A stretch of DNA of 64,000 bases from Bacteroidaceae bacterium (GTDB lineage Bacteria > Bacteroidota > Bacteroidia > Bacteroidales > Bacteroidaceae). The stretch spans positions 1-64,000 of the forward strand of contig JAFSPM010000036.1 in the NCBI GenBank assembly GCA_017442855.1. The letters run 5' to 3'. Both the position numbers and the translations under genes were made by a program. The notes beneath the pieces are model-generated. The model worked only from the letters and a program-made list of their open reading frames with translations, made no database searches and was not told where the DNA came from. How positions within the stretch are numbered: the stretch's first letter is position 1; each line of letters begins with the position of its first letter. Below are positions 1 through 64,000 of this stretch, one piece after another.

Positions 1-687
1 GTCCTCAGGGGCATGGATGAAAGTCAAGGTTCGTCAGGGAAAATACTACCCGTAAGGCGTGGAGATTTTCACGTGCGACGGCCTGTGGCCGCCACGACCT
101 TTACTTCCTGTAATGCCGCCATACCTTTGCCACGGGGAAGCGGATGACAGCATGAAGGGCGAAGGACAGCCCGACCGTACGGGACACGATGTACGGGGAA
201 TCCCTGATCTGTCCGGATAGGGGAAGTTTCCGGTCAAGGGGGGGGTGAGACAGCAGGGAAAGTAACGTCTGGTTGCTTTCCGGAAATGGAAGTGTGTCCG
301 GATGAATTGAGTGGCGACACAGAACCAGAAGTGGCCATGGAGTATGGCGACACAAGGCAGGGCACATCACAGTCATCTTTGGCGAAGCAGCACGTCAGTG
401 CGCCTCAGAGTGGAAGTGACCGTGATATGACCGCCTGCCGGGCGTGGTACGGAATAGCCACGTATGAGTACGCCTTGGAGTGGCGAATATTCATGGAGAA
501 GCCATTTGAAGCGTGGAAGGAGCGTGGGAAAAAAGCATGGCACGAACAAAGTGAGCGTCTTGCTTGCGGGATATAAGCGAAGTGTGTCCTTTTTCTGAGA
601 TGACTTTGGGGAATCCCTGAAAAAGGACTCTCTTCGCTGATATATCATTGAAAGACATTGATGCTGGAAGCCAACCTTCTGTGCCTG
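1..687. other. Left-edge stretch without a supported gene
   Basis: Short open frames exist on both strands, but none has a signal peptide, recognisable motif, good start context or conserved-looking composition, and several overlap each other. The only frame with some protein-like character is on the minus strand at about 46-237, with a Gly/Arg-rich end (GSKGRGGHRPSHVKI); I cannot assign it. The DGR-bearing element presumably continues to the left of the window. No attachment-site copy of the ssrA 3' end is visible here. Confidence 0.5.
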
Positions 688-1641
688 TCAGATTGCTGGC
701 AGTTCCTCAACGTAGTCTTTCAGGGCTTTCATCAGTCTGTCGAATTCTTCAGACTGGGGTATTCTTGCGATTGTTCCTATCTTTTTCTGGATTTCTTTCA
801 AAGCCGATGAGTCGGTGTGGGCTTTGAGGAATAGACGCCAGTTGTCGGCGGGTATCCCCAAAATGTCTGTAGAGAGGGTTTCCTTAACGAAGTCAGACAT
901 GACACCAGTACGTGCAAGTCGTCCGAAATTGTTGCCTCCATCATTGACGGGCTTATAGTTTGTCTTGTCACGGGCATTCACCATATATGGTTTTATGCCA
1001 GCTGGTATTTCCAAACCACGTTGTTCAAGTGTCAAGGGTTTTTCAGTAGCACGTTCATAAAGCCAATATCGCTTAGTGGCTTCTGCAGCTGCCTTGGCTG
1101 AGTACACCCAAGGTGTGGCAAATACGGGGTGTCCGCAGACAGCATTGCTGAGATACCAAGGGATTATGCTGAGCAAGTCACCGTAATCGCAAGCTTCCGC
1201 TGCCGTGCGATAGCGGAACGAAGGTTCACCCTCTTTCGAAAGGATGAACCAGCTTTTCAGTTCGATGCCAAGAAGAATGTCTTTGCGCCCATTTTTCCTA
1301 ATTAGCCCTACGTGTCCGATGCCCTTGTTCCAAACAAACGTCTGCTCATAGTTCCAGCCATTGACTTCAAGATAAGGATGCATTCGCGCCCATCCAAGTT
1401 CCGTTCCCCAAAACCAAAGCGTTGTGTCAGGCATGGCGTATTTCGACCATTCTGCGACATGCGGTGCATATACTTCCGGCAATAGTTTCGTGTCTTTCGG
1501 GTCGCCGGGGAAGCCGCCGATGCCATACGGCCCGTCGACAAAGATGACCGTAGGCCTGGGCCAACGGGCATAGCAGTCCAGCGAGTTCCTGTTTTCAAGG
1601 ATAATCTGGATATTTCCTGACAATTGCGCGAATGTTTCCAT
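688..1641 (-). CDS. Putative DNA methyltransferase-like protein next to the DGR
   Basis: A protein of 317 aa from the preferred start. Near the N-terminus it carries DGPYGIGGFPGD, resembling the catalytic (D/N)PPY region of N4/N6 amino-methyltransferases but with Gly in place of the first Pro. A block TTLWFWGTELGW and then WNKGIGH follow, as in some type II methyltransferase-like proteins. A clear FxGxG SAM motif was not found, so activity is unproven. The frame stays open up to 1713, but a TATATTTG -7 promoter box at 1670-1677 would lie inside that longer version, so the ATG at 1641 is chosen. It is the last gene after the reverse transcriptase in the same direction, separated by about 90 bp with its own promoter-like box. 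It may be element cargo protecting DNA, or an unrelated restriction-modification relic. Confidence 0.45.
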   Translation of the reverse strand: METFAQLSGNIQIILENRNSLDCYARWPRPTVIFVDGPYGIGGFPGDPKDTKLLPEVYAPHVAEWSKYAMPDTTLWFWGTELGWARMHPYLEVNGWNYEQTFVWNKGIGHVGLIRKNGRKDILLGIELKSWFILSKEGEPSFRYRTAAEACDYGDLLSIIPWYLSNAVCGHPVFATPWVYSAKAAAEATKRYWLYERATEKPLTLEQRGLEIPAGIKPYMVNARDKTNYKPVNDGGNNFGRLARTGVMSDFVKETLSTDILGIPADNWRLFLKAHTDSSALKEIQKKIGTIARIPQSEEFDRLMKALKDYVEELPAI

Positions 1642-1669
1642 TTTTATGACGTTTTGCCTTTTCTCGCTG

Positions 1670-1677
1670 CAAATATA
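1670..1677 (-). promoter_or_regulatory. -7 promoter box (TATATTTG)
   Basis: Read on the minus strand this is TATATTTGC, matching the Bacteroidales -7 consensus TAnnTTTG, about 30 bp before the ATG at 1641. No TTTG lies 19-20 bp upstream, so only half the promoter is supported. It argues for the shorter start of the methyltransferase-like gene. Confidence 0.4.
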
Positions 1678-1734
1678 AGCATAAAAATCGAGAATGTTTC
1701 CTTTTATGGCCAAACATTCCGTTTAGGAGTTTAT

Positions 1735-3039
1735 TTATAGGGATGCTGCCGGCGGGAAGGGTGCGTATGGGTCATCAAGGTAGGACAGCATGTCATCGTC
1801 ACGGAATGGTATGTAAAGCAGGGATGACGGCAACTTCCCTCCGTATTCGGGCCTGATTATGGCCCTCTGGAAGTGCTTGTCGAATATGAAGTATTTGTAG
1901 AAGGCCGGCCGTGACACATACTCCATTCTGAGGTTGAACGAGCTGTAGTGGGATAGCAAGCCGAGGTATGAGTTTATCCTTGACCGTATGGTGAGCAGGT
2001 CCTCTGCCGTGACTTCCGGCATGAAGAGCTGCCTTTCTATCTCCTGCATGACGCAGCAGAACTTGTTGATGGTCCGCTGCCTTGGCACGGTGTAGTATGG
2101 CCGTATGTACGCACCGAGGTACTGGTTGGCCGCTGTGGCGGGCAACAGCCTGAACTTGTCATGGTTTACCTTGACGTGCACCTCTTCGGTGAGGAAGCTC
2201 TCCATCCTCGGCAGCATGTACAGCAGGAATTCCTTGTCCTGGTGCATGTGGTACAGGTCATCGACATAGTGTCCGTAGTGTTTCATCTTAAGGGTTCTCT
2301 TGACCCATTGGTCGTAGATATTGAGCAACACGTTGGAGAACAGCTGCGATCCTATGTCTCCGATGACTATGCCGTATCCCTCCGGGCTGTACCTCAAGCT
2401 TTTCCTCTTCGGCAATCCGTCCCAGTTATGCGGATCGCCCAGTATGATGGCGTCCTTGGACGGGTTGCGGTCCAGAAAGCAGTGGAGCAGGTAACTGACG
2501 AAATCGGGGTCTATCCTTTCCCTCCACTTGCGGCCGTCAGGGGAGCGTCTGTCGTAGTGTGATATCACTGTGTCCATGATCGTGTCTATCACGAGCATCT
2601 TGTCAATAGACATGAAGTATCCCGAGAGGTCGATGTACAGCAGCCATGCCTCCTGGGTGAAGTTGTTGGTCACCGACCTCAGGTGGTGCTGGTAGCGTTC
2701 TACGCCGAAGAGGGTGCCCTTGCCCTTCCGGCAGGAATAGGTGTCATAGATGTAGAGCGTCTCGAAGAGAGGTGCGAGGTAGTTGTATAGCATGTGCTGC
2801 ACGACCCTGTCCCTGAACTGTGAAGCGTATACCTCCCGCTGTACGGGGTCGAAGGTGATGAACGAGTACGCCGGCAGTGGTCGGTATGTCCGTGTAAGCA
2901 GGTAGTAGTATATCTTCTCGATTTCACGTTCGAGTACGATCTCGAAGGAGAGCTGGGCCAGCGTGTTGCGCTTGTTGGCCCTGGCGTCGAAGTAAGCCTG
3001 GTACAGGTCTTCCCTTATTTGCGTGGCGGTGATGACCAT
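1735..3039 (-). CDS. DGR reverse transcriptase
   Basis: 434 aa from the chosen ATG at 3039. It copies the TR RNA into adenine-mutated cDNA that replaces the VR. Visible motifs: YIDLSGYF (about residues 135-142, motif A with a catalytic Asp), IGDIGSQ (226-232, the (I/L/V)GxxxSQ signature that separates DGR enzymes from group II intron and retroviral RTs) and YVDD (258-261, catalytic). The length fits DGR RTs. The N-terminus begins MVITATQIREDLYQAY, which looks like the normal family start. An in-frame ATG at 3093 would make the gene overlap the end of the TR and is less likely. The TR sits 48 bp upstream and the accessory genes lie before it, the usual DGR order. No missing catalytic residue is seen, so the enzyme looks functional. 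Confidence 0.96.
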   Translation of the reverse strand: MVITATQIREDLYQAYFDARANKRNTLAQLSFEIVLEREIEKIYYYLLTRTYRPLPAYSFITFDPVQREVYASQFRDRVVQHMLYNYLAPLFETLYIYDTYSCRKGKGTLFGVERYQHHLRSVTNNFTQEAWLLYIDLSGYFMSIDKMLVIDTIMDTVISHYDRRSPDGRKWRERIDPDFVSYLLHCFLDRNPSKDAIILGDPHNWDGLPKRKSLRYSPEGYGIVIGDIGSQLFSNVLLNIYDQWVKRTLKMKHYGHYVDDLYHMHQDKEFLLYMLPRMESFLTEEVHVKVNHDKFRLLPATAANQYLGAYIRPYYTVPRQRTINKFCCVMQEIERQLFMPEVTAEDLLTIRSRINSYLGLLSHYSSFNLRMEYVSRPAFYKYFIFDKHFQRAIIRPEYGGKLPSSLLYIPFRDDDMLSYLDDPYAPFPPAASL

Positions 3040-3087
3040 GGCCAGGATTCTTGTAGTTGGGAAAGCTTGGCGGAAGGGTTGTAAATG

Positions 3088-3274
3088 CTTCAAGGACAGG
3101 CCGCACCGTTAACCCGTTAGCACGGTTGTTGTTGTTCCAGTTGAAGTTGGACGAATTCATGTTCATGTTGTGTCCGTTACTTCCACTGTTCGGTGATGAC
3201 GACCAGAAGTTACCGTTCGAGCCTACGTTGTTGAGAGCGCCTGAATTGTTGTTGCGGTTCCCAGCAGCGGGGAA
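3088..3274 (-). repeat. DGR template repeat (TR)
   Basis: 187 bp aligning without gaps to 4706-4892, with 20 mismatches. 19 mismatches fall where the coding (minus) strand of the TR has A: 12 A-to-T, 5 A-to-G and 2 A-to-C. The exception is position 3164 (G in the TR, T in the VR on the coding strand). About 55 adenines are available, mostly in AAC/AAT codons, so the virtual translation is Asn-rich (NRNNNSG, NWNNNNRAN). Homology stops sharply at both ends. The TR lies between the Avd-like gene and the RT and is not expected to be translated. Confidence 0.97.
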
Positions 3275-3344
3275 TCTTGTGGCCTCTTTGCTGAATGCAC
3301 CACGGGGATGTCCTTGTCGTTCGGGCATGACCGCCATGCAGACT

Positions 3345-3415
3345 GGTCCGTTCCTTTTGCGGGGTTTCTCCCCGTACGGACCTTGTTGCCATAACCTGAA
3401 GAGAATGTCTTCAGG
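3345..3415 (-). other. Stem-loop region between the Avd-like gene and TR
   Basis: Three inverted repeats in 71 bp. GGTCCGT (3345-3351) pairs with ACGGACC (3376-3382) and encloses CGGGG (3360-3364) with CCCCG (3370-3374). CCTGAAG (3395-3401) pairs with CTTCAGG (3409-3415). The region is non-coding and directly 5' of the TR in the transcript. DGR template RNAs are known to need structured flanks for priming and RT-Avd binding; the role here is inferred. Confidence 0.5.
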
Positions 3416-3428
3416 TGTGCCACTGAAT

Positions 3429-3938
3429 TTACGGGACCTCTGCCGGCTGGTTCGTGACCCCGGCATTCTCTCCCATGCCCAGTCCGCCATCGCTTTCCTC
3501 TTGGGGTGCTCTTATCTGTGCCCCGTTCTGTATCTTTCTCTCATAGTCCCTGCACCATCCTGCCAGCTGGCGCACGAGGTTATCGGAGTGCTGGCTGATG
3601 AATGCGAAGCTTTTGTTGTCAAGTGCTCCTATGTCTTTCATGCAGCGCAGCAGTATCTGCACCTTTACCGCCATTTCCACTGCTATGGTAAGTGATTCCG
3701 ATGTCCATAGCCCGTATTTTGCCTCCACAATCTTCACCATGACGGTCACGAGTGCCTCCTTGACCTCGCGTGCCTGTGCCTTTGCGCATGCGTCCACCTT
3801 TAGCCGTACGTTGCATTCCTTGTAGCAGTCCATGGCCTTCTTGTATGCCGGTACGTGCTCGTAGGGCAGTGGTTCGATATATGGTACGGGTCTCTTACCC
3901 CTCTTCCTTTTCTTCTTTATGGTGACGTCTTCTTCCAT
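3429..3938 (-). CDS. Avd-like DGR accessory protein
   Basis: 169 aa. After a basic N-terminus (KKKRKRGKRPVPYIEP) the protein is almost wholly amphipathic helix to about residue 140, then a Gly/Pro-rich tail. This fits a small helical-bundle protein like Avd, which binds the RT and template RNA and is needed for mutagenic retrohoming. The assignment rests on position (directly upstream of TR and RT), size, basic charge and helical character; I see no diagnostic motif. It starts 1 bp after the stop of the preceding accessory gene, so the two are probably translationally coupled. It could instead be a different nucleic-acid-binding helper. Confidence 0.6.
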   Translation of the reverse strand: MEEDVTIKKKRKRGKRPVPYIEPLPYEHVPAYKKAMDCYKECNVRLKVDACAKAQAREVKEALVTVMVKIVEAKYGLWTSESLTIAVEMAVKVQILLRCMKDIGALDNKSFAFISQHSDNLVRQLAGWCRDYERKIQNGAQIRAPQEESDGGLGMGENAGVTNQPAEVP

Positions 3939-3939
3939 G

Positions 3940-4536
3940 TCATGTCATTTTGCTGTTTATGAGCTTCTGCATCTCGTTGAGCGAGCTGATCGCCTCCATG
4001 GGTGTCATGGAGGCAATGTTCATGCTGCGTATCTTGCGTACGCAGTACATGGCTGCCTCGCTGACCTCTTGTCGCAACTCGCCGTAGTGTTGCATGGTGT
4101 CCTTCTGGAATTGTGCCGTCCTCTCCTTTTGCTTTGCATGTTGTTGCTGCCAGGCTGTCCCAGTCTTGGTTTCGCCGTCCTTCGCGGGCCCGTGGCTTTC
4201 CTTTTGCCCTGCGAGGTAGAGCATTTCCTTCCTCCATTGCCGGTAGTCGTCCATGTCCACTGGCTCGAATAGCTTCACGGTGGTGCAGTCCCCGTCGCTG
4301 AGGATTATCCCCACCTTGGAGAGCAGGCTGGTTTTCTGGCTGGTGTGGAAACCGAGCGTAAGGTATGGTTCGCGCAAGGCCTTCACCCTGCGCACCATTA
4401 CCTTGAACTTGCTGATTCTTGTATGGAACACGTAAGCAGACTTCTCGTACACCGTCGTGAAAAGGCCTCCGTCATTGAAGGCCGTTAAGGTGCCAAGGTC
4501 GTCATTGTCCTGCTGAATTCTTTGTGCAACCGTCAT
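3940..4536 (-). CDS. DGR accessory protein with MutS-domain-I-like N-terminus (MSL type)
   Basis: 198 aa. The first ~100 residues, around GLFTTVYEKSAYVFHTRI and then LTLGFHTSQ, resemble the mismatch-reading N-terminal domain of MutS (order: shape of the molecule, small residue, phosphate-side loop), a domain reported among DGR accessory proteins beside Avd and HRDC. The second half (about 110-198) is Gln/Lys-rich and predicted helical. It lies 164 bp after the variable gene and couples to the Avd-like gene. Its role is inferred: it may bind mispaired or hybrid nucleic acid during cDNA transfer. The similarity is by eye, so a structure prediction is the decisive test. Confidence 0.5.
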   Translation of the reverse strand: MTVAQRIQQDNDDLGTLTAFNDGGLFTTVYEKSAYVFHTRISKFKVMVRRVKALREPYLTLGFHTSQKTSLLSKVGIILSDGDCTTVKLFEPVDMDDYRQWRKEMLYLAGQKESHGPAKDGETKTGTAWQQQHAKQKERTAQFQKDTMQHYGELRQEVSEAAMYCVRKIRSMNIASMTPMEAISSLNEMQKLINSKMT

Positions 4537-4644
4537 TGTCCGCTTTTTTTCCCTGAGTTATACATTTTAGTTATTAAAAACACTTTTTATCAACCTTTAC
4601 CCGACTCATGGCAGTGCGGGTGGGTAAGCCCGGCTCCGCCGTGC

Positions 4645-4674
4645 GACGGCCAGCGAAAAAGAACGCTGACCGTC
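4645..4674 (-). promoter_or_regulatory. Hairpin just downstream of VR
   Basis: GACGG-C-CAGCG (4645-4655) and CGCTG-A-CCGTC (4664-4674) form an 11-position stem with one C/A mismatch and an 8-nt loop. It starts about 31 bp past the VR end and 26 bp past the stop codon of the variable gene. Target-side hairpins just after the VR promote retrohoming in the Bordetella phage DGR. Alternatively it is a weak terminator, although no clean T-run follows. Confidence 0.5.
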
Positions 4675-4700
4675 AATGGAACGGGTAAATGGTAATGATT

Positions 4701-6980
4701 CTATTCTTCAAGGACAGGCCGCACCGTTAACCCGTAAGCACGGAGGTAGCTGTCCCAGTAGAAGCCGGACGAATTCATGTAAATGTTGGGTCCGTAACTT
4801 CCACTGTACGGTGATGACGACCAGAAGTAACCGTTCGAGCCTACGTAGCTGAGAGCGCCTGAATTGTTGTAGCGGAACCCAGCAGCGGGGAAATACATTT
4901 TGGGGAATGTTTTAGTCCAGATACGTCCCTTCTGCAGTGACTCGGTGTCCCAGTGGTTGCTCCCGTCCGATCCGTCATTGCTGCTGCCCTTGGTCATATA
5001 GTACCATATGTTGGATGACGGTACGCAGAAGCCAGGAGGGCATGGGTCGTATATGGTCTTCACCGTTGCCGTCGATATGTTGCCGGTAGAGTGCTGTGTA
5101 GCGTCCCACAGGTTGTATGCCGCTGTGTTGTACGGTCCGTACTGAGCCGACGAACCCGATGTGTTGTTGTAGAAATGGGTGGTCGGGTTCTTTATTCCGT
5201 CGGCTATCGTTATGCCGTCGTCTGTGAATTCAGAGAATATGAGTCCCGTCGTTGCCGTCCCTGATATGTCGTACACGGTAAGGTTTGTATTGCCCGTACC
5301 TATGGAAGGTATTTCAGGATCCTTTCTCGAATACTGGTAGTATGGTGACCTTCCCACGGAGATTGGGTAGTATTCCTTGGTGGGCTGGATACTAACCTCG
5401 AAGGTCTGCTCCACGCCCGTTTCGCCCGTAGGCGTCATCTTCACGCGGCATGTGCCGCCGTTGTACACGTCCTCTCTCAGGTTACCCACCCATCCCAGGT
5501 TTACGGGGGTGAGCTGGTAGGAATGTGCCGACCCGATGGTTGCCAGTGCAGCGTCCGAGTACAGGTCCGGGCATACCCATATGTGCCATGACCACACCAC
5601 CACTCCTGATTTCTTTGCGGCTATTACGGCGTTGCCCATCGGTGCCCCCGCCTTTACGGTGAATGTCAGGTAATCGCCGCTGATGCCAACGGCGGAAATT
5701 ATTCCCGTATTGTCCTGCCACAGCAGTTCTGCCGCGTCGGGTGTTGCCGAGTTGTTCTTCAGCCACGGGTCTGTTATGGCCGCACCTGTATGGTTGACGA
5801 ATGCCGACAGGTAGGTAGGCGACTCATAGCCTCCCGGAGCATATGCCACGGTGTTGGCGGCACCGTCCTTTATGGCGTTGCCGTACACCAGCGGGATCTT
5901 GTAAGTGCCGCTCATGTGCACCATGTAGCTGTTGGCCGTCGTGCGTCCCGAGGCGTTGGCGTTTCCCGACACGTCCACCATTGACAAGTCTATGTCGGAT
6001 GCTCCTGCCGGTGCCGTCCATCCTGAGATGTTGGTCGTGCTTGAGCGTGTCATGGAGAGCTGGAGGCTCTTGTTCGTCTCTCCCGAGTCCGTTATGCTCA
6101 GCCATGACGGTAGTGCGTCATCGTAGCTCCCGTCAAGGTCGGTGTCATAGGACAGGGTGTATGTGTCCGATATCGTTGCTATTCGCGAGTAGCGGTACTT
6201 CCCGGCCGAGGCGTAGAGCGTCTGTCCTCCCACGACGGTAGGCGTAGCCGGTCTCATGATGTAGTACACAGCATCTCCGAAGGCGTATGGCAGGTTCCCG
6301 CTGAAGGTGATTTTCATGTTCAGCTTCGTTGTCGGGTCATAGTCAAAGAAGTACTTGTTGTATGAAGGTACTATCTCTGCCAGTGCCAGCTTGTGTGCCA
6401 TGGTGAAGCGCACCACGGGCAGCACCTGGTTGACGCCCCTGGCTGCCAGCAGGTCGGATGCGGTGAACGCAGCCTTGGTGCTCTGGTCCACTGCTATGGG
6501 CCATTCCTCTATGAAGTCCGCGAACTTGACGTTGCAGTCGTCGCTCGAAGGATTTGGCGCCGCTGCGCTTGCGAAGGTCAGTCCCTCCGACGTCAGGGTA
6601 GCGTTGCTCTTGTAGGGGAAGTACGCGTAATAGAACCAGTCTGGATTGAACTCCACTTCCGTTGACGGCACCCATATGCCATCTGTGTAGGTAAAGGGTA
6701 CGTTGCTTACTTCGAGCGTTGTCCCGTTCATGGCGTATAGGCCGATGACGTCTCCATCCTCGAAGCCGCTCCTGATCACATTGTTGCTGACGCTATATTC
6801 CATCCTTGTCGACGGTTCATCGTCAGCCATGATAACCTCGATTGCCAGTTTGTCGCCTCCTGTCAGCTGTCGCTGCGATTTCTGCAGCCCGCTGTCCGTT
6901 GCGAACTCGTCCGTGCATGCCGTGAGCGCGAAGGCTGCAGCCATGACGGTCATGATAGTCTTTATCAAGCTCTTTTTCAT
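4701..6980 (-). CDS. DGR-diversified fimbrillin-family lipoprotein, probable pilus tip adhesin
   Basis: 759 aa from the ATG at 6980. Frames open further upstream overlap the preceding gene and lack a signal peptide, so they are rejected. A lipoprotein signal with lipobox LTAC (Cys22) is followed by a fimbrillin/Mfa-like region (TRMEYSV, FEDGDVIGLYAMNG, YYAYFPY). The C-terminus is a FISUMP-type domain: YDPCPPGFCVPSS, then FPAAGFRYNNSGALSY and the ending LTVRPVLEE. This is the C-type-lectin-like fold typical of DGR targets. It ends a pilus operon, as tip pilins often do, and its last 62 codons are the VR. Inference: surface-displayed binding protein on a pilus tip whose ligand specificity is varied by the DGR. 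Confidence 0.93.
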   Translation of the reverse strand: MKKSLIKTIMTVMAAAFALTACTDEFATDSGLQKSQRQLTGGDKLAIEVIMADDEPSTRMEYSVSNNVIRSGFEDGDVIGLYAMNGTTLEVSNVPFTYTDGIWVPSTEVEFNPDWFYYAYFPYKSNATLTSEGLTFASAAAPNPSSDDCNVKFADFIEEWPIAVDQSTKAAFTASDLLAARGVNQVLPVVRFTMAHKLALAEIVPSYNKYFFDYDPTTKLNMKITFSGNLPYAFGDAVYYIMRPATPTVVGGQTLYASAGKYRYSRIATISDTYTLSYDTDLDGSYDDALPSWLSITDSGETNKSLQLSMTRSSTTNISGWTAPAGASDIDLSMVDVSGNANASGRTTANSYMVHMSGTYKIPLVYGNAIKDGAANTVAYAPGGYESPTYLSAFVNHTGAAITDPWLKNNSATPDAAELLWQDNTGIISAVGISGDYLTFTVKAGAPMGNAVIAAKKSGVVVWSWHIWVCPDLYSDAALATIGSAHSYQLTPVNLGWVGNLREDVYNGGTCRVKMTPTGETGVEQTFEVSIQPTKEYYPISVGRSPYYQYSRKDPEIPSIGTGNTNLTVYDISGTATTGLIFSEFTDDGITIADGIKNPTTHFYNNTSGSSAQYGPYNTAAYNLWDATQHSTGNISTATVKTIYDPCPPGFCVPSSNIWYYMTKGSSNDGSDGSNHWDTESLQKGRIWTKTFPKMYFPAAGFRYNNSGALSYVGSNGYFWSSSPYSGSYGPNIYMNSSGFYWDSYLRAYGLTVRPVLEE
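4706..4892 (-). repeat. DGR variable repeat (VR)
   Basis: The 3' end of the terminal pilus gene, the recipient of TR-derived mutations. Compared with the TR, 17 codons change, for example Asn to Tyr (9 times), Phe, Ser, Gly, Asp and Leu. The scaffold FPAAG, SGAL, VGSNG, FWSSSP, MNSS and LTVRPVLE is unchanged. The terminal 30 bp (4706-4735) matches the TR perfectly and is GC-rich, fitting an IMH-type recognition end. Confidence 0.97.
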
Positions 6981-7027
6981 ATAGCCTTGTTTTTTTATGT
7001 TAATATTGTTGTTTTCTTGCATGCCTA

Positions 7028-8077
7028 TCAGCTCTTGTCCTCCGTCCATGCGTTGATGCCTCCGCTCTGGCCTCCGTCCATTGGCTGCGGCTCTATTCCC
7101 CAGAGCGTCACGCTGCTGGTGGCATAGTCCACGTGCTGAACGTCCATCACCCACTCTGTTATTGCCATGGGGTTCTCAACGGAAATCCTCTCCGCCACGT
7201 TGATGCTCATCGCGTAGGTGTGTCCAGCCTCTATGGCAAACGCCGCGTCAGGCGAGTATGCGAAATGTTTCCTCACGCCTGCTATCTCCACCACCACGTC
7301 GAGCATCTCTGTGCCTGCGGCTATGGTCTGCGGCATCATGATGAATATGTCGTCCGTACCCGTCACGTCATAGTGTTCCATGTACGGCATGTCGGTGCCG
7401 GTATCTCCATTCAACAGCAGGGAGAATGATTTGGTCGCTGCCGAGGGTGTCCATGTTGTACCCCTGAACGTCCCTGTATACTTCATGTTCTTCATGGCGA
7501 TGGACACTAGCTTCATCTCGGTGTCCGTCGTCACGTTCCTGAACGTGAACCTGAATGCCGAGAGCCTGTGCTGGAACGCCAGCTCTATGGTTCCGTCCGC
7601 CGTCTCCGTCTGGTCTGTCACATCGGCAGTCATGAAGTCCACGTGCTGCCGCACGTCATCGGGTACGGTGAAGGTATATACGGGGAATCCCGTGTCGTCG
7701 GCGCTGCTGGTCAGCGCCAGTGCGGGGTTACCTGTGGGGTAGTACGCGTAGCAGGCGATGTATGTCCCCACGTCAGGCCATACGTAGCCTGTCGAACCGT
7801 CGGAGCCCACTGTCAGGTTGTAGAAGTGTGCTCCCTGCCGTGCCGTGGCGTAGCCGCCCGGCGAGGCGTATGTGGTGCATGACACCTTGTACTCCGTGGG
7901 TGCTTCCGTCACCACCTGTCCCCTTGTCACGGCCTCTATGTGTGCGGAGGTGAAGCTGATGGGCTTCCTGCCGCTGCCTTTCTCCTCCAGCTGCCACGGC
8001 ATGTCCTCTGAGCATCCCGTCAGGGCTGTCATGCATGCCGTCACTGCTGTCACTAGGATAAATCGCAAGGTTTTCAT
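7028..8077 (-). CDS. Fimbrillin-family lipoprotein (minor pilin)
   Basis: 349 aa. Signal peptide with lipobox LTGC (Cys22). Typical fimbrillin pattern: a PISFTSAHIEAVTRGQ strand with Arg after Thr (possible maturation-protease site), GYVWPDVGTYIACYAYYP, AFQHRLSAFRFTFRN, and a C-terminal beta-rich end with HTYAMSINV and ITEWVMD. It sits 47 bp upstream of the DGR target and 16 bp after the preceding gene, all co-directional, so it is probably co-transcribed. Likely a minor or adaptor subunit near the tip. The family call is good; the precise position in the pilus is inference. Confidence 0.8.
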   Translation of the reverse strand: MKTLRFILVTAVTACMTALTGCSEDMPWQLEEKGSGRKPISFTSAHIEAVTRGQVVTEAPTEYKVSCTTYASPGGYATARQGAHFYNLTVGSDGSTGYVWPDVGTYIACYAYYPTGNPALALTSSADDTGFPVYTFTVPDDVRQHVDFMTADVTDQTETADGTIELAFQHRLSAFRFTFRNVTTDTEMKLVSIAMKNMKYTGTFRGTTWTPSAATKSFSLLLNGDTGTDMPYMEHYDVTGTDDIFIMMPQTIAAGTEMLDVVVEIAGVRKHFAYSPDAAFAIEAGHTYAMSINVAERISVENPMAITEWVMDVQHVDYATSSVTLWGIEPQPMDGGQSGGINAWTEDKS

Positions 8078-8093
8078 GTCAGTAAGTTATTAG

Positions 8094-9146
8094 TCATTCA
8101 GTGTCTTTTCCATAGATGTCTATCTCCTCGTTCACGGTGTTCCATGGTTTTATGGTCACGTATTCAGTTTCCAGGTACTTTGCCCCGAAGGTTACGTTTA
8201 CCACGTTCGTCGATCCCTGTTCCCAGAACGTCTGTTCCGTCGTTCCCACGGGCAGTGCCTCATGTTCCTGCCCGTTGACGGTGAAGACGAACTTGACCAG
8301 TGCATGCGAGCCTTCCGTCACCTGCATGGGCATGGTGAAGAACATTACCTCGTAGGGAGAGTACTCCTCCGTCAGCACGATGGGGTTTTCCATGTCCTGC
8401 AGCTTGCCTTCCTCCAGGGCTCTTGTAGTTGCCAGTTCCTCCTCCAGAGTTTCTTTCTCTTCCTCATCCTCCGTTCCCGGTTCCACGTATTTTCTCTCGT
8501 AGAACCCCCATGCGGTGTTCTTTATGCTTCCGTCGTACATGTTCAGCAGTCCTTCCGTCGGCACCTGCATCCCGTTTCCCTCTATGCGTACGCCTGTGAG
8601 CGTGCACGGTATCTCCAGGTCAGGAGCCTTGCGGAAGCGGAAGAACACCTTGGATAGCGGTGACTTCATGTGTACTGTCGACGTCCTTGTGTATTTCGTC
8701 ACCGGTGTAGTTGTCCTTCCGTATAGGAACGTCTGGCTTTCCAGAGCGTTGATGGGCATGCTGTCCGCCCTTGCGGTGGGGCTGTAGGGGTATGCCATGT
8801 AGATGTCCATGCCGCTGTTCTCCGAGAGCAGCAGTGCCGGTTCTATCACCCATTCGCCGTTGACGTATGTCGCCATGCGGTTGTCGTTTACGCCGTCTCG
8901 CACGTCCGCAGCCCTTCCGAACAGGCTCACTTGCATCCCCGACTCCCAGTAGAAGGGGTCCGTGAACTCCCCTACCCTCAGGTTGAGCCTGAAGTCTGCG
9001 GGCAGCAGCTCCTCTATCTCGGCAGCCGTCGCTTCCTGGTATTCGTGTACGGCACCCGTAGGGTCGTCCTTGTCAGACGCGTTGCATGAGGCGAGTGCCA
9101 TCGCCATGCAGATGCAGGATGCCATCGTGATAATTCTTCTTGTCAT
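8094..9146 (-). CDS. Fimbrillin-like lipoprotein (minor pilin)
   Basis: 350 aa from the ATG at 9146 (a start two codons earlier is possible). Lipoprotein signal with LASC. The body is beta-rich with DIYMAYPYSPTARADSM and MKSPLSKVFFRFRKA, matching the YAYYP and HxLS strands of fimbrillin-type pilins. An insert rich in Glu (EEEKETLEEELATTR) at about residues 225-250 is unusual for the family and may be a surface loop. The C-terminus ends VTIKPWNTVNEEIDIYG, the usual final donor-type strand. Same operon as its neighbours, 13 bp after the DUF5119-like gene. Confidence 0.7.
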   Translation of the reverse strand: MTRRIITMASCICMAMALASCNASDKDDPTGAVHEYQEATAAEIEELLPADFRLNLRVGEFTDPFYWESGMQVSLFGRAADVRDGVNDNRMATYVNGEWVIEPALLLSENSGMDIYMAYPYSPTARADSMPINALESQTFLYGRTTTPVTKYTRTSTVHMKSPLSKVFFRFRKAPDLEIPCTLTGVRIEGNGMQVPTEGLLNMYDGSIKNTAWGFYERKYVEPGTEDEEEKETLEEELATTRALEEGKLQDMENPIVLTEEYSPYEVMFFTMPMQVTEGSHALVKFVFTVNGQEHEALPVGTTEQTFWEQGSTNVVNVTFGAKYLETEYVTIKPWNTVNEEIDIYGKDTE

Positions 9147-9159
9147 ACACATATGTTTT

Positions 9160-10047
9160 TTAGTTATATATGTTAATGTCCTCGATACCTTTCTTCCATG
9201 TCTGCCCGTCTATCTCTCCCGTTGCCTTGTCGAGCCTTAGCGTTACAGTCATGTCCTCCGCCAGCGATGATCGCAGGAACTCCGTGAGATCCGTCTGGTA
9301 TCCGCTTTCTATGCTGTCTCCCCTGAGGGTGATGAACAGGTTGTTCGCTCCATACACTCCCGGCATTGCCATCGTTGTCTGGTAGGTAGTCCTCACCGTC
9401 CCGTCCTTTTTCTCTGGCTTCTTCCTAAGTGCGGTGACGGTGTAGCTGCCCGTCTCCTCGTCCATGGGTGTCATTGAATATACGCGCATGGCCGTGGTTA
9501 TCCCCTCCAGCCTGAACGACACGTCTCCGCGGCATTCTATGGTGTCCGTGACCTCAAGGTTCAGCCTGAGTCTCTTGAGTGCCGGCCTCATGATCACGTC
9601 CGTCATTGTCTTGGTCGCCTGCAGCGACCTCGCATTGTCGGTATATCCGATGTATATCTGGTGGTCTGGCAGGTCTGTTATCGTTATGTCGCCCGTTTCC
9701 TCCTGCTGTGTCTTGAGTGTGAGTTCCACGGTGTCATATGATTCCGTCGACGTGAGCCACTCCTCGTCTTTCTCAGGCACTGCCATGTACGCGTACTTGC
9801 CTTCAGGCAGGTCCATGGTGATGTATTCCCTGTCCATCGTGTAGCTCTCGGGCGTCATCTCTTCCTTCTTAGGATACACGGTCAGCGCTATCGCTCCCGT
9901 TCCCTTTGGTCTCAGCCCCGAGTCGGTCACCACGTTCCAGTCCAGGATGACACTTACTCCGTCCGTCCAGCTCCCGCTGTCGTCCAGTGGTGAGCACGAT
10001 AGGATCGTAAGTGCCGACAGTGCTGCTATATAGAATTTTCTTTTCAT
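9160..10047 (-). CDS. DUF5119-like pilus anchor/assembly lipoprotein
   Basis: 295 aa from the ATG at 10047; the longer frame to 10086 has no signal sequence at its front. Lipobox LSC follows MKRKFYIAALSALTI. The start of the mature protein, VSVILDWNVV, and the repeated LPEGKYAYMAV and KRLRLNLEVTD strands are like DUF5119/Mfa2 (FimB)-type proteins that anchor type V pili in the outer membrane. It lies between the second fimbrillin and the minor pilins. Retention as the base anchor is inferred from the family. Confidence 0.65.
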   Translation of the reverse strand: MKRKFYIAALSALTILSCSPLDDSGSWTDGVSVILDWNVVTDSGLRPKGTGAIALTVYPKKEEMTPESYTMDREYITMDLPEGKYAYMAVPEKDEEWLTSTESYDTVELTLKTQQEETGDITITDLPDHQIYIGYTDNARSLQATKTMTDVIMRPALKRLRLNLEVTDTIECRGDVSFRLEGITTAMRVYSMTPMDEETGSYTVTALRKKPEKKDGTVRTTYQTTMAMPGVYGANNLFITLRGDSIESGYQTDLTEFLRSSLAEDMTVTLRLDKATGEIDGQTWKKGIEDINIYN

Positions 10048-10197
10048 GATTCTTGTCTTTATGTTATGTCTTGGCAATCGTGCCATTATACTGTATGTGC
10101 CATGTCATTCCATGGGCTGTGCTTCTTGCGGTATTCCGACGGGCCCGGGGAGAGGCAGGTTCGTTGTGTCCTTCCTCTCCCTTGCCTGTCAGGCATG

Positions 10198-11178
10198 TCA
10201 AGCAACCGGGGCGAGTATTCCGGTGAGGTCCACATTGTTGGTTGTCCAGTCCGTCACAGTTACCGATGACACTTCCAGGTCTGTGCCGTTCACCGTCAGG
10301 GTGAACACGTATATGTTGCCTGCGGTCACTGTTATTGGTGTCACGCCTGTCAGGAAGTTGGCGGTGGCTGTGTAGCTGTTGCCATCGAGTGTCACGCTGA
10401 AAGTGATGGCCGTCGACGCGTCTGTCTCAGGCACTGCAGTCAGGTCGATGGTGGTGGCTGCAGGTGATACGCCTGATGCCAGTGTCTCTGTTCCCGACCA
10501 TGACAGTGCGCCTCCCTTACCAGTCTTGCTGCTCAGTGCGCCTGTAGAGGCGTTCATTGTCGCAGCCGTTGCCAGGCGGTTGGATGTCACTGACAGTGCG
10601 GTCATCGTTCCTGTGCCAGGATAGGTGCCTCTCACCACGTTTACGCGTACTGCAGAGAGTGCATGGTTCATTGTCAGCGTTGCTGCCGGGCTTGCGTTGG
10701 TCACCGTTCCTGACCATCCGCCCCACATGTAGTCTGTCTTTGATGCCGCCTCCACGGGTATCGCGGTGTAGTCGTCGTAGGCCGCTGCCGAGTTGTAGGG
10801 GTAGTAGGCTGTCACCTTGCCTACTGTTGAGGACAGCAGGACGTCGGCTGCCGTGCTCCATGTGTAGACAGGCCCTGATGTCACCGCCAGCGTGTAGGGG
10901 ATGTTGTCATAGTCCTGTCCGTCGTAAGATCCCGCATCCGAGTTCTTTACCAGTGTTACGCCGATGATGTCTCCGTCGGCGAATGTCGTCCCTGTCTTGA
11001 GAGCACGTGTCTCTGCCTCTGCGATCATTGACACGTCGGCGCTGACGACGAGCTTTTCCTTGCCATTCTTGGCAATCTCCTGTCCGCTGATGTCTGCACC
11101 GTCGATGTCGTTTTGGCATGCTGCAGCCATGAATCCCGTCATGGCAAAGAACAATGTCTTAAAAAGCAATTTCTTCAT
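10198..11178 (-). CDS. Fimbrillin family protein (Mfa-like)
   Basis: 326 aa. Lipoprotein signal with AAAC (Cys21). The sequence follows the fimbrillin plan: LVVSADVSMIAEAETRAL (probable Arg cleavage site releasing the polymerising pilin), FADGDIIGVTLVKN, VGKVTAYYPYNS, TDYMWGG, LTMNHALSAVRVNV, and a final strand LEVSSVTVTDW. Very rich in Ala, Thr, Ser and Val. It is similar in plan to the fimbrillin at 14122-15354, suggesting duplicated shaft subunits. There is 85 bp to the upstream OmpA-like gene and 150 bp to the anchor gene. Confidence 0.85.
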   Translation of the reverse strand: MKKLLFKTLFFAMTGFMAAACQNDIDGADISGQEIAKNGKEKLVVSADVSMIAEAETRALKTGTTFADGDIIGVTLVKNSDAGSYDGQDYDNIPYTLAVTSGPVYTWSTAADVLLSSTVGKVTAYYPYNSAAAYDDYTAIPVEAASKTDYMWGGWSGTVTNASPAATLTMNHALSAVRVNVVRGTYPGTGTMTALSVTSNRLATAATMNASTGALSSKTGKGGALSWSGTETLASGVSPAATTIDLTAVPETDASTAITFSVTLDGNSYTATANFLTGVTPITVTAGNIYVFTLTVNGTDLEVSSVTVTDWTTNNVDLTGILAPVA

Positions 11179-11263
11179 GTCTTTAAATTTTAAAGTTCAA
11201 CAAATGGGTTAACTAACTAATAACAATATAATGGCTTGATATTGCATCCGTTAATGGCGAGTC

Positions 11264-13021
11264 CTAAAACTCCATTTCCGAGAGCCTGTATGCCGTTATG
11301 AGCTTGCTTATCTCCGGGTCCAGCTCTCCCTTGTTCATCTTTGAGTAGTCCATCTGGCACGAGGAGATGAATGCGGCCACTGCCTCTTCTGTCCTGCCCA
11401 TCCTTGAGAGCAGTATTGCCTTCAGGTACTCGATGTCGGAGTTGCTCTCCTGTGCTGCCAGTATGTCGAGTGCCGCCTTGTCGTATCCCAGCGACATGTA
11501 GCATATTGCGGCATTGACATCCTTGTACTCCAGCATCTTCGGCATAGCCTCCGAGTAGCGGTGTGCGTCCATGAGCTCCAGCGCCTTCTCGTACTCGGTG
11601 TCGGGCGTGGTGGTATAGGTCACGTCCTCCACCATTCCCCTTCGTGAGAGGTGGTACACGAAGTCCACGGCCCTGAGTGCAGGGTATATGCTGTCCTTCA
11701 TGTATGTATATGATTCGGGATGCTCGTTCCTTATCCTTGCCTCACGCGCATCCTCGTCGCTTTCTTCCCTAATGATGGCCAGTATCTCCGCCTTGTCGTC
11801 CAGCCGGCTCTTTGCCAGGTGGTCCGTCAGGCTCTTCCAGTCCTCCCCCTTCTGCCGTACCTGTACCAGAGCCTCTGCCTCTGCGTTGCTCTCCAGCACG
11901 TCCCTGAGGTACTCCTTCAGTGCCTGTCCCCTGGCCTTTGACAGCTCCCTGTTGGTCAGGTATGCCCCTTCGGGTGATGAACCTGCGCTGATGATCACCG
12001 AGTCGATGACGAACTCGTTGCCGTGGTTTATCTCATTCATCTTGGCACGTACACCTGCCAGTTCCGTGGCGTTGTTGCCCAGTGTGTCTATTACCTGGTG
12101 GCTTCCCACGGGGAAGGTGATGAAGGCCTTGGTGTCTTCCGTCACCTTTCTGTAGAGTGTCTGCCTTATGTATCTGGTGCTCCTGTCGAGGTACTGTGTC
12201 ATTGACGAGAGGATGTATGTGAGCGTGTCACCTTCCGATAGGTGCTGTCTGGCATGTCCTATGTCCTCTATCGTCGCGCTGACCGTCAGTCTTAGCCTCC
12301 TTGCGAAGTCCCTTGTCATGAACTCCTGTCTGTAGTGGTATTCGAGCATCTCCCTGTTGTCGCTGATGGAGTCGAGCACCCAGTCCTTCCCTTCCATCCT
12401 CCTTGCTTCCAGGTATTCCTCGTATGCCTTCCTGAGGTCGGATTTTTCCGGTTCCCCTCCGAAGTACTCTTCCCTTTCCTTCTGTCTCTCGTCCAAGCGT
12501 GCTGCCCTAAGAAGGGCCTGTTGGCGGAACATACCTTCCCTGCCAGCTACCTGGTGGTACTGCCGTCCTGTCACCACTATGGGTCTCAGGTCGGTTTTCT
12601 CGCCGTCGTTGTCAAGCGTCGGCGTCACCGTTATCCTCCAGTCGCTCTCCAGGAACTCCTTGGGTATGGTGATGACGAACGGCAGCGTTATCACTCCGTT
12701 CCGTTCGGGCAGTACCCTTGACTTGGACACCACGGTGACCTCTCCGAGGCTCACTGCCAGCTCGTAGCTTCCCGTCACGGTGTCCAGCACTGAGGAGAGA
12801 ACAGTCTTCTCCTGTCCGTCCTTGTCGGTGAACTTTATCATCTCCGGCATTATCCCTGCGGTGTCCGTCTCCATGTTCTTCTCGCTGCTCGTGGGCTGGC
12901 GCAGGTTCACTGTCTGTCCCGAGGTGTGGTATGCCCTTGCTATCCTCTGTCCCGTCGAGCATGATATCACTGTCATGGCCATCGCTGCGACGGCCATGGC
13001 TTGTCTGGCTTTCCTCATCAT
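11264..13021 (-). CDS. OmpA-like/TPR periplasmic protein of the pilus locus
   Basis: 585 aa. Signal peptide ending ISCS, so probably a lipoprotein. N-terminal beta region (to ~170), then a charged region; residues ~300-470 contain DSVIISAGSSPEGAYLTNRELSKARGQ... of the OmpA-C peptidoglycan-binding type (the SPEG/NxxLSxxRA pattern). The C-terminal ~100 residues (YEKALELMDAHRYSEAMPKM, AICYMSLGYDKAALDIL) look like TPR helices. Related OmpA proteins with DUF3868 partners occur in Bacteroidales pilus loci, including 39828-40913 here. The start overlaps the stop of the winged-helix gene by 4 bp, indicating coupling. Likely role: linking the pilus base to peptidoglycan or supporting assembly. Confidence 0.7.
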   Translation of the reverse strand: MMRKARQAMAVAAMAMTVISCSTGQRIARAYHTSGQTVNLRQPTSSEKNMETDTAGIMPEMIKFTDKDGQEKTVLSSVLDTVTGSYELAVSLGEVTVVSKSRVLPERNGVITLPFVITIPKEFLESDWRITVTPTLDNDGEKTDLRPIVVTGRQYHQVAGREGMFRQQALLRAARLDERQKEREEYFGGEPEKSDLRKAYEEYLEARRMEGKDWVLDSISDNREMLEYHYRQEFMTRDFARRLRLTVSATIEDIGHARQHLSEGDTLTYILSSMTQYLDRSTRYIRQTLYRKVTEDTKAFITFPVGSHQVIDTLGNNATELAGVRAKMNEINHGNEFVIDSVIISAGSSPEGAYLTNRELSKARGQALKEYLRDVLESNAEAEALVQVRQKGEDWKSLTDHLAKSRLDDKAEILAIIREESDEDAREARIRNEHPESYTYMKDSIYPALRAVDFVYHLSRRGMVEDVTYTTTPDTEYEKALELMDAHRYSEAMPKMLEYKDVNAAICYMSLGYDKAALDILAAQESNSDIEYLKAILLSRMGRTEEAVAAFISSCQMDYSKMNKGELDPEISKLITAYRLSEMEF

Positions 13022-13251
13022 TCCTTCGTTACGCTGACCGTGAGGTCAAAGCTGTTATTAAAGTAATAGGTGTTCTTTATACGGTCGAATCGTAGGTCGG
13101 CCTCCATATCCCTTAGCATGTCGAATTGCCTGTTCAGCGTTGCCAGGTTTGTCCTCAGCTCCTGTGATAGGGTGGCCTGCGTCCCGGTGCCGCCTTTCTT
13201 TATGCGTTTCACCAGTTCTTGGAGTTTCAACATTTTATCAACGTAGTTCAT
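13018..13251 (-). CDS. Small winged-helix DNA-binding protein
   Basis: 77 aa. The pattern YVDKMLKLQELVKRIKKGGTGT, then LSQELRTNLATLNRQFDMLRD and FDRIKNTYYFNN, matches the small Bacteroidales winged-helix proteins (HTH_11/DeoR-like: one recognition helix, then a beta wing with YYF). It overlaps the OmpA-like gene by 4 bp and follows the DUF3575 gene by 50 bp, so it is inside the pilus operon. A regulator embedded among structural genes could autoregulate pilus or DGR expression; that is inference. Confidence 0.65.
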   Translation of the reverse strand: MNYVDKMLKLQELVKRIKKGGTGTQATLSQELRTNLATLNRQFDMLRDMEADLRFDRIKNTYYFNNSFDLTVSVTKE

Positions 13252-13301
13252 GGTGTATTCTTTTTAGAATAAATGAATATTCGCCTCCCTCCATGATGAT
13301 G

Positions 13302-13874
13302 TCATTTCAGGAACCATACAAGGCTTACGTCTGCCCTGAGGGGCAGGAACCGCAGTCCCTTTTCCTTCGAGTATTTCCTGGAGTGGCTTTCCCATGAGCA
13401 TTTGTCATAGTTGGCATATACCGGTCCAACCATCCCTTCCACCTCCAGGTTGAGTCTTTTCGAGAGGATCCATGCGTATCCCCCTCCTGTCCCCAGCCCG
13501 TAGTATCGTCCGTCATAGCGGTATTTATGGTTGAACCATCCGCCTACATGGAAGCGCGAGAGCACTACGGCTCCGGAAGCGAACCACCCGACGTTGGCCT
13601 TCTTCACCCAGTATCGTGCGCCTGGCTGTATGGTAACCTGCTGGAAACGTGAATTTTCCTTGAATATCCAAGGGTTGTAATAGAACGGGAAGTGCAGCGT
13701 GACATGTTCTCCTGCCTTGTAGCTGACTTCTATGTTGGGTGTGAGTGTTGCCCACATGGTCATGCTTGTCCTCAGTCCTATCTTCTGCGCTCCTGCAGGT
13801 AGGGACATGGCCATCATTATAACGAATGCGACCGCCAGCATGGCTGTGTGATATTTTTTGTTCTTGATGTCCAT
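13302..13874 (-). CDS. DUF3575 outer-membrane barrel-like protein
   Basis: 190 aa from the ATG at 13874 (an alternative ATG at 13880; longer frames have no signal). Cleavable signal peptide ending PAGAQ. Alternating beta-strand segments start with SMTMWATLTPNIEVSYK and include FPFYYNPWIF, RYWVKKANVGWFASG, GGGYAWILSKRLNLEVEG and a final aromatic LVWFLK, as in small outer-membrane barrels. DUF3575 genes accompany OmpA/DUF3868 genes at Bacteroidales pilus loci, and a paralogue occurs at 40910-41497. Presumed part of the pilus secretion or anchoring machinery. Confidence 0.75.
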   Translation of the reverse strand: MDIKNKKYHTAMLAVAFVIMMAMSLPAGAQKIGLRTSMTMWATLTPNIEVSYKAGEHVTLHFPFYYNPWIFKENSRFQQVTIQPGARYWVKKANVGWFASGAVVLSRFHVGGWFNHKYRYDGRYYGLGTGGGYAWILSKRLNLEVEGMVGPVYANYDKCSWESHSRKYSKEKGLRFLPLRADVSLVWFLK

Positions 13875-14068
13875 ATACATATTTTTGTAATGGTTATTGA
13901 TTCGTTGTGTGCCTTCTGATTCTCCATCCCAAGTGCATCTTCCTGCTTTCCGGGTTTTAAGTGCCATTTGTCCCTGACGCCAGCGAAGCCGTTACATGGT
14001 GGAGAATGTCGTATAGTCTGTCAGGCGCTTGGATTGTCTTATATATAAATAAGGTGTAAGAGATAAAC

Positions 14069-14106
14069 GGCTGGGAAAGGGAGCCTTATTCTTTCCCTTC
14101 CCAGCC
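14069..14106 (-). terminator. Hairpin terminator/attenuator after the major fimbrillin
   Basis: GGCTGGGAAAGGG (14069-14081) faces CTTCCCAGCC (14097-14106) as an interrupted stem, just 15 bp past the fimbrillin stop on the minus strand, followed by GTTTATCT. Likely partial terminator that makes the first pilin more abundant than the downstream accessory genes. Confidence 0.6.
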
Positions 14107-14121
14107 GCAAGGAACGATCGA

Positions 14122-15354
14122 TTAAGGAACGATTGGATCTGGGGTCTTTATGTCACCAGAACCACCAGCTTGCTGAATCCAGTCGGTGATGGTTACGCTT
14201 GTAACTTCCAGTGCAGTACCCTTCAGTGTGAAGGTATACAGATAGTTGTTGCCAGGAACCCAGCCATTCTTCCACTCATTCACACCATCTGGGGTGATAG
14301 CTGGCAAGTCGATGGTATATACACTGCCGTCAATAGTGATGACAGCCTGCACCTCGTTAGCCAACAGACCATTGGTAGTATCTACAAATGGATACACCAG
14401 CACGCGTGCCTGCTTGTCCTGAGTATAGGCAGTCGATCCATCTGCCATGTTGCCGGTACCAACTACAGTCCCGTTCTCCACCATATTAGAGCCATTAGTA
14501 TCACGACCTGATGTTGGGGCAACAGTGATGGTATTGGCATCGTTGGCAGCTGCCCTGGTCAATGCCAGTGAGCCGTCGTTGATGTCCATTGTTGAATCAC
14601 CGGTCTTGATGACATGCTGGGTGTTTGAAGCCTTGTTTTTCAGCACGATTGAGCTCACCTGACCCAGACCTGGGTACAGTGCGTTTGCACCGTCAGCACC
14701 GGTAGCCTGCTGGAAGGTGAATGAGATCATTGCCAGTGCGTGGTTCATTGTCAGCTTTGCCTGGTGGTTGATGTCGCCAGAAGCATTAGAGAACGCATTC
14801 ACTGAGTTGCCGCCGTTCACTACTGATGCCCACATGAAGTCGGTCTGGCCGTTAGCATCAGCTGTGCCGTCACTTTGGCCGGTACCCTGGTCGGCTGCAA
14901 CAGAAACAGGGATTGCGGTAGCGTCTGTATAGCCTGTTGTCCAAGGATAATAGGCATATACCTTACCTACGGTAGTTGACAGGATGATTGGGTCAGCAGC
15001 GTCCCAAGAATAGGTGTAGGGTGGCTCAGTTCCATGCTGTGTGCGCTGGTACTTGACGTTCAGGGTTGGAGTTGTCACCGAGCCCTTCAGGTAGTTGTCT
15101 GCGCTCTGTGCAGCGCCAGAAGAGATTGAGCTGTCGAAGATGAACACGCCCACGCTTTCTGTACCGCTGAATGCGGTGCCGCTGATGCCACTACGGGTGG
15201 TTGCCTTCTCCAGGCCTATCTGTGCCACACCCAATTCTACAGGACCTACGTCCTGCTTAGCGATTTCGTTAACACTTGGCATTTCATCCTGTGAACAAGA
15301 TGCCATTGACATAGCTGCCACGGCAGCCATCACGAAGTAAAAGTTTTTCTTCAT
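14122..15354 (-). CDS. Major fimbrillin (Mfa-like shaft subunit candidate)
   Basis: 410 aa. Lipoprotein signal MKKNFYFVMAAVAAMSMASC (Cys20). Then VELGVAQIGLEKATTRSG, with Arg in the usual maturation position, ESVGVFIFDSS, VGKVYAYYPWTTG, TDFMWASV, LTMNHALAMISFTFQ, and a C-terminal LEVTSVTITDWIQQ strand. First gene of the pilus set and followed by a hairpin, as expected for the most abundant subunit. Its codon use is more AT-rich and more regular than the following GC-rich genes, suggesting either high expression or a different origin. No promoter of the TTTG/TAnnTTTG type is seen in the 45 bp to traF, so it may be read from the conjugation genes. Confidence 0.87.
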   Translation of the reverse strand: MKKNFYFVMAAVAAMSMASCSQDEMPSVNEIAKQDVGPVELGVAQIGLEKATTRSGISGTAFSGTESVGVFIFDSSISSGAAQSADNYLKGSVTTPTLNVKYQRTQHGTEPPYTYSWDAADPIILSTTVGKVYAYYPWTTGYTDATAIPVSVAADQGTGQSDGTADANGQTDFMWASVVNGGNSVNAFSNASGDINHQAKLTMNHALAMISFTFQQATGADGANALYPGLGQVSSIVLKNKASNTQHVIKTGDSTMDINDGSLALTRAAANDANTITVAPTSGRDTNGSNMVENGTVVGTGNMADGSTAYTQDKQARVLVYPFVDTTNGLLANEVQAVITIDGSVYTIDLPAITPDGVNEWKNGWVPGNNYLYTFTLKGTALEVTSVTITDWIQQAGGSGDIKTPDPIVP

Positions 15355-15399
15355 CTTTTAATAATTAAAATGTTAATAATAAAGTTATTTATCCAATCC

Positions 15400-15687
15400 T
15401 TACATTTTTGTTGTAAGGTTTTTCACTATCAGCACGCCTGTGTGCTTTTTCTTGTCATAGAGTCCATGATCCATTTTGTACTTAATTTTGTATCCTCCAT
15501 ATCCCAGAGGTATCAATGCAGCACCTATACCAGCCAACAGTCCTAAGTTCAGGAAGAAGAATATGAGTACCGTTACCAGCACGGCCACTGCCGTTCCCAA
15601 AGCCCATGTGATGTTCGGTCCCTTGAGACCGAACATCACGTTAGGCTTCTGCAGTCCCTTGTAGATCCTATAGGTCTCGTCGTTCAT
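15400..15687 (-). CDS. Conjugative transfer protein TraF-like (DUF4133)
   Basis: 95 aa from the ATG at 15687, which overlaps the stop of the preceding gene by 1 bp. Reads YRIYKGLQKPNVMFGLKGPN, then two closely spaced hydrophobic helices (ITWALGTAVAVLVTVLIFFF and LGLLAGIGAALIPLGYGGYK), and ends with a basic tail. This is the TraF/DUF4133 family of Bacteroidales conjugative transposons, a VirB3-like inner-membrane component. Longer starts at 15753 run into traE and are rejected. Confidence 0.85.
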   Translation of the reverse strand: MNDETYRIYKGLQKPNVMFGLKGPNITWALGTAVAVLVTVLIFFFLNLGLLAGIGAALIPLGYGGYKIKYKMDHGLYDKKKHTGVLIVKNLTTKM

Positions 15688-16049
15688 TACAAACCTAGCA
15701 TTGCAGGTATTGCCTGTGCAGCAACCATGATGAATACGAAGGAGCCTCCCCACTGGATCATGCTCTTCATCAGATCCTGGTCACCCGCCTGGTATTTGAA
15801 GTAGATACGTCCAGCTCCTACCAGTCCGACCAGTACGCCGACAGCCATTATGATACTCTTGATGCCATCCTTATACGATGACAGCTGAGTAGCAGCTGTA
15901 GAGAATGCTCCGGTTGCCGATGCGAACATGTCAGTTGACACAGCCAGCATCAGACAAGCAATCATTGCGACCTTGCCTGCAGTTTTCATTTTCGGGGACT
16001 TGATCGTCTTTCGTGCCCCGTCCCACAGTCTTTTGAAAAATTTCTTCAT
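15687..16049 (-). CDS. Conjugative transfer protein TraE-like (DUF4134)
   Basis: 120 aa. A basic N-terminus (KKFFKRLWDGARKTIKSPKM) leads into hydrophobic helices around residues 25-45, 65-85 and 98-118, with MFASATGAFSTAATQLSSYKDGIKSI and GRIYFKYQAGD between them. This matches TraE/DUF4134 of Bacteroidales conjugative transposons, VirB2/TrbC-like pilin candidates. Translationally coupled to traF. The rest of the transfer operon (TraG ATPase onward) does not follow; pilus genes do. Confidence 0.85.
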   Translation of the reverse strand: MKKFFKRLWDGARKTIKSPKMKTAGKVAMIACLMLAVSTDMFASATGAFSTAATQLSSYKDGIKSIIMAVGVLVGLVGAGRIYFKYQAGDQDLMKSMIQWGGSFVFIMVAAQAIPAMLGL

Positions 16050-16104
16050 ACGAACAAAAAAATTAAAAATTAATTAATACTAGTATTTTATAGTAGCCCG
16101 TTAG

Positions 16105-16569
16105 CTACTCATCATCATCATTGTCACCTTCCTCGAATTCCACCTCATTGTGGAATACGTCAGAGAACAGGTTAGGAGCCTTGTACGAGTCTTCGAGGAT
16201 TTTCTTGAACTCCAGGGGGTCATACTCTTCGCTCATGTTCATCGGCGTGTAGTCATCCTCGTCACCTTCTGACAGGTCGTTGAACAGTTCTTCTTCCCTT
16301 TCATCTTCCATCCCATTTTCATCCATTCCTACTGTCATGGATTCCCATGTATCTCCGAGCTCCAGTGATTCTATATTCTGTTTCTCTTCCTTGTTGACCA
16401 CCTCCGATGCATCCATCGGCACGTAGTTGACAAGGGTAGGGGTTATGTCTATCACCACTTCCTCATTGTCTTTATCCTGCCGTGACATCAGGAACATGTC
16501 AAAGGCAACCATGAGTCCGTAACCCACCATGAATGCAACCAGCACGTATATTAAAAAAGTCCAAAACAT
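16105..16569 (-). CDS. Acidic single-pass membrane protein
   Basis: 154 aa. One N-terminal transmembrane helix (FWTFLIYVLVAFMVGYGLMV), then a long, strongly acidic cytoplasmic or periplasmic tail (many Glu/Asp, ending EEGDNDDDE). No family recognised. It lies 55 bp before traE in the same direction, in the place where other conjugation genes (TraC/TraD) stand in Bacteroidales elements, so a transfer role is possible but not shown. Confidence 0.6.
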   Translation of the reverse strand: MFWTFLIYVLVAFMVGYGLMVAFDMFLMSRQDKDNEEVVIDITPTLVNYVPMDASEVVNKEEKQNIESLELGDTWESMTVGMDENGMEDEREEELFNDLSEGDEDDYTPMNMSEEYDPLEFKKILEDSYKAPNLFSDVFHNEVEFEEGDNDDDE

Positions 16570-16681
16570 TTTATATCAGCGATTTAAGCACCAATTAAAA
16601 TTATTTTATTATTTCCTCCTTTTGTGAAAAAATAATATGAATTACTATATTTACAGGTTTTATTAATAATTAACAGGCTTT

Positions 16682-17284
16682 ATGAAGATAGGATATGCAA
16701 GAGTAAGTACGGCAGACCAGAATCTGGATCTGCAGATTTCTGCATTAAAGAATGCGGGATGTGAATATATTTACCAAGAGAAGAAAAGTTCCGTAGCAGA
16801 AAGACCGGAATTGGATAAGATGATGAAATTCCTTAGGGACGGCGATCAGGTCGTTGTATGGAAATTGGATAGGTTGGCTAGGTCATTGAAACACCTACTT
16901 TTGCTGATAGAGGAATTCAAAACTAGAAAGGTGGATTTTATGTGCCTTACTAATAACATCGACACTACTACACCTATGGGATTATGCTTCTTGAGCATTG
17001 CAGGTGCGTTTGCCGAGCTGGAGAGAAACCTAATCATTGAGCGTACTAATGCCGGACTGGCCGCAGCAAAGGAGAAAGGGATAAAGCTCGGAAGAAGACC
17101 TGGCTTAACGGAAAGCCAACAAGTCATCAAGAAGGCTGCGTGTGACTTGTATATCAAAGACATGAGTACTATTGACATTTGCAAGTCTTTGAATATTTCA
17201 ACGGCTACTCTGTATAGGTATTTAAGAGCAGGTAACATCGCTTTCAGGGGTAATCCTGGAAGGCCTTGCTGTAAGAAAGTATAA
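16682..17284 (+). CDS. Serine recombinase (resolvase/invertase family)
   Basis: 200 aa. N-terminal catalytic domain with GYARVSTADQNLDLQ (catalytic Ser10), KLDRLARSLKHLL (Arg-rich active-site helix), SIAGAFAELERNLIIERT and GRRPG, then a C-terminal helix-turn-helix (STIDICKSLNISTATLYRYLR). This is the small resolvase/invertase type. It points away from the tra genes and stands alone between them and the rep block. Possible roles are dimer resolution of a circular form or DNA inversion; no convincing paired crossover site is seen beside it. Confidence 0.92.
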   Translation: MKIGYARVSTADQNLDLQISALKNAGCEYIYQEKKSSVAERPELDKMMKFLRDGDQVVVWKLDRLARSLKHLLLLIEEFKTRKVDFMCLTNNIDTTTPMGLCFLSIAGAFAELERNLIIERTNAGLAAAKEKGIKLGRRPGLTESQQVIKKAACDLYIKDMSTIDICKSLNISTATLYRYLRAGNIAFRGNPGRPCCKKV

Positions 17285-17346
17285 AAAAAACAGGTACAGG
17301 CCTGAGATGTAGGCTTGTACCTTTTGACTTATAGCTTCTCTTAAGT

Positions 17347-17811
17347 TCAGAGGTTCTTTAAATCTGTATAGGATAAATGAACATTGCCAGGAGTCAACTC
17401 CCAAAACAAAGGTGTAACGCAGCACTTTTCTATTCCTGCACAATAAGCCAGTAGTGTTTTCTTTTCAAAATTACGTCCTTTTTCCACTGCACATATTCTG
17501 CTAAACGTAAATGACGGGTATGACTCTTTGATAGCCTCATAAAGAGTCTTTTGCTTAATACCTTCAGCATAACGGACGCTTTTCAAAACAAAGCTAAGCT
17601 CTTTTATACTAAAAATGACATAATCATTCAGGTTTAGCAGAAGACCCAGAGATAATACATATTCAATCAGACTCTCCATCTGATAATTCTCACCTCTTAC
17701 AATCTTCCTAATTGACGGAGCTGTCAATCCATGCTCCTTAAGAGCGACAGGTAATATCAATCCCTGTGTATGGATAACACGTAATTTGCGTTCTATTTCC
17801 TCAAAATTCAT
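17347..17811 (-). CDS. Putative HTH regulator upstream-linked to rep
   Basis: 154 aa. Two segments look like XRE-type helix-turn-helix units: residues ~20-45 (VALKEHGLTAPSIRKIVRGE) and ~80-115 (EGIKQKTLYEAIKES..., FSRICAVEKGRNF). I do not recognise the family. It follows rep by 9 bp in the same direction and may control copy number or rep expression. Function is inference from context. Confidence 0.5.
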   Translation of the reverse strand: MNFEEIERKLRVIHTQGLILPVALKEHGLTAPSIRKIVRGENYQMESLIEYVLSLGLLLNLNDYVIFSIKELSFVLKSVRYAEGIKQKTLYEAIKESYPSFTFSRICAVEKGRNFEKKTLLAYCAGIEKCCVTPLFWELTPGNVHLSYTDLKNL

Positions 17812-17820
17812 CTCATATAA

Positions 17821-18999
17821 TCATATTGCTTTAGCCTCATAGGCATAAAAATTATCAAATGTCTTGATTGTGTATGCCTCCCTGGTATAAATTCTAGTAT
17901 CCTCAGCAGCGAATTTTTCAGCGAGGAACATTACCTTTTCAGATACCTTCTGGTAATTCTCTTCCGTTACTTCAGACGCAATTTTTTCAGATGATTCAGG
18001 AGTGCATCCACAATATTCTCTCAACAGCTTGTTTATATTACGCTTTCGAGCATCCTCATAGAATGGAATCTCAATATCCTTGATGTTGTCAGCCCGCGTT
18101 ATCTGAAACGTAATGCCGATGATTTCCTTTCCCCCTGACGTGGAACTTATCCTTTGCTCCGGAGAAAATGTAAAACACAGATTGGACAAACCTGCTTCAT
18201 ACATAGTCTTTAACTCTGCTGCAGCAACATCAAGTATGTCTCTCTTGAAATAATTATAATCTTTGTACTTTACATTTAAACGAAGGTACTTTCTTAGGTC
18301 TTCGTAGGGCGTAAAACAAGACCTCTTGTTCGCATAGGCACTGAGGAACAGATAAAAGCGTGAGGTGTATTTGCTGCGCGTGAACAATATTACATCTTTA
18401 AGGAATTTTGTGTAGCCGGCATGCATGGCATTAAACATCTCTATTGCGGCAGCTCTTTCAAACACAGCATACACGTGAGTAATTTTCTTTAATTTGACTG
18501 GTATTCGCATTTTACATAGACAAGCGTACTCTACCCAAATATTACCACGCCTGTCAGGAATCTGGATTCCTACTGGTGAATAGCCAAAAGTGATTAATGA
18601 GTCTTTCAAGTCCTGGTATTGTGTACGGGGTACATTGAAATCTTTCATTTCTATTTTTATGGGTACGGCCCGTGCTAGTCTATCCGTCCTCACATCCTTT
18701 TCTTCAAAGTCGCGTTCATATTCTGCCCAGGAGTTTTTATAGAGCAGCGAATTTTCTTCATAAGCGTGATTGAATACAGAATTTTTTGCCTCCAAAAAAG
18801 CACCTTGAAGGCAACTGATTATCGTTGCGTAAATACGCTGCTGCATCAGCGTGTAATCATGGCGCATGAACGTTAACGCTGTTGGTTGAATCAACCAGCT
18901 ATAGATTTCCTTTTGTGAAAAAACTGTTTTAGGGAGGAGAGCTCTGGTTTCTCGTGCCCTTGGTTCTTCGTCTGTTTTAATTTTGCCTATCAGTCCCAT
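17821..18999 (-). CDS. Replication initiator protein (Rep_3/RepB family)
   Basis: 392 aa. Contains the initiator pattern QPTALTFMRHDYTLMQQRIYATIISCLQ near residue 35, EMKDFNVPRTQYQDLKDSLI, the TRSKYTSRFYLFLSAYANKR recognition helix and FTPYEDLRKYLRL, followed by the second winged helix and IGITFQITRADNIKDI. This matches Rep_3 proteins that bind iterons and start theta replication in plasmids. Iterons lie 140-375 bp upstream. So the element has, or descends from, a self-replicating plasmid. Confidence 0.88.
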   Translation of the reverse strand: MGLIGKIKTDEEPRARETRALLPKTVFSQKEIYSWLIQPTALTFMRHDYTLMQQRIYATIISCLQGAFLEAKNSVFNHAYEENSLLYKNSWAEYERDFEEKDVRTDRLARAVPIKIEMKDFNVPRTQYQDLKDSLITFGYSPVGIQIPDRRGNIWVEYACLCKMRIPVKLKKITHVYAVFERAAAIEMFNAMHAGYTKFLKDVILFTRSKYTSRFYLFLSAYANKRSCFTPYEDLRKYLRLNVKYKDYNYFKRDILDVAAAELKTMYEAGLSNLCFTFSPEQRISSTSGGKEIIGITFQITRADNIKDIEIPFYEDARKRNINKLLREYCGCTPESSEKIASEVTEENYQKVSEKVMFLAEKFAAEDTRIYTREAYTIKTFDNFYAYEAKAI

Positions 19000-19136
19000 T
19001 CAATGATCTGTTTTTTAATTAAACAATGTTTTGTCACTGCAAATGTAAGAAAAAAAAGATTAGCCACAAAATCTCCTTTTCCCTGCTGTTAGAGCACATA
19101 ATGCTTTGTCTAAGACATAAAATTTAAGAATTAACC

Positions 19137-19373
19137 AAATGTATGGAAATGTATCACAAAACATTAATCTGTTTATTTTCAGTATTTTATAAAAATAATT
19201 TTATTTATATTTGTTAAATATTCGGATTTTCTTATGCAATAATATAACTTAACATATAGTATTTAATATGATTTTTAGAAACTCCAAAAACAGTAGCCAA
19301 AAATGTATGGAATTCTATCATGAAATGTATGGAATTCTATCACAGAATTTTCAAAATGTATGGAATTCTATCA
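19137..19373. repeat. Iterons of a replication origin
   Basis: Three exact 20-bp copies of AAATGTATGGAATTCTATCA at 19301-19320, 19323-19342 and 19354-19373 (start-to-start 22 and 31 bp), and one degenerate copy at 19137-19156. They lie upstream of the Rep_3 gene in AT-rich DNA, as in iteron-controlled plasmid origins. Confidence 0.85.
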
Positions 19374-19390
19374 CAGGACACCTATTTTAC

Positions 19391-19583
19391 TTTTTGCTAC
19401 GCAAAAAGATCATTTAGCTCTATATAATAATGAATAATTATATAGAGCATTTTTACGTAGTAAAAATCTGATTTAACAATAGGTAAAATGATAAAACTAG
19501 ATAAAACAAAAATTTGCCCAAAATTATGGTGTTTTTTAGGCAAAGCGGAGCTTAATATATTTTAACAATCTATTCAGATTGTT
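19391..19583. repeat. Cluster of perfect inverted repeats in the origin region
   Basis: Four palindromes: TTTTTGC/GCAAAAA (19391-19407, 3-nt spacer), a 12-bp pair 19417-19428 with 19437-19448, ATTTTTAC/GTAAAAAT (19449-19467) and AACAATCT/AGATTGTT (19564-19583). Embedded in AT-rich sequence between iterons and ssrA. They may be part of the origin, terminators, or recombinase sites. The rest of 19000-19720 shows no gene. Confidence 0.6.
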
Positions 19584-19672
19584 TAACAATACTTCTGCTT
19601 ATGCCTACAACTTTTTACAAACAATAGGGAATAAAAAAGAGATCGTCCTTTTTATTCTGCTATCTAGCTTAT

Positions 19673-19702
19673 AAAAAAAAGGGAGTAATTATATATAACT
19701 CC
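19673..19702 (-). terminator. Terminator of tmRNA
   Basis: On the minus strand GGAGT, an AT-rich loop and ACTCC (19682-19702) are followed by a run of T (19673-19680), 22 bp beyond the mature 3' end of ssrA. Confidence 0.7.
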
Positions 19703-19723
19703 TTGAAACACAATACATATTAG

Positions 19724-20116
19724 TGGAGCTGGAGGGAGTCGAACCCTCGTCCAAACGAGGAAACCATAAGCTTTCTACATGCTTATCTTTGACTTCATTT
19801 TCGAGCTACGGCAGAACCAAAGCCATCAACCGCAACCTTATCTCCTAAAATTTCATCCTTGCATCGGAGCCTGCAAGGACTATCCCCGATATTGCTGCGC
19901 CACTATATCAGACTGCTTCGGAGCAAGAGCTTCTGAGTGACGTCTCGTCTCAGCACCTGGTGCCGAGATAAAGTCGATCTACTGTACTTCGATCAAGCAG
20001 CGAGAGCATAGTTTGTATTGCCAGATAATTGTTGAGAGCTCAGATTTAAGTGCAAACTAACGAGGCACTGCATGCTTACTTACCTTTTCTGCTCGCTGTC
20101 AAAACCAAACAACCCC
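19724..20116 (-). ncRNA. ssrA: Transfer-messenger RNA (tmRNA)
   Basis: 393 nt. The 5' end is GGGGTTG... and the 3' end carries a T-arm GGGTTCGACTCCC and acceptor ending in encoded CCA. The tag frame reads GNTNYALAA and a TGA at 19993-19995, the Bacteroidales type ending in ALAA. It rescues stalled ribosomes and marks the peptide for proteolysis. The mobile-looking block ends directly downstream of its 3' end, a frequent integration target for genomic islands. Confidence 0.97.
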
Positions 20117-20143
20117 AAAGAACGTTTTGCCGTTAAGCGGATG

Positions 20144-20174
20144 CAAATATAGGATGACTTTTTGAATCTTCAAA
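20144..20174 (-). promoter_or_regulatory. Promoter of ssrA
   Basis: On the minus strand TTTG, 19 bp, TATATTTG: a perfect Bacteroidales promoter. The -7 box ends 28 bp before the mature 5' end, leaving a short leader to be processed. Confidence 0.8.
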
Positions 20175-20264
20175 ATAATTAGCAAAAAAATCGTTGCCTA
20201 TCAACTTTTATTCGTAACTTTAGATAAGTTACTCCGTCTCGGCATAAAAAATGAATGAATTCAT

Positions 20265-20295
20265 TTTGTTCTGCCCTCGACTTTTCGTAACTTTA
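20265..20295 (+). promoter_or_regulatory. Promoter of menA
   Basis: TTTG at 20265-20268, 19 bp, TAACTTTA at 20288-20295, 23 bp before the start codon. Matches the consensus except for the last base. Confidence 0.7.
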
Positions 20296-20318
20296 CACCC
20301 AAGAAAAAACTAGTTACT

Positions 20319-21239
20319 ATGGCAGAAAACAAGATTGCAATAAACTCGCTCAAGGCGTGGTTCTTGGGTATCCGCCCCACCAGTTTGGGTGCTTCGTTGA
20401 TGACCGTATTGTTAGGTGCAGGCCTGGCGCATGGTTTCATGCCCGACCAGTTCTCGTGGCCTGTAGCCATCATGTGCTGGCTGTTTGCCTGGTGCATGCA
20501 CATTGCCGCCAACCTCATCAATGATGTGGTGGATTACAACCGTGGCCTTGACATGCCCGACCCCGAACGCATCGACCGCATCTATGCCAACGGACTGTTG
20601 ACCAAAAAGGTAGCCTACAATACTATCGGCGTATGCTTGGTGCTGGGCTGCTTGATTGGACTGGGCATCCTATATCTTGTATGGGATCACCTCGTATGGG
20701 GTGGCTGGGAAATCGTGCTGATGGGTGCCATCGTGGTACTCTGTACCTTCCTCTACAGCACCACCTTTGCCTATCATGGTTTAGGCGACCTCGCCGTATT
20801 GGTATGCTTCGGTCTGATACCCGTATGCGGTACGTTCTATGTACTCACCTATACCGTTACATGGGATGCCATCTGGGCTTCCATCATCGCAGGATGCTCT
20901 ATCGACACGTTGCTCATCATCAACAACTACCGCGACCGTGACGAAGACTCTGCCGCTGGCAAACACACCAGCGTAGGTATCTTGGGCGAAGTGTTTGGCC
21001 GTTATTTCTACCTCTTGGCAGGCTTGCTGTGCGTAGCGATGGTGGTATTGCTCTACCTTGACGATGCCATCAGCTGGATTGGACTGCTCTATTCGGCAGT
21101 GCCCTACCTCATCCTGCACATCGGCTCATGGCTGAAGATGAACCGCATCCGTGAGGGCAAAGCACTGAACGTCATCTATTACGAGAGTCCGCGCAACTTC
21201 ACCCTGCTGGGCTTGTTGCTCACCATCGCACTCTGGTAA
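20319..21239 (+). CDS. menA: 1,4-dihydroxy-2-naphthoate polyprenyltransferase
   Basis: 306 aa, UbiA superfamily inner-membrane prenyltransferase that joins the isoprenoid tail to DHNA in menaquinone synthesis. Both Asp-rich motifs are visible: NLINDVVDYNRGLD (about residues 66-79) and NNYRDRDEDSAAGK (about 204-217). About eight hydrophobic helices. The N-terminal KAWFLGIRPTSLGAS is typical of MenA. Menaquinone is the main quinone of Bacteroidales. The polyprenyl synthase at 53880-54863 could supply a substrate. Confidence 0.92.
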   Translation: MAENKIAINSLKAWFLGIRPTSLGASLMTVLLGAGLAHGFMPDQFSWPVAIMCWLFAWCMHIAANLINDVVDYNRGLDMPDPERIDRIYANGLLTKKVAYNTIGVCLVLGCLIGLGILYLVWDHLVWGGWEIVLMGAIVVLCTFLYSTTFAYHGLGDLAVLVCFGLIPVCGTFYVLTYTVTWDAIWASIIAGCSIDTLLIINNYRDRDEDSAAGKHTSVGILGEVFGRYFYLLAGLLCVAMVVLLYLDDAISWIGLLYSAVPYLILHIGSWLKMNRIREGKALNVIYYESPRNFTLLGLLLTIALW

Positions 21240-21245
21240 GCCACC

Positions 21246-22118
21246 ATGAAGGGGTTGCTGCAACTCATCTACCTGGGTTGGTGGTTCATCAGGGCCAAGC
21301 TCTTTGGCCGACGGAAGCCACTGCAAAGCGTGCTGTTCGTCACCAACGGTTGCAACAGCACTTGTCGCCATTGCACCCTTTGCACACATCCTGATGAAGA
21401 CTACCTCATGCCCCTCAGTGAGATAGAGCAACACCTCGATTATTGCTATACACAAGGCGCCAGGATACTCGACATCGAGGGCGTGAAGCTACTGCATTGG
21501 CACGATGGCGAACATACGGCAAGCGACCTCTTCCAATTAGCAAAAGACAAGGGCTTCTACAGCACCTCTACCATGATACCTGCTGCCGACTACCCTGCAT
21601 GGAAAGAGCTGAAAGTCCAACCTGACGTGCTGTGGGTAAGCGTGATGGGCATTGGCGACTGCACCATGTTAGAAGACCTGCAAGGGGCTTCGCTCTATAT
21701 GGTGGTGAACAACCAGAACTGCCAAGAGCTACCTGCCGTACTGGCGTTTGTGCAACAACACCCAGCCATCGGCCAGATAGCCTTCAACTTCCACACTCCG
21801 TTCCCTGGAACGGAGCATCTGGCACTCACTAAGGAGCAACGTAAGGAGGTAATTACCCGGCTCATCACCTGTAAGCGGCAAGGGCATCGCATCATGAATA
21901 CCGTTTCGGGCTTGAAGAACATGCTGACGTTGCAGTTCAAGCGTCATTGCTGGATTTGCAACTTCATCTACTGCGACGGGCGACGCTCGCCACAATGCAT
22001 CGATGATATAAACTGTGGCCTTTGCGAACAGTGTGGCTTTAGTATGGCGGGTGAGATGAATGCTGTATTCAACATGCGGCCCGATACCATACTTACAGGC
22101 ATTGGGGGTAGGTTATGA
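21246..22118 (+). CDS. Radical SAM protein with Cys-rich C-terminus
   Basis: 290 aa. The iron-sulfur motif CNSTCRHC (CX3CX2C) is at about residues 36-43. The C-terminus holds a cluster of further cysteines (CWICNFIYC, CIDDINCGLCEQC), enough for an auxiliary Fe-S site of SPASM type. An N-terminal hydrophobic segment (LLQLIYLGWWFIRAKLF) suggests membrane association. It follows menA by 6 bp, so probably one operon. The substrate is unknown; lipid-like or quinone-related modification is a guess from the neighbour. Confidence 0.8.
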   Translation: MKGLLQLIYLGWWFIRAKLFGRRKPLQSVLFVTNGCNSTCRHCTLCTHPDEDYLMPLSEIEQHLDYCYTQGARILDIEGVKLLHWHDGEHTASDLFQLAKDKGFYSTSTMIPAADYPAWKELKVQPDVLWVSVMGIGDCTMLEDLQGASLYMVVNNQNCQELPAVLAFVQQHPAIGQIAFNFHTPFPGTEHLALTKEQRKEVITRLITCKRQGHRIMNTVSGLKNMLTLQFKRHCWICNFIYCDGRRSPQCIDDINCGLCEQCGFSMAGEMNAVFNMRPDTILTGIGGRL

Positions 22119-22138
22119 CTAACGTTGGCTACAAGCCG

Positions 22139-22294
22139 AAATGAATGTGTGTAGGCAGCATATCTGCTCGCAGTCAGCTGCCGGCACATTCATGAGGCGA
22201 AGGCCATAAACAACTAACAATAACAATGTAGTAAAATGAATGTGTGTAGGCGACATTTTAGGCCTGACGTGCGTCGCCGGCACATTCATTTTAC
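22139..22294. repeat. Two REP-like palindromic elements
   Basis: Element A (22139-22195) has perfect outer arms ATGAATGTG/CACATTCAT and inner arms GGCAGC/GCTGCC. Element B (22231-22294) has 14-bp outer arms GTAAAATGAATGTG/CACATTCATTTTAC and inner arms GGCGAC/GTCGCC. Both keep TGTA between the left arms and GG between the right arms. The inner arms differ but stay complementary. A related copy lies at 47103-47159 and half copies at 22777-22798, 26109-26123 and 47191-47222. Confidence 0.8.
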
Positions 22295-22309
22295 GGAAAA
22301 AACTAACGA

Positions 22310-22795
22310 ATGATGAATGAAGAACTGACATTAAATCAGCACAATAAGGCTGAATACCCCCCAATGCACACTACCGAGCACATCATCAACCGCACGATGA
22401 TCAACCTTTTCGGTTGCGGACGCTCAGTAGAAGCACACATCGAACGGAAGAAGAGCAAGTTGGACTATAAACTGGCAGCCTGCCCCACCCCCGAACAAGT
22501 GCAGCAACTGGAAGACACGGTGAACGAGGTGATACACCAAAACCTGCCCGTTACCACCGAGTATATCACCCAAGCCGAGGCACAAGGCCGTTTCGACATG
22601 GAGCGCCTGCCCGATGATGCCTCCGAGACCGTACGAGTGGTGAAGGTGGGTGACTATGATGAATGTCTCTGCATCGGTCAGCATGTAAGTAACACCAGCG
22701 AGATTGGCACTTTCAAGCTGTTGAGTCACGATTATAACCCCGACACCCAAATCTGGAGAATTAGGTTTAAATTACAGCCGCCGGCACATCTATGA
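22310..22795 (+). CDS. AlaX-type trans-editing tRNA hydrolase
   Basis: 161 aa (a start one codon later is possible). A free-standing tRNA_SAD domain: Zn-binding HTTEH (residues ~20-24) with HxxxH spacing, and C-x3-H in CLCIGQHVSNTSEIG near residue 125. Such proteins remove mischarged Ser or Gly from tRNA-Ala in the cytosol. The length fits the short AlaX class lacking the glycine-rich domain. The last residues PPAHL and the stop codon are supplied by a half REP-like element (22777-22798), so the C-terminus has been re-made by repeat insertion. Confidence 0.8.
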   Translation: MMNEELTLNQHNKAEYPPMHTTEHIINRTMINLFGCGRSVEAHIERKKSKLDYKLAACPTPEQVQQLEDTVNEVIHQNLPVTTEYITQAEAQGRFDMERLPDDASETVRVVKVGDYDECLCIGQHVSNTSEIGTFKLLSHDYNPDTQIWRIRFKLQPPAHL

Positions 22796-22846
22796 GGCTA
22801 AGTAAAAAAAAATCAATTCTCAATTCTCAATTCTCAATTAATTTAG

Positions 22847-22854
22847 TAACTTTA
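22847..22854 (+). promoter_or_regulatory. -7 box upstream of RyR gene
   Basis: TAACTTTA, 31 bp before the RyR-domain start and preceded by a short tandem of CAATTCT units (22814-22840). No TTTG at the right distance. Confidence 0.4.
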
Positions 22855-22885
22855 CGGCAACGAAAACAATTAAAGTTATTATACC

Positions 22886-23323
22886 ATGGGAAAATACATA
22901 CCAAAACCTATTGACCTGAGCGACGTAAGCATCAGCGAAGATTTGAGAGAGTTACGTGAAGCCATTGCAGAAAACACGCACGAAGTATGGGCAGAAAACC
23001 GTATGCGTGAAGGCTGGACCTACGGTCCTGAGCGCGATGACAAGAAGAAGCAAACACCTGATTTGGTGCCTTATGGCGAGCTCTCCGAGAAAGAGAAGGA
23101 GTACGACCGTGCCACCGCCTGGCGCACCATCAAACTGCTTAAGAAGCTGGGCTATGACATTGTGAAAAGCGAGGAGACTCCACTGTACCAGGAACTGATT
23201 TCACGTGTCCGCCAGTTGGAGCATGCCAATCACTGTAGCCATTGTGGCGGTGTCATCTTCAAACATCAGGTATTCTGCGAGCATTGCGGCAAGAAACTCG
23301 ACAAGAGCGACTTCACGGCATAA
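22886..23323 (+). CDS. RyR-domain protein with zinc ribbon
   Basis: 145 aa. Residues ~1-95 match the RyR domain: PKPIDLSDV, ENTHEVWAENRMREGWTYGP, LVPYGELSEKEKEYDRATAW, LKKLGYDI. The C-terminus is a zinc ribbon with two CxxC knuckles, CSHCGG and CEHCGKKL. RyR domains in bacteria are proposed ligand-sensing modules linked to nucleotide-based conflict systems. It is followed at 26 bp by a membrane TIR-like protein, suggesting a two-gene unit. Confidence 0.8.
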   Translation: MGKYIPKPIDLSDVSISEDLRELREAIAENTHEVWAENRMREGWTYGPERDDKKKQTPDLVPYGELSEKEKEYDRATAWRTIKLLKKLGYDIVKSEETPLYQELISRVRQLEHANHCSHCGGVIFKHQVFCEHCGKKLDKSDFTA

Positions 23324-23349
23324 GAATCCCCCTGTAAGGCTGGAAGATC

Positions 23350-24627
23350 ATGTCAACTCTCCCTGCATCGACCATCTGGGTACTCATCGTCTTTCTGATT
23401 CTGACACTGCCCCTGCGGTTGCTCATCTATTACGCCAAGAGCTACCGTCTGGTCATCCTGTCAAGGCAGATTGCTGATTGGGTATTGTTTGCCCTGACCA
23501 TCTTTGCCACCCTGGCAGCAGCCTCCTCTGTCTTCTACCAGCCTTTGGCGGAAGACGACAATATCTTTGCCAAATACATCGCTCCCGCATCGGCAGCCTT
23601 CATCCTGTCGGTGCCCTATTTCTATATCCTTTCGTACTTAGTGGGCAGAAGAACTTTCTACACCAAGAAGCACCTGCCCAACCTCGAATATTTCACCGTT
23701 TATCTGCGCAGCTTCAACGACGAGCGCAAGGAGAAGAAGCTGAAACAGCGCATGACCAAAGCTTTGAGCGACTGGTTCCCGGTATATGCCATCGGCAAGC
23801 CCGACGAGTTCATGCCCCCTGTGGGAGCGAAGCGCATCTATGTGGATGACGACTGGCAAGAGATTGTGCAGGACATGATCAAACGCTCAAGAATCATCCT
23901 GCAACGCATCAACACCTCCGACAACTATCTGTGGGAGTTCGAGCAGTGCTACAAGAGACTGCTTTTCGACAAATCGGTGTTCTGGGTAGATAAGATGGAT
24001 GAATACAAGTCATTTTGCCAAATCATCAAACACCGCTTCGGGCTGGAATTTCCCCAACTGGAGAACCGTAAATGCCATGTGGTATTCTACCAGTTGCCCG
24101 ACCTTACGTTCCGCATTATTTACCTCACAGACAAGAACGACTATAAACGGTTCAAATTGTTGTTCAGACATGACCATGCGACTTTATTTGCCGAAAACAA
24201 AGCCTATCTCTATGGCAGAAAAGAAAAGTTGAACCAACTGATTAAGTTCGGTACCGACAGCATCATTCCCCGCGAGGCACAAGGATGGAGCTGGATAGCG
24301 TTCTGGTGTCCGGAATACTACCTCATCTTCCAACAAATCAAGCATCGCCTGTTGTTGTTCTTTGTCTTTACCTCTTTAGAGGGCGTCATTGCAGGCGTCA
24401 ACTTCAGCGCAAAGAGCATCATCAGCATGTTGTTATTCCGATTGGTGTTCGCCATGATTCCTATGGGAGCCAACGGAAAGAAGATGGTGTGGCTGTCCCG
24501 TCATTGGGAAAGCATCAGCTATTTCCAGAAAGAAGAGTCATTATACAGCAGGGCGGCAGTTGCCATGAGCATTGCCTACGTGGTATTCTGGGTAGTGGCT
24601 ATCATCACCCTGCAATTCATTAGGTAA
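23350..24627 (+). CDS. Membrane protein with central TIR-like domain
   Basis: 425 aa. Three N-terminal hydrophobic helices (residues ~8-28, 40-62, 75-97), a soluble region, and two or three C-terminal helices (~335-425). The soluble part runs YFTVYLRSFNDERKEKKLK, VYAIGKPDEFMPPVGAKRIYVDDDWQ, IILQRINTSDNYLWEFEQC, the arrangement (strand-loop-helix, YLRSF, WxxxV, T..WE) seen in a TIR-like family fused to membrane helices; the Glu in LWEFE is at the place of the TIR catalytic Glu. NADase activity is not proven. It probably forms an operon with the RyR gene and may be its effector. Confidence 0.5.
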   Translation: MSTLPASTIWVLIVFLILTLPLRLLIYYAKSYRLVILSRQIADWVLFALTIFATLAAASSVFYQPLAEDDNIFAKYIAPASAAFILSVPYFYILSYLVGRRTFYTKKHLPNLEYFTVYLRSFNDERKEKKLKQRMTKALSDWFPVYAIGKPDEFMPPVGAKRIYVDDDWQEIVQDMIKRSRIILQRINTSDNYLWEFEQCYKRLLFDKSVFWVDKMDEYKSFCQIIKHRFGLEFPQLENRKCHVVFYQLPDLTFRIIYLTDKNDYKRFKLLFRHDHATLFAENKAYLYGRKEKLNQLIKFGTDSIIPREAQGWSWIAFWCPEYYLIFQQIKHRLLLFFVFTSLEGVIAGVNFSAKSIISMLLFRLVFAMIPMGANGKKMVWLSRHWESISYFQKEESLYSRAAVAMSIAYVVFWVVAIITLQFIR

Positions 24628-24674
24628 AATGGAAAATTATTCGTAACTTCGCACCCCGATTTAAAATATAAGAA

Positions 24675-26090
24675 GTGGCAAGAAAGAAGAAAGAACTCCC
24701 TTTATTAGAGCAGATCACCATTACCGATGTGGCTGCTGAGGGCAAGGCCATCGCCAGGGTCGATGACCTGGTGGTGTTTGTACCCTATGTGGTGCCGGGC
24801 GATGTGGTGGACCTGCAAGTGCGCCGTAAGAAGCATCACTATGCCGAGGCCGAGGCGGTGAAGTTCCACAGATATTCCGATGTAAGGGCAGTGCCTTTCT
24901 GCCAGCACTACGGCATTTGCGGTGGATGTGTGTGGCAGATACTACCCTATGCAGAGCAGCTGAAGTACAAGCAGAAGCAGGTGGTAGATAACCTCACCCG
25001 CATTGGCAAGGTAGCCCTGCCCGAGATCAGTCCCATCATCGGCTCTGCCAAGACGCAGGCGTACCGCAACAAACTGGAATTCACCTTCAGCAACAAGCGC
25101 TGGCTCACCCGTGAAGAGGTGGCTCAGGCGGTGGAATACGAGCGCAACGTGGTGGGGTTTCACATCCCAGGTGCCTTCGACAAAGTCTTGCCCATCGAGA
25201 AATGCTGGCTGCAAGCTGACATCTCCAACCAGATTCGCAACAGCATCCGTGACTATGCCTTGGAGCACGGCTACACTTTCAGTGACCTGCGCTCGCACGA
25301 GGGCATGCTGCGCAACCTCATCGTACGCACCACCTCTACCAGCGAACTGATGCTGATTATTGTGGCACGTATCGATGACAGCGTAGAGATGGAACACTTC
25401 AACCAACTGTTGCAGTTTGTGGCGGATAAGTTCCCACAAATCACTTCCTTGCAGTATGTCATCAACAACAAGGTCAACGACTCGATAGGCGACCTCGAGA
25501 CCTTCACCTTCAAGGGACGCGACCATATCTTCGAAGAGATGGAAGGCCTGAAATTCAAGATTGGTCCCAAAAGTTTCTACCAAACCAACTCCGAGCAGGC
25601 ATATAATCTTTATAAGGTGGCACGCAACTTTGCCCAACTCACGGGCAAAGAACTGGTGTATGACCTCTATACCGGTACCGGCACCATCGCCAACTTCGTA
25701 TCACGCCAAGCCCGTCAGGTCATCGGCATTGAATATGTACCCGAGGCCATCGAAGATGCCAAGGTCAACTCACAGATCAACGGCATTGACAATACGCTGT
25801 TCTATGCAGGCGACATGAAGGACATCCTTACCGACCACTTCATCCGTGAGCATGGACGCCCCGATGTCATCATCACCGACCCTCCCCGTGCGGGCATGCA
25901 CCCCGATGTGGTGAACGTCATCCTGAACGCCGAACCGCAACGCATCGTCTATGTCAGCTGCAACCCTGCCACCCAGGCCCGCGACCTGCAGCTCCTCGAT
26001 GTCAAATACCGTGTGGAGGCGGTGCAACCTGTGGATATGTTCCCACAGACGCACCATGTTGAGAACGTAGTACTATTAAAATTGAGATAA
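24675..26090 (+). CDS. 23S rRNA (uracil-C5)-methyltransferase, RlmD/RumA family
   Basis: 471 aa with a GTG start (GTGGCAAGA). An N-terminal TRAM domain (ITITDVAAEGKAIARVDDLVVFVPYVVPGDVV) is followed by a 4Fe-4S cluster region (FCQHYGICGGCVWQ). The catalytic part shows YTGTGTIANF (SAM), DPPRAGMHP, and the nucleophile region VYVSCNPATQARDL. It methylates U747 or U1939-type uridines in 23S rRNA; RlmD, RlmC and RlmCD cannot be told apart by eye. Confidence 0.93.
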   Translation: MARKKKELPLLEQITITDVAAEGKAIARVDDLVVFVPYVVPGDVVDLQVRRKKHHYAEAEAVKFHRYSDVRAVPFCQHYGICGGCVWQILPYAEQLKYKQKQVVDNLTRIGKVALPEISPIIGSAKTQAYRNKLEFTFSNKRWLTREEVAQAVEYERNVVGFHIPGAFDKVLPIEKCWLQADISNQIRNSIRDYALEHGYTFSDLRSHEGMLRNLIVRTTSTSELMLIIVARIDDSVEMEHFNQLLQFVADKFPQITSLQYVINNKVNDSIGDLETFTFKGRDHIFEEMEGLKFKIGPKSFYQTNSEQAYNLYKVARNFAQLTGKELVYDLYTGTGTIANFVSRQARQVIGIEYVPEAIEDAKVNSQINGIDNTLFYAGDMKDILTDHFIREHGRPDVIITDPPRAGMHPDVVNVILNAEPQRIVYVSCNPATQARDLQLLDVKYRVEAVQPVDMFPQTHHVENVVLLKLR

Positions 26091-26174
26091 TTAGTTTTAA
26101 ATAGCCTCATGGATGTGTGTAGCTGCTTCTTTGAGGGTTTACCCCTCCGTCCTGCGGACACCTCCCCTTTGCAT

Positions 26175-26266
26175 GGGGAGGAGTTATGAGGGAGCTTTTT
26201 CTAGCTGCTCCCCTGATTAGGGGGAGGAGTTATGAGGGAGCTTTTTCTAGCTGCTCCCCTGATTAG
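26175..26266. repeat. Tandem 46-bp duplication
   Basis: Two adjacent identical 46-bp units (26175-26220 and 26221-26266), each containing TATGAGGGAGCTTTTTCTAG. They are followed by GGGGAGCTGTCACGAAGTGAC, part of the same intergenic repeat family. Lies between rlmD and the rluD-like gene. A REP-like half element at 26109-26123 precedes it. Confidence 0.8.
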
Positions 26267-26325
26267 GGGAGCTGTCACGAAGTGACTGAGGGGTACTAGT
26301 AATGAGAATAAAAATAAATAATATA

Positions 26326-27279
26326 ATGAAAACAGAGAATAAGAGAGTGGCAAGAGCCAGAAACCAATATACAGATTATATTGTGAGAGAGCCCATGGAA
26401 CTGATGCAGTTCCTCGCTGCCCGCATGCCCCAAGCCAGTCGTACCAAGCTGAAGTCACTGCTCAGCAAGCGCATTGTGTTTGTTGACCAGAAGATCACCA
26501 CCCAGTATAACTTCCCCCTCCGCCCAGGCATGAAGGTACAGATCAGTCGTGAGAAGGGCAAACACGAGTTCCGTAACCGCCTGCTCAAGCTGGTGTACGA
26601 AGATGCCTACCTCATGGTGGTAGAGAAAGAGCCTGGCTTGCTGTCCGTCAAGACCGAGCGTGAGAAGGAGCGCACCGCCGCTACCATCCTTACCGAGTAC
26701 CTGCGTCGCAGCAACAAACGCAGTCAGGTATATGTGGTGCATCGCCTCGACCGCGACACTTCGGGCCTGATGATGTTTGCCAAGGACGAGCAGACCCAGC
26801 ATACCTTACGCGACAACTGGCACAATATCGTGACCGACCGCCGTTATGTGGCGATTGTGCATGGCGATATGGAGCAGGACAGCGGCACCGTTCGTTCCTG
26901 GCTCACCGACAAGAAGCTCTATGTAGCCTCCAGTCCTGTGGATGATGGCGGTCAGTTGGCGATTACCCACTACCAGACCATCAAGCGTGCCAACGGCTAT
27001 TCCATGATGGAGTTGCGTTTGGAGACAGGTCGCAAGAACCAGATACGCGTTCACATGGCCGACTTAGGGCATCCCGTCGTTGGCGATGGCCGCTATGGTC
27101 GTGAAGATGACGACAACCCACTGAACCGCCTTGGCCTCCATGCCTTCAAGCTCTGCTTCACCCACCCCATCACCGGCGAGAAGATGCAGTTCGAGACACC
27201 CTATCCCCTCACCTTCAAGCGCCTTATGCAGCGCCCTGTCAACGGCACCAAGCCAGAGATTGATAGCGACGAGGAATAA
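26326..27279 (+). CDS. RluA/RluD-family pseudouridine synthase
   Basis: 317 aa from the ATG at 26326; the alternative at 26302 adds eight residues with poor context. N-terminal S4-like segment (LMQFLAARMPQASRTKLKSLLSKRIVFVDQK), then the catalytic HRLDRDTSGLMMFAKD with Asp, and RKNQIRVHMADLGHPVVGDGRYG. It converts uridines in 23S rRNA to pseudouridine. The acidic tail (EIDSDEE) is short. Lies 235 bp after rlmD with repeats between. Confidence 0.92.
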   Translation: MKTENKRVARARNQYTDYIVREPMELMQFLAARMPQASRTKLKSLLSKRIVFVDQKITTQYNFPLRPGMKVQISREKGKHEFRNRLLKLVYEDAYLMVVEKEPGLLSVKTEREKERTAATILTEYLRRSNKRSQVYVVHRLDRDTSGLMMFAKDEQTQHTLRDNWHNIVTDRRYVAIVHGDMEQDSGTVRSWLTDKKLYVASSPVDDGGQLAITHYQTIKRANGYSMMELRLETGRKNQIRVHMADLGHPVVGDGRYGREDDDNPLNRLGLHAFKLCFTHPITGEKMQFETPYPLTFKRLMQRPVNGTKPEIDSDEE

Positions 27280-27295
27280 AAACAGTACAGTCTTT

Positions 27296-27539
27296 CTACT
27301 ACGGGAGGGCTGGCCATCTACTACGGGAGGACCGAGCGTCTGCTTCGGGTGGAGCGAAAGCCTGCTACGGATGGAAGGAAAGATTGCTATGAGGGAAAGG
27401 AATGGCATCTACGGGTGGTCGCGATATCTCCCACGGGTGAAAGAAATATCTCCTATGGGGGTAAAGGAGATATTGCGATGACTCATAGGAGATACTGCGA
27501 CGGGTGATAGCAGATATCGCGACGATCCGTAACAGATAC
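27296..27539. repeat. Degenerate 22-bp tandem repeat (11 units)
   Basis: Eleven units with a strict 22-bp period (one of 24): unit 1 CTACTACGGGAGGGCTGGCC.., unit 2 CTACTACGGGAGGACC.., units 6-8 CTACGGGTGG.. ending GATAT, units 9-11 TGCGACGGGTG.. ending AGATAY. The last five units share a GAGATAT/GATAC end; the first two share CTACTACGGGAGG. No open frame spans the array. It occupies most of the intergenic space between the rluD-like gene and the pilus locus. Confidence 0.75.
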
Positions 27540-27556
27540 TGACATGAAATTAAGGG

Positions 27557-27646
27557 TTTTCTTCCGCTTCTTCCGCCAGTTCTTCCGCCATGATATACCA
27601 TGACACTTATATGCTTTTTAGATTTAGCGGAAGAAGCGGAAGAAAA
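27557..27646. repeat. 20-bp perfect inverted repeat
   Basis: TTTTCTTCCGCTTCTTCCGC (27557-27576) and its exact complement (27627-27646), with a 50-bp loop that holds a third TTCTTCCGCC at 27580-27589. The nearest genes end and start 280 bp and 110 bp away. Between 27647 and 27757 two further imperfect copies of CTTTCACACAATGTATAAC are visible but no gene. Confidence 0.85.
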
Positions 27647-27757
27647 AATAAAAATTGCATCACAACTTTCACACAATGTATAACGGAAGAAAGGCGGACA
27701 GACCTGCCACCTTCACACAATAGATAACAACAGGGCATTGGGCAGATACAATGCACA

Positions 27758-30700
27758 TTAGTTCTCGATAGGGGGCTCTATGTCTTTCACACAACGGAGG
27801 AGGATGCCACTGACACCATCACGGAGAGCGGTATTTGCTTGGCCATAGTTATAGTTTTGAGCGACTGATACGGAGCCATTGGTTTCAGTCACTTTGTACG
27901 GATCACTCAGATACAGCTTACGATAATAGGTTCCATCACTCTTGATACCTACCACACGAATCCAGTAGTCGCCTGCCCAATTCCATGAGGTGGTACTATA
28001 TGGCTGGGGATCGGTATTACCGCCAAAGAAAAGATTTGGACTATAATTGTCAATTGCCTTTCCTTCGCTGTTATTAACACGCAGATAATGTGCCATCAAA
28101 GACAACTCGGCTGCATTGGGTGCACGCCATGAACCCAGGTCACTTCCACCAGCATCCTCTGTGTAGGAGCCACAAAGACGTGAGCCTTCCTTATAGATAT
28201 CTTCCAACTCAATAAATCTTGTACCTCCAATATTTTTGCCATATACACTCATCGTCATAGTCTTTGCATTCTGCGCCACCTGGAATGCCTTATAGGGTCG
28301 GTTAGTTTCTGAGAACAGATAATGCGGAGGCAACTCCTCGTTCTCATATTTTGCCGTACGGATACTACGGCTATCCAGATGGCTATCCATAATAAACCAC
28401 TTTTTGGTCCATTTGCCGTCCACCAGCTTAGGCTCAAACTTGAAAATATCACCTGGCACAGAGGCTGGATTATCTTGCAGCTCGGCAGTAGCGCTCAAGC
28501 CACCTGATGCGACACCATCAGTATATGAGTAATAAGGTTTATTCACCGACGTCTGGCTCAATGCGTTTCCATCAGTATCCTTTCCTGTACCCAGATTCCT
28601 GACACACCTCATCTCACCCGGGCGAGTGGTCCAGTCACCCACCTGATTATAAGTGTTAAGGTTCATCATCTCCTCGCCGATCAACTTCATGTAATCACTG
28701 GTTACATAATGGAACTGATAATAGTTCTTGCCTCTGAATTCGGTTGGATAACTACCATCACGTTTTTTCAGTCTATACCTGATATTACCATTATCATCTG
28801 TGCCATAAATATAGTCGTTATAATTCAGCAAAGGGTCAGAGAACGAGAAGTGACACATGTTGATAATATCTATCTGCTCGGACGCAGGCAGATACCATTT
28901 CATTTCTTCCACATCTATCTTTCCATTTCCATTCTCATCACGGTTACGGTTCATGCACAAACGTATGGCATTCGCCTTATACTGGGCATCGCTCTCAAGG
29001 TCACCGCCATCCTGTCCAGTTTTTGGCGTTGGTAGATTGGCAGATGACGGTACCATCGTCAAGTTGTTGTAAAGTCCCACATATTTAGCCACATAATTGT
29101 CCCATAACACAGCATCCTTGACAATCGCATTCTTGGTGTTTATCCAGCCAAATTTTCTGTTGTGTCCGCTTGTTTCCACATTACCGCCGCCACCGGTATC
29201 TTTCCAACGTGGATGGGGCGTATCATTATAATGCTCCATGCCCAAACCCACCAATACACCTGCCGCAGTAGCATAATGAGTCTGGATACTATGTTGCACA
29301 ATCATCAGTTCCGGTTCAATCTTACTGCTCTCCCCATCACGAGTATAGAAACTGCCAGATGTACCAAAACTCACATAACGGGCAGGTTTGTTCACAAAGA
29401 AATGCCAATACGGTTCATGACCAGAAGTTGTACTCCATCTCGGAAAACCATCTTTCTTCAGTGGAGGTGTCTGGTAATAATATTCATCCAAGAATACTGT
29501 ATAGAACAAGCCGTCAAGAGGGACTTGCTCAGTGCTATTATCATAATACAGATTACCACTTGTATCTATATGAGCAGTATATTCACTACTACCTATTTTG
29601 ATAGGCAAGCCGGTATCACTTAATTTTTCCAGTTCTTTCAGCAACTGATACAAATCAATCAGCGGACAGTCGGTCCGATGCTCATCCCCACTGGCCTTAT
29701 AATACGGCATCGCCTCGCGGTGGCTGGTGCCATTGTAATTGATGTAGTCTTCATTCGTTCCTTTCGTCTGGTCATAGTTTCTCCTGAATTTAATCCAATT
29801 GAAATCAGGATTGTCCTTCAACCAGTTAGTATAGGCAGCATCATCCAGCACTTTCTTACCGTCCACTTCCTTCAAACAATCATCTAAAGTAATGAAAAAG
29901 CCGTTATCCCATGGTGTCTTGATCTCAAAATGGAAGCCGTTGCCCCCTGTTCCCAATTGTTTTTTACTAAAGAAAACAATAAACGAATTGTAATGGGCAT
30001 CCAAATCATACACCTTACCGGATGCCTTACCGATAAAGCCTGCTGCACCTGGTTGCAACTGGGCGGTTTCACGCTTATCAACGTCATCAGCACTTTCAGT
30101 CTCAACTTGGGTATAGATGGAATTGATGCCGTCAATACGGATGTTATAGGTATATTGGGTATTGCGCAAAGAATTGAAATCCTTCAGTTTATAGGTGGCC
30201 TTAGCATCTTCGTATGCTTGCAGTTGTTCTGCTGATGCACCAGAGCCAGGATTTACAGGAACAGTCCCCTCTAAATTCCCTTCTCGGGCATACCCCAAGT
30301 GCACAGTATAGGTCACATCCGCATAACTGTCGGACACATTTTCTTGTGTGGTACTCTCACCCGTCAAAAGGTCTGTTAATTTGAAATTATCAGGATTAAA
30401 ACGCAGTCGGCCCTTAATCACTACATAGGTAGCATTGGGCTCTACATAAACAAAGTTCTTGGTATTGTCGCCATTTTTAACATAGGTACCATTCGTACCT
30501 TCTTTCAAAGCCAGTTCTCGTTTGGCATAGGTAAAGTTCTCCTTGGCCAGTTGGGTAATTAGATCAGCATATTTAGTTTTAGCTTGCTCTAATGTCAATG
30601 AAGGTTCCGTCTTCTTTTTCTCTTGCCACACCTCTACAGCCGCATTCTTATAATAGATGCCATCGGGAGCATCTAATTTGGAAAGTGTGGCAGGACTTTC

Positions 30701-31864
30701 ACCTACTGTTGTAGTCGCCTCCAGCGTATTACCATAATTATTCTTATAATAATTCCAATCAGTACCTGACTGCTCGGAAATATCTCTGGCATTCTTGAAG
30801 TTCTCGTACATATAGAAGTCGAACTGGTAAGAACCTTCAGCATGCAACATAGAGTACACCTCCGTACTGTTCTCATAGGTATTACTTTCAACATAATGCC
30901 ATGAATCACCTCGATCCATTATGTAGCTCTTGACTGGCACATGGAATACCTGCCAGGATTCAGGTTTGAAATCACTGAACACATCTTCGTTGATGGTAAT
31001 CTTGAAAGTGATATGCGAAGACAAACGGCGCAACTTGACCACACCAGCTTTCGATAAGTCAACATAATAACTTACTTCTGGTTCTTCCCCTTTCGCATCC
31101 ACCACATCTTCATCTTTAAAATTGTCAATGATATATTGGAAATCCACCTCACCGGCATTTCCCTTCACATACTTGCTTTGATAAGCAGTATATTTGTCCG
31201 TATTGCCATTTTTTGTCTTATAACGGTCTTTCATCTCAAACACGCCACTTAACAGCAAATTGGAGTTGTCACGGTTCAAAATCTCAGTGTTGTCATATTT
31301 TAACGTAGCGACCAGGTTGTACAAATCATCAATGGTAGCGGCATTTTCGGGATCTTGTTCTTTTGTTACCAACCCATCCAATATATCTTTAAGACCATCT
31401 GTCGATTCGCCATCAACGCCACCAGCTTCAAAAGTCACATTGGCAATGCCATAGATAAAGCATCTCTCACTCAGAGCCCTTGCCATCACGGTGCCGTAAG
31501 TGGAGTTCGTTTCTTTATTATCATCAATGACCGACCCCCATTCCTTGGAGTTAGAATAATTGACCTTGCCTTCATTCAAACGGTTGCTATCATAATACTG
31601 GCGATAATATAGCTTCTTATCAGAAGCCGTAAACACCAAGATATACAGATTCTTGATATTATGTTCCTCAATCTCGCTCATGCCTCGCGTTATAGCCACA
31701 TTGTCTGAGCTGGGCACCTCAAAAGGAATCAAAACGTTAATCGGTTCACCCGGCTCTGGGTTATAATCGCGATCGATTCCCCATGTTTCCCGTTCACACG
31801 ACACCAACAACATCACGCAAACCGTCATGCAGCACCAATGCAAATATGTAAGAAAACGCTTCAT
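27758..31864 (-). CDS. Large pilus-associated adhesin lipoprotein
   Basis: 1368 aa. Lipobox VSC (Cys23) after MKRFLTYLHWCCMTVCVMLL. N-terminal region with INVLIPFEVPSSDNVAITRGMS (pilin-like, Arg after Thr), HITFKI strand, then a very long middle. Residues ~1015-1030 contain NRDENGNGKIDVEEMKWYLPA, a calcium-loop-like motif seen in Bacteroidales fimbrial adhesins, and the C-terminus has FISUMP-like MRCVRNLG and LLRCVKD. Size and terminal operon position match a tip adhesin (compare Mfa5). It is not adjacent to a DGR and has no VR. Starts 4 bp after the preceding gene ends. Confidence 0.75.
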   Translation of the reverse strand: MKRFLTYLHWCCMTVCVMLLVSCERETWGIDRDYNPEPGEPINVLIPFEVPSSDNVAITRGMSEIEEHNIKNLYILVFTASDKKLYYRQYYDSNRLNEGKVNYSNSKEWGSVIDDNKETNSTYGTVMARALSERCFIYGIANVTFEAGGVDGESTDGLKDILDGLVTKEQDPENAATIDDLYNLVATLKYDNTEILNRDNSNLLLSGVFEMKDRYKTKNGNTDKYTAYQSKYVKGNAGEVDFQYIIDNFKDEDVVDAKGEEPEVSYYVDLSKAGVVKLRRLSSHITFKITINEDVFSDFKPESWQVFHVPVKSYIMDRGDSWHYVESNTYENSTEVYSMLHAEGSYQFDFYMYENFKNARDISEQSGTDWNYYKNNYGNTLEATTTVGESPATLSKLDAPDGIYYKNAAVEVWQEKKKTEPSLTLEQAKTKYADLITQLAKENFTYAKRELALKEGTNGTYVKNGDNTKNFVYVEPNATYVVIKGRLRFNPDNFKLTDLLTGESTTQENVSDSYADVTYTVHLGYAREGNLEGTVPVNPGSGASAEQLQAYEDAKATYKLKDFNSLRNTQYTYNIRIDGINSIYTQVETESADDVDKRETAQLQPGAAGFIGKASGKVYDLDAHYNSFIVFFSKKQLGTGGNGFHFEIKTPWDNGFFITLDDCLKEVDGKKVLDDAAYTNWLKDNPDFNWIKFRRNYDQTKGTNEDYINYNGTSHREAMPYYKASGDEHRTDCPLIDLYQLLKELEKLSDTGLPIKIGSSEYTAHIDTSGNLYYDNSTEQVPLDGLFYTVFLDEYYYQTPPLKKDGFPRWSTTSGHEPYWHFFVNKPARYVSFGTSGSFYTRDGESSKIEPELMIVQHSIQTHYATAAGVLVGLGMEHYNDTPHPRWKDTGGGGNVETSGHNRKFGWINTKNAIVKDAVLWDNYVAKYVGLYNNLTMVPSSANLPTPKTGQDGGDLESDAQYKANAIRLCMNRNRDENGNGKIDVEEMKWYLPASEQIDIINMCHFSFSDPLLNYNDYIYGTDDNGNIRYRLKKRDGSYPTEFRGKNYYQFHYVTSDYMKLIGEEMMNLNTYNQVGDWTTRPGEMRCVRNLGTGKDTDGNALSQTSVNKPYYSYTDGVASGGLSATAELQDNPASVPGDIFKFEPKLVDGKWTKKWFIMDSHLDSRSIRTAKYENEELPPHYLFSETNRPYKAFQVAQNAKTMTMSVYGKNIGGTRFIELEDIYKEGSRLCGSYTEDAGGSDLGSWRAPNAAELSLMAHYLRVNNSEGKAIDNYSPNLFFGGNTDPQPYSTTSWNWAGDYWIRVVGIKSDGTYYRKLYLSDPYKVTETNGSVSVAQNYNYGQANTALRDGVSGILLRCVKDIEPPIEN

Positions 31865-31868
31865 TCGT

Positions 31869-33209
31869 TCATTTAAAAGGTTTAAACGTCACATCCTCTG
31901 TACTATCCCAATTATCTACCTCAAACATCGCACCACCTTCTGAGAAATAAGCATAGATGGTCCACGTATGGTTACGCAGGAAGCCATAATTAGCATTCAT
32001 ACTGAACCTGGTTTTTTGGGCATGCGTAGTATAACCAGTAGGAGCATGTATATCTTCCGAGTCAATCTCATAACTGATGGTACCAGACAGAATGCGATTA
32101 GTTTCACGCATATAATAGGGCCCACAGGCCACAGCCTTACCCGCAGTGATGGCTTGCTCAATTTTATCTTCCCACTCTTGTCGCGTCTCTTCATGATCCC
32201 ACCTCAGCACCCAAGGGTTTTCATGCTCTGGAATCTGATATGTGCCAGGTTCGGTAGGGATGGTGGGAACCCGAACATCAATTACACCTATACTATAAGT
32301 CTTACTAATATTGGCCGACTCATCTTCAGTCTCATGCACCAAGTCACTGAACAGGTATTCATAGGTTGGGAAAATATTTCCATTATTAAATTGCGCAGTC
32401 TGACCAGAATACAGCATATAGCCATCGAATTGTATTCCCGTTACTCTGGCATCAATAATGCCACTTGAACCCGGTTCAGCCCTGGAGAACACAAAACGGA
32501 ACTTGGATACAGCGCGTTTCAAAGACAACTGGGTGATGCTAAACGCCGTTCCGCTACGTACCACATCAGCGCCTTCCACACAAGCCGACATGGGCAAGCC
32601 ATCACTACCCACTGTACTTGTTGTCGGGTAATAATAAGTATTTTCACCAACAGTGGTTCCCGTCACGCCATATTCTTCGCCTGTTATCTTCAACTCTCTC
32701 AGCATGGCACGTGTAGTTGCAGCATTCGTTCCTGGTCCCAAACCGCTGCCAGCCGCTATGCTGGCGGCATTGCCTATCACATACACATCCAGCTTAGGGT
32801 ACTTCTGTTTGAAGTCACGTGGCACACTAAAAATCACCTCTTTCATGCCCGATGTCAGAGAAACATTGGTCAGCTCCTTGTATAAGCAACCACAAGTAGC
32901 GTTATAAGCGCCATCATCCACAGGGATGGACTTCAATTCTATATTATTCTCTAAATCTTCATTACTCTCATCTATTCTACCCCAGCCAAACACCCACATC
33001 TGCAAGGTATGTATAGCATTTTCCTCCGCCGTGGCATCCACCGACAAATATTCAGCCCTGGTAGCAGCCAACTGTTCCGGCACATAGATGTACATCACAA
33101 ATGTAGGATTGACCTTTTCTTCCTCAGGCACATCATCTTTGCTACACCCTGCCAGCAGCAAGGTGAAGACAACCATCAAACCCAACCATATGTGAATATA
33201 TATCTTCAT
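31869..33209 (-). CDS. Minor pilus subunit lipoprotein
   Basis: 446 aa from the ATG at 33209, which overlaps the previous stop codon (TGATG). Signal with lipobox LAGC. PTFVMYIYVPEQLAATRAEYLSV at the mature start resembles pilin-type first strands; AISKFRFVFSR-like segments (RAVSKFRFVFSRAEPGS) and WTIYAYFSEGG follow the fimbrillin pattern. Not recognised beyond the pilus-accessory group (FimC/FimD/Mfa3/Mfa4-like). An ATG 12 bp earlier is possible. Confidence 0.65.
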   Translation of the reverse strand: MKIYIHIWLGLMVVFTLLLAGCSKDDVPEEEKVNPTFVMYIYVPEQLAATRAEYLSVDATAEENAIHTLQMWVFGWGRIDESNEDLENNIELKSIPVDDGAYNATCGCLYKELTNVSLTSGMKEVIFSVPRDFKQKYPKLDVYVIGNAASIAAGSGLGPGTNAATTRAMLRELKITGEEYGVTGTTVGENTYYYPTTSTVGSDGLPMSACVEGADVVRSGTAFSITQLSLKRAVSKFRFVFSRAEPGSSGIIDARVTGIQFDGYMLYSGQTAQFNNGNIFPTYEYLFSDLVHETEDESANISKTYSIGVIDVRVPTIPTEPGTYQIPEHENPWVLRWDHEETRQEWEDKIEQAITAGKAVACGPYYMRETNRILSGTISYEIDSEDIHAPTGYTTHAQKTRFSMNANYGFLRNHTWTIYAYFSEGGAMFEVDNWDSTEDVTFKPFK

Positions 33210-34957
33210 CAATGTAGCCATACTGAATTAGGCTCTGTCTGCTCCCATTGCAATTCCAGCTTCAAACTCAAAATCAAGGACGGCGAACTCAAATCTGGTA
33301 CATAGTTGTATGCCCCCTCAAAGTTCTGGATCTTAGCTATCAATTTAGTCACTTTATCAGATTCAAATGCCTGACGTGGCTGATTATTGGCATCTAAGCC
33401 CGGATCTAACTCGCCCACCATATAAAAATAAGTTTGCGGGAGAATGGGATTTCCTTTATAGCCCGTTAAAATTCCATTCTTCGATGCATCACCATTATAA
33501 AAAAACTCAACCATAACATAGACCTTCTCACCAGCCTTTGACGGTAAAACTAATGTATTATTAGCATCTGAGTTATTGTTAGCTGGAACCGTTATTACAC
33601 TGCCATTGTTTTTCTTTACCTCTCGGTCATATAGAATGTAATAGGGGTCATCATCTTCCGTATTATCTGTAGTTAAAGGCTGGAAGTTATAGTCCACTTT
33701 ATATTGGTGGGTTACAAACACACCTCTAAACTGCAAGAAGTTCAAGTCGCTGAGGTTGGGCAACTTGCTGGTGGCTGCACGAACCTTGGTCTCTAAACGT
33801 CCAACCGCATATTGTAAGACATTGTCGATAGCAACCACCTTCGTTCCATTAACGACGGTGCCATTAGGGGTGAAATTCTCGTTATTCAGTACATTACTCC
33901 ATTTACTGGGATTAAACACATTATTAGCCAACTCTGCATCCGATGTATGAATGGGCGAGTTGGTGTGATACCATAGTTGTGCAGGATAAGTTAAGTATTT
34001 AGGGTTGACTATCGAAGGATTAATCACCGTCTTGCTACTCTCAGCATCTAATAACACAAAATTATGAGTTGCGTCTTCCCATTTGAGCAAAAACAATCCG
34101 TTAGGATAATTATCCATATCGGATAAGCCTTTCCATGCCCCCTCCTTGTCAAGTTTACTGTAATTGGTATTGATGACAGATTTGACATTCTGCGAAACAG
34201 GATAGCTGTAATCACGCAGGTCTTTCAGCTTCTGCTGTATAAACTGCCGTCCATAGGGAAAAGGATGACCATCATTGGACAAAGCCGAAAACAAAATGCC
34301 AATGTCACCCGTCTTTTGATACAACGGCTGTCCTCCAACCGTTGCATTTGCCACATTCGACAAATAGGTGGCAACGGCTTGAGCTGTCTGCTTAAATTCA
34401 TCAAAGCTGGCAAAGCTGTCATCATCCCAAATTTTATCAAGGTTGAAAGTAATGCCTGAAGCCAGGTCATTGGCGGTTCCATCTTCAAGACCATTTGAAA
34501 CCAACGAACCATAAACAAACTTATCGGCAGGTTGAGCATTGACGCCTCCACCATTTGGCCAGGCATAAACCAAGAGCGCGTTAGTAGTGGATGGCATCAA
34601 CATAGAGGAATAAACCCTGTTCTTATTATTGTTATAAGTATTTGCCAATTGTAAGAATACATTATTCTTTCTGAGACGTACTGCGTCATCATCTACAATA
34701 GGAGGATTGGAGGTTGAGTTAAAGGGCACAAGACGAACATAATCAAGTCCTCTGAACGCCTGATTCGTAGTTTGCTGCGTGACCGCAGCAGACATACGGG
34801 TAGCAGCATCAGCTTCTTCGTCTCCCAGAGAAAAAGCCAAATCAATTTCTACCATATTGTCTTTAGAGGTGATTGCTTCCACCTCTTCCTTTTCGCAAGA
34901 GGCGAACGCAAGACATGAAGACAAGCTTACCAGCCATGTATAGGATTTAATGTTCAC
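33209..34957 (-). CDS. Mfa1-like pilus subunit
   Basis: 582 aa. Lipoprotein signal ending FASC. Then VEIDLAFSLGDEEADAATRMSAAV with Arg for gingipain-type processing, FRGLDYVRLVPF, ALLVYAWPNGGG, FPYGRQFIQQKL, and a C-terminal LILSLKLELQWEQT strand. The length matches Mfa1 from Porphyromonas (about 563 aa). It follows the Mfa2-like gene by 25 bp. A second, larger Mfa1-type protein is at the front of the same locus. Confidence 0.8.
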   Translation of the reverse strand: MNIKSYTWLVSLSSCLAFASCEKEEVEAITSKDNMVEIDLAFSLGDEEADAATRMSAAVTQQTTNQAFRGLDYVRLVPFNSTSNPPIVDDDAVRLRKNNVFLQLANTYNNNKNRVYSSMLMPSTTNALLVYAWPNGGGVNAQPADKFVYGSLVSNGLEDGTANDLASGITFNLDKIWDDDSFASFDEFKQTAQAVATYLSNVANATVGGQPLYQKTGDIGILFSALSNDGHPFPYGRQFIQQKLKDLRDYSYPVSQNVKSVINTNYSKLDKEGAWKGLSDMDNYPNGLFLLKWEDATHNFVLLDAESSKTVINPSIVNPKYLTYPAQLWYHTNSPIHTSDAELANNVFNPSKWSNVLNNENFTPNGTVVNGTKVVAIDNVLQYAVGRLETKVRAATSKLPNLSDLNFLQFRGVFVTHQYKVDYNFQPLTTDNTEDDDPYYILYDREVKKNNGSVITVPANNNSDANNTLVLPSKAGEKVYVMVEFFYNGDASKNGILTGYKGNPILPQTYFYMVGELDPGLDANNQPRQAFESDKVTKLIAKIQNFEGAYNYVPDLSSPSLILSLKLELQWEQTEPNSVWLH

Positions 34958-34982
34958 TTCTAATCCTTACAACGTAGTTTTA

Positions 34983-36125
34983 TTATAATTCTGTATTAAA
35001 ATCCATTCCTTGGTTCCAATCCAAGGTTACACTCACTCCCACCGTCACATCAGTTGGTTGCACGACACCTTTGGCATCCATACGTCCCTTGATGATTTTC
35101 ATCTCACCTGCCAGCAAAGGTTCCTTCATCTCAAGCGTTGTCTTGGTTATACTGCCGTCTTCCAAGGTAACATATATAACATATTCCCACAATGTTTCGC
35201 TGTTCTCATCGTAATCACCTTCCGGTATAATCTCACCCTCGGCTCGGGTGATGGCATACCTGCCTTGCATGACAGACACACCACCTCCAGCTATGTTGTC
35301 GGTTTTCTCACGAATCCACCATCCATTAGGGTTACGTGACGGGAAATTGACCGTGCAGAGAGAAATCTGGTTTAACATATCGCTTACAGCCAGCTGGGTT
35401 GCACGCACGTATGGCGATTGTTCCGGATAGACAAAAGCACTGTCAGCCATCATGAATTCGGTGGCAAAACCATGCGTATATGCACGTAAACTCTTAATTT
35501 TCACATCAGTGGTATCTACCACCAAGGCAGCTGCCGCATTGGCCATATACAGTTTTACATCGAAAGTCTGATCAACATTCTCCATTACACGCATCGTGGC
35601 ACGAGCCGCAAACAAACCCGTTTCATGACTATTGATGGTGTCGCCGCTTACTTGCAAAAGATGTGCGGAATGACAGTTGTCATCATCCACGAGCGACACC
35701 GAGGAATTGTCAACGATATTGGCTGATGCCAGATGAATATACTCACGCATCGGCAGGTTTAGGGTGTAGCTACCTGTGCTGTCGTTCATGATATGGCTCT
35801 CATGATGCAAGCGTACAGAGTCGAGTTGTGTGTCGTAGAAAGAGAGATCCACATCATGGGCATAGCCTATGAACACACCCTCCAGGTGGCTCTTCAGGGC
35901 ATCGCTCACCTCGATTTCTGTAACAGTATTGAGCTGCGTCTGAAGCTCGGTGGTCATATTGGTCACCAGCTTCAGCTCGTAGTTCAACTCAAATTCCTCA
36001 ACAGGATCGGGGCCTGGCCCTGGCGGAACACAATCGCTGAGGTCATCATCAATCTGACCACAAGCAGATAGTGTCATCACTGCCAAGCCAATCCCAAATA
36101 GCCATAAAATCCTATCCCTCTTCAT
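34983..36125 (-). CDS. Mfa2/FimB-family pilus anchor lipoprotein
   Basis: 380 aa. Lipobox LSAC (Cys22), then CVPPGPGPDPVEEFELNYELKLV, the beta-rich start typical of Mfa2/FimB proteins, and a C-terminal VTVGVSVTLDWNQGMDF. These cap or anchor the pilus base in the outer membrane and limit its length. Located between the two large pilin genes, separated from the first by the hairpin at 36165-36196. Confidence 0.8.
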   Translation of the reverse strand: MKRDRILWLFGIGLAVMTLSACGQIDDDLSDCVPPGPGPDPVEEFELNYELKLVTNMTTELQTQLNTVTEIEVSDALKSHLEGVFIGYAHDVDLSFYDTQLDSVRLHHESHIMNDSTGSYTLNLPMREYIHLASANIVDNSSVSLVDDDNCHSAHLLQVSGDTINSHETGLFAARATMRVMENVDQTFDVKLYMANAAAALVVDTTDVKIKSLRAYTHGFATEFMMADSAFVYPEQSPYVRATQLAVSDMLNQISLCTVNFPSRNPNGWWIREKTDNIAGGGVSVMQGRYAITRAEGEIIPEGDYDENSETLWEYVIYVTLEDGSITKTTLEMKEPLLAGEMKIIKGRMDAKGVVQPTDVTVGVSVTLDWNQGMDFNTEL

Positions 36126-36164
36126 TCACCTGAACAGCATGAAAAACACATCAAAAACTCATTT

Positions 36165-36196
36165 CCTAACTGGGGAAGAAAAATTCCCCAGTTAGG
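36165..36196 (-). terminator. Strong hairpin between pilin and anchor genes
   Basis: Perfect 13-bp stem CCTAACTGGGGAA/TTCCCCAGTTAGG with a GAAAAA loop, 10 bp past the stop of the 868-aa pilin. Modest T-richness follows on the minus strand (GAGTTTTTGATG). Likely partial terminator giving excess major pilin. Confidence 0.75.
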
Positions 36197-36205
36197 GAAC
36201 AGGAT

Positions 36206-38812
36206 TTAGTTACCACCCAGTAATACTTCGCCAAAGTCAATACCCGTTTCCCACTTAACATCAACAGACAAGCCCAAAGAGACCTGTGATGTACTCAGGT
36301 TTGGAACGGTAACATAGGCGTACTTCAAAGAGTTCTCACCAATAGTAAATGTGATGGAAGTCTTATAATCCTGCATAAAGACACGCGCAATACCTTCACT
36401 TGTGCCATCTGACTTGTAAGGAGGTATTACATGCTTATCTTTCGCATCTCTGGCTCCTACGGTTTCATAGTATTTTCTCGTAGTGCTCCCAACCACAGCT
36501 TTGGGATCCACCTTACCAATTAAGTAGAATGTGCCATTATTACGAACCATATTATGCTGACCCATAAAGTTGCCTGCCTTATTCTCAAACTCTAATGCCA
36601 CATATACCTCACCCTGTTTATCTTGCGCACCATCCTGAGCTACACCACTTGTATTAAAACCTTTGGAATAATTGTCTAACAACAGTGTATATGCTGCCAC
36701 ATTGCTACCTGATGTCTTTGTAACGTTACCATTAATAATCACATCGTCGTACACCAAGCGATCCCATTTTTCCATATTATCCATTTCGCTTAAGACGGTC
36801 GCCGTGTAGTTCCAACCCACCTTCTGGGGTTGGCCACCAATGATGATGCCTTTCAGTATAAACGGTACAGATGTGTCTGTAATCGATATAGCCTTGTTTC
36901 CTCCATGATAGAAATGGTCGGCATTGTCATAGATTACATTACTTTCGTTAGGTGTAATTTTCACCTTGGTCTCGAGTAATGCCACACCATAATTGATATT
37001 GTACATCATGGCTACACTCTTGGTATCAGGCTTAACATGACCTGCACCATTACTCCAGCCATTAGATCCCCATGATTCATCGTTAATCCAATTAGCACTT
37101 CCGTCAGGATATTGTGATGACGATAACTCAGTATCGGTAACTCGTATAGGACTGTTCCCAAAATACATCAATTCAGCAGGGAACACATAATTCTTTTGGG
37201 ATACATAAGTAGATCCGTTACCGCCCAAATCATAATTCGGAATATTTATCAAGAATCTGAACAGGCCACCATAATTCACATTGGCACTCTTATCATTTGG
37301 GGATGCAGTCGTGCCATAATCATAGGTAAAGTCAAGCAAAGAAGCGCCAGGTGGTATGTTATAAACACTTGGGAATCCAGTAAGCTGAGATTGTGTTGTA
37401 ATTAAGTCTATTGCTATATCATTACCGGCTGCATGTGCAAAATCATATATTTTTGTAAGCACACCAGTTTCTCCACTAATCGAATTCCATGATATATTAC
37501 CTGATGTATCAAATGTGAAATATACTCTGATTCTTTCTGCAAATCTCTTAGCGAATTCTGTTGCTACAAATTCCTTCATAGTAGTAGGGACAGCCTTTTC
37601 TACCTTTTCAATAACCTGATATAAGTCCTTTACAGTATAAAGGGTTGCATCACTCGAAGCCGCACGTAATTCCTTAGGATCTTTACTTACAAACGAATTA
37701 TAAGCATTTCCCAAAATAGTACCTAATGCAGACAAGCTTGCCTCATTGGGATATTGATCTTCGGTGGATGAGGCAGTACTTGTGTCAGTTCCTTTTGCCC
37801 ATAAACCGTATGCCTTCCAAGTAACATCTGAACGGTACAATTTATATACATGACCACTAACATTGCCTGTTTCAGGAGTAGTTGAAGTATCTGTTCCCGT
37901 TCTTGTGTTTTTCATCGTTGTAGTTTCTGTAGCATCAAGGGTTCCTGATGTCATGTGTCGCGCCACCCACTCTTCAGGAGAAGAAGTAGTAGTTCTTTGA
38001 GAAGATTTATGGAATAATTCATAGTCTTTAAAGCTATTGGCTGTACCTGCCATACTAACCGTTGTTGAGGGTCGCCAGCCTACTACCAGGGCATCCTCGG
38101 GTTTGTCTGTCGTTGTGTCCCACCAGAAATACAAATCTCTGTCTTTTGTATCCAATGCATTAGATTTAAAGCCCATATCTGCAAAACCAGTCATAATACC
38201 CGCAATCACGCTTCCTACTTGCTTGAATCTATCATAGTCTGTGCCAGAAATACGCTGAGAATAACTCAGCATCATGTCTTTAATTTCATCAGTGCCATGG
38301 GTATGATCAATCTTACCATGTTGTCTGTAATTACCTCCATTGGGCGCAGAGCCATAAAACAGCATGGTATTGGCTCCTTGTGGAAGAGTCAGCTCTAAAA
38401 CTCGGTGTGAATTAGCAGTGTTATCATATCCTGATTCAACTGCCGACATCAAAGAAGTGAACTCTGCAAAGATTTTCTCAGGTTTTTCCGTAGAACTTGT
38501 TCCATCACCAGGATTAGTAACAATTTTACCATCGGCAGATAACTTATAAGCAGCCAAACGCGCTTTATTAATACCACGGAAAGATGCACCGGTAGCCTGT
38601 ACCGCATCAGCATTCATACGTGTAGTGGCTGGTGCAGTTGATACATTAAAAACGAAGTTCACAGGAACTCCACCAACATTCTTGCTTACCTCTGTTCCTT
38701 GGCTACTACCACTTCCCGGATCATTCTTATCATCCGAACAAGCAGAGAAACACACACTGCCCACAAGAGCTATCGCTCCCACATAGGCGAAATGTAATAA
38801 ATTTTTCTTCAT
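36206..38812 (-). CDS. Large Mfa1-like fimbrillin
   Basis: 868 aa from MKKNLLHF (an ATG two codons earlier exists). Lipobox FSAC. Then VPVNFVFNVSTAPATTRMNA, FRGINKARLAAYKLS, NTMLFYGSAPNGG, a large insert region, and a final VSLGLSVDVKWETGIDFGE strand. Same plan as 33209-34957 but about 290 residues longer. First pilin of the locus and followed by a strong hairpin, so a shaft-subunit candidate. A 200-bp leader upstream contains a CAGAGC/GCTCTG hairpin (38891-38905). Confidence 0.82.
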   Translation of the reverse strand: MKKNLLHFAYVGAIALVGSVCFSACSDDKNDPGSGSSQGTEVSKNVGGVPVNFVFNVSTAPATTRMNADAVQATGASFRGINKARLAAYKLSADGKIVTNPGDGTSSTEKPEKIFAEFTSLMSAVESGYDNTANSHRVLELTLPQGANTMLFYGSAPNGGNYRQHGKIDHTHGTDEIKDMMLSYSQRISGTDYDRFKQVGSVIAGIMTGFADMGFKSNALDTKDRDLYFWWDTTTDKPEDALVVGWRPSTTVSMAGTANSFKDYELFHKSSQRTTTSSPEEWVARHMTSGTLDATETTTMKNTRTGTDTSTTPETGNVSGHVYKLYRSDVTWKAYGLWAKGTDTSTASSTEDQYPNEASLSALGTILGNAYNSFVSKDPKELRAASSDATLYTVKDLYQVIEKVEKAVPTTMKEFVATEFAKRFAERIRVYFTFDTSGNISWNSISGETGVLTKIYDFAHAAGNDIAIDLITTQSQLTGFPSVYNIPPGASLLDFTYDYGTTASPNDKSANVNYGGLFRFLINIPNYDLGGNGSTYVSQKNYVFPAELMYFGNSPIRVTDTELSSSQYPDGSANWINDESWGSNGWSNGAGHVKPDTKSVAMMYNINYGVALLETKVKITPNESNVIYDNADHFYHGGNKAISITDTSVPFILKGIIIGGQPQKVGWNYTATVLSEMDNMEKWDRLVYDDVIINGNVTKTSGSNVAAYTLLLDNYSKGFNTSGVAQDGAQDKQGEVYVALEFENKAGNFMGQHNMVRNNGTFYLIGKVDPKAVVGSTTRKYYETVGARDAKDKHVIPPYKSDGTSEGIARVFMQDYKTSITFTIGENSLKYAYVTVPNLSTSQVSLGLSVDVKWETGIDFGEVLLGGN

Positions 38813-38967
38813 AGTCATTCTTTTTATTTTTTGTTTTTATTATTGTTTCCTATCTCGTTAGAGCCTTCGCTCCATATCATTCTTATAAATCAGAGCTAAG
38901 CTCTGTACTGCATTCAGATGCAAAAAAATACTGTTGCCACAAGCCTATGGCTCACGGCATAAATGAC

Positions 38968-39002
38968 AAAACCGCCAAAAGATGCAAATCTTTGACGGTT
39001 TT
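38968..39002 (-). terminator. Terminator after the toxin-antitoxin pair
   Basis: AAAACCG-C-CAAAAGAT and ATCTTTGACGGTTTT form a stem with one mismatch and a bulge, 27 bp past the vapC stop. The surrounding 38819-39028 has no other gene. Confidence 0.6.
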
Positions 39003-39028
39003 GGATAAATGGTAGAAAGATTTCACTT

Positions 39029-39454
39029 TTATTTCTCGTTATAGAGTAACTCTAAACCATGTTTCACATAATGCGGGAAACGGGTATCGCTTGATACAAG
39101 TATCATCTGCTCTGTAATAGCATGGGAAATGATAACATGATCTGATGGATCCTTATGGCCTTTGGCAACGTCACTCTTTATTTCAGCGAAAGTCTTTATT
39201 ATCTGGTCTGTCAGAGGTAATACCTTAATATAGTATTGCTTCTCAATAGCCTCAATCATGGCTTTTGCCGTTTTCCATTGTCGAATGTCGAAACTCTTAT
39301 TGTAGTAGCCAATAACCATTTCGCGCACCGACTCAACACTCATATACAACAATGCATCAGGTTCACTGATTGCATCGTAAACATCTTCTGAAATTTGATC
39401 TCTTTCTGTTGCCAAATAAATGAAGATGTTTGTATCCAACAAATAGCGGGGCAT
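39029..39454 (-). CDS. vapC: PIN-domain toxin (VapC-like)
   Basis: 141 aa. PIN-domain acidic residues: LLDTNIFIY (Asp near residue 6), SVESVREM (Glu), HKDPSDHVIISHA (Asp) and VSSDTRF (Asp). VapC enzymes are RNases, usually cutting tRNA or rRNA, and are held in check by an antitoxin. It starts 5 bp after the 58-aa antitoxin-type gene, the usual order. Found inserted between the two barrel/OmpA genes and the pilins of the second locus. Confidence 0.88.
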   Translation of the reverse strand: MPRYLLDTNIFIYLATERDQISEDVYDAISEPDALLYMSVESVREMVIGYYNKSFDIRQWKTAKAMIEAIEKQYYIKVLPLTDQIIKTFAEIKSDVAKGHKDPSDHVIISHAITEQMILVSSDTRFPHYVKHGLELLYNEK

Positions 39455-39459
39455 AACAA

Positions 39460-39636
39460 TCAGAGCATGAAAGCTGGATCATGAACAACAATGCAGCCTT
39501 GCGTCTTTGAAAAAGCTTCCATATACTTATTCCTATGGGAAAGCCTTTCATAAAGAGCTCTTCTTTCTTCTCTGGTTAACTTGTTTTTGCCAAGCGTAGC
39601 GGCATTAACGATTCTTCCTTGTCTTCTTTGTTCCAT
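39460..39636 (-). CDS. Small antitoxin-type protein upstream of vapC
   Basis: 58 aa. Starts MEQRRQGRIVNAATLGKNKL, is basic and helical in the middle (TREERRALYERLSHRNKYMEA), and ends QGCIVVHDPAFML. It reads in the same direction, ends 5 bp before the VapC start and has the size of a VapC partner. No AbrB or MetJ-type motif is recognised, so the antitoxin class is unknown. The call rests on gene order. Confidence 0.6.
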   Translation of the reverse strand: MEQRRQGRIVNAATLGKNKLTREERRALYERLSHRNKYMEAFSKTQGCIVVHDPAFML

Positions 39637-39827
39637 AATTTTTAGTTTTTAATTGTTACTACTAAAATTAATACAGGGACAAAGATAAAGTAAACCAAAG
39701 ACAATTCCAAATAAAAAAGGGAAAATGCAACCTTTTATCCAAAATGTCATTTCAATATTTCAAAGAACTCTATATATCATCCTCTCTCCTTTGGGCACCT
39801 CTTCAGTAAGAAAAAGGGAGGAGTACT

Positions 39828-40913
39828 TTATTCCTCAACATAATCCCAGTAGATGCGGATGTAGCCGGCATTACGTTCATCAGGCAACAAGTGCTCCTTG
39901 ATGTACTGGTATGGCTTGCCATCCTGCAACTGACGGATGAGCCACTGGCGGCGATTGCCATCAGCCGTACGGTCAATAATCCTCAGCACCTGTTCCTTGC
40001 CAGCAAACTCGGCATCGTTCACCTGATCACGGAACTCGGTCCATGCGGCACCGCCATTCGCCACCTCAAACAGTTCATCTGGCACATTCACACGCTCCTG
40101 AATATAACGCTTCAATGCCTCGGCACGTTCACCAGCCAGTTGCTTATTCAAGCCTTCACGGCCTTCAACAGATGACAGACCGATAATCTGGATTATCATC
40201 ACGCTATGATCGGGATCGTCCATCATCTGGCGGGTGATATCCACGATTTGCTTCAGCTTGTCGGCATTGTCTCGGTAATCAGCGTCTATTTCAACTTCTT
40301 GTAATGGGAAATAGACATACAACAGACCCTTTTCCTTACGCAACACACGGGTCTCATCGTAAGGGCGGTACTTAGAAATATGTTCCAAAACAGGACTGTC
40401 GATGGCTGGTGCTTCCTTTGGTTTAGGAGCTGGAACAACAGCTACAACAGGTTTCTCCGGTGCCTCATAGTTGAATGCCAACGACTGGGTCATGCCCAAG
40501 GTCTGTACCTCGCAACAGCCCTCACGTTCCACCTTGGCTGCCAAGGTAAGCTGCTCTTGTGCTACCCAAGGATGTGCTGCCAAACTAATATTGGCATTAC
40601 GAACAACGGATGCTGGCATACGGCTTGCCTGAATATAGGCTGGCTCCTCGTCACGATGGTTTAACACATAGTCGCGATGTAGCTTGCGGGCATTCTGGGC
40701 ACCACGCACTACCACCGGCTCTAATGCCAAGGTGTCGGTAGTACCGCACAGCAGCGGGGTAACGACCACAGCATACGAAGAGGCCGGTTTCTGCAAAGGC
40801 AACTCATAGCGCAGCTGCAGCTCGTCATCCGTGCTTACAGCTTGGATAATCTGCTGGGCGTACATGCCACTTGAAAGCACCATCAACAATATGAACAAAA
40901 CGACCTTCTTCAT
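39828..40913 (-). CDS. DUF3868/OmpA-like protein of pilus locus
   Basis: 361 aa. Signal peptide ending MYAQQ. The N-terminal region (DUF3868-like: YELPLQKPASSYAVVVTPLL, PVVVRGAQNARKLHRDYVL) is followed by an OmpA-C part with IIQIIGLSSVEGREGLNKQLAGERAEALKRYI, i.e. the peptidoglycan-binding helix pattern. It overlaps the DUF3575 gene by 4 bp. Counterpart of the 585-aa protein at 11264-13021, which adds TPR helices. Outer-membrane/periplasmic pilus support. Confidence 0.75.
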   Translation of the reverse strand: MKKVVLFILLMVLSSGMYAQQIIQAVSTDDELQLRYELPLQKPASSYAVVVTPLLCGTTDTLALEPVVVRGAQNARKLHRDYVLNHRDEEPAYIQASRMPASVVRNANISLAAHPWVAQEQLTLAAKVEREGCCEVQTLGMTQSLAFNYEAPEKPVVAVVPAPKPKEAPAIDSPVLEHISKYRPYDETRVLRKEKGLLYVYFPLQEVEIDADYRDNADKLKQIVDITRQMMDDPDHSVMIIQIIGLSSVEGREGLNKQLAGERAEALKRYIQERVNVPDELFEVANGGAAWTEFRDQVNDAEFAGKEQVLRIIDRTADGNRRQWLIRQLQDGKPYQYIKEHLLPDERNAGYIRIYWDYVEE

Positions 40914-41497
40914 TTGATGTTATAGATAATGTTAATCCCCACCTTTGGCACGGCAAAGGCCTTCTTCTCTTGGCCATATTCCTGTCCACAATGGGTACAT
41001 TCAAACTCCTTATACTTGGTATAGCCCACATCAACACCGCCCTCTGCCTCTATGCTCCAATGGGGCGAGAGAATCCAGGAATAACCTGCAAAAAGACCAG
41101 CAGCAAAGGCATCGCCTTGCTTGCGACGGTCTTTGACAGATGGATACATGCCAAAGGGGAATTTTACTTTGCTAATATTGTAGTGCGACCAGAAGGCATT
41201 GGCTCCTACAAACCAGCCACTGAACACATCGCAGAACCAGTAACGGATTTCTGGAGCGATGAGCAGGTGACGCATTTTTCGCTCTGTAGTGTCTTTGAAA
41301 GGCCAGGGCTGATAACCCACATTAATGCCTGCCGACCACTGGTTGGCCAACTTTACCTCGATGCCAATATTGGGCGTAAGCGTAGCGTCATACAACAGAT
41401 TGTTCTTTAGAACAACTGTCTGAGTATAACCGCTAAGGCTGACGCTAAGAAGCAGCGCCAACAAGAATATATATTTTTCTAACTTTCTACAACTCAT
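40910..41497 (-). CDS. DUF3575 outer-membrane barrel-like protein
   Basis: 195 aa. Signal peptide with SGYTQT, then NNLLYDATLTPNIGIEVKLANQ (compare WATLTPNIEVSYK in the paralogue at 13302-13874), YQPWPFKD, EIRYWFCDVFSGWFVGANAFWSHYN and GYSWILSPHWSIEAEGGVDVGY. Same DUF3575 plan. First gene of the locus behind a good promoter at 41565-41596, coupled to the OmpA-like gene. Confidence 0.82.
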   Translation of the reverse strand: MSCRKLEKYIFLLALLLSVSLSGYTQTVVLKNNLLYDATLTPNIGIEVKLANQWSAGINVGYQPWPFKDTTERKMRHLLIAPEIRYWFCDVFSGWFVGANAFWSHYNISKVKFPFGMYPSVKDRRKQGDAFAAGLFAGYSWILSPHWSIEAEGGVDVGYTKYKEFECTHCGQEYGQEKKAFAVPKVGINIIYNIK

Positions 41498-41564
41498 GCG
41501 CTTATACGAACAGAACCATTCGAGGTCGTGTCTTAACTATTTACTACATTCCGCTAACAATTGG

Positions 41565-41596
41565 CAAAGTTAGATATAATAGTATAAATAAGCAAA
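41565..41596 (-). promoter_or_regulatory. Promoter of the DUF3575/DUF3868 pair
   Basis: On the minus strand TTTG, 20 bp, TAACTTTG: a perfect match to the Bacteroidales consensus, about 70 bp before the DUF3575 start. Confidence 0.75.
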
Positions 41597-41616
41597 TATT
41601 AAGTGTTAAAAATACG

Positions 41617-42546
41617 CTACAGATTCAATTGAGGTTTGTTTCGTACAATCCTCACGGGCAGGGATTTTGCGATGATGGAGTCATTCATAAAAGTGATTTG
41701 TGCCATAGCAGCTTGTTGTGCGATAGAAAGGGATTGGTCGAAAACGAAATTTCCTAAACTATAGAAAACGCTTTTGTCATATATATTTATTAGAGGCTGC
41801 ACCACATGGGGGTGATGCCCCACAATGGCATCAGCACCTGCCTGCAAGAGGATTTGAGCATCAATGCGTTGTTGCATGGTGGGACTGGTTTGCATCTCTG
41901 CCCCCCAGTGCAACACGGCAATGATTTTTGTGGTGGGATGATGGGCATGAAAAGTTCGGATGGCATCGGCCAATGTGGAGGCACTGGCCTGACAAATGCC
42001 TGGGCGGTCGTCCAAATCGTACCAGTTTTCCAAGGGCAAGGTAACGCTGTTGAAGAGGGCTACCTCGATGGCTCCCTTACGGATAATAACGGGTTCTAAA
42101 CGCTCTGACTTTGAGTTACCATAGCCCAATGGCTCAATGCCTGCTTCCTTGAGGTGGTTATAGGTTGAAAGCAGGCCTTGCCGACCTTGATCATAGGTAT
42201 GGTTATTGGCCATAGCGGCATGGGTGATGCCTGCCGCTCGCAAACCCTTGGCCCACTGGGGTTCGCCTCGAAAAACAAAGTGCTTGTTGATGGGAGTTGC
42301 CGTATCTGTAAGCGGGCATTCGAGGTTGATTATCACAGCATCGGCCTGACGAAATACGGAATCGACACCTGCGAAAAGGGCGGGGATGCCTTCGCGCTCG
42401 GCGTAGGGCCTCACGCCACGATCAAGGAGCACGTCGCCGGTGAAGACAAGCGTCAGCGAGTCTTGCTCTCTTGTTTCTTGCTGAGAGCAAGAAACAAGAA
42501 GAACGCTAACAACCAGAGCTATACAGGTTAGTTTCATCCACTTCAA
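41617..42546 (-). CDS. CapA-family metallophosphatase-like lipoprotein
   Basis: 309 aa (a start at MKLTC three codons later is possible). Lipobox VSC. PGA_cap/CapA domain: TFTGDVLLDRG-type (VFTGDVLLDRGVRPYA), NLECPLTD, MANNHTYDQG, AVLHWGAEM and GHHPHVVQP, all metal-binding segments of the calcineurin-like fold. CapA proteins attach poly-gamma-glutamate in Bacilli; in Bacteroidales the role is unknown. It overlaps the end of the DUF3160 gene by 41 bp, so the pair is tightly coupled. Confidence 0.85.
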   Translation of the reverse strand: MKWMKLTCIALVVSVLLVSCSQQETREQDSLTLVFTGDVLLDRGVRPYAEREGIPALFAGVDSVFRQADAVIINLECPLTDTATPINKHFVFRGEPQWAKGLRAAGITHAAMANNHTYDQGRQGLLSTYNHLKEAGIEPLGYGNSKSERLEPVIIRKGAIEVALFNSVTLPLENWYDLDDRPGICQASASTLADAIRTFHAHHPTTKIIAVLHWGAEMQTSPTMQQRIDAQILLQAGADAIVGHHPHVVQPLINIYDKSVFYSLGNFVFDQSLSIAQQAAMAQITFMNDSIIAKSLPVRIVRNKPQLNL

Positions 42547-44962
42547 CTTTGGAGTTGATAAGATAAGGCTTCACCCAACGAGGAACATCGGGCGCCTTGT
42601 CATTTTGCAACATCTCCTGCCACTGCTCGTCGGTGAGTCTGTCGCCCAACGGACGGACAAACTCATAGTAGCTGAGGGTGGCACCACGGGTAAGGTAGGT
42701 CTCACCACCGATATTCACCAGTACATAAATGGCATTGGCATTGCCGGTGGCCTCGTAGAGGATGCCGTTCTTCTCGCAATCCTGTATGTTGCGGGTGAAC
42801 ACATCCGCCACAACGGCTACGGAACGATCGGCACCCTTCACATCGTACCAATGGTAGAAGTCGGTCATCGGGTCGAGCACAGAGAGGGTGAAATACTCCA
42901 TCGAGCTGCCCATATAGCGTATCTCGTTGTATTCTTCGTTGGTAGGCTGCTCGCCTCGTAACTCCTTCTCCGTTATGTTGATACAGAACTCTACCATATC
43001 ACTTAAGCTCTTCGACCTGCTTAGCAGTTCTTCGGTCAGGAAACCTGTCTCTGCCAGCATGTTAAGATTGAGGGTAAGCATCTCCTGCAACTGTTTCCAG
43101 AAGGCCAGGTTGGGCTCTACATATCCCATGACCTCGGGCGCCGGCAAACCACCGCCACCACACTCGGCTGCCATAGGCTGCTCAGCATAGAGGATGGCAT
43201 CGTGCTTGAGTTCTGCCCAAGAGGCAAGGGCCGAGTTGAGTCCCTTGATTTTCCAGGCATCAGTCTGCATGAAGCCAGGGTAGTTCTTGTTGCTCTTCTG
43301 CAACACCAGCAGGCTTTCCATCCACTTGTTATACATGGAGTCTTCCCAGTTGTCGTTATAGTCGATGAAGTGGTCACGCAGGCGATTTCTTTCCTTAGTG
43401 TATCCACCCCATGCTGTGGCATCATGATAGGTGGTATCAATCACAGCGCCAGCTGCTTCCATGCCAAAGATATCCATGACGTGCAAGCCTCTTGGGTAGG
43501 CCAGTTCGCTATTGGGACTCTCGTCGTAGGTGCTTGCCAGCACTTCGTTGTCGGGCACATAACGCTGGGCCATGAAGTTCAGTTTGTCGGCACAGCTGAG
43601 CTGTATCTTGGGGGCTATGCGGTTGCGACCTTTGAACTCTTCCACCAGCCAGTCGTTTACCTGTTTGAGAGTCTGATCAGACAGGGCTTGTTCTAAACTG
43701 TTCACCCCTTTTTCTTTCAGGAAGTCAGCCACTTCCAGTATAGCAAGATTATCGGGTTCGCCCATCAGGAAAGCCAAGGCGTCATACACACCACGACCTG
43801 CTTTCATCTCGGCTGCCGGCAGCTGGTTAAACAGTTGGGCCATAAACACGGCACGCTTCAGGCCTTGGGCATCATCACGACAGAACGAGGCGGTTTGCAG
43901 CCACATCATAGCACGGAAATAGTGCTTCAACACCTCGTTGCGGGTGTAGTTGCCACGGGGCTTGAACAGGCTGTAGTTAAAGAACACCTCTGTCTCTAAC
44001 AGGGCAGAGATATCGTCCTTGCCATCCATGATATGACTGATTTCAAAGTCGTACTTAGCACGCAGCTGTTCAGGCACTTCCACCTGTGAATCGTCCAACA
44101 GGTGCAGGGCGATGGCGAAATAGGTGGCGTTGAAGTCGGCCAACAGGTTCAGTTCGTCACTGCCGCCTTCGGTGTGGGCCTTAACGGCTGTCTCATACAT
44201 GGCACGGCACATCTTGGCCAGGGCAGGTACAAAGCTGTGCTGCTCAAGTGACTTGAGGACGTAGCTGAAATACATGTGGTAGGCTTGCAGATAGACATCG
44301 GTGGTGATGAAGCTGGGGATGCACGAGTAGTCGTTGCTCTCGTACACCTGGAACAGTTGCTCGAAATTGGTCTGTTCCATCGCCATGTTGTTCTGCAGGA
44401 GCATGGTGAGCAACTGTTCTGACGGCGACTTAATCTGGTGCAGATTAACAGCCAGGGCTGGGTTCTGCAACTGGATGCCTTGGGGTGTGGTAATCTGGCG
44501 TTGCTGAGCCAATTCGGTCATGCGGGCATCTATCTTGGCGATGAAGACTTTCTCGTCGTCCGTGAGGTTGGCCTGGTCGAGATAGGCTTGGTATTCGTTG
44601 TCGTAGTGGTCAAAACTGATGAGGGGTTCCCAGTTGTTGGCCTCGTTGCCCCAGAAAAGGGAGTCGCACAGGTCGTAGTACCACTTGGTGCGGCTGCAGT
44701 AGAAGCCGTTGATGTCGCCTTCCTTGATCCAGATGCCGTGGATGGCGTAGGGATAGTAACGGAGGATGCGGAGCTCTTGGTAGCTAAGCTGGCTGAGGTC
44801 GATGCTGAGGTCAATGGTCTGGGGCAGTTCATCGTCGTTGAGCAACAGTGACTGGGGGTTGAAAATGGCGTTGAGGGTGTCTTGGCTCACGCCTTTTCCT
44901 TGTTGCTTGCAGCCTGCTAACATGCTGACTGCTACCATCATCATAATAATTAGCTTTCTCAT
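42506..44962 (-). CDS. DUF3160 lipoprotein
   Basis: 818 aa from the ATG at 44962. Lipobox LAGC (Cys18). No enzyme motif that I recognise; the helical middle holds FYCSRTKWYYDLCDSLF, FITTDVYLQAYHMYFSYVL and ASWAELKHDAILYAEQ, features of the DUF3160 family. It is probably surface-exposed or periplasmic. Neighbours are CapA (overlapping) and a small lipoprotein 138 bp upstream, all in one direction. Confidence 0.75.
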   Translation of the reverse strand: MRKLIIMMMVAVSMLAGCKQQGKGVSQDTLNAIFNPQSLLLNDDELPQTIDLSIDLSQLSYQELRILRYYPYAIHGIWIKEGDINGFYCSRTKWYYDLCDSLFWGNEANNWEPLISFDHYDNEYQAYLDQANLTDDEKVFIAKIDARMTELAQQRQITTPQGIQLQNPALAVNLHQIKSPSEQLLTMLLQNNMAMEQTNFEQLFQVYESNDYSCIPSFITTDVYLQAYHMYFSYVLKSLEQHSFVPALAKMCRAMYETAVKAHTEGGSDELNLLADFNATYFAIALHLLDDSQVEVPEQLRAKYDFEISHIMDGKDDISALLETEVFFNYSLFKPRGNYTRNEVLKHYFRAMMWLQTASFCRDDAQGLKRAVFMAQLFNQLPAAEMKAGRGVYDALAFLMGEPDNLAILEVADFLKEKGVNSLEQALSDQTLKQVNDWLVEEFKGRNRIAPKIQLSCADKLNFMAQRYVPDNEVLASTYDESPNSELAYPRGLHVMDIFGMEAAGAVIDTTYHDATAWGGYTKERNRLRDHFIDYNDNWEDSMYNKWMESLLVLQKSNKNYPGFMQTDAWKIKGLNSALASWAELKHDAILYAEQPMAAECGGGGLPAPEVMGYVEPNLAFWKQLQEMLTLNLNMLAETGFLTEELLSRSKSLSDMVEFCINITEKELRGEQPTNEEYNEIRYMGSSMEYFTLSVLDPMTDFYHWYDVKGADRSVAVVADVFTRNIQDCEKNGILYEATGNANAIYVLVNIGGETYLTRGATLSYYEFVRPLGDRLTDEQWQEMLQNDKAPDVPRWVKPYLINSKVEVDETNLYSSGC

Positions 44963-45100
44963 CGTTATGTTATTTTTATTTTCGTACTGCAATAATACAA
45001 ATAAATTTCCTCTTTTCATTATTTTATTTAGATAATCTAGTATAGTGAAAGAGCCTATGCAAGATTTTGAAGTGAAGATTCAGCCAGCGAACCATCTATA

Positions 45101-45613
45101 TTATTCGGGAAGGTAAGAAAATGAGCGGAGGAATTTAATGCCGAAACCTTGTTGGCGATAAAAGGCCTGGATAATAGTGCTGTCGTTTTGATGCTCGATG
45201 GTATGGATGAGCGCCGGCACCGAGTCGCGCTCGATGGAGAAATCATCGAGGTGGTAAGCCACATGCGAGCCGAGCCACAGAGGTCGGATGTGCTTGCCCT
45301 GAAAGAGCTTGAACAGAAACAGGCGCTTGTCGGGATGGGGGAAGAAGCGGGTGGACTTGATGACGCCCACCGCTATCTCTGGCACCCCATCGGCATTGAC
45401 ATCGCCCCAGTCGAAGCGATAGACGGGATAGGGCAAGCGCCAGGAGGACAGTTCTTTGCCTTGACGCTCATAGCGGATGTACGAGAGGCTGTCGTGGATG
45501 CGATCTAAGCGGACCACTCCCCCATCCCATGGGAAACTCTCAGCGGGAGCGGAATGACAGGCTGCTAACAATAAGATAAGCAGGACAGGCAATATGCATT
45601 TTTGGCAATTCAT
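45101..45613 (-). CDS. Small lipoprotein, unknown role
   Basis: 170 aa. Lipobox LAAC (Cys19). Mature part has FDWGDVNADGVPEIAVGVIKS, a DxNxDGxxE calcium-loop as in FG-GAP/VCBS repeats. Ahead of DUF3160 and CapA and likely belonging to the same group. Function not known. Confidence 0.7.
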   Translation of the reverse strand: MNCQKCILPVLLILLLAACHSAPAESFPWDGGVVRLDRIHDSLSYIRYERQGKELSSWRLPYPVYRFDWGDVNADGVPEIAVGVIKSTRFFPHPDKRLFLFKLFQGKHIRPLWLGSHVAYHLDDFSIERDSVPALIHTIEHQNDSTIIQAFYRQQGFGIKFLRSFSYLPE

Positions 45614-45668
45614 GAAATTTAATATTGAATAAGCTACTGCGAAGATAGCAATAATTAGTTTTTTTTAC

Positions 45669-45676
45669 TAATTTTG
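45669..45676 (+). promoter_or_regulatory. -7 box of the phospholipase D gene
   Basis: TAATTTTG, 21 bp before the ATG at 45698; no good -33 TTTG at the normal spacing. Confidence 0.45.
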
Positions 45677-45697
45677 CACTCGCATTAATTAAAGTAA

Positions 45698-47053
45698 ATG
45701 TTATTCTCTCAAAAAGTATATATTATAAATAAGGTATGGCTATGCGGCGTGCTGAGCCTGTTGACATTGTCAATTACCGTCGTAGCACAAGAAAAAGGTG
45801 TCAAGAGCGAGGCGGCCATGCGTGCCTATTTGCAGGAAAGGAACATAGCCGTGACACAGCACAATAGCCTGAAGTTGTTCTTCAGCGGACACGACAAGTT
45901 CAAGGACCTGTTTGGTCACATCAACCAAGCCGAGAAGACCATACACATGGAGTATTTCAACTTCCGAAACGATTCCATCGCTGGTCTTACGTTCGAGCTG
46001 CTGGGCGAGAAGGCACAGCAAGGGGTGACGGTGCGGGCCATGTATGATGCTTTCGGCAACTCATCGAACAACCAACCGCTGAAAAAGGTGCATAACGAAG
46101 CCATCAGGGCTACTGGGGTGGATCTGGTGGAGTTCGACCCGATACGTTTCCCGTGGGTGAACCATATCGTGCCGCGCGACCACCGCAAGATTGTGGTGAT
46201 TGATGGCAAGACAGGCTACACTGGGGGCATGAACATTGCCGACTACTACGTGGTGGGACTGGAAGATATTGGTGAATGGCATGATATCCACATGCGATTG
46301 GAGGGGCCTGTGGTAAGCAAGCTGCAGGATATCTTCGTGAAGATGTGGAACAAAGAGACGAAGCAACATGTGCTGACCGAACAGCGTACGCAAGTGGTTG
46401 ACATGACTGCCGAGCGCACGCCTGTGGAAGACAAACCAGAAAGTGAGGTGGCGCTGCTGCCATTAGAAGAGCGTATGGAACTGGTGGGCAAGCGAACCCA
46501 TGAGGAGGTGGACATAGCCATCGTGGACCGTTCACCAGGCAAGACTTCGGACGCCATCAGGAAGATGTATGCCAAGGCGTTAGACAGCGCCGAGGAGCAT
46601 GTGCAGATAGTGAACCCCTACTTTGTGCCCACCAAGTCGGTACGCAGGGCCATCAAGCGGGCACTGAAACGTGGCGTGGAGGTGGAGATTATGATTCCTG
46701 CCAAATCGGACATCGGGTTTACCCCAGAGACAGGCGAGCTGGTGGCTTACCGACTGATGAAGAAGGGGGCGAAGGTGTATCTGTTTGACGGGGGCTTCCA
46801 CCACTCGAAGGTGATGATGGTGGATAGCACGTTCTGTACGGTGGGCACCGCCAACTTGGATAGCCGGAGTCTGCGTTACGACTATGAGACGAATGCATTC
46901 ATCTTCGACAAGGGTACCACCGACGAGCTAATTACGATGTTTGAACGTGACAAGCAAAACAGTCACCTGCTGACCAGGGAGTATTGGAAGAAGCGCAGTG
47001 GGTGGAAGAAGTTTGTGGGGTGGTTTGGTAATTTGCTTACTCCGTTCTTGTAA
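45698..47053 (+). CDS. Cardiolipin synthase-like phospholipase D
   Basis: 451 aa. Two HxKxxxxD motifs: DHRKIVVIDGKTGYTGGMN (about residue 162) and HHSKVMMVDSTFCTVGTANLD (about 367), each followed by the GG/GT and N of the family. A signal-like N-terminus (VWLCGVLSLLTLSITVVAQ) suggests export rather than the two-helix anchor of E. coli ClsA, which is unusual. Makes cardiolipin from phosphatidylglycerol or transfers phosphatidyl groups. Confidence 0.88.
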   Translation: MLFSQKVYIINKVWLCGVLSLLTLSITVVAQEKGVKSEAAMRAYLQERNIAVTQHNSLKLFFSGHDKFKDLFGHINQAEKTIHMEYFNFRNDSIAGLTFELLGEKAQQGVTVRAMYDAFGNSSNNQPLKKVHNEAIRATGVDLVEFDPIRFPWVNHIVPRDHRKIVVIDGKTGYTGGMNIADYYVVGLEDIGEWHDIHMRLEGPVVSKLQDIFVKMWNKETKQHVLTEQRTQVVDMTAERTPVEDKPESEVALLPLEERMELVGKRTHEEVDIAIVDRSPGKTSDAIRKMYAKALDSAEEHVQIVNPYFVPTKSVRRAIKRALKRGVEVEIMIPAKSDIGFTPETGELVAYRLMKKGAKVYLFDGGFHHSKVMMVDSTFCTVGTANLDSRSLRYDYETNAFIFDKGTTDELITMFERDKQNSHLLTREYWKKRSGWKKFVGWFGNLLTPFL

Positions 47054-47078
47054 AAGTCAAGCACAATTCTTATCTTTG
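47047..47078 (+). promoter_or_regulatory. Promoter upstream of thyA
   Basis: CTTG, exactly 20 bp, TATCTTTG. It overlaps the end of cls and lies 180 bp before thyA, so the leader would contain the REP-like element at 47103-47159. Confidence 0.55.
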
Positions 47079-47102
47079 TCATATAAATAGCTATAAAACA
47101 CA

Positions 47103-47222
47103 TAATGGATGTGCCGATGGCTGACTGTATGCAGATATGCCGCCTACACACATCCATTACGGCTCATAAAAAAAAGGGAAGAAAGGGCTAACTGCGAGCA
47201 GATATAACGCCTACACACATCC
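47103..47222. repeat. REP-like palindrome and half copy
   Basis: TAATGGATGTG (47103-47113) pairs with CACATCCATTA (47149-47159); inside are GATGGC and GCCGCC with TACA between the arms. The half copy 47191-47222 repeats ACTGCGAGCAGATATA.. and GCCTACACACATCC. Inverse orientation to the elements at 22139-22294. A run of A (47167-47175) separates the two. Confidence 0.75.
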
Positions 47223-47255
47223 CTATAGCTATTAAACGATGATATTAAAAAGAAT

Positions 47256-48050
47256 ATGGAACAGTATTTGGATTTGTTGAGAAGAGTGAAGGCGGAAGGC
47301 GTGGAGAAGAGCGACCGCACTGGCACTGGTACCATCAGTATATTCGGACATCAGATGAGGTTTCACATGGACGATGGATTTCCATTGCTGACGACCAAGA
47401 AGCTGCATCTGAAGTCTATTATCTATGAGTTGCTGTGGTTCCTCAAGGGTGACACCAACGTGCATTACCTGCAGGAGAACGGGGTGCGCATCTGGAACGA
47501 ATGGGCAGATGCCGACGGTAACTTAGGACCAGTGTATGGACACCAGTGGCGTTCGTGGGAAACGACTGACGGTAAGGTGGTGGACCAGATAAGCGAGGTG
47601 GTGGATACCATCAAGCACAATCCCGACTCTCGCCGCATCATGGTATGTTCATGGAACGTGGGCGACCTGCCTCACATGGCTCTCCCACCCTGCCATTGCC
47701 TGTTCCAGTTTTATGTAGCCAACGGCACGCTGAGCTTGCAGCTTTACCAGCGCAGTGCCGACATCTTCTTAGGTGTACCTTTCAACATTGCTTCGTATGC
47801 CCTGCTCTTGCAGATGATGGCACAGGTAACGGGTCTTAAGGCGGGTGATTTTGTGCATACCTTCGGGGATGCACACATCTACCTGAACCATCTGGAGCAA
47901 GTGGATTTGCAGCTGACACGTGAGCCTCGACCGCTGCCTAAGATGCGGATTAACCCTGACGTGAAGAATATCTTCGACTTCAAATACGAGGATTTTGAGC
48001 TGACTGACTATAACCCCTGGCCACACATTGCCGGAAAAGTTGCCGTATAA
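47256..48050 (+). CDS. thyA: Thymidylate synthase
   Basis: 264 aa. Complete Thy[59 protein letters not shown] with the active-site Cys, [26 protein letters not shown] and LNHLEQ. Methylates dUMP using 5,10-methylene-tetrahydrofolate. Directly followed (2 bp) by folA, the usual dTMP pair. Confidence 0.97.
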
Positions 48051-48052
48051 CC

Positions 48053-48538
48053 ATGATTGCCATTATAGCCGCCATAGATAAGAACAACGCACTGGGTTTC
48101 CAAAACCGACTGCTGTTTTACCTGCCTGATGACCTGAAGCGATTCAAGGCACTGACTACCGGTCATACCGTGGTGATGGGCAGAAAGACATTTGACTCGT
48201 TGCCCAAGGGGGCGCTGCCTAACCGCAGGAACATCGTGCTGAGCCGTAGCACGAAACTGGAACTGCCGGGGGCAGAAGTATATGCCTCATTGGAAGAGGC
48301 ACTGAAACACTGTGCGGATGATGAGCAAGTGTTTATCATGGGTGGAGCCAGCGTATATAAACAGGCGATGCCCCTGGCCGACAGGCTGTATATGACAGAG
48401 ATTGATGCGGAAGCGGCAGAGGCCGATGTGTATTTCCCTGCTATTGACCACGAACTGTGGCACGAGACAAAAAGAGATGTCCGTCGTGCTGACGACAGAC
48501 ATCCCTGTAATTATGCTTTCGTGGATTACGAAAGATAG
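48053..48538 (+). CDS. folA: Dihydrofolate reductase
   Basis: 161 aa. Shows AIIAAIDKNNALGFQNRLLFYLPDDLKRFK, TTGHTVVMGRKTFDSLP, LPNRRNIVLSRS and VFIMGGASVYKQ, all core DHFR segments; Asp in LPDDL is the catalytic acid. Regenerates tetrahydrofolate for ThyA. Confidence 0.96.
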   Translation: MIAIIAAIDKNNALGFQNRLLFYLPDDLKRFKALTTGHTVVMGRKTFDSLPKGALPNRRNIVLSRSTKLELPGAEVYASLEEALKHCADDEQVFIMGGASVYKQAMPLADRLYMTEIDAEAAEADVYFPAIDHELWHETKRDVRRADDRHPCNYAFVDYER

Positions 48539-48541
48539 CCT

Positions 48542-49018
48542 TTACTTATCGGTGATAATTGATTCCACTGGCAACTGACGCAGGAAAGCCTCGTTAAATG
48601 AGATGATAGTCTCTGTACGAGCCAGGTTCAGTGGCTGCAACTTATCGTGGATAATGCTCAGCAGATGATGGTTGTTGCGGGCATAGAGCTTGATAAACAT
48701 ATCATACTGGCCTGTAGTATAGTGGCATTCCACGATTTCAGGAATCATTTTCAAAGCTAAGGTTACTTCTTCAAAAGAAGAAGGGTCCTTCAAGTATAAA
48801 CCTATGTACGCACAAGTCTCGAATCCCACACTTTCCGGATCAACAATAAACTGGGAACCTTTCAAAACACCAAGTGCAGTGAGTTTCTGCACTCTTTGAT
48901 GGATGGCTGCTCCAGATACGTTACAAGCCCTGGCTACCTCCAGGAAAGGAACGCGGGCATCAGCCGCAATCATTTTTAGAATCTTCTTGTCAAGGGCGTC
49001 TAATTGATGATGTGCCAT
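48542..49018 (-). CDS. Lrp/AsnC-family transcriptional regulator
   Basis: 158 aa. HTH near the N-terminus (LDKKILKMIAADARVPFLEVARACNVSGAAIHQRVQKL) and a C-terminal RAM domain (IGLYLKDPSSFEEV, VECHYTTGQYDMFIKLYA). Convergent with folA and divergent from the M64 peptidase. The promoter on the minus strand overlaps that of the peptidase, so it may regulate it. Confidence 0.92.
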   Translation of the reverse strand: MAHHQLDALDKKILKMIAADARVPFLEVARACNVSGAAIHQRVQKLTALGVLKGSQFIVDPESVGFETCAYIGLYLKDPSSFEEVTLALKMIPEIVECHYTTGQYDMFIKLYARNNHHLLSIIHDKLQPLNLARTETIISFNEAFLRQLPVESIITDK

Positions 49019-49058
49019 TTTTATTACAATTTAAAAGTAAAAATATTAATTTGATAGG

Positions 49059-49090
49059 CAAAGGTAAACAATATTGACTATATTTGCAAG
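49059..49090. promoter_or_regulatory. Overlapping divergent promoters (lrp-like and M64 peptidase)
   Basis: Minus strand: CTTG (49087-49090), 20 bp, TACCTTTG (49059-49066). Plus strand: TATATTTG (49079-49086), 30 bp before the M64 start. They overlap, so the two genes may compete for or share control. Confidence 0.6.
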
Positions 49091-49115
49091 AAATATTGAA
49101 CAATAATATTCTATT

Positions 49116-50384
49116 ATGAAGAAAATGTTTATAGCAGCATGGTTATTATTGGCATCTACAGCCACCCATGCACAACAATTTGAAGATTATTTTTCTGAGC
49201 AGACACTGCGCGTGGACTATGTGTTTACAGGCAATGAACAGGGGCAACAGATAGCGCTCGACGAACTGATTGCTACCCCCGGATGGGCAGGACGCAGGCA
49301 TCACCTGGCGGAGATGCCGCTGAAGAGTCATGGGCAACTGGTGATGCGTGACAAAGAGACCGGGCAACCCATCTATGCCACTTCATTCTCTTCGCTTTTC
49401 CAGGAATGGACGGCCACTGACGAGGCCAAGGAAGTGACCAAGAGCTACGAGAACTGCTTCCTAATGCCTTTCCCCAAGAAGGTGGCTGAGGTGGAGGTGA
49501 CACTGATGAACTATCGGCATGAGGTGGTGGCTACGCTAAAGCATACGATAGATCCAAACGATATACTGATTCACCAAAAAGGCAAGGAGCATGTGACACT
49601 TTATAAATATATGGTGCAGAATGGGACTCCTGAGGAATGCATCGACATTGCCATACTGGCAGAGGGTTATAAGCCCGAGGAGATGGAGCTGTTCTATGAA
49701 GATGCGGCAAAGGTGAGTGAGTTTCTATTCAGCTATGAACCTTTCAAATCGTTACAGAAGAAGTTTAACTTCATAGCTGTTGCCAGTCCATCGGAGGACA
49801 GTGGCGTGAGCATCCCAAAGAAAGGGGAATGGAAACATACGGCCTTTAGCTCGAACTACAGCACATTCTATTCCGACCGATACCTTACGACCTCACACCT
49901 GAAGGCGGTACATGACGCTCTGGCAGGTATTCCCTACGAGCATATCATTGTGCTGGCCAACACCGATGAGTATGGAGGTGGTGGCATCTATAACTCGCTG
50001 ATGCTGACAGCGGCTCATCATAGCACCTTCCGCCCTGTGGTGGTGCACGAGTTTGGTCATAGCTTCGCTGGCCTGGCCGACGAATATTTCTATGATGACG
50101 ATGTGATGTCAGGCAGTTATCCGTTGGACATTGAACCTTGGGAAGCTAACATCACTACCTTGGTGGATTTCGACAGCAAGTGGAAAGATTTGATGAAGAA
50201 GGGCACTCCTATCCCTACTATCGAACAGGATACGCCAGTGGGTATATTTGAGGGTGGTGGCTACTCATCAAAGGGTGTCTATCGCCCGGCCTACGACTGC
50301 AGAATGAGGACAAATTCCAGCCCCGAATTTTGTCCGGTCTGTGACAGAGCAATTAGAAGAATTATAGAATTCTACACAGAGTAA
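49116..50384 (+). CDS. M64-family metallopeptidase (IgA peptidase M64)
   Basis: 422 aa. Signal peptide ending THAQQ. The zinc site HEFGHSFAGLADEY (His311, Glu312, His315, then the DE) is the HExxH signature. Also contains VTLMNYRHEV and ECIDIAILAEGYKPEE. M64 peptidases cut immunoglobulin A in some bacteria, but substrate cannot be called here. Its start lies in front of the divergent lrp promoter. Confidence 0.87.
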   Translation: MKKMFIAAWLLLASTATHAQQFEDYFSEQTLRVDYVFTGNEQGQQIALDELIATPGWAGRRHHLAEMPLKSHGQLVMRDKETGQPIYATSFSSLFQEWTATDEAKEVTKSYENCFLMPFPKKVAEVEVTLMNYRHEVVATLKHTIDPNDILIHQKGKEHVTLYKYMVQNGTPEECIDIAILAEGYKPEEMELFYEDAAKVSEFLFSYEPFKSLQKKFNFIAVASPSEDSGVSIPKKGEWKHTAFSSNYSTFYSDRYLTTSHLKAVHDALAGIPYEHIIVLANTDEYGGGGIYNSLMLTAAHHSTFRPVVVHEFGHSFAGLADEYFYDDDVMSGSYPLDIEPWEANITTLVDFDSKWKDLMKKGTPIPTIEQDTPVGIFEGGGYSSKGVYRPAYDCRMRTNSSPEFCPVCDRAIRRIIEFYTE

Positions 50385-50390
50385 AAAAAT

Positions 50391-50416
50391 AAAACCTCCC
50401 CGATTGGGGAGGTTTT
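50391..50416. terminator. Bidirectional terminator
   Basis: AAAACCTCCCC (50391-50401), GATT, GGGGAGGTTTT (50406-50416): perfect 11-bp stem with A/T-runs on both sides; serves both the M64 gene and the convergent exbD operon. Confidence 0.9.
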
Positions 50417-50436
50417 ATAGATTATGGAATCAACTA

Positions 50437-50901
50437 TTACTGGCGTTTAGCAGCAGAATAGTTAATCTTCAACGCATAAGCCCTACGAAGTGCTTCCTTG
50501 ATATCGGTCACGATACCCATCTTGGTATCACGGTCCACCTTCAAAGAAACGGTCATCTGTGGCTGATCCTCTTCCTTCATACTGGCACGCTCACCAATAA
50601 TGTAGTCCTGGATCTCAGCAGTCTCAGCGAATGAATCGTTCAACTGGATACGGGTTTCATCACCCAAAGTCTTGCGGAACTCCTGTGTAGGCTTACCTAC
50701 ATAGATGAAAGTCACCAAAGACTTCTTCTCCAGTTTCTCCAGCTCAGTTCCCTGAGGAGCTCTAAACTCAACCTTCAAAGTTACCTCACGCATTGTTGTT
50801 ACCATCATGAAGAAGAACAACAGGGTAAAGATCAAGTCAGGAAGAGAAGAGGTGTTCATACGTGGCATACCACGCTTACCGGTCTTACTAAATTTTCCCA
50901 T
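50437..50901 (-). CDS. exbD: ExbD/TolR-family protein
   Basis: 154 aa. Short N-terminus, one membrane helix (SLPDLIFTLLFFFMMVTTMRE) with the essential Asp (LPD), then a periplasmic domain. Works with ExbB to energise TonB or gliding-type systems. Starts 2 bp after the first exbD. Confidence 0.92.
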   Translation of the reverse strand: MGKFSKTGKRGMPRMNTSSLPDLIFTLLFFFMMVTTMREVTLKVEFRAPQGTELEKLEKKSLVTFIYVGKPTQEFRKTLGDETRIQLNDSFAETAEIQDYIIGERASMKEEDQPQMTVSLKVDRDTKMGIVTDIKEALRRAYALKINYSAAKRQ

Positions 50902-50903
50902 AA

Positions 50904-51491
50904 TTACTTGTCTCCATACTTTTTAGGTTCAGCCTCGGAGATATTCTGCGGATAAACCGTACGGATATCTTCCTGCTGGATTTCATCACATTCGCTATAC
51001 ACCTTGCCAAATCTGGCGTTTGCCAGTTCGTCACGCAACTCATTGTATGCTGCTACCAGCTCATTCTGGACAGCAATGTATGAGTTGTATGAGGTACCAC
51101 GGTCGCAACGCAGAGAGATAACGTGGTTGGTTGTTGCTTCCATATCACCCAACAGGTTGGTATGTACCACGTGTTTCTCTGGCTTGTTAGCTTCGTTGGC
51201 CTCATTAGCAATAAACTCTTTAGCTTTCTTACGAAGATCACTTACTCCTACATACTCACCGCCACACAATAACTGGTCTTGGAAGTTGAGGAATACCTGC
51301 AGTACGTTACGCTCCTTCAGCTTGATATCATCATTCTTCTGGTTCTGCTCAGGAGGAGGTGGCAAACGACGTGCCAGACCCTGGTCAGTATCCATAGAAG
51401 TTGTCAGCAAGAAGAAGATCAACAACAGGAAGGAGATATCCGCAGTAGAGCTTGAGTTTAGTTCAGGAACTTCCTTTTTGCCTTTTGCCAT
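50904..51491 (-). CDS. exbD: ExbD/TolR-family protein (longer copy)
   Basis: 195 aa. STADISFLLLIFFLLTTSMDTD gives the Asp-containing helix. The extended periplasmic part contains an Asn/Glu-rich insert (KEFIANEANEANKPEKHVV) absent from the other copy. Tandem exbD genes are common in Bacteroidales. Confidence 0.92.
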   Translation of the reverse strand: MAKGKKEVPELNSSSTADISFLLLIFFLLTTSMDTDQGLARRLPPPPEQNQKNDDIKLKERNVLQVFLNFQDQLLCGGEYVGVSDLRKKAKEFIANEANEANKPEKHVVHTNLLGDMEATTNHVISLRCDRGTSYNSYIAVQNELVAAYNELRDELANARFGKVYSECDEIQQEDIRTVYPQNISEAEPKKYGDK

Positions 51492-51511
51492 TTTTATATC
51501 TCCTATTTAAA

Positions 51512-52000
51512 TTATTTACCAATTCTGTTCTTGATACCAGACCCAATCATCAGAATTACCATTACTGCTACAAGGAAACCGATAGTATAAATAAACATAT
51601 CAGCTACTGCCAGCCACGGAGCGGTATTCTCATCACCAGTATAACCTACCAGTTGAAGGGGCTCGTTGCTACCCATAGAATAAGTAACAACCATCAGAAC
51701 TACCAAAGCTATCACACCAATCAAAGATTGGAGAGCAGCCTTTGGACTATCTTTCAAATCAGCAAAGAATCTGACAACAAAAGCCAGCACTGTTACGACA
51801 ATAGCAATGATAACAAGTGCATATACCCAGTACAGCAACGTGTCTGTCTGAGCGGGCTCAGATATTGAAGTATCAGCTACCAATCGGTTAGCTGGATCTG
51901 CCTCACCACCGAAGAAGAAGAGAGCAAACACAGCTATGGTGATGATAAACAAGCACCACAAGATTGAGCCAGATACGTTTTGTATCCTAAATTTCTTCAT
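51512..52000 (-). CDS. Four-helix membrane protein in the exb operon
   Basis: 162 aa with about four hydrophobic segments (ILWCLFIITIAVFALFFFG, YWVYALVIIAIVVTVLAFVV, LIGVIALVVLMVVTYSMG, MFIYTIGFLVAVMVILMIGSG). No named domain. It stands between exbB and the first exbD, 25 bp and 20 bp away, so it is an operon member, perhaps an extra component of the motor. Confidence 0.75.
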   Translation of the reverse strand: MKKFRIQNVSGSILWCLFIITIAVFALFFFGGEADPANRLVADTSISEPAQTDTLLYWVYALVIIAIVVTVLAFVVRFFADLKDSPKAALQSLIGVIALVVLMVVTYSMGSNEPLQLVGYTGDENTAPWLAVADMFIYTIGFLVAVMVILMIGSGIKNRIGK

Positions 52001-52025
52001 AATATTTAATCTCCTTGAAATTTAA

Positions 52026-52763
52026 TTACTTCTTATACTTCAGGTTATACTTTGAAATGAGGTCGAGCAGAGTAACTGAAGAATCCTCCATGTCACTGTT
52101 AATAGACTCGATCTTAGTCAAGATGTAGTTGTAGAACAACTGCAGAATCAAAGCAACAACGATACCGAAGATAGTAGTAATCAAAGCGACCTTCATACCA
52201 CCTGCTACGACTGTAGGGCTGATATCACCTACCTGCTGGATAGTATCGAATGCCTGCACCATACCGATCACAGTTCCCAAGAATCCGAGAGATGGAGCCA
52301 TTGCAATGAACAGTGTGATCCAAGAGCAGCCCTTCTCCAGATAACCTGCCTGAACGCCACCGTAAGAAACAACTGAACGCTCTACCTGATCCAGACCCTG
52401 GTCAATTCTTGCCAGACCCTGATAGTAGATTGAAGCGATAGGACCGCGAGTGTTACGAGCGATATCCTTAGCAGCCTCAACGTCACCCTTCTCCAGAGCT
52501 TCCTCTACCTTACCGATGAACTTCTTGGTATTGATTTCTGCCAAGCTCAGATAAATGATACGCTCAACGCAGAATGCCAAACCGATAACCAATGCGATGG
52601 CTACCAAGCTCATGAAAGAAGCAGAACCCTCGATGAAGTAACGCTTCAATGTCTTGTGAATACTCTGACCTTCAACTGAAGCAACTTCAGCTTCCTGTGC
52701 CATAGCTGTAGAGCCAAATGAGAAGACTCCTAACATAGCAACAATTGCAAATAACTTTTTCAT
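52026..52763 (-). CDS. exbB: MotA/TolQ/ExbB proton channel protein
   Basis: 245 aa. Signal-like N-terminus MKKLFAIVAMLGVFSFGSTAMA, then the three-helix ExbB pattern: SLVAIALVIGLAFCVERIIYL, APSLGFLGTVIGMVQAFDTI and PTVVAGGMKVALITTIFGIVVALI. Forms the proton channel with ExbD. The N-terminal extension before helix 1 is typical of Bacteroidales. Confidence 0.93.
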   Translation of the reverse strand: MKKLFAIVAMLGVFSFGSTAMAQEAEVASVEGQSIHKTLKRYFIEGSASFMSLVAIALVIGLAFCVERIIYLSLAEINTKKFIGKVEEALEKGDVEAAKDIARNTRGPIASIYYQGLARIDQGLDQVERSVVSYGGVQAGYLEKGCSWITLFIAMAPSLGFLGTVIGMVQAFDTIQQVGDISPTVVAGGMKVALITTIFGIVVALILQLFYNYILTKIESINSDMEDSSVTLLDLISKYNLKYKK

Positions 52764-52847
52764 TGTCTAACTGTTTTTGATTAATTAATTAATTAAATAT
52801 TATTGTTTATTTTTATCTAAATAATCTTTTCTACCATACACCAATCG

Positions 52848-52935
52848 CGGAGAGAGGGGGATTCGAACCCCCGAAACGCTTTTGGCGTTTACACGCTTTC
52901 CAGGCGTGCCTCTTCAACCACTCGAGCATCTCTCC
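52848..52935 (-). tRNA. tRNA-Ser (anticodon GGA)
   Basis: 88 nt. Acceptor GGAGAGA pairs with TCTCTCC, long variable arm as in tRNA-Ser, T-arm GGGGGTTCGAATCCCCC, anticodon GGA (reads UCC/UCU). No CCA encoded. No mobile element is seen next to it. Confidence 0.96.
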
Positions 52936-53100
52936 CTCACGGCACCATACTGAAATCGGGATAAAATTACAAAAAAATTCTGAACCCACCATCTTTTCTG
53001 CTACAAATGTTTCTTTTTTTTTTCTCTTTCGGTGATTTCGGCCCGTTTTCGGGGTAAAACCAAGGAAAAATTAAGAAAATTTAAGCATCGACACCGTCTA

Positions 53101-53880
53101 TCAAGCTCCAAACATCCGCACGGCGTTAGCTGAAGTTTGCCCAGCCAACTCCTCGGGTGTAACATCCAGCACCTCTGCTACCCTCATCAAGGTGTAACGG
53201 ATGTAAGCGCTCTCATTGCGTTCCCCTCTATGGGGTACAGGGGTCAGATAAGGTGCATCGGTCTCCAACACCAGTCGCTCGACAGGAATCCGTGGAAGAA
53301 TGGTCGGGAGAGCCGACTTCTTGAACGTGACAATGCCGTTCACACCTATCATAAACCTCTCGAATTGCAGCATCAGTTCGGCTTCTTCGGGATCACCCGT
53401 AAAGCTATGGAAGATGCCACGCAAGGCAGTGTTTTTGTAAGGAAACAATACCTTATATATATATTGTATGGCTTTCCTACAATGCACCACAATGGGCAGA
53501 TCCAATTCCAAAGCCCACCTGATCTGACGGTCAAACGCCTCCATCTGCTGTTTCAGATAGGTATCGTCCCAATAGAGGTCAAGCCCTATCTCACCCACAG
53601 CTACAAAACGTTCGCGATGTGTCATCAAACACTGGTGAACCTGCTGCAACGCTATTTCATAGTGCCCGTTTACCGAGGTGGGATGTAAACCCATCATCGG
53701 AAAACAATAACCACTGTTATCTTCACAAACCTGTAACAACCTGTCTATGGTTGTCTCATCTATATTGGGCATGTAAACGCGGGTAACCCCCTCCTCTTTT
53801 GCCCTTTTCAGAACTGTTGTCCGGTCGGCATCAAACTCTTCAGTGAAAAGATGCGAATGCGTGTCAATAATACGCAACAT
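53101..53880 (-). CDS. tatD: TatD-family DNase
   Basis: 259 aa. IIDTHSHLFTEEFDADR (metal HxH), GLHPTSV, GEIGLDLYW (Glu), VHCRKAI, GIFHSFTGDPEEAE, and LVLETDAPYLTP (Asp), all TatD metal ligands. Overlaps the polyprenyl synthase gene by 1 bp (stop/start). Metal-dependent nuclease/esterase in the cytosol. Confidence 0.92.
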   Translation of the reverse strand: MLRIIDTHSHLFTEEFDADRTTVLKRAKEEGVTRVYMPNIDETTIDRLLQVCEDNSGYCFPMMGLHPTSVNGHYEIALQQVHQCLMTHRERFVAVGEIGLDLYWDDTYLKQQMEAFDRQIRWALELDLPIVVHCRKAIQYIYKVLFPYKNTALRGIFHSFTGDPEEAELMLQFERFMIGVNGIVTFKKSALPTILPRIPVERLVLETDAPYLTPVPHRGERNESAYIRYTLMRVAEVLDVTPEELAGQTSANAVRMFGA

Positions 53881-54863
53881 TATGCCTCCCTAAACATCAA
53901 TTTATTCATCTCATTTAGCAACGGCTGCTTCTTTGCATCCGACACCTTCACCATACCAAGATTGGTCTCCGCTAACAACGTGTAATGAGATATTCTGTCT
54001 TCGCATAACGAACGCACATCAATGGCATCGTACAAAGCGGTTACAGCCTTGATCTTTTCATCAGGATCAAACTCCTCAGGGGAGAGCCATTTCTTCAGCT
54101 CTGCCAACTGATCGGGATTAGCACGACGAAGTGCTTGTATCAGCATATAGGTTTTCTTATTGCTCAAGATATCGCCACCTATTTTCTTACCGAAGACACG
54201 AGGGTCGCCATACACATCTAAGATGTCATCTCTTAGCTGGAAAGCTATTCCCAAGTTGATACCAAAATCGTATAAGAACTGGGTATCTTCGGCGGGTGCC
54301 TCGGCTAAAAGGGCGCCAATCTTCAGACTGGCTGCCAGTAACACGGATGTCTTCAAACGAATCATTTCCAAATATTCGTGTTCATAAACATCCATGCGAG
54401 TCTCAAAATCCATGTCGTATTGTTGTCCTTCACAAACTTGCATAGCAGTCTGCGTAAACAGTTTCATCACAGCGGGCACATACCTGCCACCCGTACCCGT
54501 CATGAGTCTATAGGCTATCACTTGCATGGCATCGCCAGACAGGATAGCGGTGTTTCTGCTCCATTTCTTATGAACAGTGGGTTTGCCTCGACGGATATCA
54601 GCATTATCCATCAAGTCATCATGCATCAGGGTGTAATTGTGATAGGTTTCGATACCGGCTGCCTGACTAAGAATGCTATCCACATCGTCGCGATAGAGGT
54701 TATAGGCCATCATCATCAGCACGGGGCGGATGCGTTTGCCGCCTAATGACATCGCATATTGGATAGGTTCGTATAACCCATCGGGCTGCTTTCCATAAAT
54801 AAGGTGGGAAATATAATCATTTACTTTATCCAGAAGCTGGGTATCGGTAAACATAACAGACAA
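53880..54863 (-). CDS. Polyprenyl (isoprenoid) diphosphate synthase
   Basis: 327 aa. First Asp-rich motif LMHDDLMDNADIRRGKPTVHK and second QLRDDILDVYGD, with GGKRIRPVLMMMA near residue 50. Elongates farnesyl diphosphate using isopentenyl diphosphate; product length is not visible. Could provide menaquinone tails. Coupled with tatD. Confidence 0.9.
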   Translation of the reverse strand: MSVMFTDTQLLDKVNDYISHLIYGKQPDGLYEPIQYAMSLGGKRIRPVLMMMAYNLYRDDVDSILSQAAGIETYHNYTLMHDDLMDNADIRRGKPTVHKKWSRNTAILSGDAMQVIAYRLMTGTGGRYVPAVMKLFTQTAMQVCEGQQYDMDFETRMDVYEHEYLEMIRLKTSVLLAASLKIGALLAEAPAEDTQFLYDFGINLGIAFQLRDDILDVYGDPRVFGKKIGGDILSNKKTYMLIQALRRANPDQLAELKKWLSPEEFDPDEKIKAVTALYDAIDVRSLCEDRISHYTLLAETNLGMVKVSDAKKQPLLNEMNKLMFREA

Positions 54864-54895
54864 TAGTTTTATTTGGTTTTAGAAGTTAAGTTGAT

Positions 54896-54928
54896 AAAAA
54901 AAGGCTGCTACTGAAAGCAGCCTTTTTT
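54896..54928 (-). terminator. Terminator after tonB
   Basis: GGCTGCT (54903-54909) with AGCAGCC (54916-54922), A-run before and T-run after, so it can act on both strands; lies 23 bp past the tonB stop. Confidence 0.85.
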
Positions 54929-54950
54929 ATGGTTTTTCCAAACACCCGAA

Positions 54951-55652
54951 TTACTGCAGGCGGAAGTTTACAGGCACTGTATAGCGTACACGTACTGGTT
55001 TGCCACGCTGCATACCTGGCTTCCACTTTGGCATACCGTTAATCACGCGGAGAGCCTCTTTGTCAAGATAAGGATCCACACCACGTAATACCTGAGCGTC
55101 AACGATAGAACCGTCACGGTTAACGACGAACTGAACGGTTACACGGCCCTGAACGCCATTCTCAGCTGCAATAGCCGGGTATCTGATAGCACCACTCAGG
55201 TACTTCATCAAACCTGCCATACCGCCATCAGGATATTCAGGCATCTGCTCTACAACTTGGAAAATCTCCTGCTCTTCAGGTTCCTCTTCCTCCTCTTCCT
55301 GAACGGCTACAGGAGCAGTGTACTTAATTTCCACAGCCTGGCCAGTTTCCTCAGAAGACTGGATAGCTGATTCCTGAATATCGGAATCGTCATCAACGAT
55401 GGTCAATGTCTCTGCAATTGAAGGTGCCTCTGGTGGAGGAGCCTGTACTTGCTCGGGTTGTTCGGTAATAGGAATTTCAATTTCCTCTTCAAAAACGGTC
55501 TCGACTACCTGATTGCTGGTGTCAATCTTCACATCGCGCTGCGTCCATTCGAAGCCGAGGAACAAGACTGCCATCACCAATACATAGCCAGCCAGCAGCC
55601 AAGTGGTTTTGTGTCCTTCAAGGTCTGCTTTCGGTGATTTTTTAATTTCCAT
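54951..55652 (-). CDS. tonB: TonB-family energy transducer
   Basis: 233 aa. A single N-terminal helix (TTWLLAGYVLVMAVLFLGF), an acidic Glu/Pro-rich spacer (VETVFEEEIEIPIT, EEEEEEPEEQEIF) and a C-terminal TonB domain (GRVTVQFVVNRDGSIVDAQV ... LRVINGMPKWKPG). The spacer is acidic rather than the Pro-Lys type of E. coli, as usual for Bacteroidales. Partner of the exbB-exbD set at 50437-52763. Confidence 0.93.
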   Translation of the reverse strand: MEIKKSPKADLEGHKTTWLLAGYVLVMAVLFLGFEWTQRDVKIDTSNQVVETVFEEEIEIPITEQPEQVQAPPPEAPSIAETLTIVDDDSDIQESAIQSSEETGQAVEIKYTAPVAVQEEEEEEPEEQEIFQVVEQMPEYPDGGMAGLMKYLSGAIRYPAIAAENGVQGRVTVQFVVNRDGSIVDAQVLRGVDPYLDKEALRVINGMPKWKPGMQRGKPVRVRYTVPVNFRLQ

Positions 55653-55699
55653 AAATACTATTATTTAAAAATTAATGGTGTTTCTCTTTGATTACGTTG

Positions 55700-55707
55700 C
55701 AAATATA
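55700..55707 (-). promoter_or_regulatory. -7 box of tonB
   Basis: TATATTTG on the minus strand, 47 bp before the start; a weak CTTG lies 18 bp upstream. Confidence 0.45.
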
Positions 55708-55746
55708 GTGAAGTTTTTTTACATACAAGCCTTTTGATTACTTTTT

Positions 55747-55778
55747 TTTGTTAAAATCATCCAGATTTATTACCTTTA
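55747..55778 (+). promoter_or_regulatory. Promoter of cmk
   Basis: TTTG (55747-55750), 20 bp, TACCTTTA (55771-55778), 25 bp before the start. Confidence 0.65.
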
Positions 55779-55803
55779 CACCCTGTAAATAACTATTGAC
55801 TGA

Positions 55804-56496
55804 ATGATGAAAAAGATAACGATTGCGATTGACGGATTCTCTTCTTGTGGCAAGAGCACCATGGCGAAGGACCTGGCCAAAAAGATTGGATATGTGTATG
55901 TGGACAGTGGTGCCATGTATCGTGCCGTGACGCTATACGCTATGGAAAACAGGTGTTTTAACGACCATCAGCTGGACGTGGAAAAGCTAAGGGGTATGAT
56001 GGATAATATCCGCATATCATTCCTGTTTAACCCCGAAACGGGTAAGCCCGACACCTATTTAAATAACAGGAAGGTGGAGACTGAGATACGCAGCATGGAG
56101 GTGTCCAGCCGTGTGAGCATTGTGGCGGCCCTGGATTTCGTGCGCGCAGAGATGGTGGCCCAGCAGCAGGCTTTCGGCAAAGAGAAAGGTGTGGTAATGG
56201 ACGGACGTGACATTGGTACGACAGTCTTCCCCGATGCTGAATTGAAGATATTCCTTACCGCATCGCCTGAGATACGTGCACAGCGCAGGTATGAGGAGTT
56301 GAAGGCCAAGAGGCAGGAGGCCAACTTCGATGATATTTTGGCGAACGTAAAAGAACGTGATTACATTGACCAGCATCGGGAAGTGAGTCCGCTGATACAG
56401 GCTGACGATGCCATTCTGTTGGACAACAGTCACCTGACCATCGAGCAGCAAAACGAGTGGTTAATGGAACAATATCAATTGAGAATTGAGAATTAA
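55804..56496 (+). CDS. cmk: Cytidylate kinase
   Basis: 230 aa. P-loop [38 protein letters not shown] and [12 protein letters not shown]; phosphorylates CMP/dCMP. The final residues QLRIEN come from an AATTGAGA-type repeat, the same intergenic repeat seen reversed at 22814-22840. IspH follows at 35 bp. Confidence 0.95.
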
Positions 56497-56531
56497 TAAT
56501 TGAGGATTACGACTGCATCGTGAATTGGTAA

Positions 56532-57440
56532 ATGAAGATAGAGATTGACAACGGGTCGGGGTTCTGTCATGGAGTGGTGACTGCCATCCATAAGGCGGAA
56601 GAAGAACTGGCAAAGGGCGGACCACTCTATTGCTTGGGTGATATTGTACACAACAACCGTGAGGTGGACAGACTCAGTGAGCTGGGACTTATCACCATTG
56701 ACCATGAGCAGTTGAACAATTTGCACAATGCCAAGGTGTTGTTGCGTGCGCATGGCGAACCGCCATCCACCTATGAGATAGCGCGTAAGAACAACATTGA
56801 AATCATTGATGCCACCTGCCCTGTGGTGCTGAAGCTCCAACAGCGCATTTACGAAGCCTTCCATACTCCTTCTGGCATAGATGTTCAGATAGTGATTTAT
56901 GGCATGAACGGTCATGCAGAAGTATTGGGACTGGTAGGGCAGACACAGGGAAAGGCCATTGTGATAGAGAGTCTGGAAGAGGCAAAACAGCTGGATATGA
57001 GCAAGAGCATACGCCTGTTCTCACAGACTACCAAGTCACTTGAGGAGTTCCGTAAGATTGTGGAGTACATCAAGCAACACATTTCCAAGGGTGCTACTTT
57101 TGAATACACCGATACCATCTGCCGACAGGTAGCCAACCGTATCCCCAATATTCGCAAGTTTGCAGCGGCACATGATCTGGTGTTCTTCGTAAGCGGAAAG
57201 AAAAGCTCTAACGGAAAAATTCTGTTTCACGAGTGCCAGACCGTCAACCCCAACACCCGCTTCATCGACAGTCCCTATGAAATCGACTGGAACCTGTTGA
57301 AAGGTGTTCGATCAGTAGGTATCTGTGGAGCTACCTCTACTCCGAAATGGCTCATGGAATCCATTGAAAAGGCGATCATAAAAGAAATTGGCAACACAGA
57401 AGAAAAGGATTGCGCGAATAATCCAAAAACAAAGGGCTAA
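56532..57440 (+). CDS. ispH: 4-hydroxy-3-methylbut-2-enyl diphosphate reductase
   Basis: 302 aa. The three cluster cysteines are in GFCHGVV (Cys12), DATCPVV (about Cys97) and GICGATSTP (about 265). Substrate-binding segments RAHGEPPSTY and THGE-like HEC are also seen. Last step of the MEP isoprenoid pathway, supplying the polyprenyl synthase and MenA. A C-terminal extension IGNTEEKDCANNPKTKG is short. Confidence 0.94.
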   Translation: MKIEIDNGSGFCHGVVTAIHKAEEELAKGGPLYCLGDIVHNNREVDRLSELGLITIDHEQLNNLHNAKVLLRAHGEPPSTYEIARKNNIEIIDATCPVVLKLQQRIYEAFHTPSGIDVQIVIYGMNGHAEVLGLVGQTQGKAIVIESLEEAKQLDMSKSIRLFSQTTKSLEEFRKIVEYIKQHISKGATFEYTDTICRQVANRIPNIRKFAAAHDLVFFVSGKKSSNGKILFHECQTVNPNTRFIDSPYEIDWNLLKGVRSVGICGATSTPKWLMESIEKAIIKEIGNTEEKDCANNPKTKG

Positions 57441-57443
57441 CTT

Positions 57444-57475
57444 TTTGCTTTTGTGCTTGCATAATTATATCTTTG
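57444..57475 (+). promoter_or_regulatory. Promoter of pfkA
   Basis: TTTG (57444-57447), 20 bp, TATCTTTG (57468-57475), 33 bp before the start: full consensus match. Confidence 0.8.
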
Positions 57476-57508
57476 CAGAAAGAATGAACAATTAAATATC
57501 ATAGAGAT

Positions 57509-58489
57509 ATGGCAGAAATCAAATGTATCGGTATCTTGACGTCAGGTGGTGATGCCCCTGGCATGAATGCAGCCATCCGTGCGGTGACCCGTTGCGCTAT
57601 CTATCACGGACTGAAAGTGAAAGGTATCTATAGAGGTTATAAGGGCTTGGTGACAGGCGAGATTGTAGAATTCAAGAGTCAGAATGTGAGCAACATCATC
57701 CAGCTAGGTGGTACCATCCTGAAGACAGCCCGTTGCCAGGAGTTCCGCACTGTCGAAGGTCGTCAGGTTGCTTATGAAAACATGAAGAAAGAGGGCATCG
57801 ATGCCTTGGTGGTAATTGGCGGTGACGGTTCGCTGACAGGCGCTTTGCAGTTTGCCAAGGAGTTTGACGTGCCTTGCATCGGTTTGCCCGGTACCATCGA
57901 CAACGACCTGTACGGTACCGATTCGACCATTGGTTATGACACTGCACTGAACACTATTCTTGAGTGCGTCGATAAGATTCGTGATACAGCTACCAGCCAT
58001 GAGCGTCTGTTCTTCGTGGAGGTGATGGGACGCGATGCCGGCTTCCTGGCTTTGAACAGTGCCATCGCCGCAGGTTGCGAAGCAGCCATTATCCCAGAGT
58101 TTGCTACTGAGGTGGACCAGTTGGAAGAATTCATCAAGAACGGTTTCCGCAAGTCGAAGAACAGTAGTATAGTTATTGTGGCGGAAAGTGAACTGACAGG
58201 TGGTGCCATGCATTATGCCGAGCGTGTGAAAAACGAGTATCCGCAGTATGATGTACGTGTCACCATCTTAGGTCACTTGCAACGTGGTGGTAGTCCTACA
58301 GCCCACGACCGTATCCTGGCCAGCCGTTTGGGAGCTGCAGCTATTGATGCCTTGATGGAAGGACAGCGTAATGTGATGTGCGGTCTGAAGAACGACCAAG
58401 TAGTATATGTACCATTTAGCCGTGCCATCAAGTTCGATAAGACCATCGACCGCCAATTGGTGGAAGTATTGAGAACCCTCTCTATTTGA
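57509..58489 (+). CDS. pfkA: 6-phosphofructokinase
   Basis: 326 aa. [28 protein letters not shown] (Gly-Ser at the nucleotide site favours ATP over PPi), PGTIDNDL with the catalytic Asp, and [13 protein letters not shown]. Phosphorylates fructose-6-phosphate in glycolysis. The next gene begins 1 bp after its stop. Confidence 0.95.
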
Positions 58490-58490
58490 C

Positions 58491-60359
58491 ATGGCCGAGA
58501 GCCCGATACTGCACCTGCAGCGCCAACAGCTTTTGCTTCGCATGGAATATGAGTACGAGAAGCAGGAGTTCCAACGGCAGACAGAGACCATGGGGGTGGC
58601 GCGCAAGGTGAAACGTGGCATGTGCTGGTTTCCCTGCACCGCAGGACGCAGTTTCTATAATTCACTGAACCAATTGGTGATAGAGATTACCCGCAGCGAA
58701 GACACTGACATTGAACATGGATTTGAATATGGGAAGCCCGTCTGCTTTTTCAAACAAAGCGCGACGGGCGACCTTTCTTATTATAGTTTCCTCGGCACAG
58801 TAAGCTATGCCGACGAGGCACGTATGGTGGTAGTGATGCCGGGGGGCAATGCCGTCATGGATTTGCAGAATGCAGATAACCTGGGTGTACAGCTCTACTT
58901 CGACGAGACAAGTTACCAGACGATGTTCGAAGCTTTGGCTGATGTGCTCAAGGCGAAAGGCACCCGGTTGGCAGAGTTGAAAGACATCATTTTGGGTACT
59001 ACCAAGCCTGGTTTCCGTCAGCTCTACCCCGTTGGATTTCCCTGGTTGAACCCTACCCAAGAGACAGCCGTCAACAAAGTACTTTGCGCCCGAGACGTAG
59101 CGGTGGTACACGGTCCTCCGGGTACAGGCAAGACCACCACACTGGTAGAGGCCATCTACGAGACCTTGCATCGTGAGCCACAGGTGCTGGTATGTGCGCA
59201 GAGCAACATGGCCGTGGATTGGATATCAGAAAAGCTGGTGGATCGTGGGGTGAATGTCTTGCGCATCGGCAACCCATCACGTGTGAACGACAAGATGCTA
59301 TCGTTTACCTACGAGCGGCGTTTTGAGAATCATCCCTCCTACCCCGAACTATGGAGCATCCGCAAGGAATTGCGTCAACTAAAAAGCAAACGACACAGAG
59401 GGAACCGTGACGAACGTGACGGCATACGAAGTCGTATCAGTCGATTGAAGGACAGGGCCGTGGCACTGGAGGTACAAATCAACACTGATTTGTTTGACTC
59501 AGCACATGTGATTGCCTCTACCCTCGTTAGCAGCAACCACAGATTGCTGGGTGGCATGCATTTTGGCACCTTGTTTATCGACGAAGCAGCGCAGGCCCTC
59601 GAAGCAGCCTGCTGGATAGCCATCCGCAAGGCCGACCGTGTGGTGTTGGCAGGTGACCACTGTCAGTTACCTCCGACTATCAAGTGTTACGAGGCTGCCA
59701 AAAGCGGACTTGAACAGACCTTGATGGAAACCATCGTAGCCAATAAGCCCGAAACAGTTTCATTGTTGAAGGTGCAATACCGCATGAACGAAGCCATCAT
59801 GCATTTCTCCTCAGAATGGTTCTATCATGGCGAACTGGAGGCAGCTCCAGAAGTGCGTTACCGCAGCATCCTCGACCTCGACACGCCCATCTCTTGGATT
59901 GACACATCCAGTATGGATTTCAAGGAGCAGTTTGTGGGAGAGACCTTCGGTCGCATAAACAAAGACGAGGCGAACCTATTGTTGAAAGAGTTACAGACTT
60001 ATATAAATAAAATAGGTGGAGAACGCATCTTGGATGAGCGCATCGACTTTGGTATCATATCTCCTTATAAGGCACAGGTGCAATACTTGCGGGGAAAGAT
60101 CAAAGGGAATGATGCCTTGCGGCCCTACCGCCATCTGTTCACAGTCAATACGGTAGATGGCTTCCAAGGACAAGAGCGCGATGTGATTTTCATCAGTCTG
60201 GTACGAGCCAACGAAGATGGTCAGATTGGCTTCTTGCGTGACTTGCGACGAATGAATGTTGCCATGACCCGCGCTCGCATGAAACTGGTCATCTTAGGTG
60301 ATGCTGCTACCCTTGGCAGGCATCCGTTCTATAAAAAACTTATCAAATCTATTAAATAA
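58491..60359 (+). CDS. SF1B DNA/RNA helicase (UPF1/IGHMBP2-like)
   Basis: 622 aa. An N-terminal oligonucleotide-binding-like part, then Walker A GPPGTGKTTT (near residue 210), Walker B FIDEAAQALE, GDHCQLPP (motif III), VQYRMNEAIM (IV), DGFQGQERDVIFISLVRAN (V) and RRMNVAMTRARMKLVILGD (VI). All helicase motifs intact. Coupled to pfkA. Similar proteins are widespread in Bacteroidales; the exact substrate is unknown. Confidence 0.9.
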   Translation: MAESPILHLQRQQLLLRMEYEYEKQEFQRQTETMGVARKVKRGMCWFPCTAGRSFYNSLNQLVIEITRSEDTDIEHGFEYGKPVCFFKQSATGDLSYYSFLGTVSYADEARMVVVMPGGNAVMDLQNADNLGVQLYFDETSYQTMFEALADVLKAKGTRLAELKDIILGTTKPGFRQLYPVGFPWLNPTQETAVNKVLCARDVAVVHGPPGTGKTTTLVEAIYETLHREPQVLVCAQSNMAVDWISEKLVDRGVNVLRIGNPSRVNDKMLSFTYERRFENHPSYPELWSIRKELRQLKSKRHRGNRDERDGIRSRISRLKDRAVALEVQINTDLFDSAHVIASTLVSSNHRLLGGMHFGTLFIDEAAQALEAACWIAIRKADRVVLAGDHCQLPPTIKCYEAAKSGLEQTLMETIVANKPETVSLLKVQYRMNEAIMHFSSEWFYHGELEAAPEVRYRSILDLDTPISWIDTSSMDFKEQFVGETFGRINKDEANLLLKELQTYINKIGGERILDERIDFGIISPYKAQVQYLRGKIKGNDALRPYRHLFTVNTVDGFQGQERDVIFISLVRANEDGQIGFLRDLRRMNVAMTRARMKLVILGDAATLGRHPFYKKLIKSIK

Positions 60360-60360
60360 T

Positions 60361-60389
60361 AAATCCCCGCCGGATGTTGGCGGGGATTT
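60361..60389. terminator. Bidirectional terminator
   Basis: AAATCCCCGCC and GGCGGGGATTT with a 7-nt loop, between the helicase gene and the convergent esterase gene. Confidence 0.88.
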
Positions 60390-60396
60390 ATTGCTA

Positions 60397-62028
60397 TTAC
60401 TTCATGGCAGCCAAAGCTTCACCATCAGGATCGTTGCGAACTTCACAAACATCGTTCAGTATCATGGTTGGCTTGTCAGTCTCATTGAAAGCTGGCCACT
60501 CAGGTAATGCACCACAGTTAGGATTGCCAGTGCGCATGAATGACAACAGTGCCTCAGACATCTTATCAGACAGGTCACGAGGACGCTTGCCACCACCAGA
60601 ATGAGTTACCATGCGGTCGGTATTGCGATACCAGAAGCAGATATCAATGCAGTGGAATGCACGTGCGCGACCGTTGAAGATAGGAGGATTGAAACCAAAC
60701 CATGCCAGATAAACAGGAGCGCCCTGCTTAGCCTTCAAGGTAACATTATTGATGATGCCAGTACGTGGACTGGTAGCCATACCGATGATGTCGCCTGCAT
60801 TAGCCTCCGGGAATGCCTTCTGGTAAGCTGCTACCACATCTGCGCCCTTGCCAGGATAACGCTGGTCTAAGTACTTAGCCAAACCTTCGTTGTCAAGCTG
60901 CTCCAGTGATGGATCATACTGTGCAGGACTGAACTCAGCCATGGTTGAGCAGTAGATCATAGGCACCTGTGCAGAAGGAGCATTCAGGTCGTCATAGTAA
61001 CCTGCAGCAGGGATGTGCTTGCCGTCAGCCACTGGCTGGAAGCCACCACGCATCATGCCACCACCTTGATTCTGGGTCTTGTTGAATTCCTGTACTGCTG
61101 CATTAGCCATTGCCAGATACTCTCTCCAAGGCATCTGCTGCAACTGCTCAACTGTCTTCTTGCTATATTTCACGATGAACTTACCCAATTCACGGCTGTA
61201 ATCCTGTGACAGAGCGTTGTTTGAGTTACCACTCAGTGCCACGCCTTTGTGTACCAAGCCCTTGGTCTCAGGCATTGCTACCAGTGTGCAAACCTTGGCG
61301 CCACCACCTGACTGACCCATGATGGTCACGTTGTTAGGATCACCACCAAAGTTTTCGATATTCTTGTTCACCCACTTCAAAGCAGCTACCATATCCAGGG
61401 TACCGGCATTACCAGAATCCTCATACTTAGCGTCAACACCTGAGAAATCTGAGAAGCCGAAAGCGTTCAGACGGTGGTTCACGGACACGAATACGATGTC
61501 GCCATAGCGAGCCAGGTTCTCTCCATGATAACCATCCTGCTCAATACCATTACCAGCAGAGTAGCCACCACCATGGAACCATACCATCACAGGACGCTTC
61601 TTGCCGTCAGCCAGACCCTTGGTCCATACGTTCACGAACAAGCAGTCCTCACTCAGGTTGCTGTAATTCCAGTGGTCACGCCATACGCCAGCATTGTTGG
61701 CATAGTTAGGATCATTCTGCGGAGCGCAGTAGCCGTAAACCATAGCAGGCATAACACCTTCCCAAGCCTCAGGCTCCTGTGGAGGCATAAAACGGTTAGC
61801 ACCTTCTGTAGAGGCACCATAACGAATACCTAAGAAAGTGTAGACATCTCTTGACATGAAGCCCTGCACCTTACCATACTGGGTCTGTGCAATGGCGATG
61901 TCATCACCGATAAATACTTGCTGCTCATCAGCCTCGCTGTTAGCAGCATTGTTCTGATTGCCTGTACAAGCCATAAGTCCCATCAGCAGGACACTTGCAC
62001 AAAATGCGAAGAAAGACAGTTTTTTCAT
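60397..62028 (-). CDS. Type B carboxylesterase lipoprotein
   Basis: 543 aa. Lipobox MAC (MKKLSFFAFCASVLLMGLMAC, Cys21). Alpha/beta-hydrolase with EDCLFVNVW, the nucleophile elbow GQSGGGAK (Ser near 250), MVWFHGGGYSAGNG (oxyanion Gly-Gly-Gly) and a PRDLSDKMSEALLSFMRTGNPN C-terminus. Hydrolyses esters at the cell surface; the substrate is unknown. Very strong codon use suggests good expression. Confidence 0.92.
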   Translation of the reverse strand: MKKLSFFAFCASVLLMGLMACTGNQNNAANSEADEQQVFIGDDIAIAQTQYGKVQGFMSRDVYTFLGIRYGASTEGANRFMPPQEPEAWEGVMPAMVYGYCAPQNDPNYANNAGVWRDHWNYSNLSEDCLFVNVWTKGLADGKKRPVMVWFHGGGYSAGNGIEQDGYHGENLARYGDIVFVSVNHRLNAFGFSDFSGVDAKYEDSGNAGTLDMVAALKWVNKNIENFGGDPNNVTIMGQSGGGAKVCTLVAMPETKGLVHKGVALSGNSNNALSQDYSRELGKFIVKYSKKTVEQLQQMPWREYLAMANAAVQEFNKTQNQGGGMMRGGFQPVADGKHIPAAGYYDDLNAPSAQVPMIYCSTMAEFSPAQYDPSLEQLDNEGLAKYLDQRYPGKGADVVAAYQKAFPEANAGDIIGMATSPRTGIINNVTLKAKQGAPVYLAWFGFNPPIFNGRARAFHCIDICFWYRNTDRMVTHSGGGKRPRDLSDKMSEALLSFMRTGNPNCGALPEWPAFNETDKPTMILNDVCEVRNDPDGEALAAMK

Positions 62029-62057
62029 ATTGCTTTATAATTAAACGAATATTTGTG

Positions 62058-62089
62058 CAATATTACAAATAAATCTAATCACCACCAAA
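62058..62089 (-). promoter_or_regulatory. Promoter of the carboxylesterase
   Basis: TTTG (62086-62089), 20 bp, TAATATTG (62058-62065) on the minus strand; one mismatch in the -7 box. Confidence 0.6.
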
Positions 62090-62159
62090 TGTTTTAGTTA
62101 CAAATTGTTTCCATAACATTAATGCTATACAGAATTGACATCATTTGTTTTTGTGTAAA

Positions 62160-62680
62160 ACCTCCATAACCAATTTGCGCAATTCTTCTTTATTGGGCAA
62201 GAATAATTCGTATTTCGAGGTTCAGAAGATAGACGGGACCTACAACAAGAACTATCTCCGTGCCGAGTACAACTTCATGCAGGCATCGACCGCTGTCGTG
62301 AATGCGACATCGCCAAGGGGAAAGTTAACCTGGCTTTCGTGCCGGAGAAAAAACTGTGTGCAGCATGCCGCCTCCTACATCAGATACAAAGGCAGGAACA
62401 AAACAGACCTTTGAACTCACAGGAACGTAAACAGATTGCTAAATCAGCAGATGCGAGGGCGAAGAAACATCTGCAGGAAACCAAGCTCGACAATGGAGAC
62501 ATTGCAAGGCAATTGACCATTATGAATGCCGAAACAGGGGACAATCTTATTCTTCAACGTAGTTTTTTCAGTGAGACGTTCGCCAAGAATGACAAGAGAA
62601 GAAACCTGCGTCTGGCTGAGACGATAGAAAGGACGAGGGGGCTGTTCCCCTACACAATGAGAATAAGAAAAGAGGATTGA
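62160..62680 (+). pseudogene. Degraded phage head-morphogenesis-like gene
   Basis: Pieces in two frames. The first (around 62220-62310) reads DGTYNKNYLRAEYNFMQAST, resembling the central part of phage SPP1 gp7/MuF head proteins. The second (62339-62680) runs ERKQIAKSADARAKKHLQ..., FFSETFAKNDKRRNLRLAETIERT, and resembles the C-terminal domain attached to such proteins in Bacteroidales. The frame change and lack of a whole gene point to decay. A complete phage is not seen nearby. Confidence 0.35.
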
Positions 62681-62877
62681 ATCCCGACCGAACGGGAACT
62701 AAGCCCGATATGATCTCGCCGTTCAATCCTCATTTTCTGTTTGCAAATATATAACTTTTATTTAAATAAAAATAGAAAATGGAGAATAATACGACAAAGT
62801 ACCTTCTTGCATGTAATCATGCAAGATTTTAGGTTTTTACCTTTAATGTATCCTGCGATGCAAGTGCCTGTTTTCCC

Positions 62878-64000
62878 TCAGTCACTACCCTTTCTTTCTG
62901 GTTCAATGACTTCCCAATGGCCGCCCTTGTCGGGACCAACACGGTGAATGAGACCATCCTTTTGCATCTGTTTTAATTGCCATTTAATGCCATCAGGTGT
63001 TATACCGCATAACTCCGCTAACTTTTTCCTGCTAATAGAAGCATCATGTTTTATAAAGGATAATATCTTCTGGGTAGTTTTCTGGGTAGTTTTCTGGGTA
63101 GTTTTCTCCTCGGTTTCCTGTTCAACTACTTTGTTGTTATTATCTCTCAACGTACTTTCCGACGTACTGTTTAACGTACTTTTCTGGGTAGTTCCCTCTA
63201 CTGTTTTTTCTCTCAACGCAGAGTTAAGCCGTACCTTCACCATAAAATCTATCTGCTTATACTCTGGTGCAGGATTGCCTGCCTCAGCCATTTCGCGGAA
63301 CATACGGTCAACGCCCTCACCAAACTCCTTCACCAGTTTGTACTGCTGCATAAACTGGACAATCTTTGGATTACGCGAGAAATGCATCTGTCGGATATTG
63401 TCAATACGTACCATACCTGGCAGAATGCCTGGACTCTCCACTACATAGTGATGGTCGAATATCTTTACCATAATATCCGTACCTAAGATGCTATAGTCAC
63501 GATGGGCAACGGCATTTACAATCAACTCCGTCCAACAGAAAGGCGGATATTGGGGTATGGTGACAAAACGGGCATCCTCGCCCAAATAGCGTACAATACG
63601 GATTCGGGCACGCTGAAAGAACTTTTGCGGATCCTTACCAAACAACAGGATGGCAGCCCCAGAAACCTTTTCCACTCCGTTAACGGTAGTAATATAGCCT
63701 TTGTTGGTACGCAGATAGGTAGCAGCATCTTTGGCATAACCTATTTTCTGGCAATACTGCGTCACGAAGTCGAGGTCAATGTCATCAATCGTTGCTCCAT
63801 AAACAGGTTCATCCTCATAATAGCGGCCACCCTTGGCATAGAACAACTGCATGCGCATCTCGAAGTTCAGTTTCTTCGATTTATCACCTACCCGATAGAA
63901 AGCACTATCAGCCTGATTGGCATGTACCTGCATACTGGGAGCAACATGCATCACCAACACTCGGTTGGGAAGTCCGTTTACATCCGTACAATCAACGAAA
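62878..64000 (-). CDS. Schlafen/AlbA_2-type ATP-binding regulator (C-terminal part)
   Basis: Incomplete: the frame stays open through position 64000, so the N-terminal AlbA_2 (Schlafen-like) domain is outside. Visible here: ...GAAILLFGKDPQKFF, ELIVNAVAHRDYSILGT (HATPase_c_4-like ATP-site), VVESPGILPGMVRIDNIR, and a C-terminal winged helix (ISRKKLAELCGITPDGIKWQLKQMQKDGLIHRVG). Between them is the tandem TTQK run (three copies). Usually regulates transcription or nucleic-acid metabolism. Confidence 0.8.
   Translation of the reverse strand, partial: FVDCTDVNGLPNRVLVMHVAPSMQVHANQADSAFYRVGDKSKKLNFEMRMQLFYAKGGRYYEDEPVYGATIDDIDLDFVTQYCQKIGYAKDAATYLRTNKGYITTVNGVEKVSGAAILLFGKDPQKFFQRARIRIVRYLGEDARFVTIPQYPPFCWTELIVNAVAHRDYSILGTDIMVKIFDHHYVVESPGILPGMVRIDNIRQMHFSRNPKIVQFMQQYKLVKEFGEGVDRMFREMAEAGNPAPEYKQIDFMVKVRLNSALREKTVEGTTQKSTLNSTSESTLRDNNNKVVEQETEEKTTQKTTQKTTQKILSFIKHDASISRKKLAELCGITPDGIKWQLKQMQKDGLIHRVGPDKGGHWEVIEPERKGSD

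Follow-up and report, generated by a model that had tools for sequence, protein, structure and literature searches.

The DNA analyzed here (hereafter, the window) comprises positions 1-64,000, forward strand, of contig JAFSPM010000036.1 from a Bacteroidaceae bacterium (GCA_017442855.1; genome 80% complete). It very probably carries a complete chromosomal diversity-generating retroelement (DGR) that forms the end of a type V (fimbrillin) pilus operon and would give a pilus-associated lipoprotein new C-terminal surfaces. An element of this kind, altering the C-terminus of a pilus lipoprotein, had been proposed in the initial annotation and is supported by the reverse transcriptase (RT), template repeat (TR), variable repeat (VR), Avd, and fimbrillin operon (Table 1). 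At the sequence level, the case is made by these parts, an adenine-confined difference pattern, a stop-proof template, and a relative whose locus shares this set of genes. In the proposed mechanism, the RT together with Avd would reverse transcribe a template RNA consisting of an RT-7-like leader and the TR; adenines would be miscopied, and the cDNA would then replace the homologous VR. New C-terminal surfaces would thus arise on the lipoprotein, probably a tip adhesin. We infer that the element is active at present, that its target is positioned at the tip, and that the target binds a ligand.

Table 1. Features of the DGR and the adjoining pilus operon in the window
Feature	Coordinates	Strand	Remarks
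DGR RT, 434 aa from ATG	1735..3039	-	TTG-started frame extends to 3093
TR	3088..3274	-	187 bp gapless versus VR; 55 adenines; 18 AAC and 2 AAT codons
RT-7-like structured RNA (Rfam RF03028), probable 5' leader of template RNA	3272..3472	-	Sub-threshold Rfam match
Avd-family accessory protein, 169 aa	3429..3938	-	phrog_3206 and 2gsc matches
MSL-type accessory protein, 198 aa	3940..4536	-	Putative MutS domain I-like N-terminus and long helical C-terminus
Short hairpin after VR (CGGC-GGA-GCCG), weak	4631..4641	-	Found by hand; like short hairpins in relatives
Inverted repeat after VR	4645..4674	-	10 pairs, 1 mismatch, 8-nt loop
VR	4706..4892	-	19/20 differences versus TR at template A
Target gene, 759-aa lipoprotein	4701..6980	-	Lipobox LTAC by eye; VR at 3' end
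Fimbrillin-like protein, upstream of target	7028..8077	-	PF13149 8.9e-22
Fimbrillin-like protein	8094..9152	-	PF13149 4.7e-10
DUF5119 protein	9160..10086	-	PF17145 1.3e-6, above cut-off
Fimbrillin-like protein, possibly the stalk	10198..11178	-	PF13149 3.9e-32
Protein without a family above cut-off	11264..13021	-	Pfam scan
DUF3575 protein, upstream end of gene run	13302..13967	-	PF12099 2.4e-43

Template and variable repeats

The TR and VR differ at 20 positions, all but one of which are template adenines; the exception is a template G replaced by T. Given 55 adenines among the 187 TR positions, the hypergeometric probability of such confinement is 9.6e-11. All three outcomes are represented at the adenines (12 A>T, 5 A>G, and 2 A>C), and the gapless alignment, the difference count, and the range of outcomes reported in the initial annotation were reproduced exactly. 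In the frame of the target, 17 codons differ between the TR and VR, 16 by adenine substitution (15 AAC and 1 CAC) and the remaining one by a change from ATG to ATT. No single TR codon can yield a stop by adenine substitution. The VR spans the last 62 target codons but one, and the frame runs 2 nt and the stop codon beyond it. No second VR turned up elsewhere in the genome, which is 80% complete.

The repeat finder recovered the annotated TR and VR coordinates of the Bordetella phage BPP-1 DGR exactly, with 18 of the 22 differences at A. Using a variant of this finder, no adenine-biased pair was detected among 11 imperfect repeat pairs from positions 16001-64000 of the window and 29 control loci (L076-L104), which were chosen as target homologs, not as RT-free, and include one (L084) that overlaps the VR side of a DGR locus. 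Two similar repeats located close together could come from ordinary gene duplication or recombination, with no DGR involved, but the adenine confinement, its absence from the control pairs, and the adjacency of the RT, Avd, and MSL genes all argue against such an origin. Because of the difference pattern, we consider this explanation refuted, with practically no probability left to it.

Reverse transcriptase, accessory proteins, and RNA structures

SQ in motif 4 and YxDD are features of the DGR clade of RTs. The SQ and YVDD signatures recognized in the initial annotation both align with the corresponding columns of the BPP-1 RT. The window RT matches PF00078 (1.5e-10) and phrog_1423 (6e-72), and the only PDB sequence that it matches at E ≤ 0.001 is 8ub7 (1.1e-27), which is identical in its letters to the BPP-1 RT. 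By motifs and matches, rather than by a tree, this protein can be placed in the DGR clade.

The two genes between the target and the TR, which the initial annotation had left unidentified, appear to encode accessory proteins of known DGR families, namely Avd, an assignment that holds, and MSL. The phrog_3206 profile (Avd protein of DGR) matches all seven A2 family members at E ≤ 0.1 (best 4.8e-25), with a weak match to the window's own copy (E = 0.01), and the Avd-family protein matches 2gsc at E = 6e-4. MSL is named as a DGR accessory protein (PF01624) in PMC10053308, and a MutS domain I-like accessory protein would be common to those DGRs and the window; the window copy differs in being too divergent for the Pfam model PF01624, and it showed no match to any MutS model. 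Within the MSL family, 7 of 11 members have a MutS-type match. The Phe aligned with that of the GDFYE motif in the genome's own MutS is retained in all eight aligned MSL proteins, and the Glu in none of the eight. Perhaps MSL binds the mismatched cDNA/VR duplex.

Beside the TR, sharing 3 nt with it and overlapping the end of the Avd gene, lies a match to the whole RT-7 model (positions 1-191; 45.8 bits, E = 3.9e-8). Because this score falls far short of the RT-7 gathering score (116.8 bits), we refer to the RNA as RT-7-like only and do not file it as a member of the family. The likeness to RT-7 consists in a full-length alignment, including the GUAAAUUC core, and in the position beside an RT; apart from the sub-threshold score, the difference is that here and in relatives the RNA ends at a DGR TR. 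RT-7 was searched for in 40 of the 46 loci in which a TR/VR pair had been identified, and 24 matches were obtained. In 19 of these 24 related genomes the match ends within 12 nt of the start of the paired TR, the exceptions being L125, L128, L136, L159, and L195. The closest relative, L124, gave no RT-7 match at E ≤ 0.001. The RT-7-like RNA is probably the 5' leader of the template RNA and could serve as a docking scaffold for the RT and Avd. Among the papers listed in the literature search, which did not include Weinberg 2017, presumably the source of RT-7, none linked RT-7 to DGRs.

An inverted repeat starts 31 nt past the VR, with an imperfect stem of 11 positions that was equalled in 6 of 500 base shuffles; no comparable inverted repeat follows the TR. 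Perfect counterparts occur in some relatives. Perfect stems of 8 or more were found after the VR in 17 of 47 DGR loci (window not included) versus 4 of 47 after the TR; with a looser hairpin score, the counts were 17 of 46 after the VR, 9 of 46 after the TR, and, in one shuffle each, 0 of 46.

The mismatch in this inverted repeat, the weak RT-7 score, and the one template-G difference count against our best explanation and would fit a DGR that diversified its VR in the past but recently ceased homing. DGR decay does happen in this genome, given that the RT of another of its DGRs (C31) is split by an in-frame TGA. In the window, however, the RT, Avd, and MSL reading frames are intact and the TR keeps its 18 AAC codons with no possible stop. 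We regard recent inactivation as quite improbable and favor a complete, presumably active DGR.

Compared with the BPP-1 DGR, the window shares an SQ/YxDD RT, Avd, a TR upstream of the RT, a VR at the 3' end of the target, adenine mutagenesis, and possibly a hairpin after the VR (PMC3240598). The BPP-1 system differs in its phage tail target, its 4-nt GAAA hairpin loop (PMC3240598), and a structured spacer 3' of the TR that recruits the RT and Avd (PMC12875486), whereas in the window 48 nt separate the TR from the RT ATG, the RNA-family match is 5' of the TR, and there is an extra gene, MSL.

Target protein and pilus operon

The target is the last gene of the fimbrillin operon, and it combines this place with a lipoprotein signal. 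The coordinates, the lipobox, and the PF13149 neighbors bear out the earlier placement of the VR at the 3' end of a lipoprotein gene in such an operon. Operon position and the variable C-terminal end together suggest that the protein is located at the pilus tip. According to a 2025 review (PMC12632263), which cites Macadangdang et al. 2024, DGRs are common in Bacteroides, where they diversify type V tip pilins; the likeness extends to a gut Bacteroides DGR, a type V pilin target, and a variable binding domain. With such systems already in print, the window DGR is a further example of a known system and no surprise, and the suggestion that the arrangement as a whole had not been described does not hold.

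A real DGR could also act on a surface lipoprotein that merely neighbors the pilus genes and is no pilus subunit. No Pfam family, fimbrillin families included, matched the whole target at E ≤ 0.1, and not all related DGR targets are pilins, those of L154 and L161, for example, being kinase-like by eye. Nevertheless, here as well as in L124, L034, and L035, fimbrillin genes on the same strand immediately precede the target gene, and tip pilins are what the published Bacteroides DGRs diversify according to the review above. We consider a non-pilus target unlikely and retain the pilus-associated one.

The C-type-lectin/FISUMP end assigned to the target in the initial annotation is tentative. Among 30 DGR target ends scanned (the window and 29 of the 41 listed), 19 match Fib_succ_major at E ≤ 0.01, but for the window's own copy, with E values of 0.0054 and 0.0039 against Fib_succ_major/FISUMP, both under curated cut-offs, the label is weaker than had been implied. 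The match to TvpA (2y3c) reached only E = 0.19. In the fold model, pLDDT is below 50 over most of residues 1-271, and the VR part is modeled too poorly to test a lectin fold.

Upstream genes were scanned in two groups of loci. In group A, defined by MSL and Avd (20 loci, 13 with an upstream gene, 11 scanned; L125 and L136 were omitted, the called ORF being unlike the real gene), Mfa_like_1 was found in 5 of 11. In group B (26 loci, 16 with an upstream gene; 13 of these plus two targets scanned, 15 proteins), Mfa_like_1 was absent among the 25 of 27 families listed, and Pkinase matched 2 of the 15 proteins.

Related RTs are present in Bacteroides and other phages (28.6-33.9% identity among the 15 of 66 matches listed), as expected if the DGR were phage-borne and its position by the pilus genes incidental. 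Against this, a single-protein scan of viral contigs, sensitive to close relatives only, gave none, and a similar pilus operon is present in the closest relative; a phage-borne element is highly improbable.

Relatives and template arrays

The closest relative, locus L124 from a Prevotella MAG, encompasses DUF3575, DUF5119, two fimbrillin genes ahead of the target, MSL, Avd, TR, and RT, with identities to the window of 49% (target), 21% (MSL), 35% (Avd), and 61% (RT). Its own TR and VR differ at 21 positions, 20 of them template A. Where Asn is encoded by both templates (18 columns), the VRs of the two loci agree in 7 columns, versus 29 of the 42 other columns compared. Two further DGRs occur in the genome under study, each preceded by fimbrillin genes; A accounts for 19 of 21 differences in one and 14 of 14 in the other. 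One of the two, C14, has two templates and a leader unlike that of the window.

The DGR mechanism is usually described with one template, and the window DGR has a single one. An Alistipes relative carries five: its VR shows 9 changes from template 3, all 9 at template A, and 25, 26, 28, and 36 differences from the other four. It is an even call whether these elements form a Bacteroidales DGR class with a modular template RNA (a 5' RT-7-type scaffold plus TR, in the reverse polarity of BPP-1) that can be copied, so that a single RT and a single target are served by several alternative templates. In that case, diversification would have two tiers, template choice and then adenine mutagenesis.

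With the window, a further pilus-associated DGR becomes known, together with a sister locus that has a similar template but whose VR has moved separately. The placement of the RT-7-like RNA suggests, for an Rfam family, a concrete and testable function, namely to form the 5' portion of a DGR template RNA. If confirmed, the arrays of templates in relatives would represent an added layer of stored variation.

Template-adenine substitutions and the pilus operon

The template repeat (TR) and variable repeat (VR) of the diversity-generating retroelement (DGR) form a gapless 187-bp alignment with 20 differences, 19 of which lie at template adenines (12 A to T, 5 A to G, and 2 A to C), the remaining one being G to T; confinement to adenines has P of about 1e-10. 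Our recomputation was identical to the alignment reported in the initial annotation. The repeat finder returned the annotated repeats of BPP-1 exactly (18/22 differences at A), and none of 11 control repeat pairs examined with a variant of it showed adenine bias. The adenine-biased pair in the window is real, not a chance match. Read in the target frame, the TR contains 18 AAC and 2 AAT codons; 17 codons are changed in the VR, and no adenine substitution in the TR can create a stop codon.

The target protein (759 aa) is preceded on the same strand by three fimbrillin-like genes, a DUF5119 gene, one gene without a family assignment, and a DUF3575 gene. Based on this operon, the target appears to be pilus associated, and we infer a location at the pilus tip. 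The proposed pilus lipoprotein was borne out by the fimbrillin operon and by a lipobox seen by eye; for its suggested FISUMP/C-type-lectin-like end, the match of the last 120 aa to Fib_succ_major was below the cut-off. The fold model was good mainly over approximately residues 270 to 660, and structure searches were uninformative. An ORF adjoining the reverse transcriptase (RT) gene resembles, by eye, a DNA methyltransferase or restriction-modification protein; it has no Pfam match and a PADLOC REase_II match at 0.0036.

The element is a well-formed DGR, and its kind has been published: the initial annotation had not seen the arrangement as a whole described, but Bacteroides pilus DGRs are already in print, according to excerpts of PMC12632263.

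Coordinates of the features discussed
Feature	Sequence	Positions	Strand	Remark
TR	window	3088-3274	minus
VR	window	4706-4892	minus
RT-7-like RNA	window	3272-3472	minus	whole model
ORF	window	688-1713	minus	adjoins RT
VR of L034	G000:C14	L034 6274-6403		second pilus DGR
TRs of L034	G000:C14	L034 6960-7098, 7466-7595		second pilus DGR
L035	G000:C31	L035 8521-9858		third pilus DGR; RT frame split by in-frame TGA
Five-template RT-7-led array (L223/L224)	CANQGQ010000021.1	23324-25601		between Avd and RT, ~470 bp spacing
Alistipes VR	CANQGQ010000021.1	27105-27293
RT-7 RNA, then Asn-rich TR-like repeat (L218)	G272:C3	L218 6395-6613

Related loci and post-VR hairpins

RT matches at E<=0.001, including weak, probably non-DGR RTs, were found in 33/201 family genomes and 50/158 genus genomes. 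In the scan of named genomes, the best 80 of 397 relatives were kept among the candidates taken, and the closest of these is L124, a locus from an uncultured Prevotella MAG. Its operon encodes DUF3575, DUF5119, and two fimbrillins, followed by target, MSL (MutS domain I-like), Avd, TR, and RT in the same order as in the window (identity 49% for target, 21% for MSL, 35% for Avd, and 61% for RT), whereas its DUF5119 gene occupies another place within the operon. The L124 repeats differ at template A in 20/21 cases. The two VRs agree in 7/18 columns where both templates encode Asn, compared with 29/42 of the remaining columns, which suggests separate diversification of the two lineages from templates that resemble each other.

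In BPP-1, a hairpin after the VR is required, according to excerpts of PMC3240598. The window contains an imperfect inverted repeat 31 nt past the VR (6/500 shuffles were equally good). Perfect stems of at least 8 within 110 nt after the VR were found in 17 of 47 loci (the window and 46 relatives), the window not among them, compared with 4 after the TR, 0 before the VR, and 0.65 on average in shuffles; such stems occur in 15/31 loci with MSL vs 2/16 without. A looser hairpin score gave 17/46 after the VR and 9/46 after the TR. Seven post-VR stems carry an ATTNAAA loop, one with an additional A, as read by eye. Several relatives (e.g., L124, L125, L136, L141, and L182) display a two-hairpin module, a long ATTNAAA-loop stem followed by a short one, the latter, by eye, often with a GNA-type loop and frequently followed by TCGA.

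In two further relatives, L154 and L161, the DGRs have two VRs apiece and target N-termini that look kinase-like by eye; a Pkinase match was obtained for 2/15 proteins scanned, members not named.

A probable RT-7-like leader 5' of the template

In a cmscan of window positions 1-15000 at E<=1, the single match was to the Rfam family RT-7 (RF03028), with 45.8 bits vs a gathering threshold of 116.8; it overlaps the TR by 3 nt. Under strict filters, RT-7 was detected in 4/201 family genomes, every time directly 5' of a DGR TR. The genus set yielded 23 matches in 10/158 genomes, several without an adjoining RT. Among the 40 searched genomes of named DGR loci, RT-7 is present in 24 and absent from that of L124 and 15 others; in 19 of the 24 named loci with RT-7, it ends at most 12 nt from the start of the paired TR. 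RT-7 would form the 5' portion of the template RNA. By contrast, the structured spacer that recruits RT/Avd in BPP-1 sits 3' of the TR, according to excerpts of PMC12875486. Among the papers listed by our literature search, which did not extend to Weinberg 2017, none connected RT-7 to DGRs; such a link may already be in print. The L218 RNA and repeat possibly represent an orphan template; the sole RT among the matches listed for that genome is weak, fragmentary, and located on a different contig.

Multiple templates

Two other loci of the same genome, L034 and L035, each encode RT, Avd, and MSL with a TR/VR pair downstream of fimbrillin genes (19/21 and 14/14 differences at A, respectively). 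L035 may be dead or reliant on another RT. L034 has two complete templates, each with a near-identical leader, before a single RT, and a single VR; two short indels and a single base distinguish the templates, the second of which is the one in register with the VR.

Outside the window, one Alistipes MAG contig carries two DGRs, one of them with the five-template array. The VR of that DGR differs from template 3 at 9 positions, 9/9 at template A, and from the other four at 25, 26, 28, and 36. Also beyond the window, in three MAGs (loci L105, L211, L212, L213, L216, and L217), 9/14 RT-7 copies read precede VR-like cassettes that are diversified and poor in adenine and that lie in short frames lacking a target gene; these cassettes could be a store of variants or templates that have undergone mutation. 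The placement of RT-7 and the multiple templates are the observations worth pursuing.
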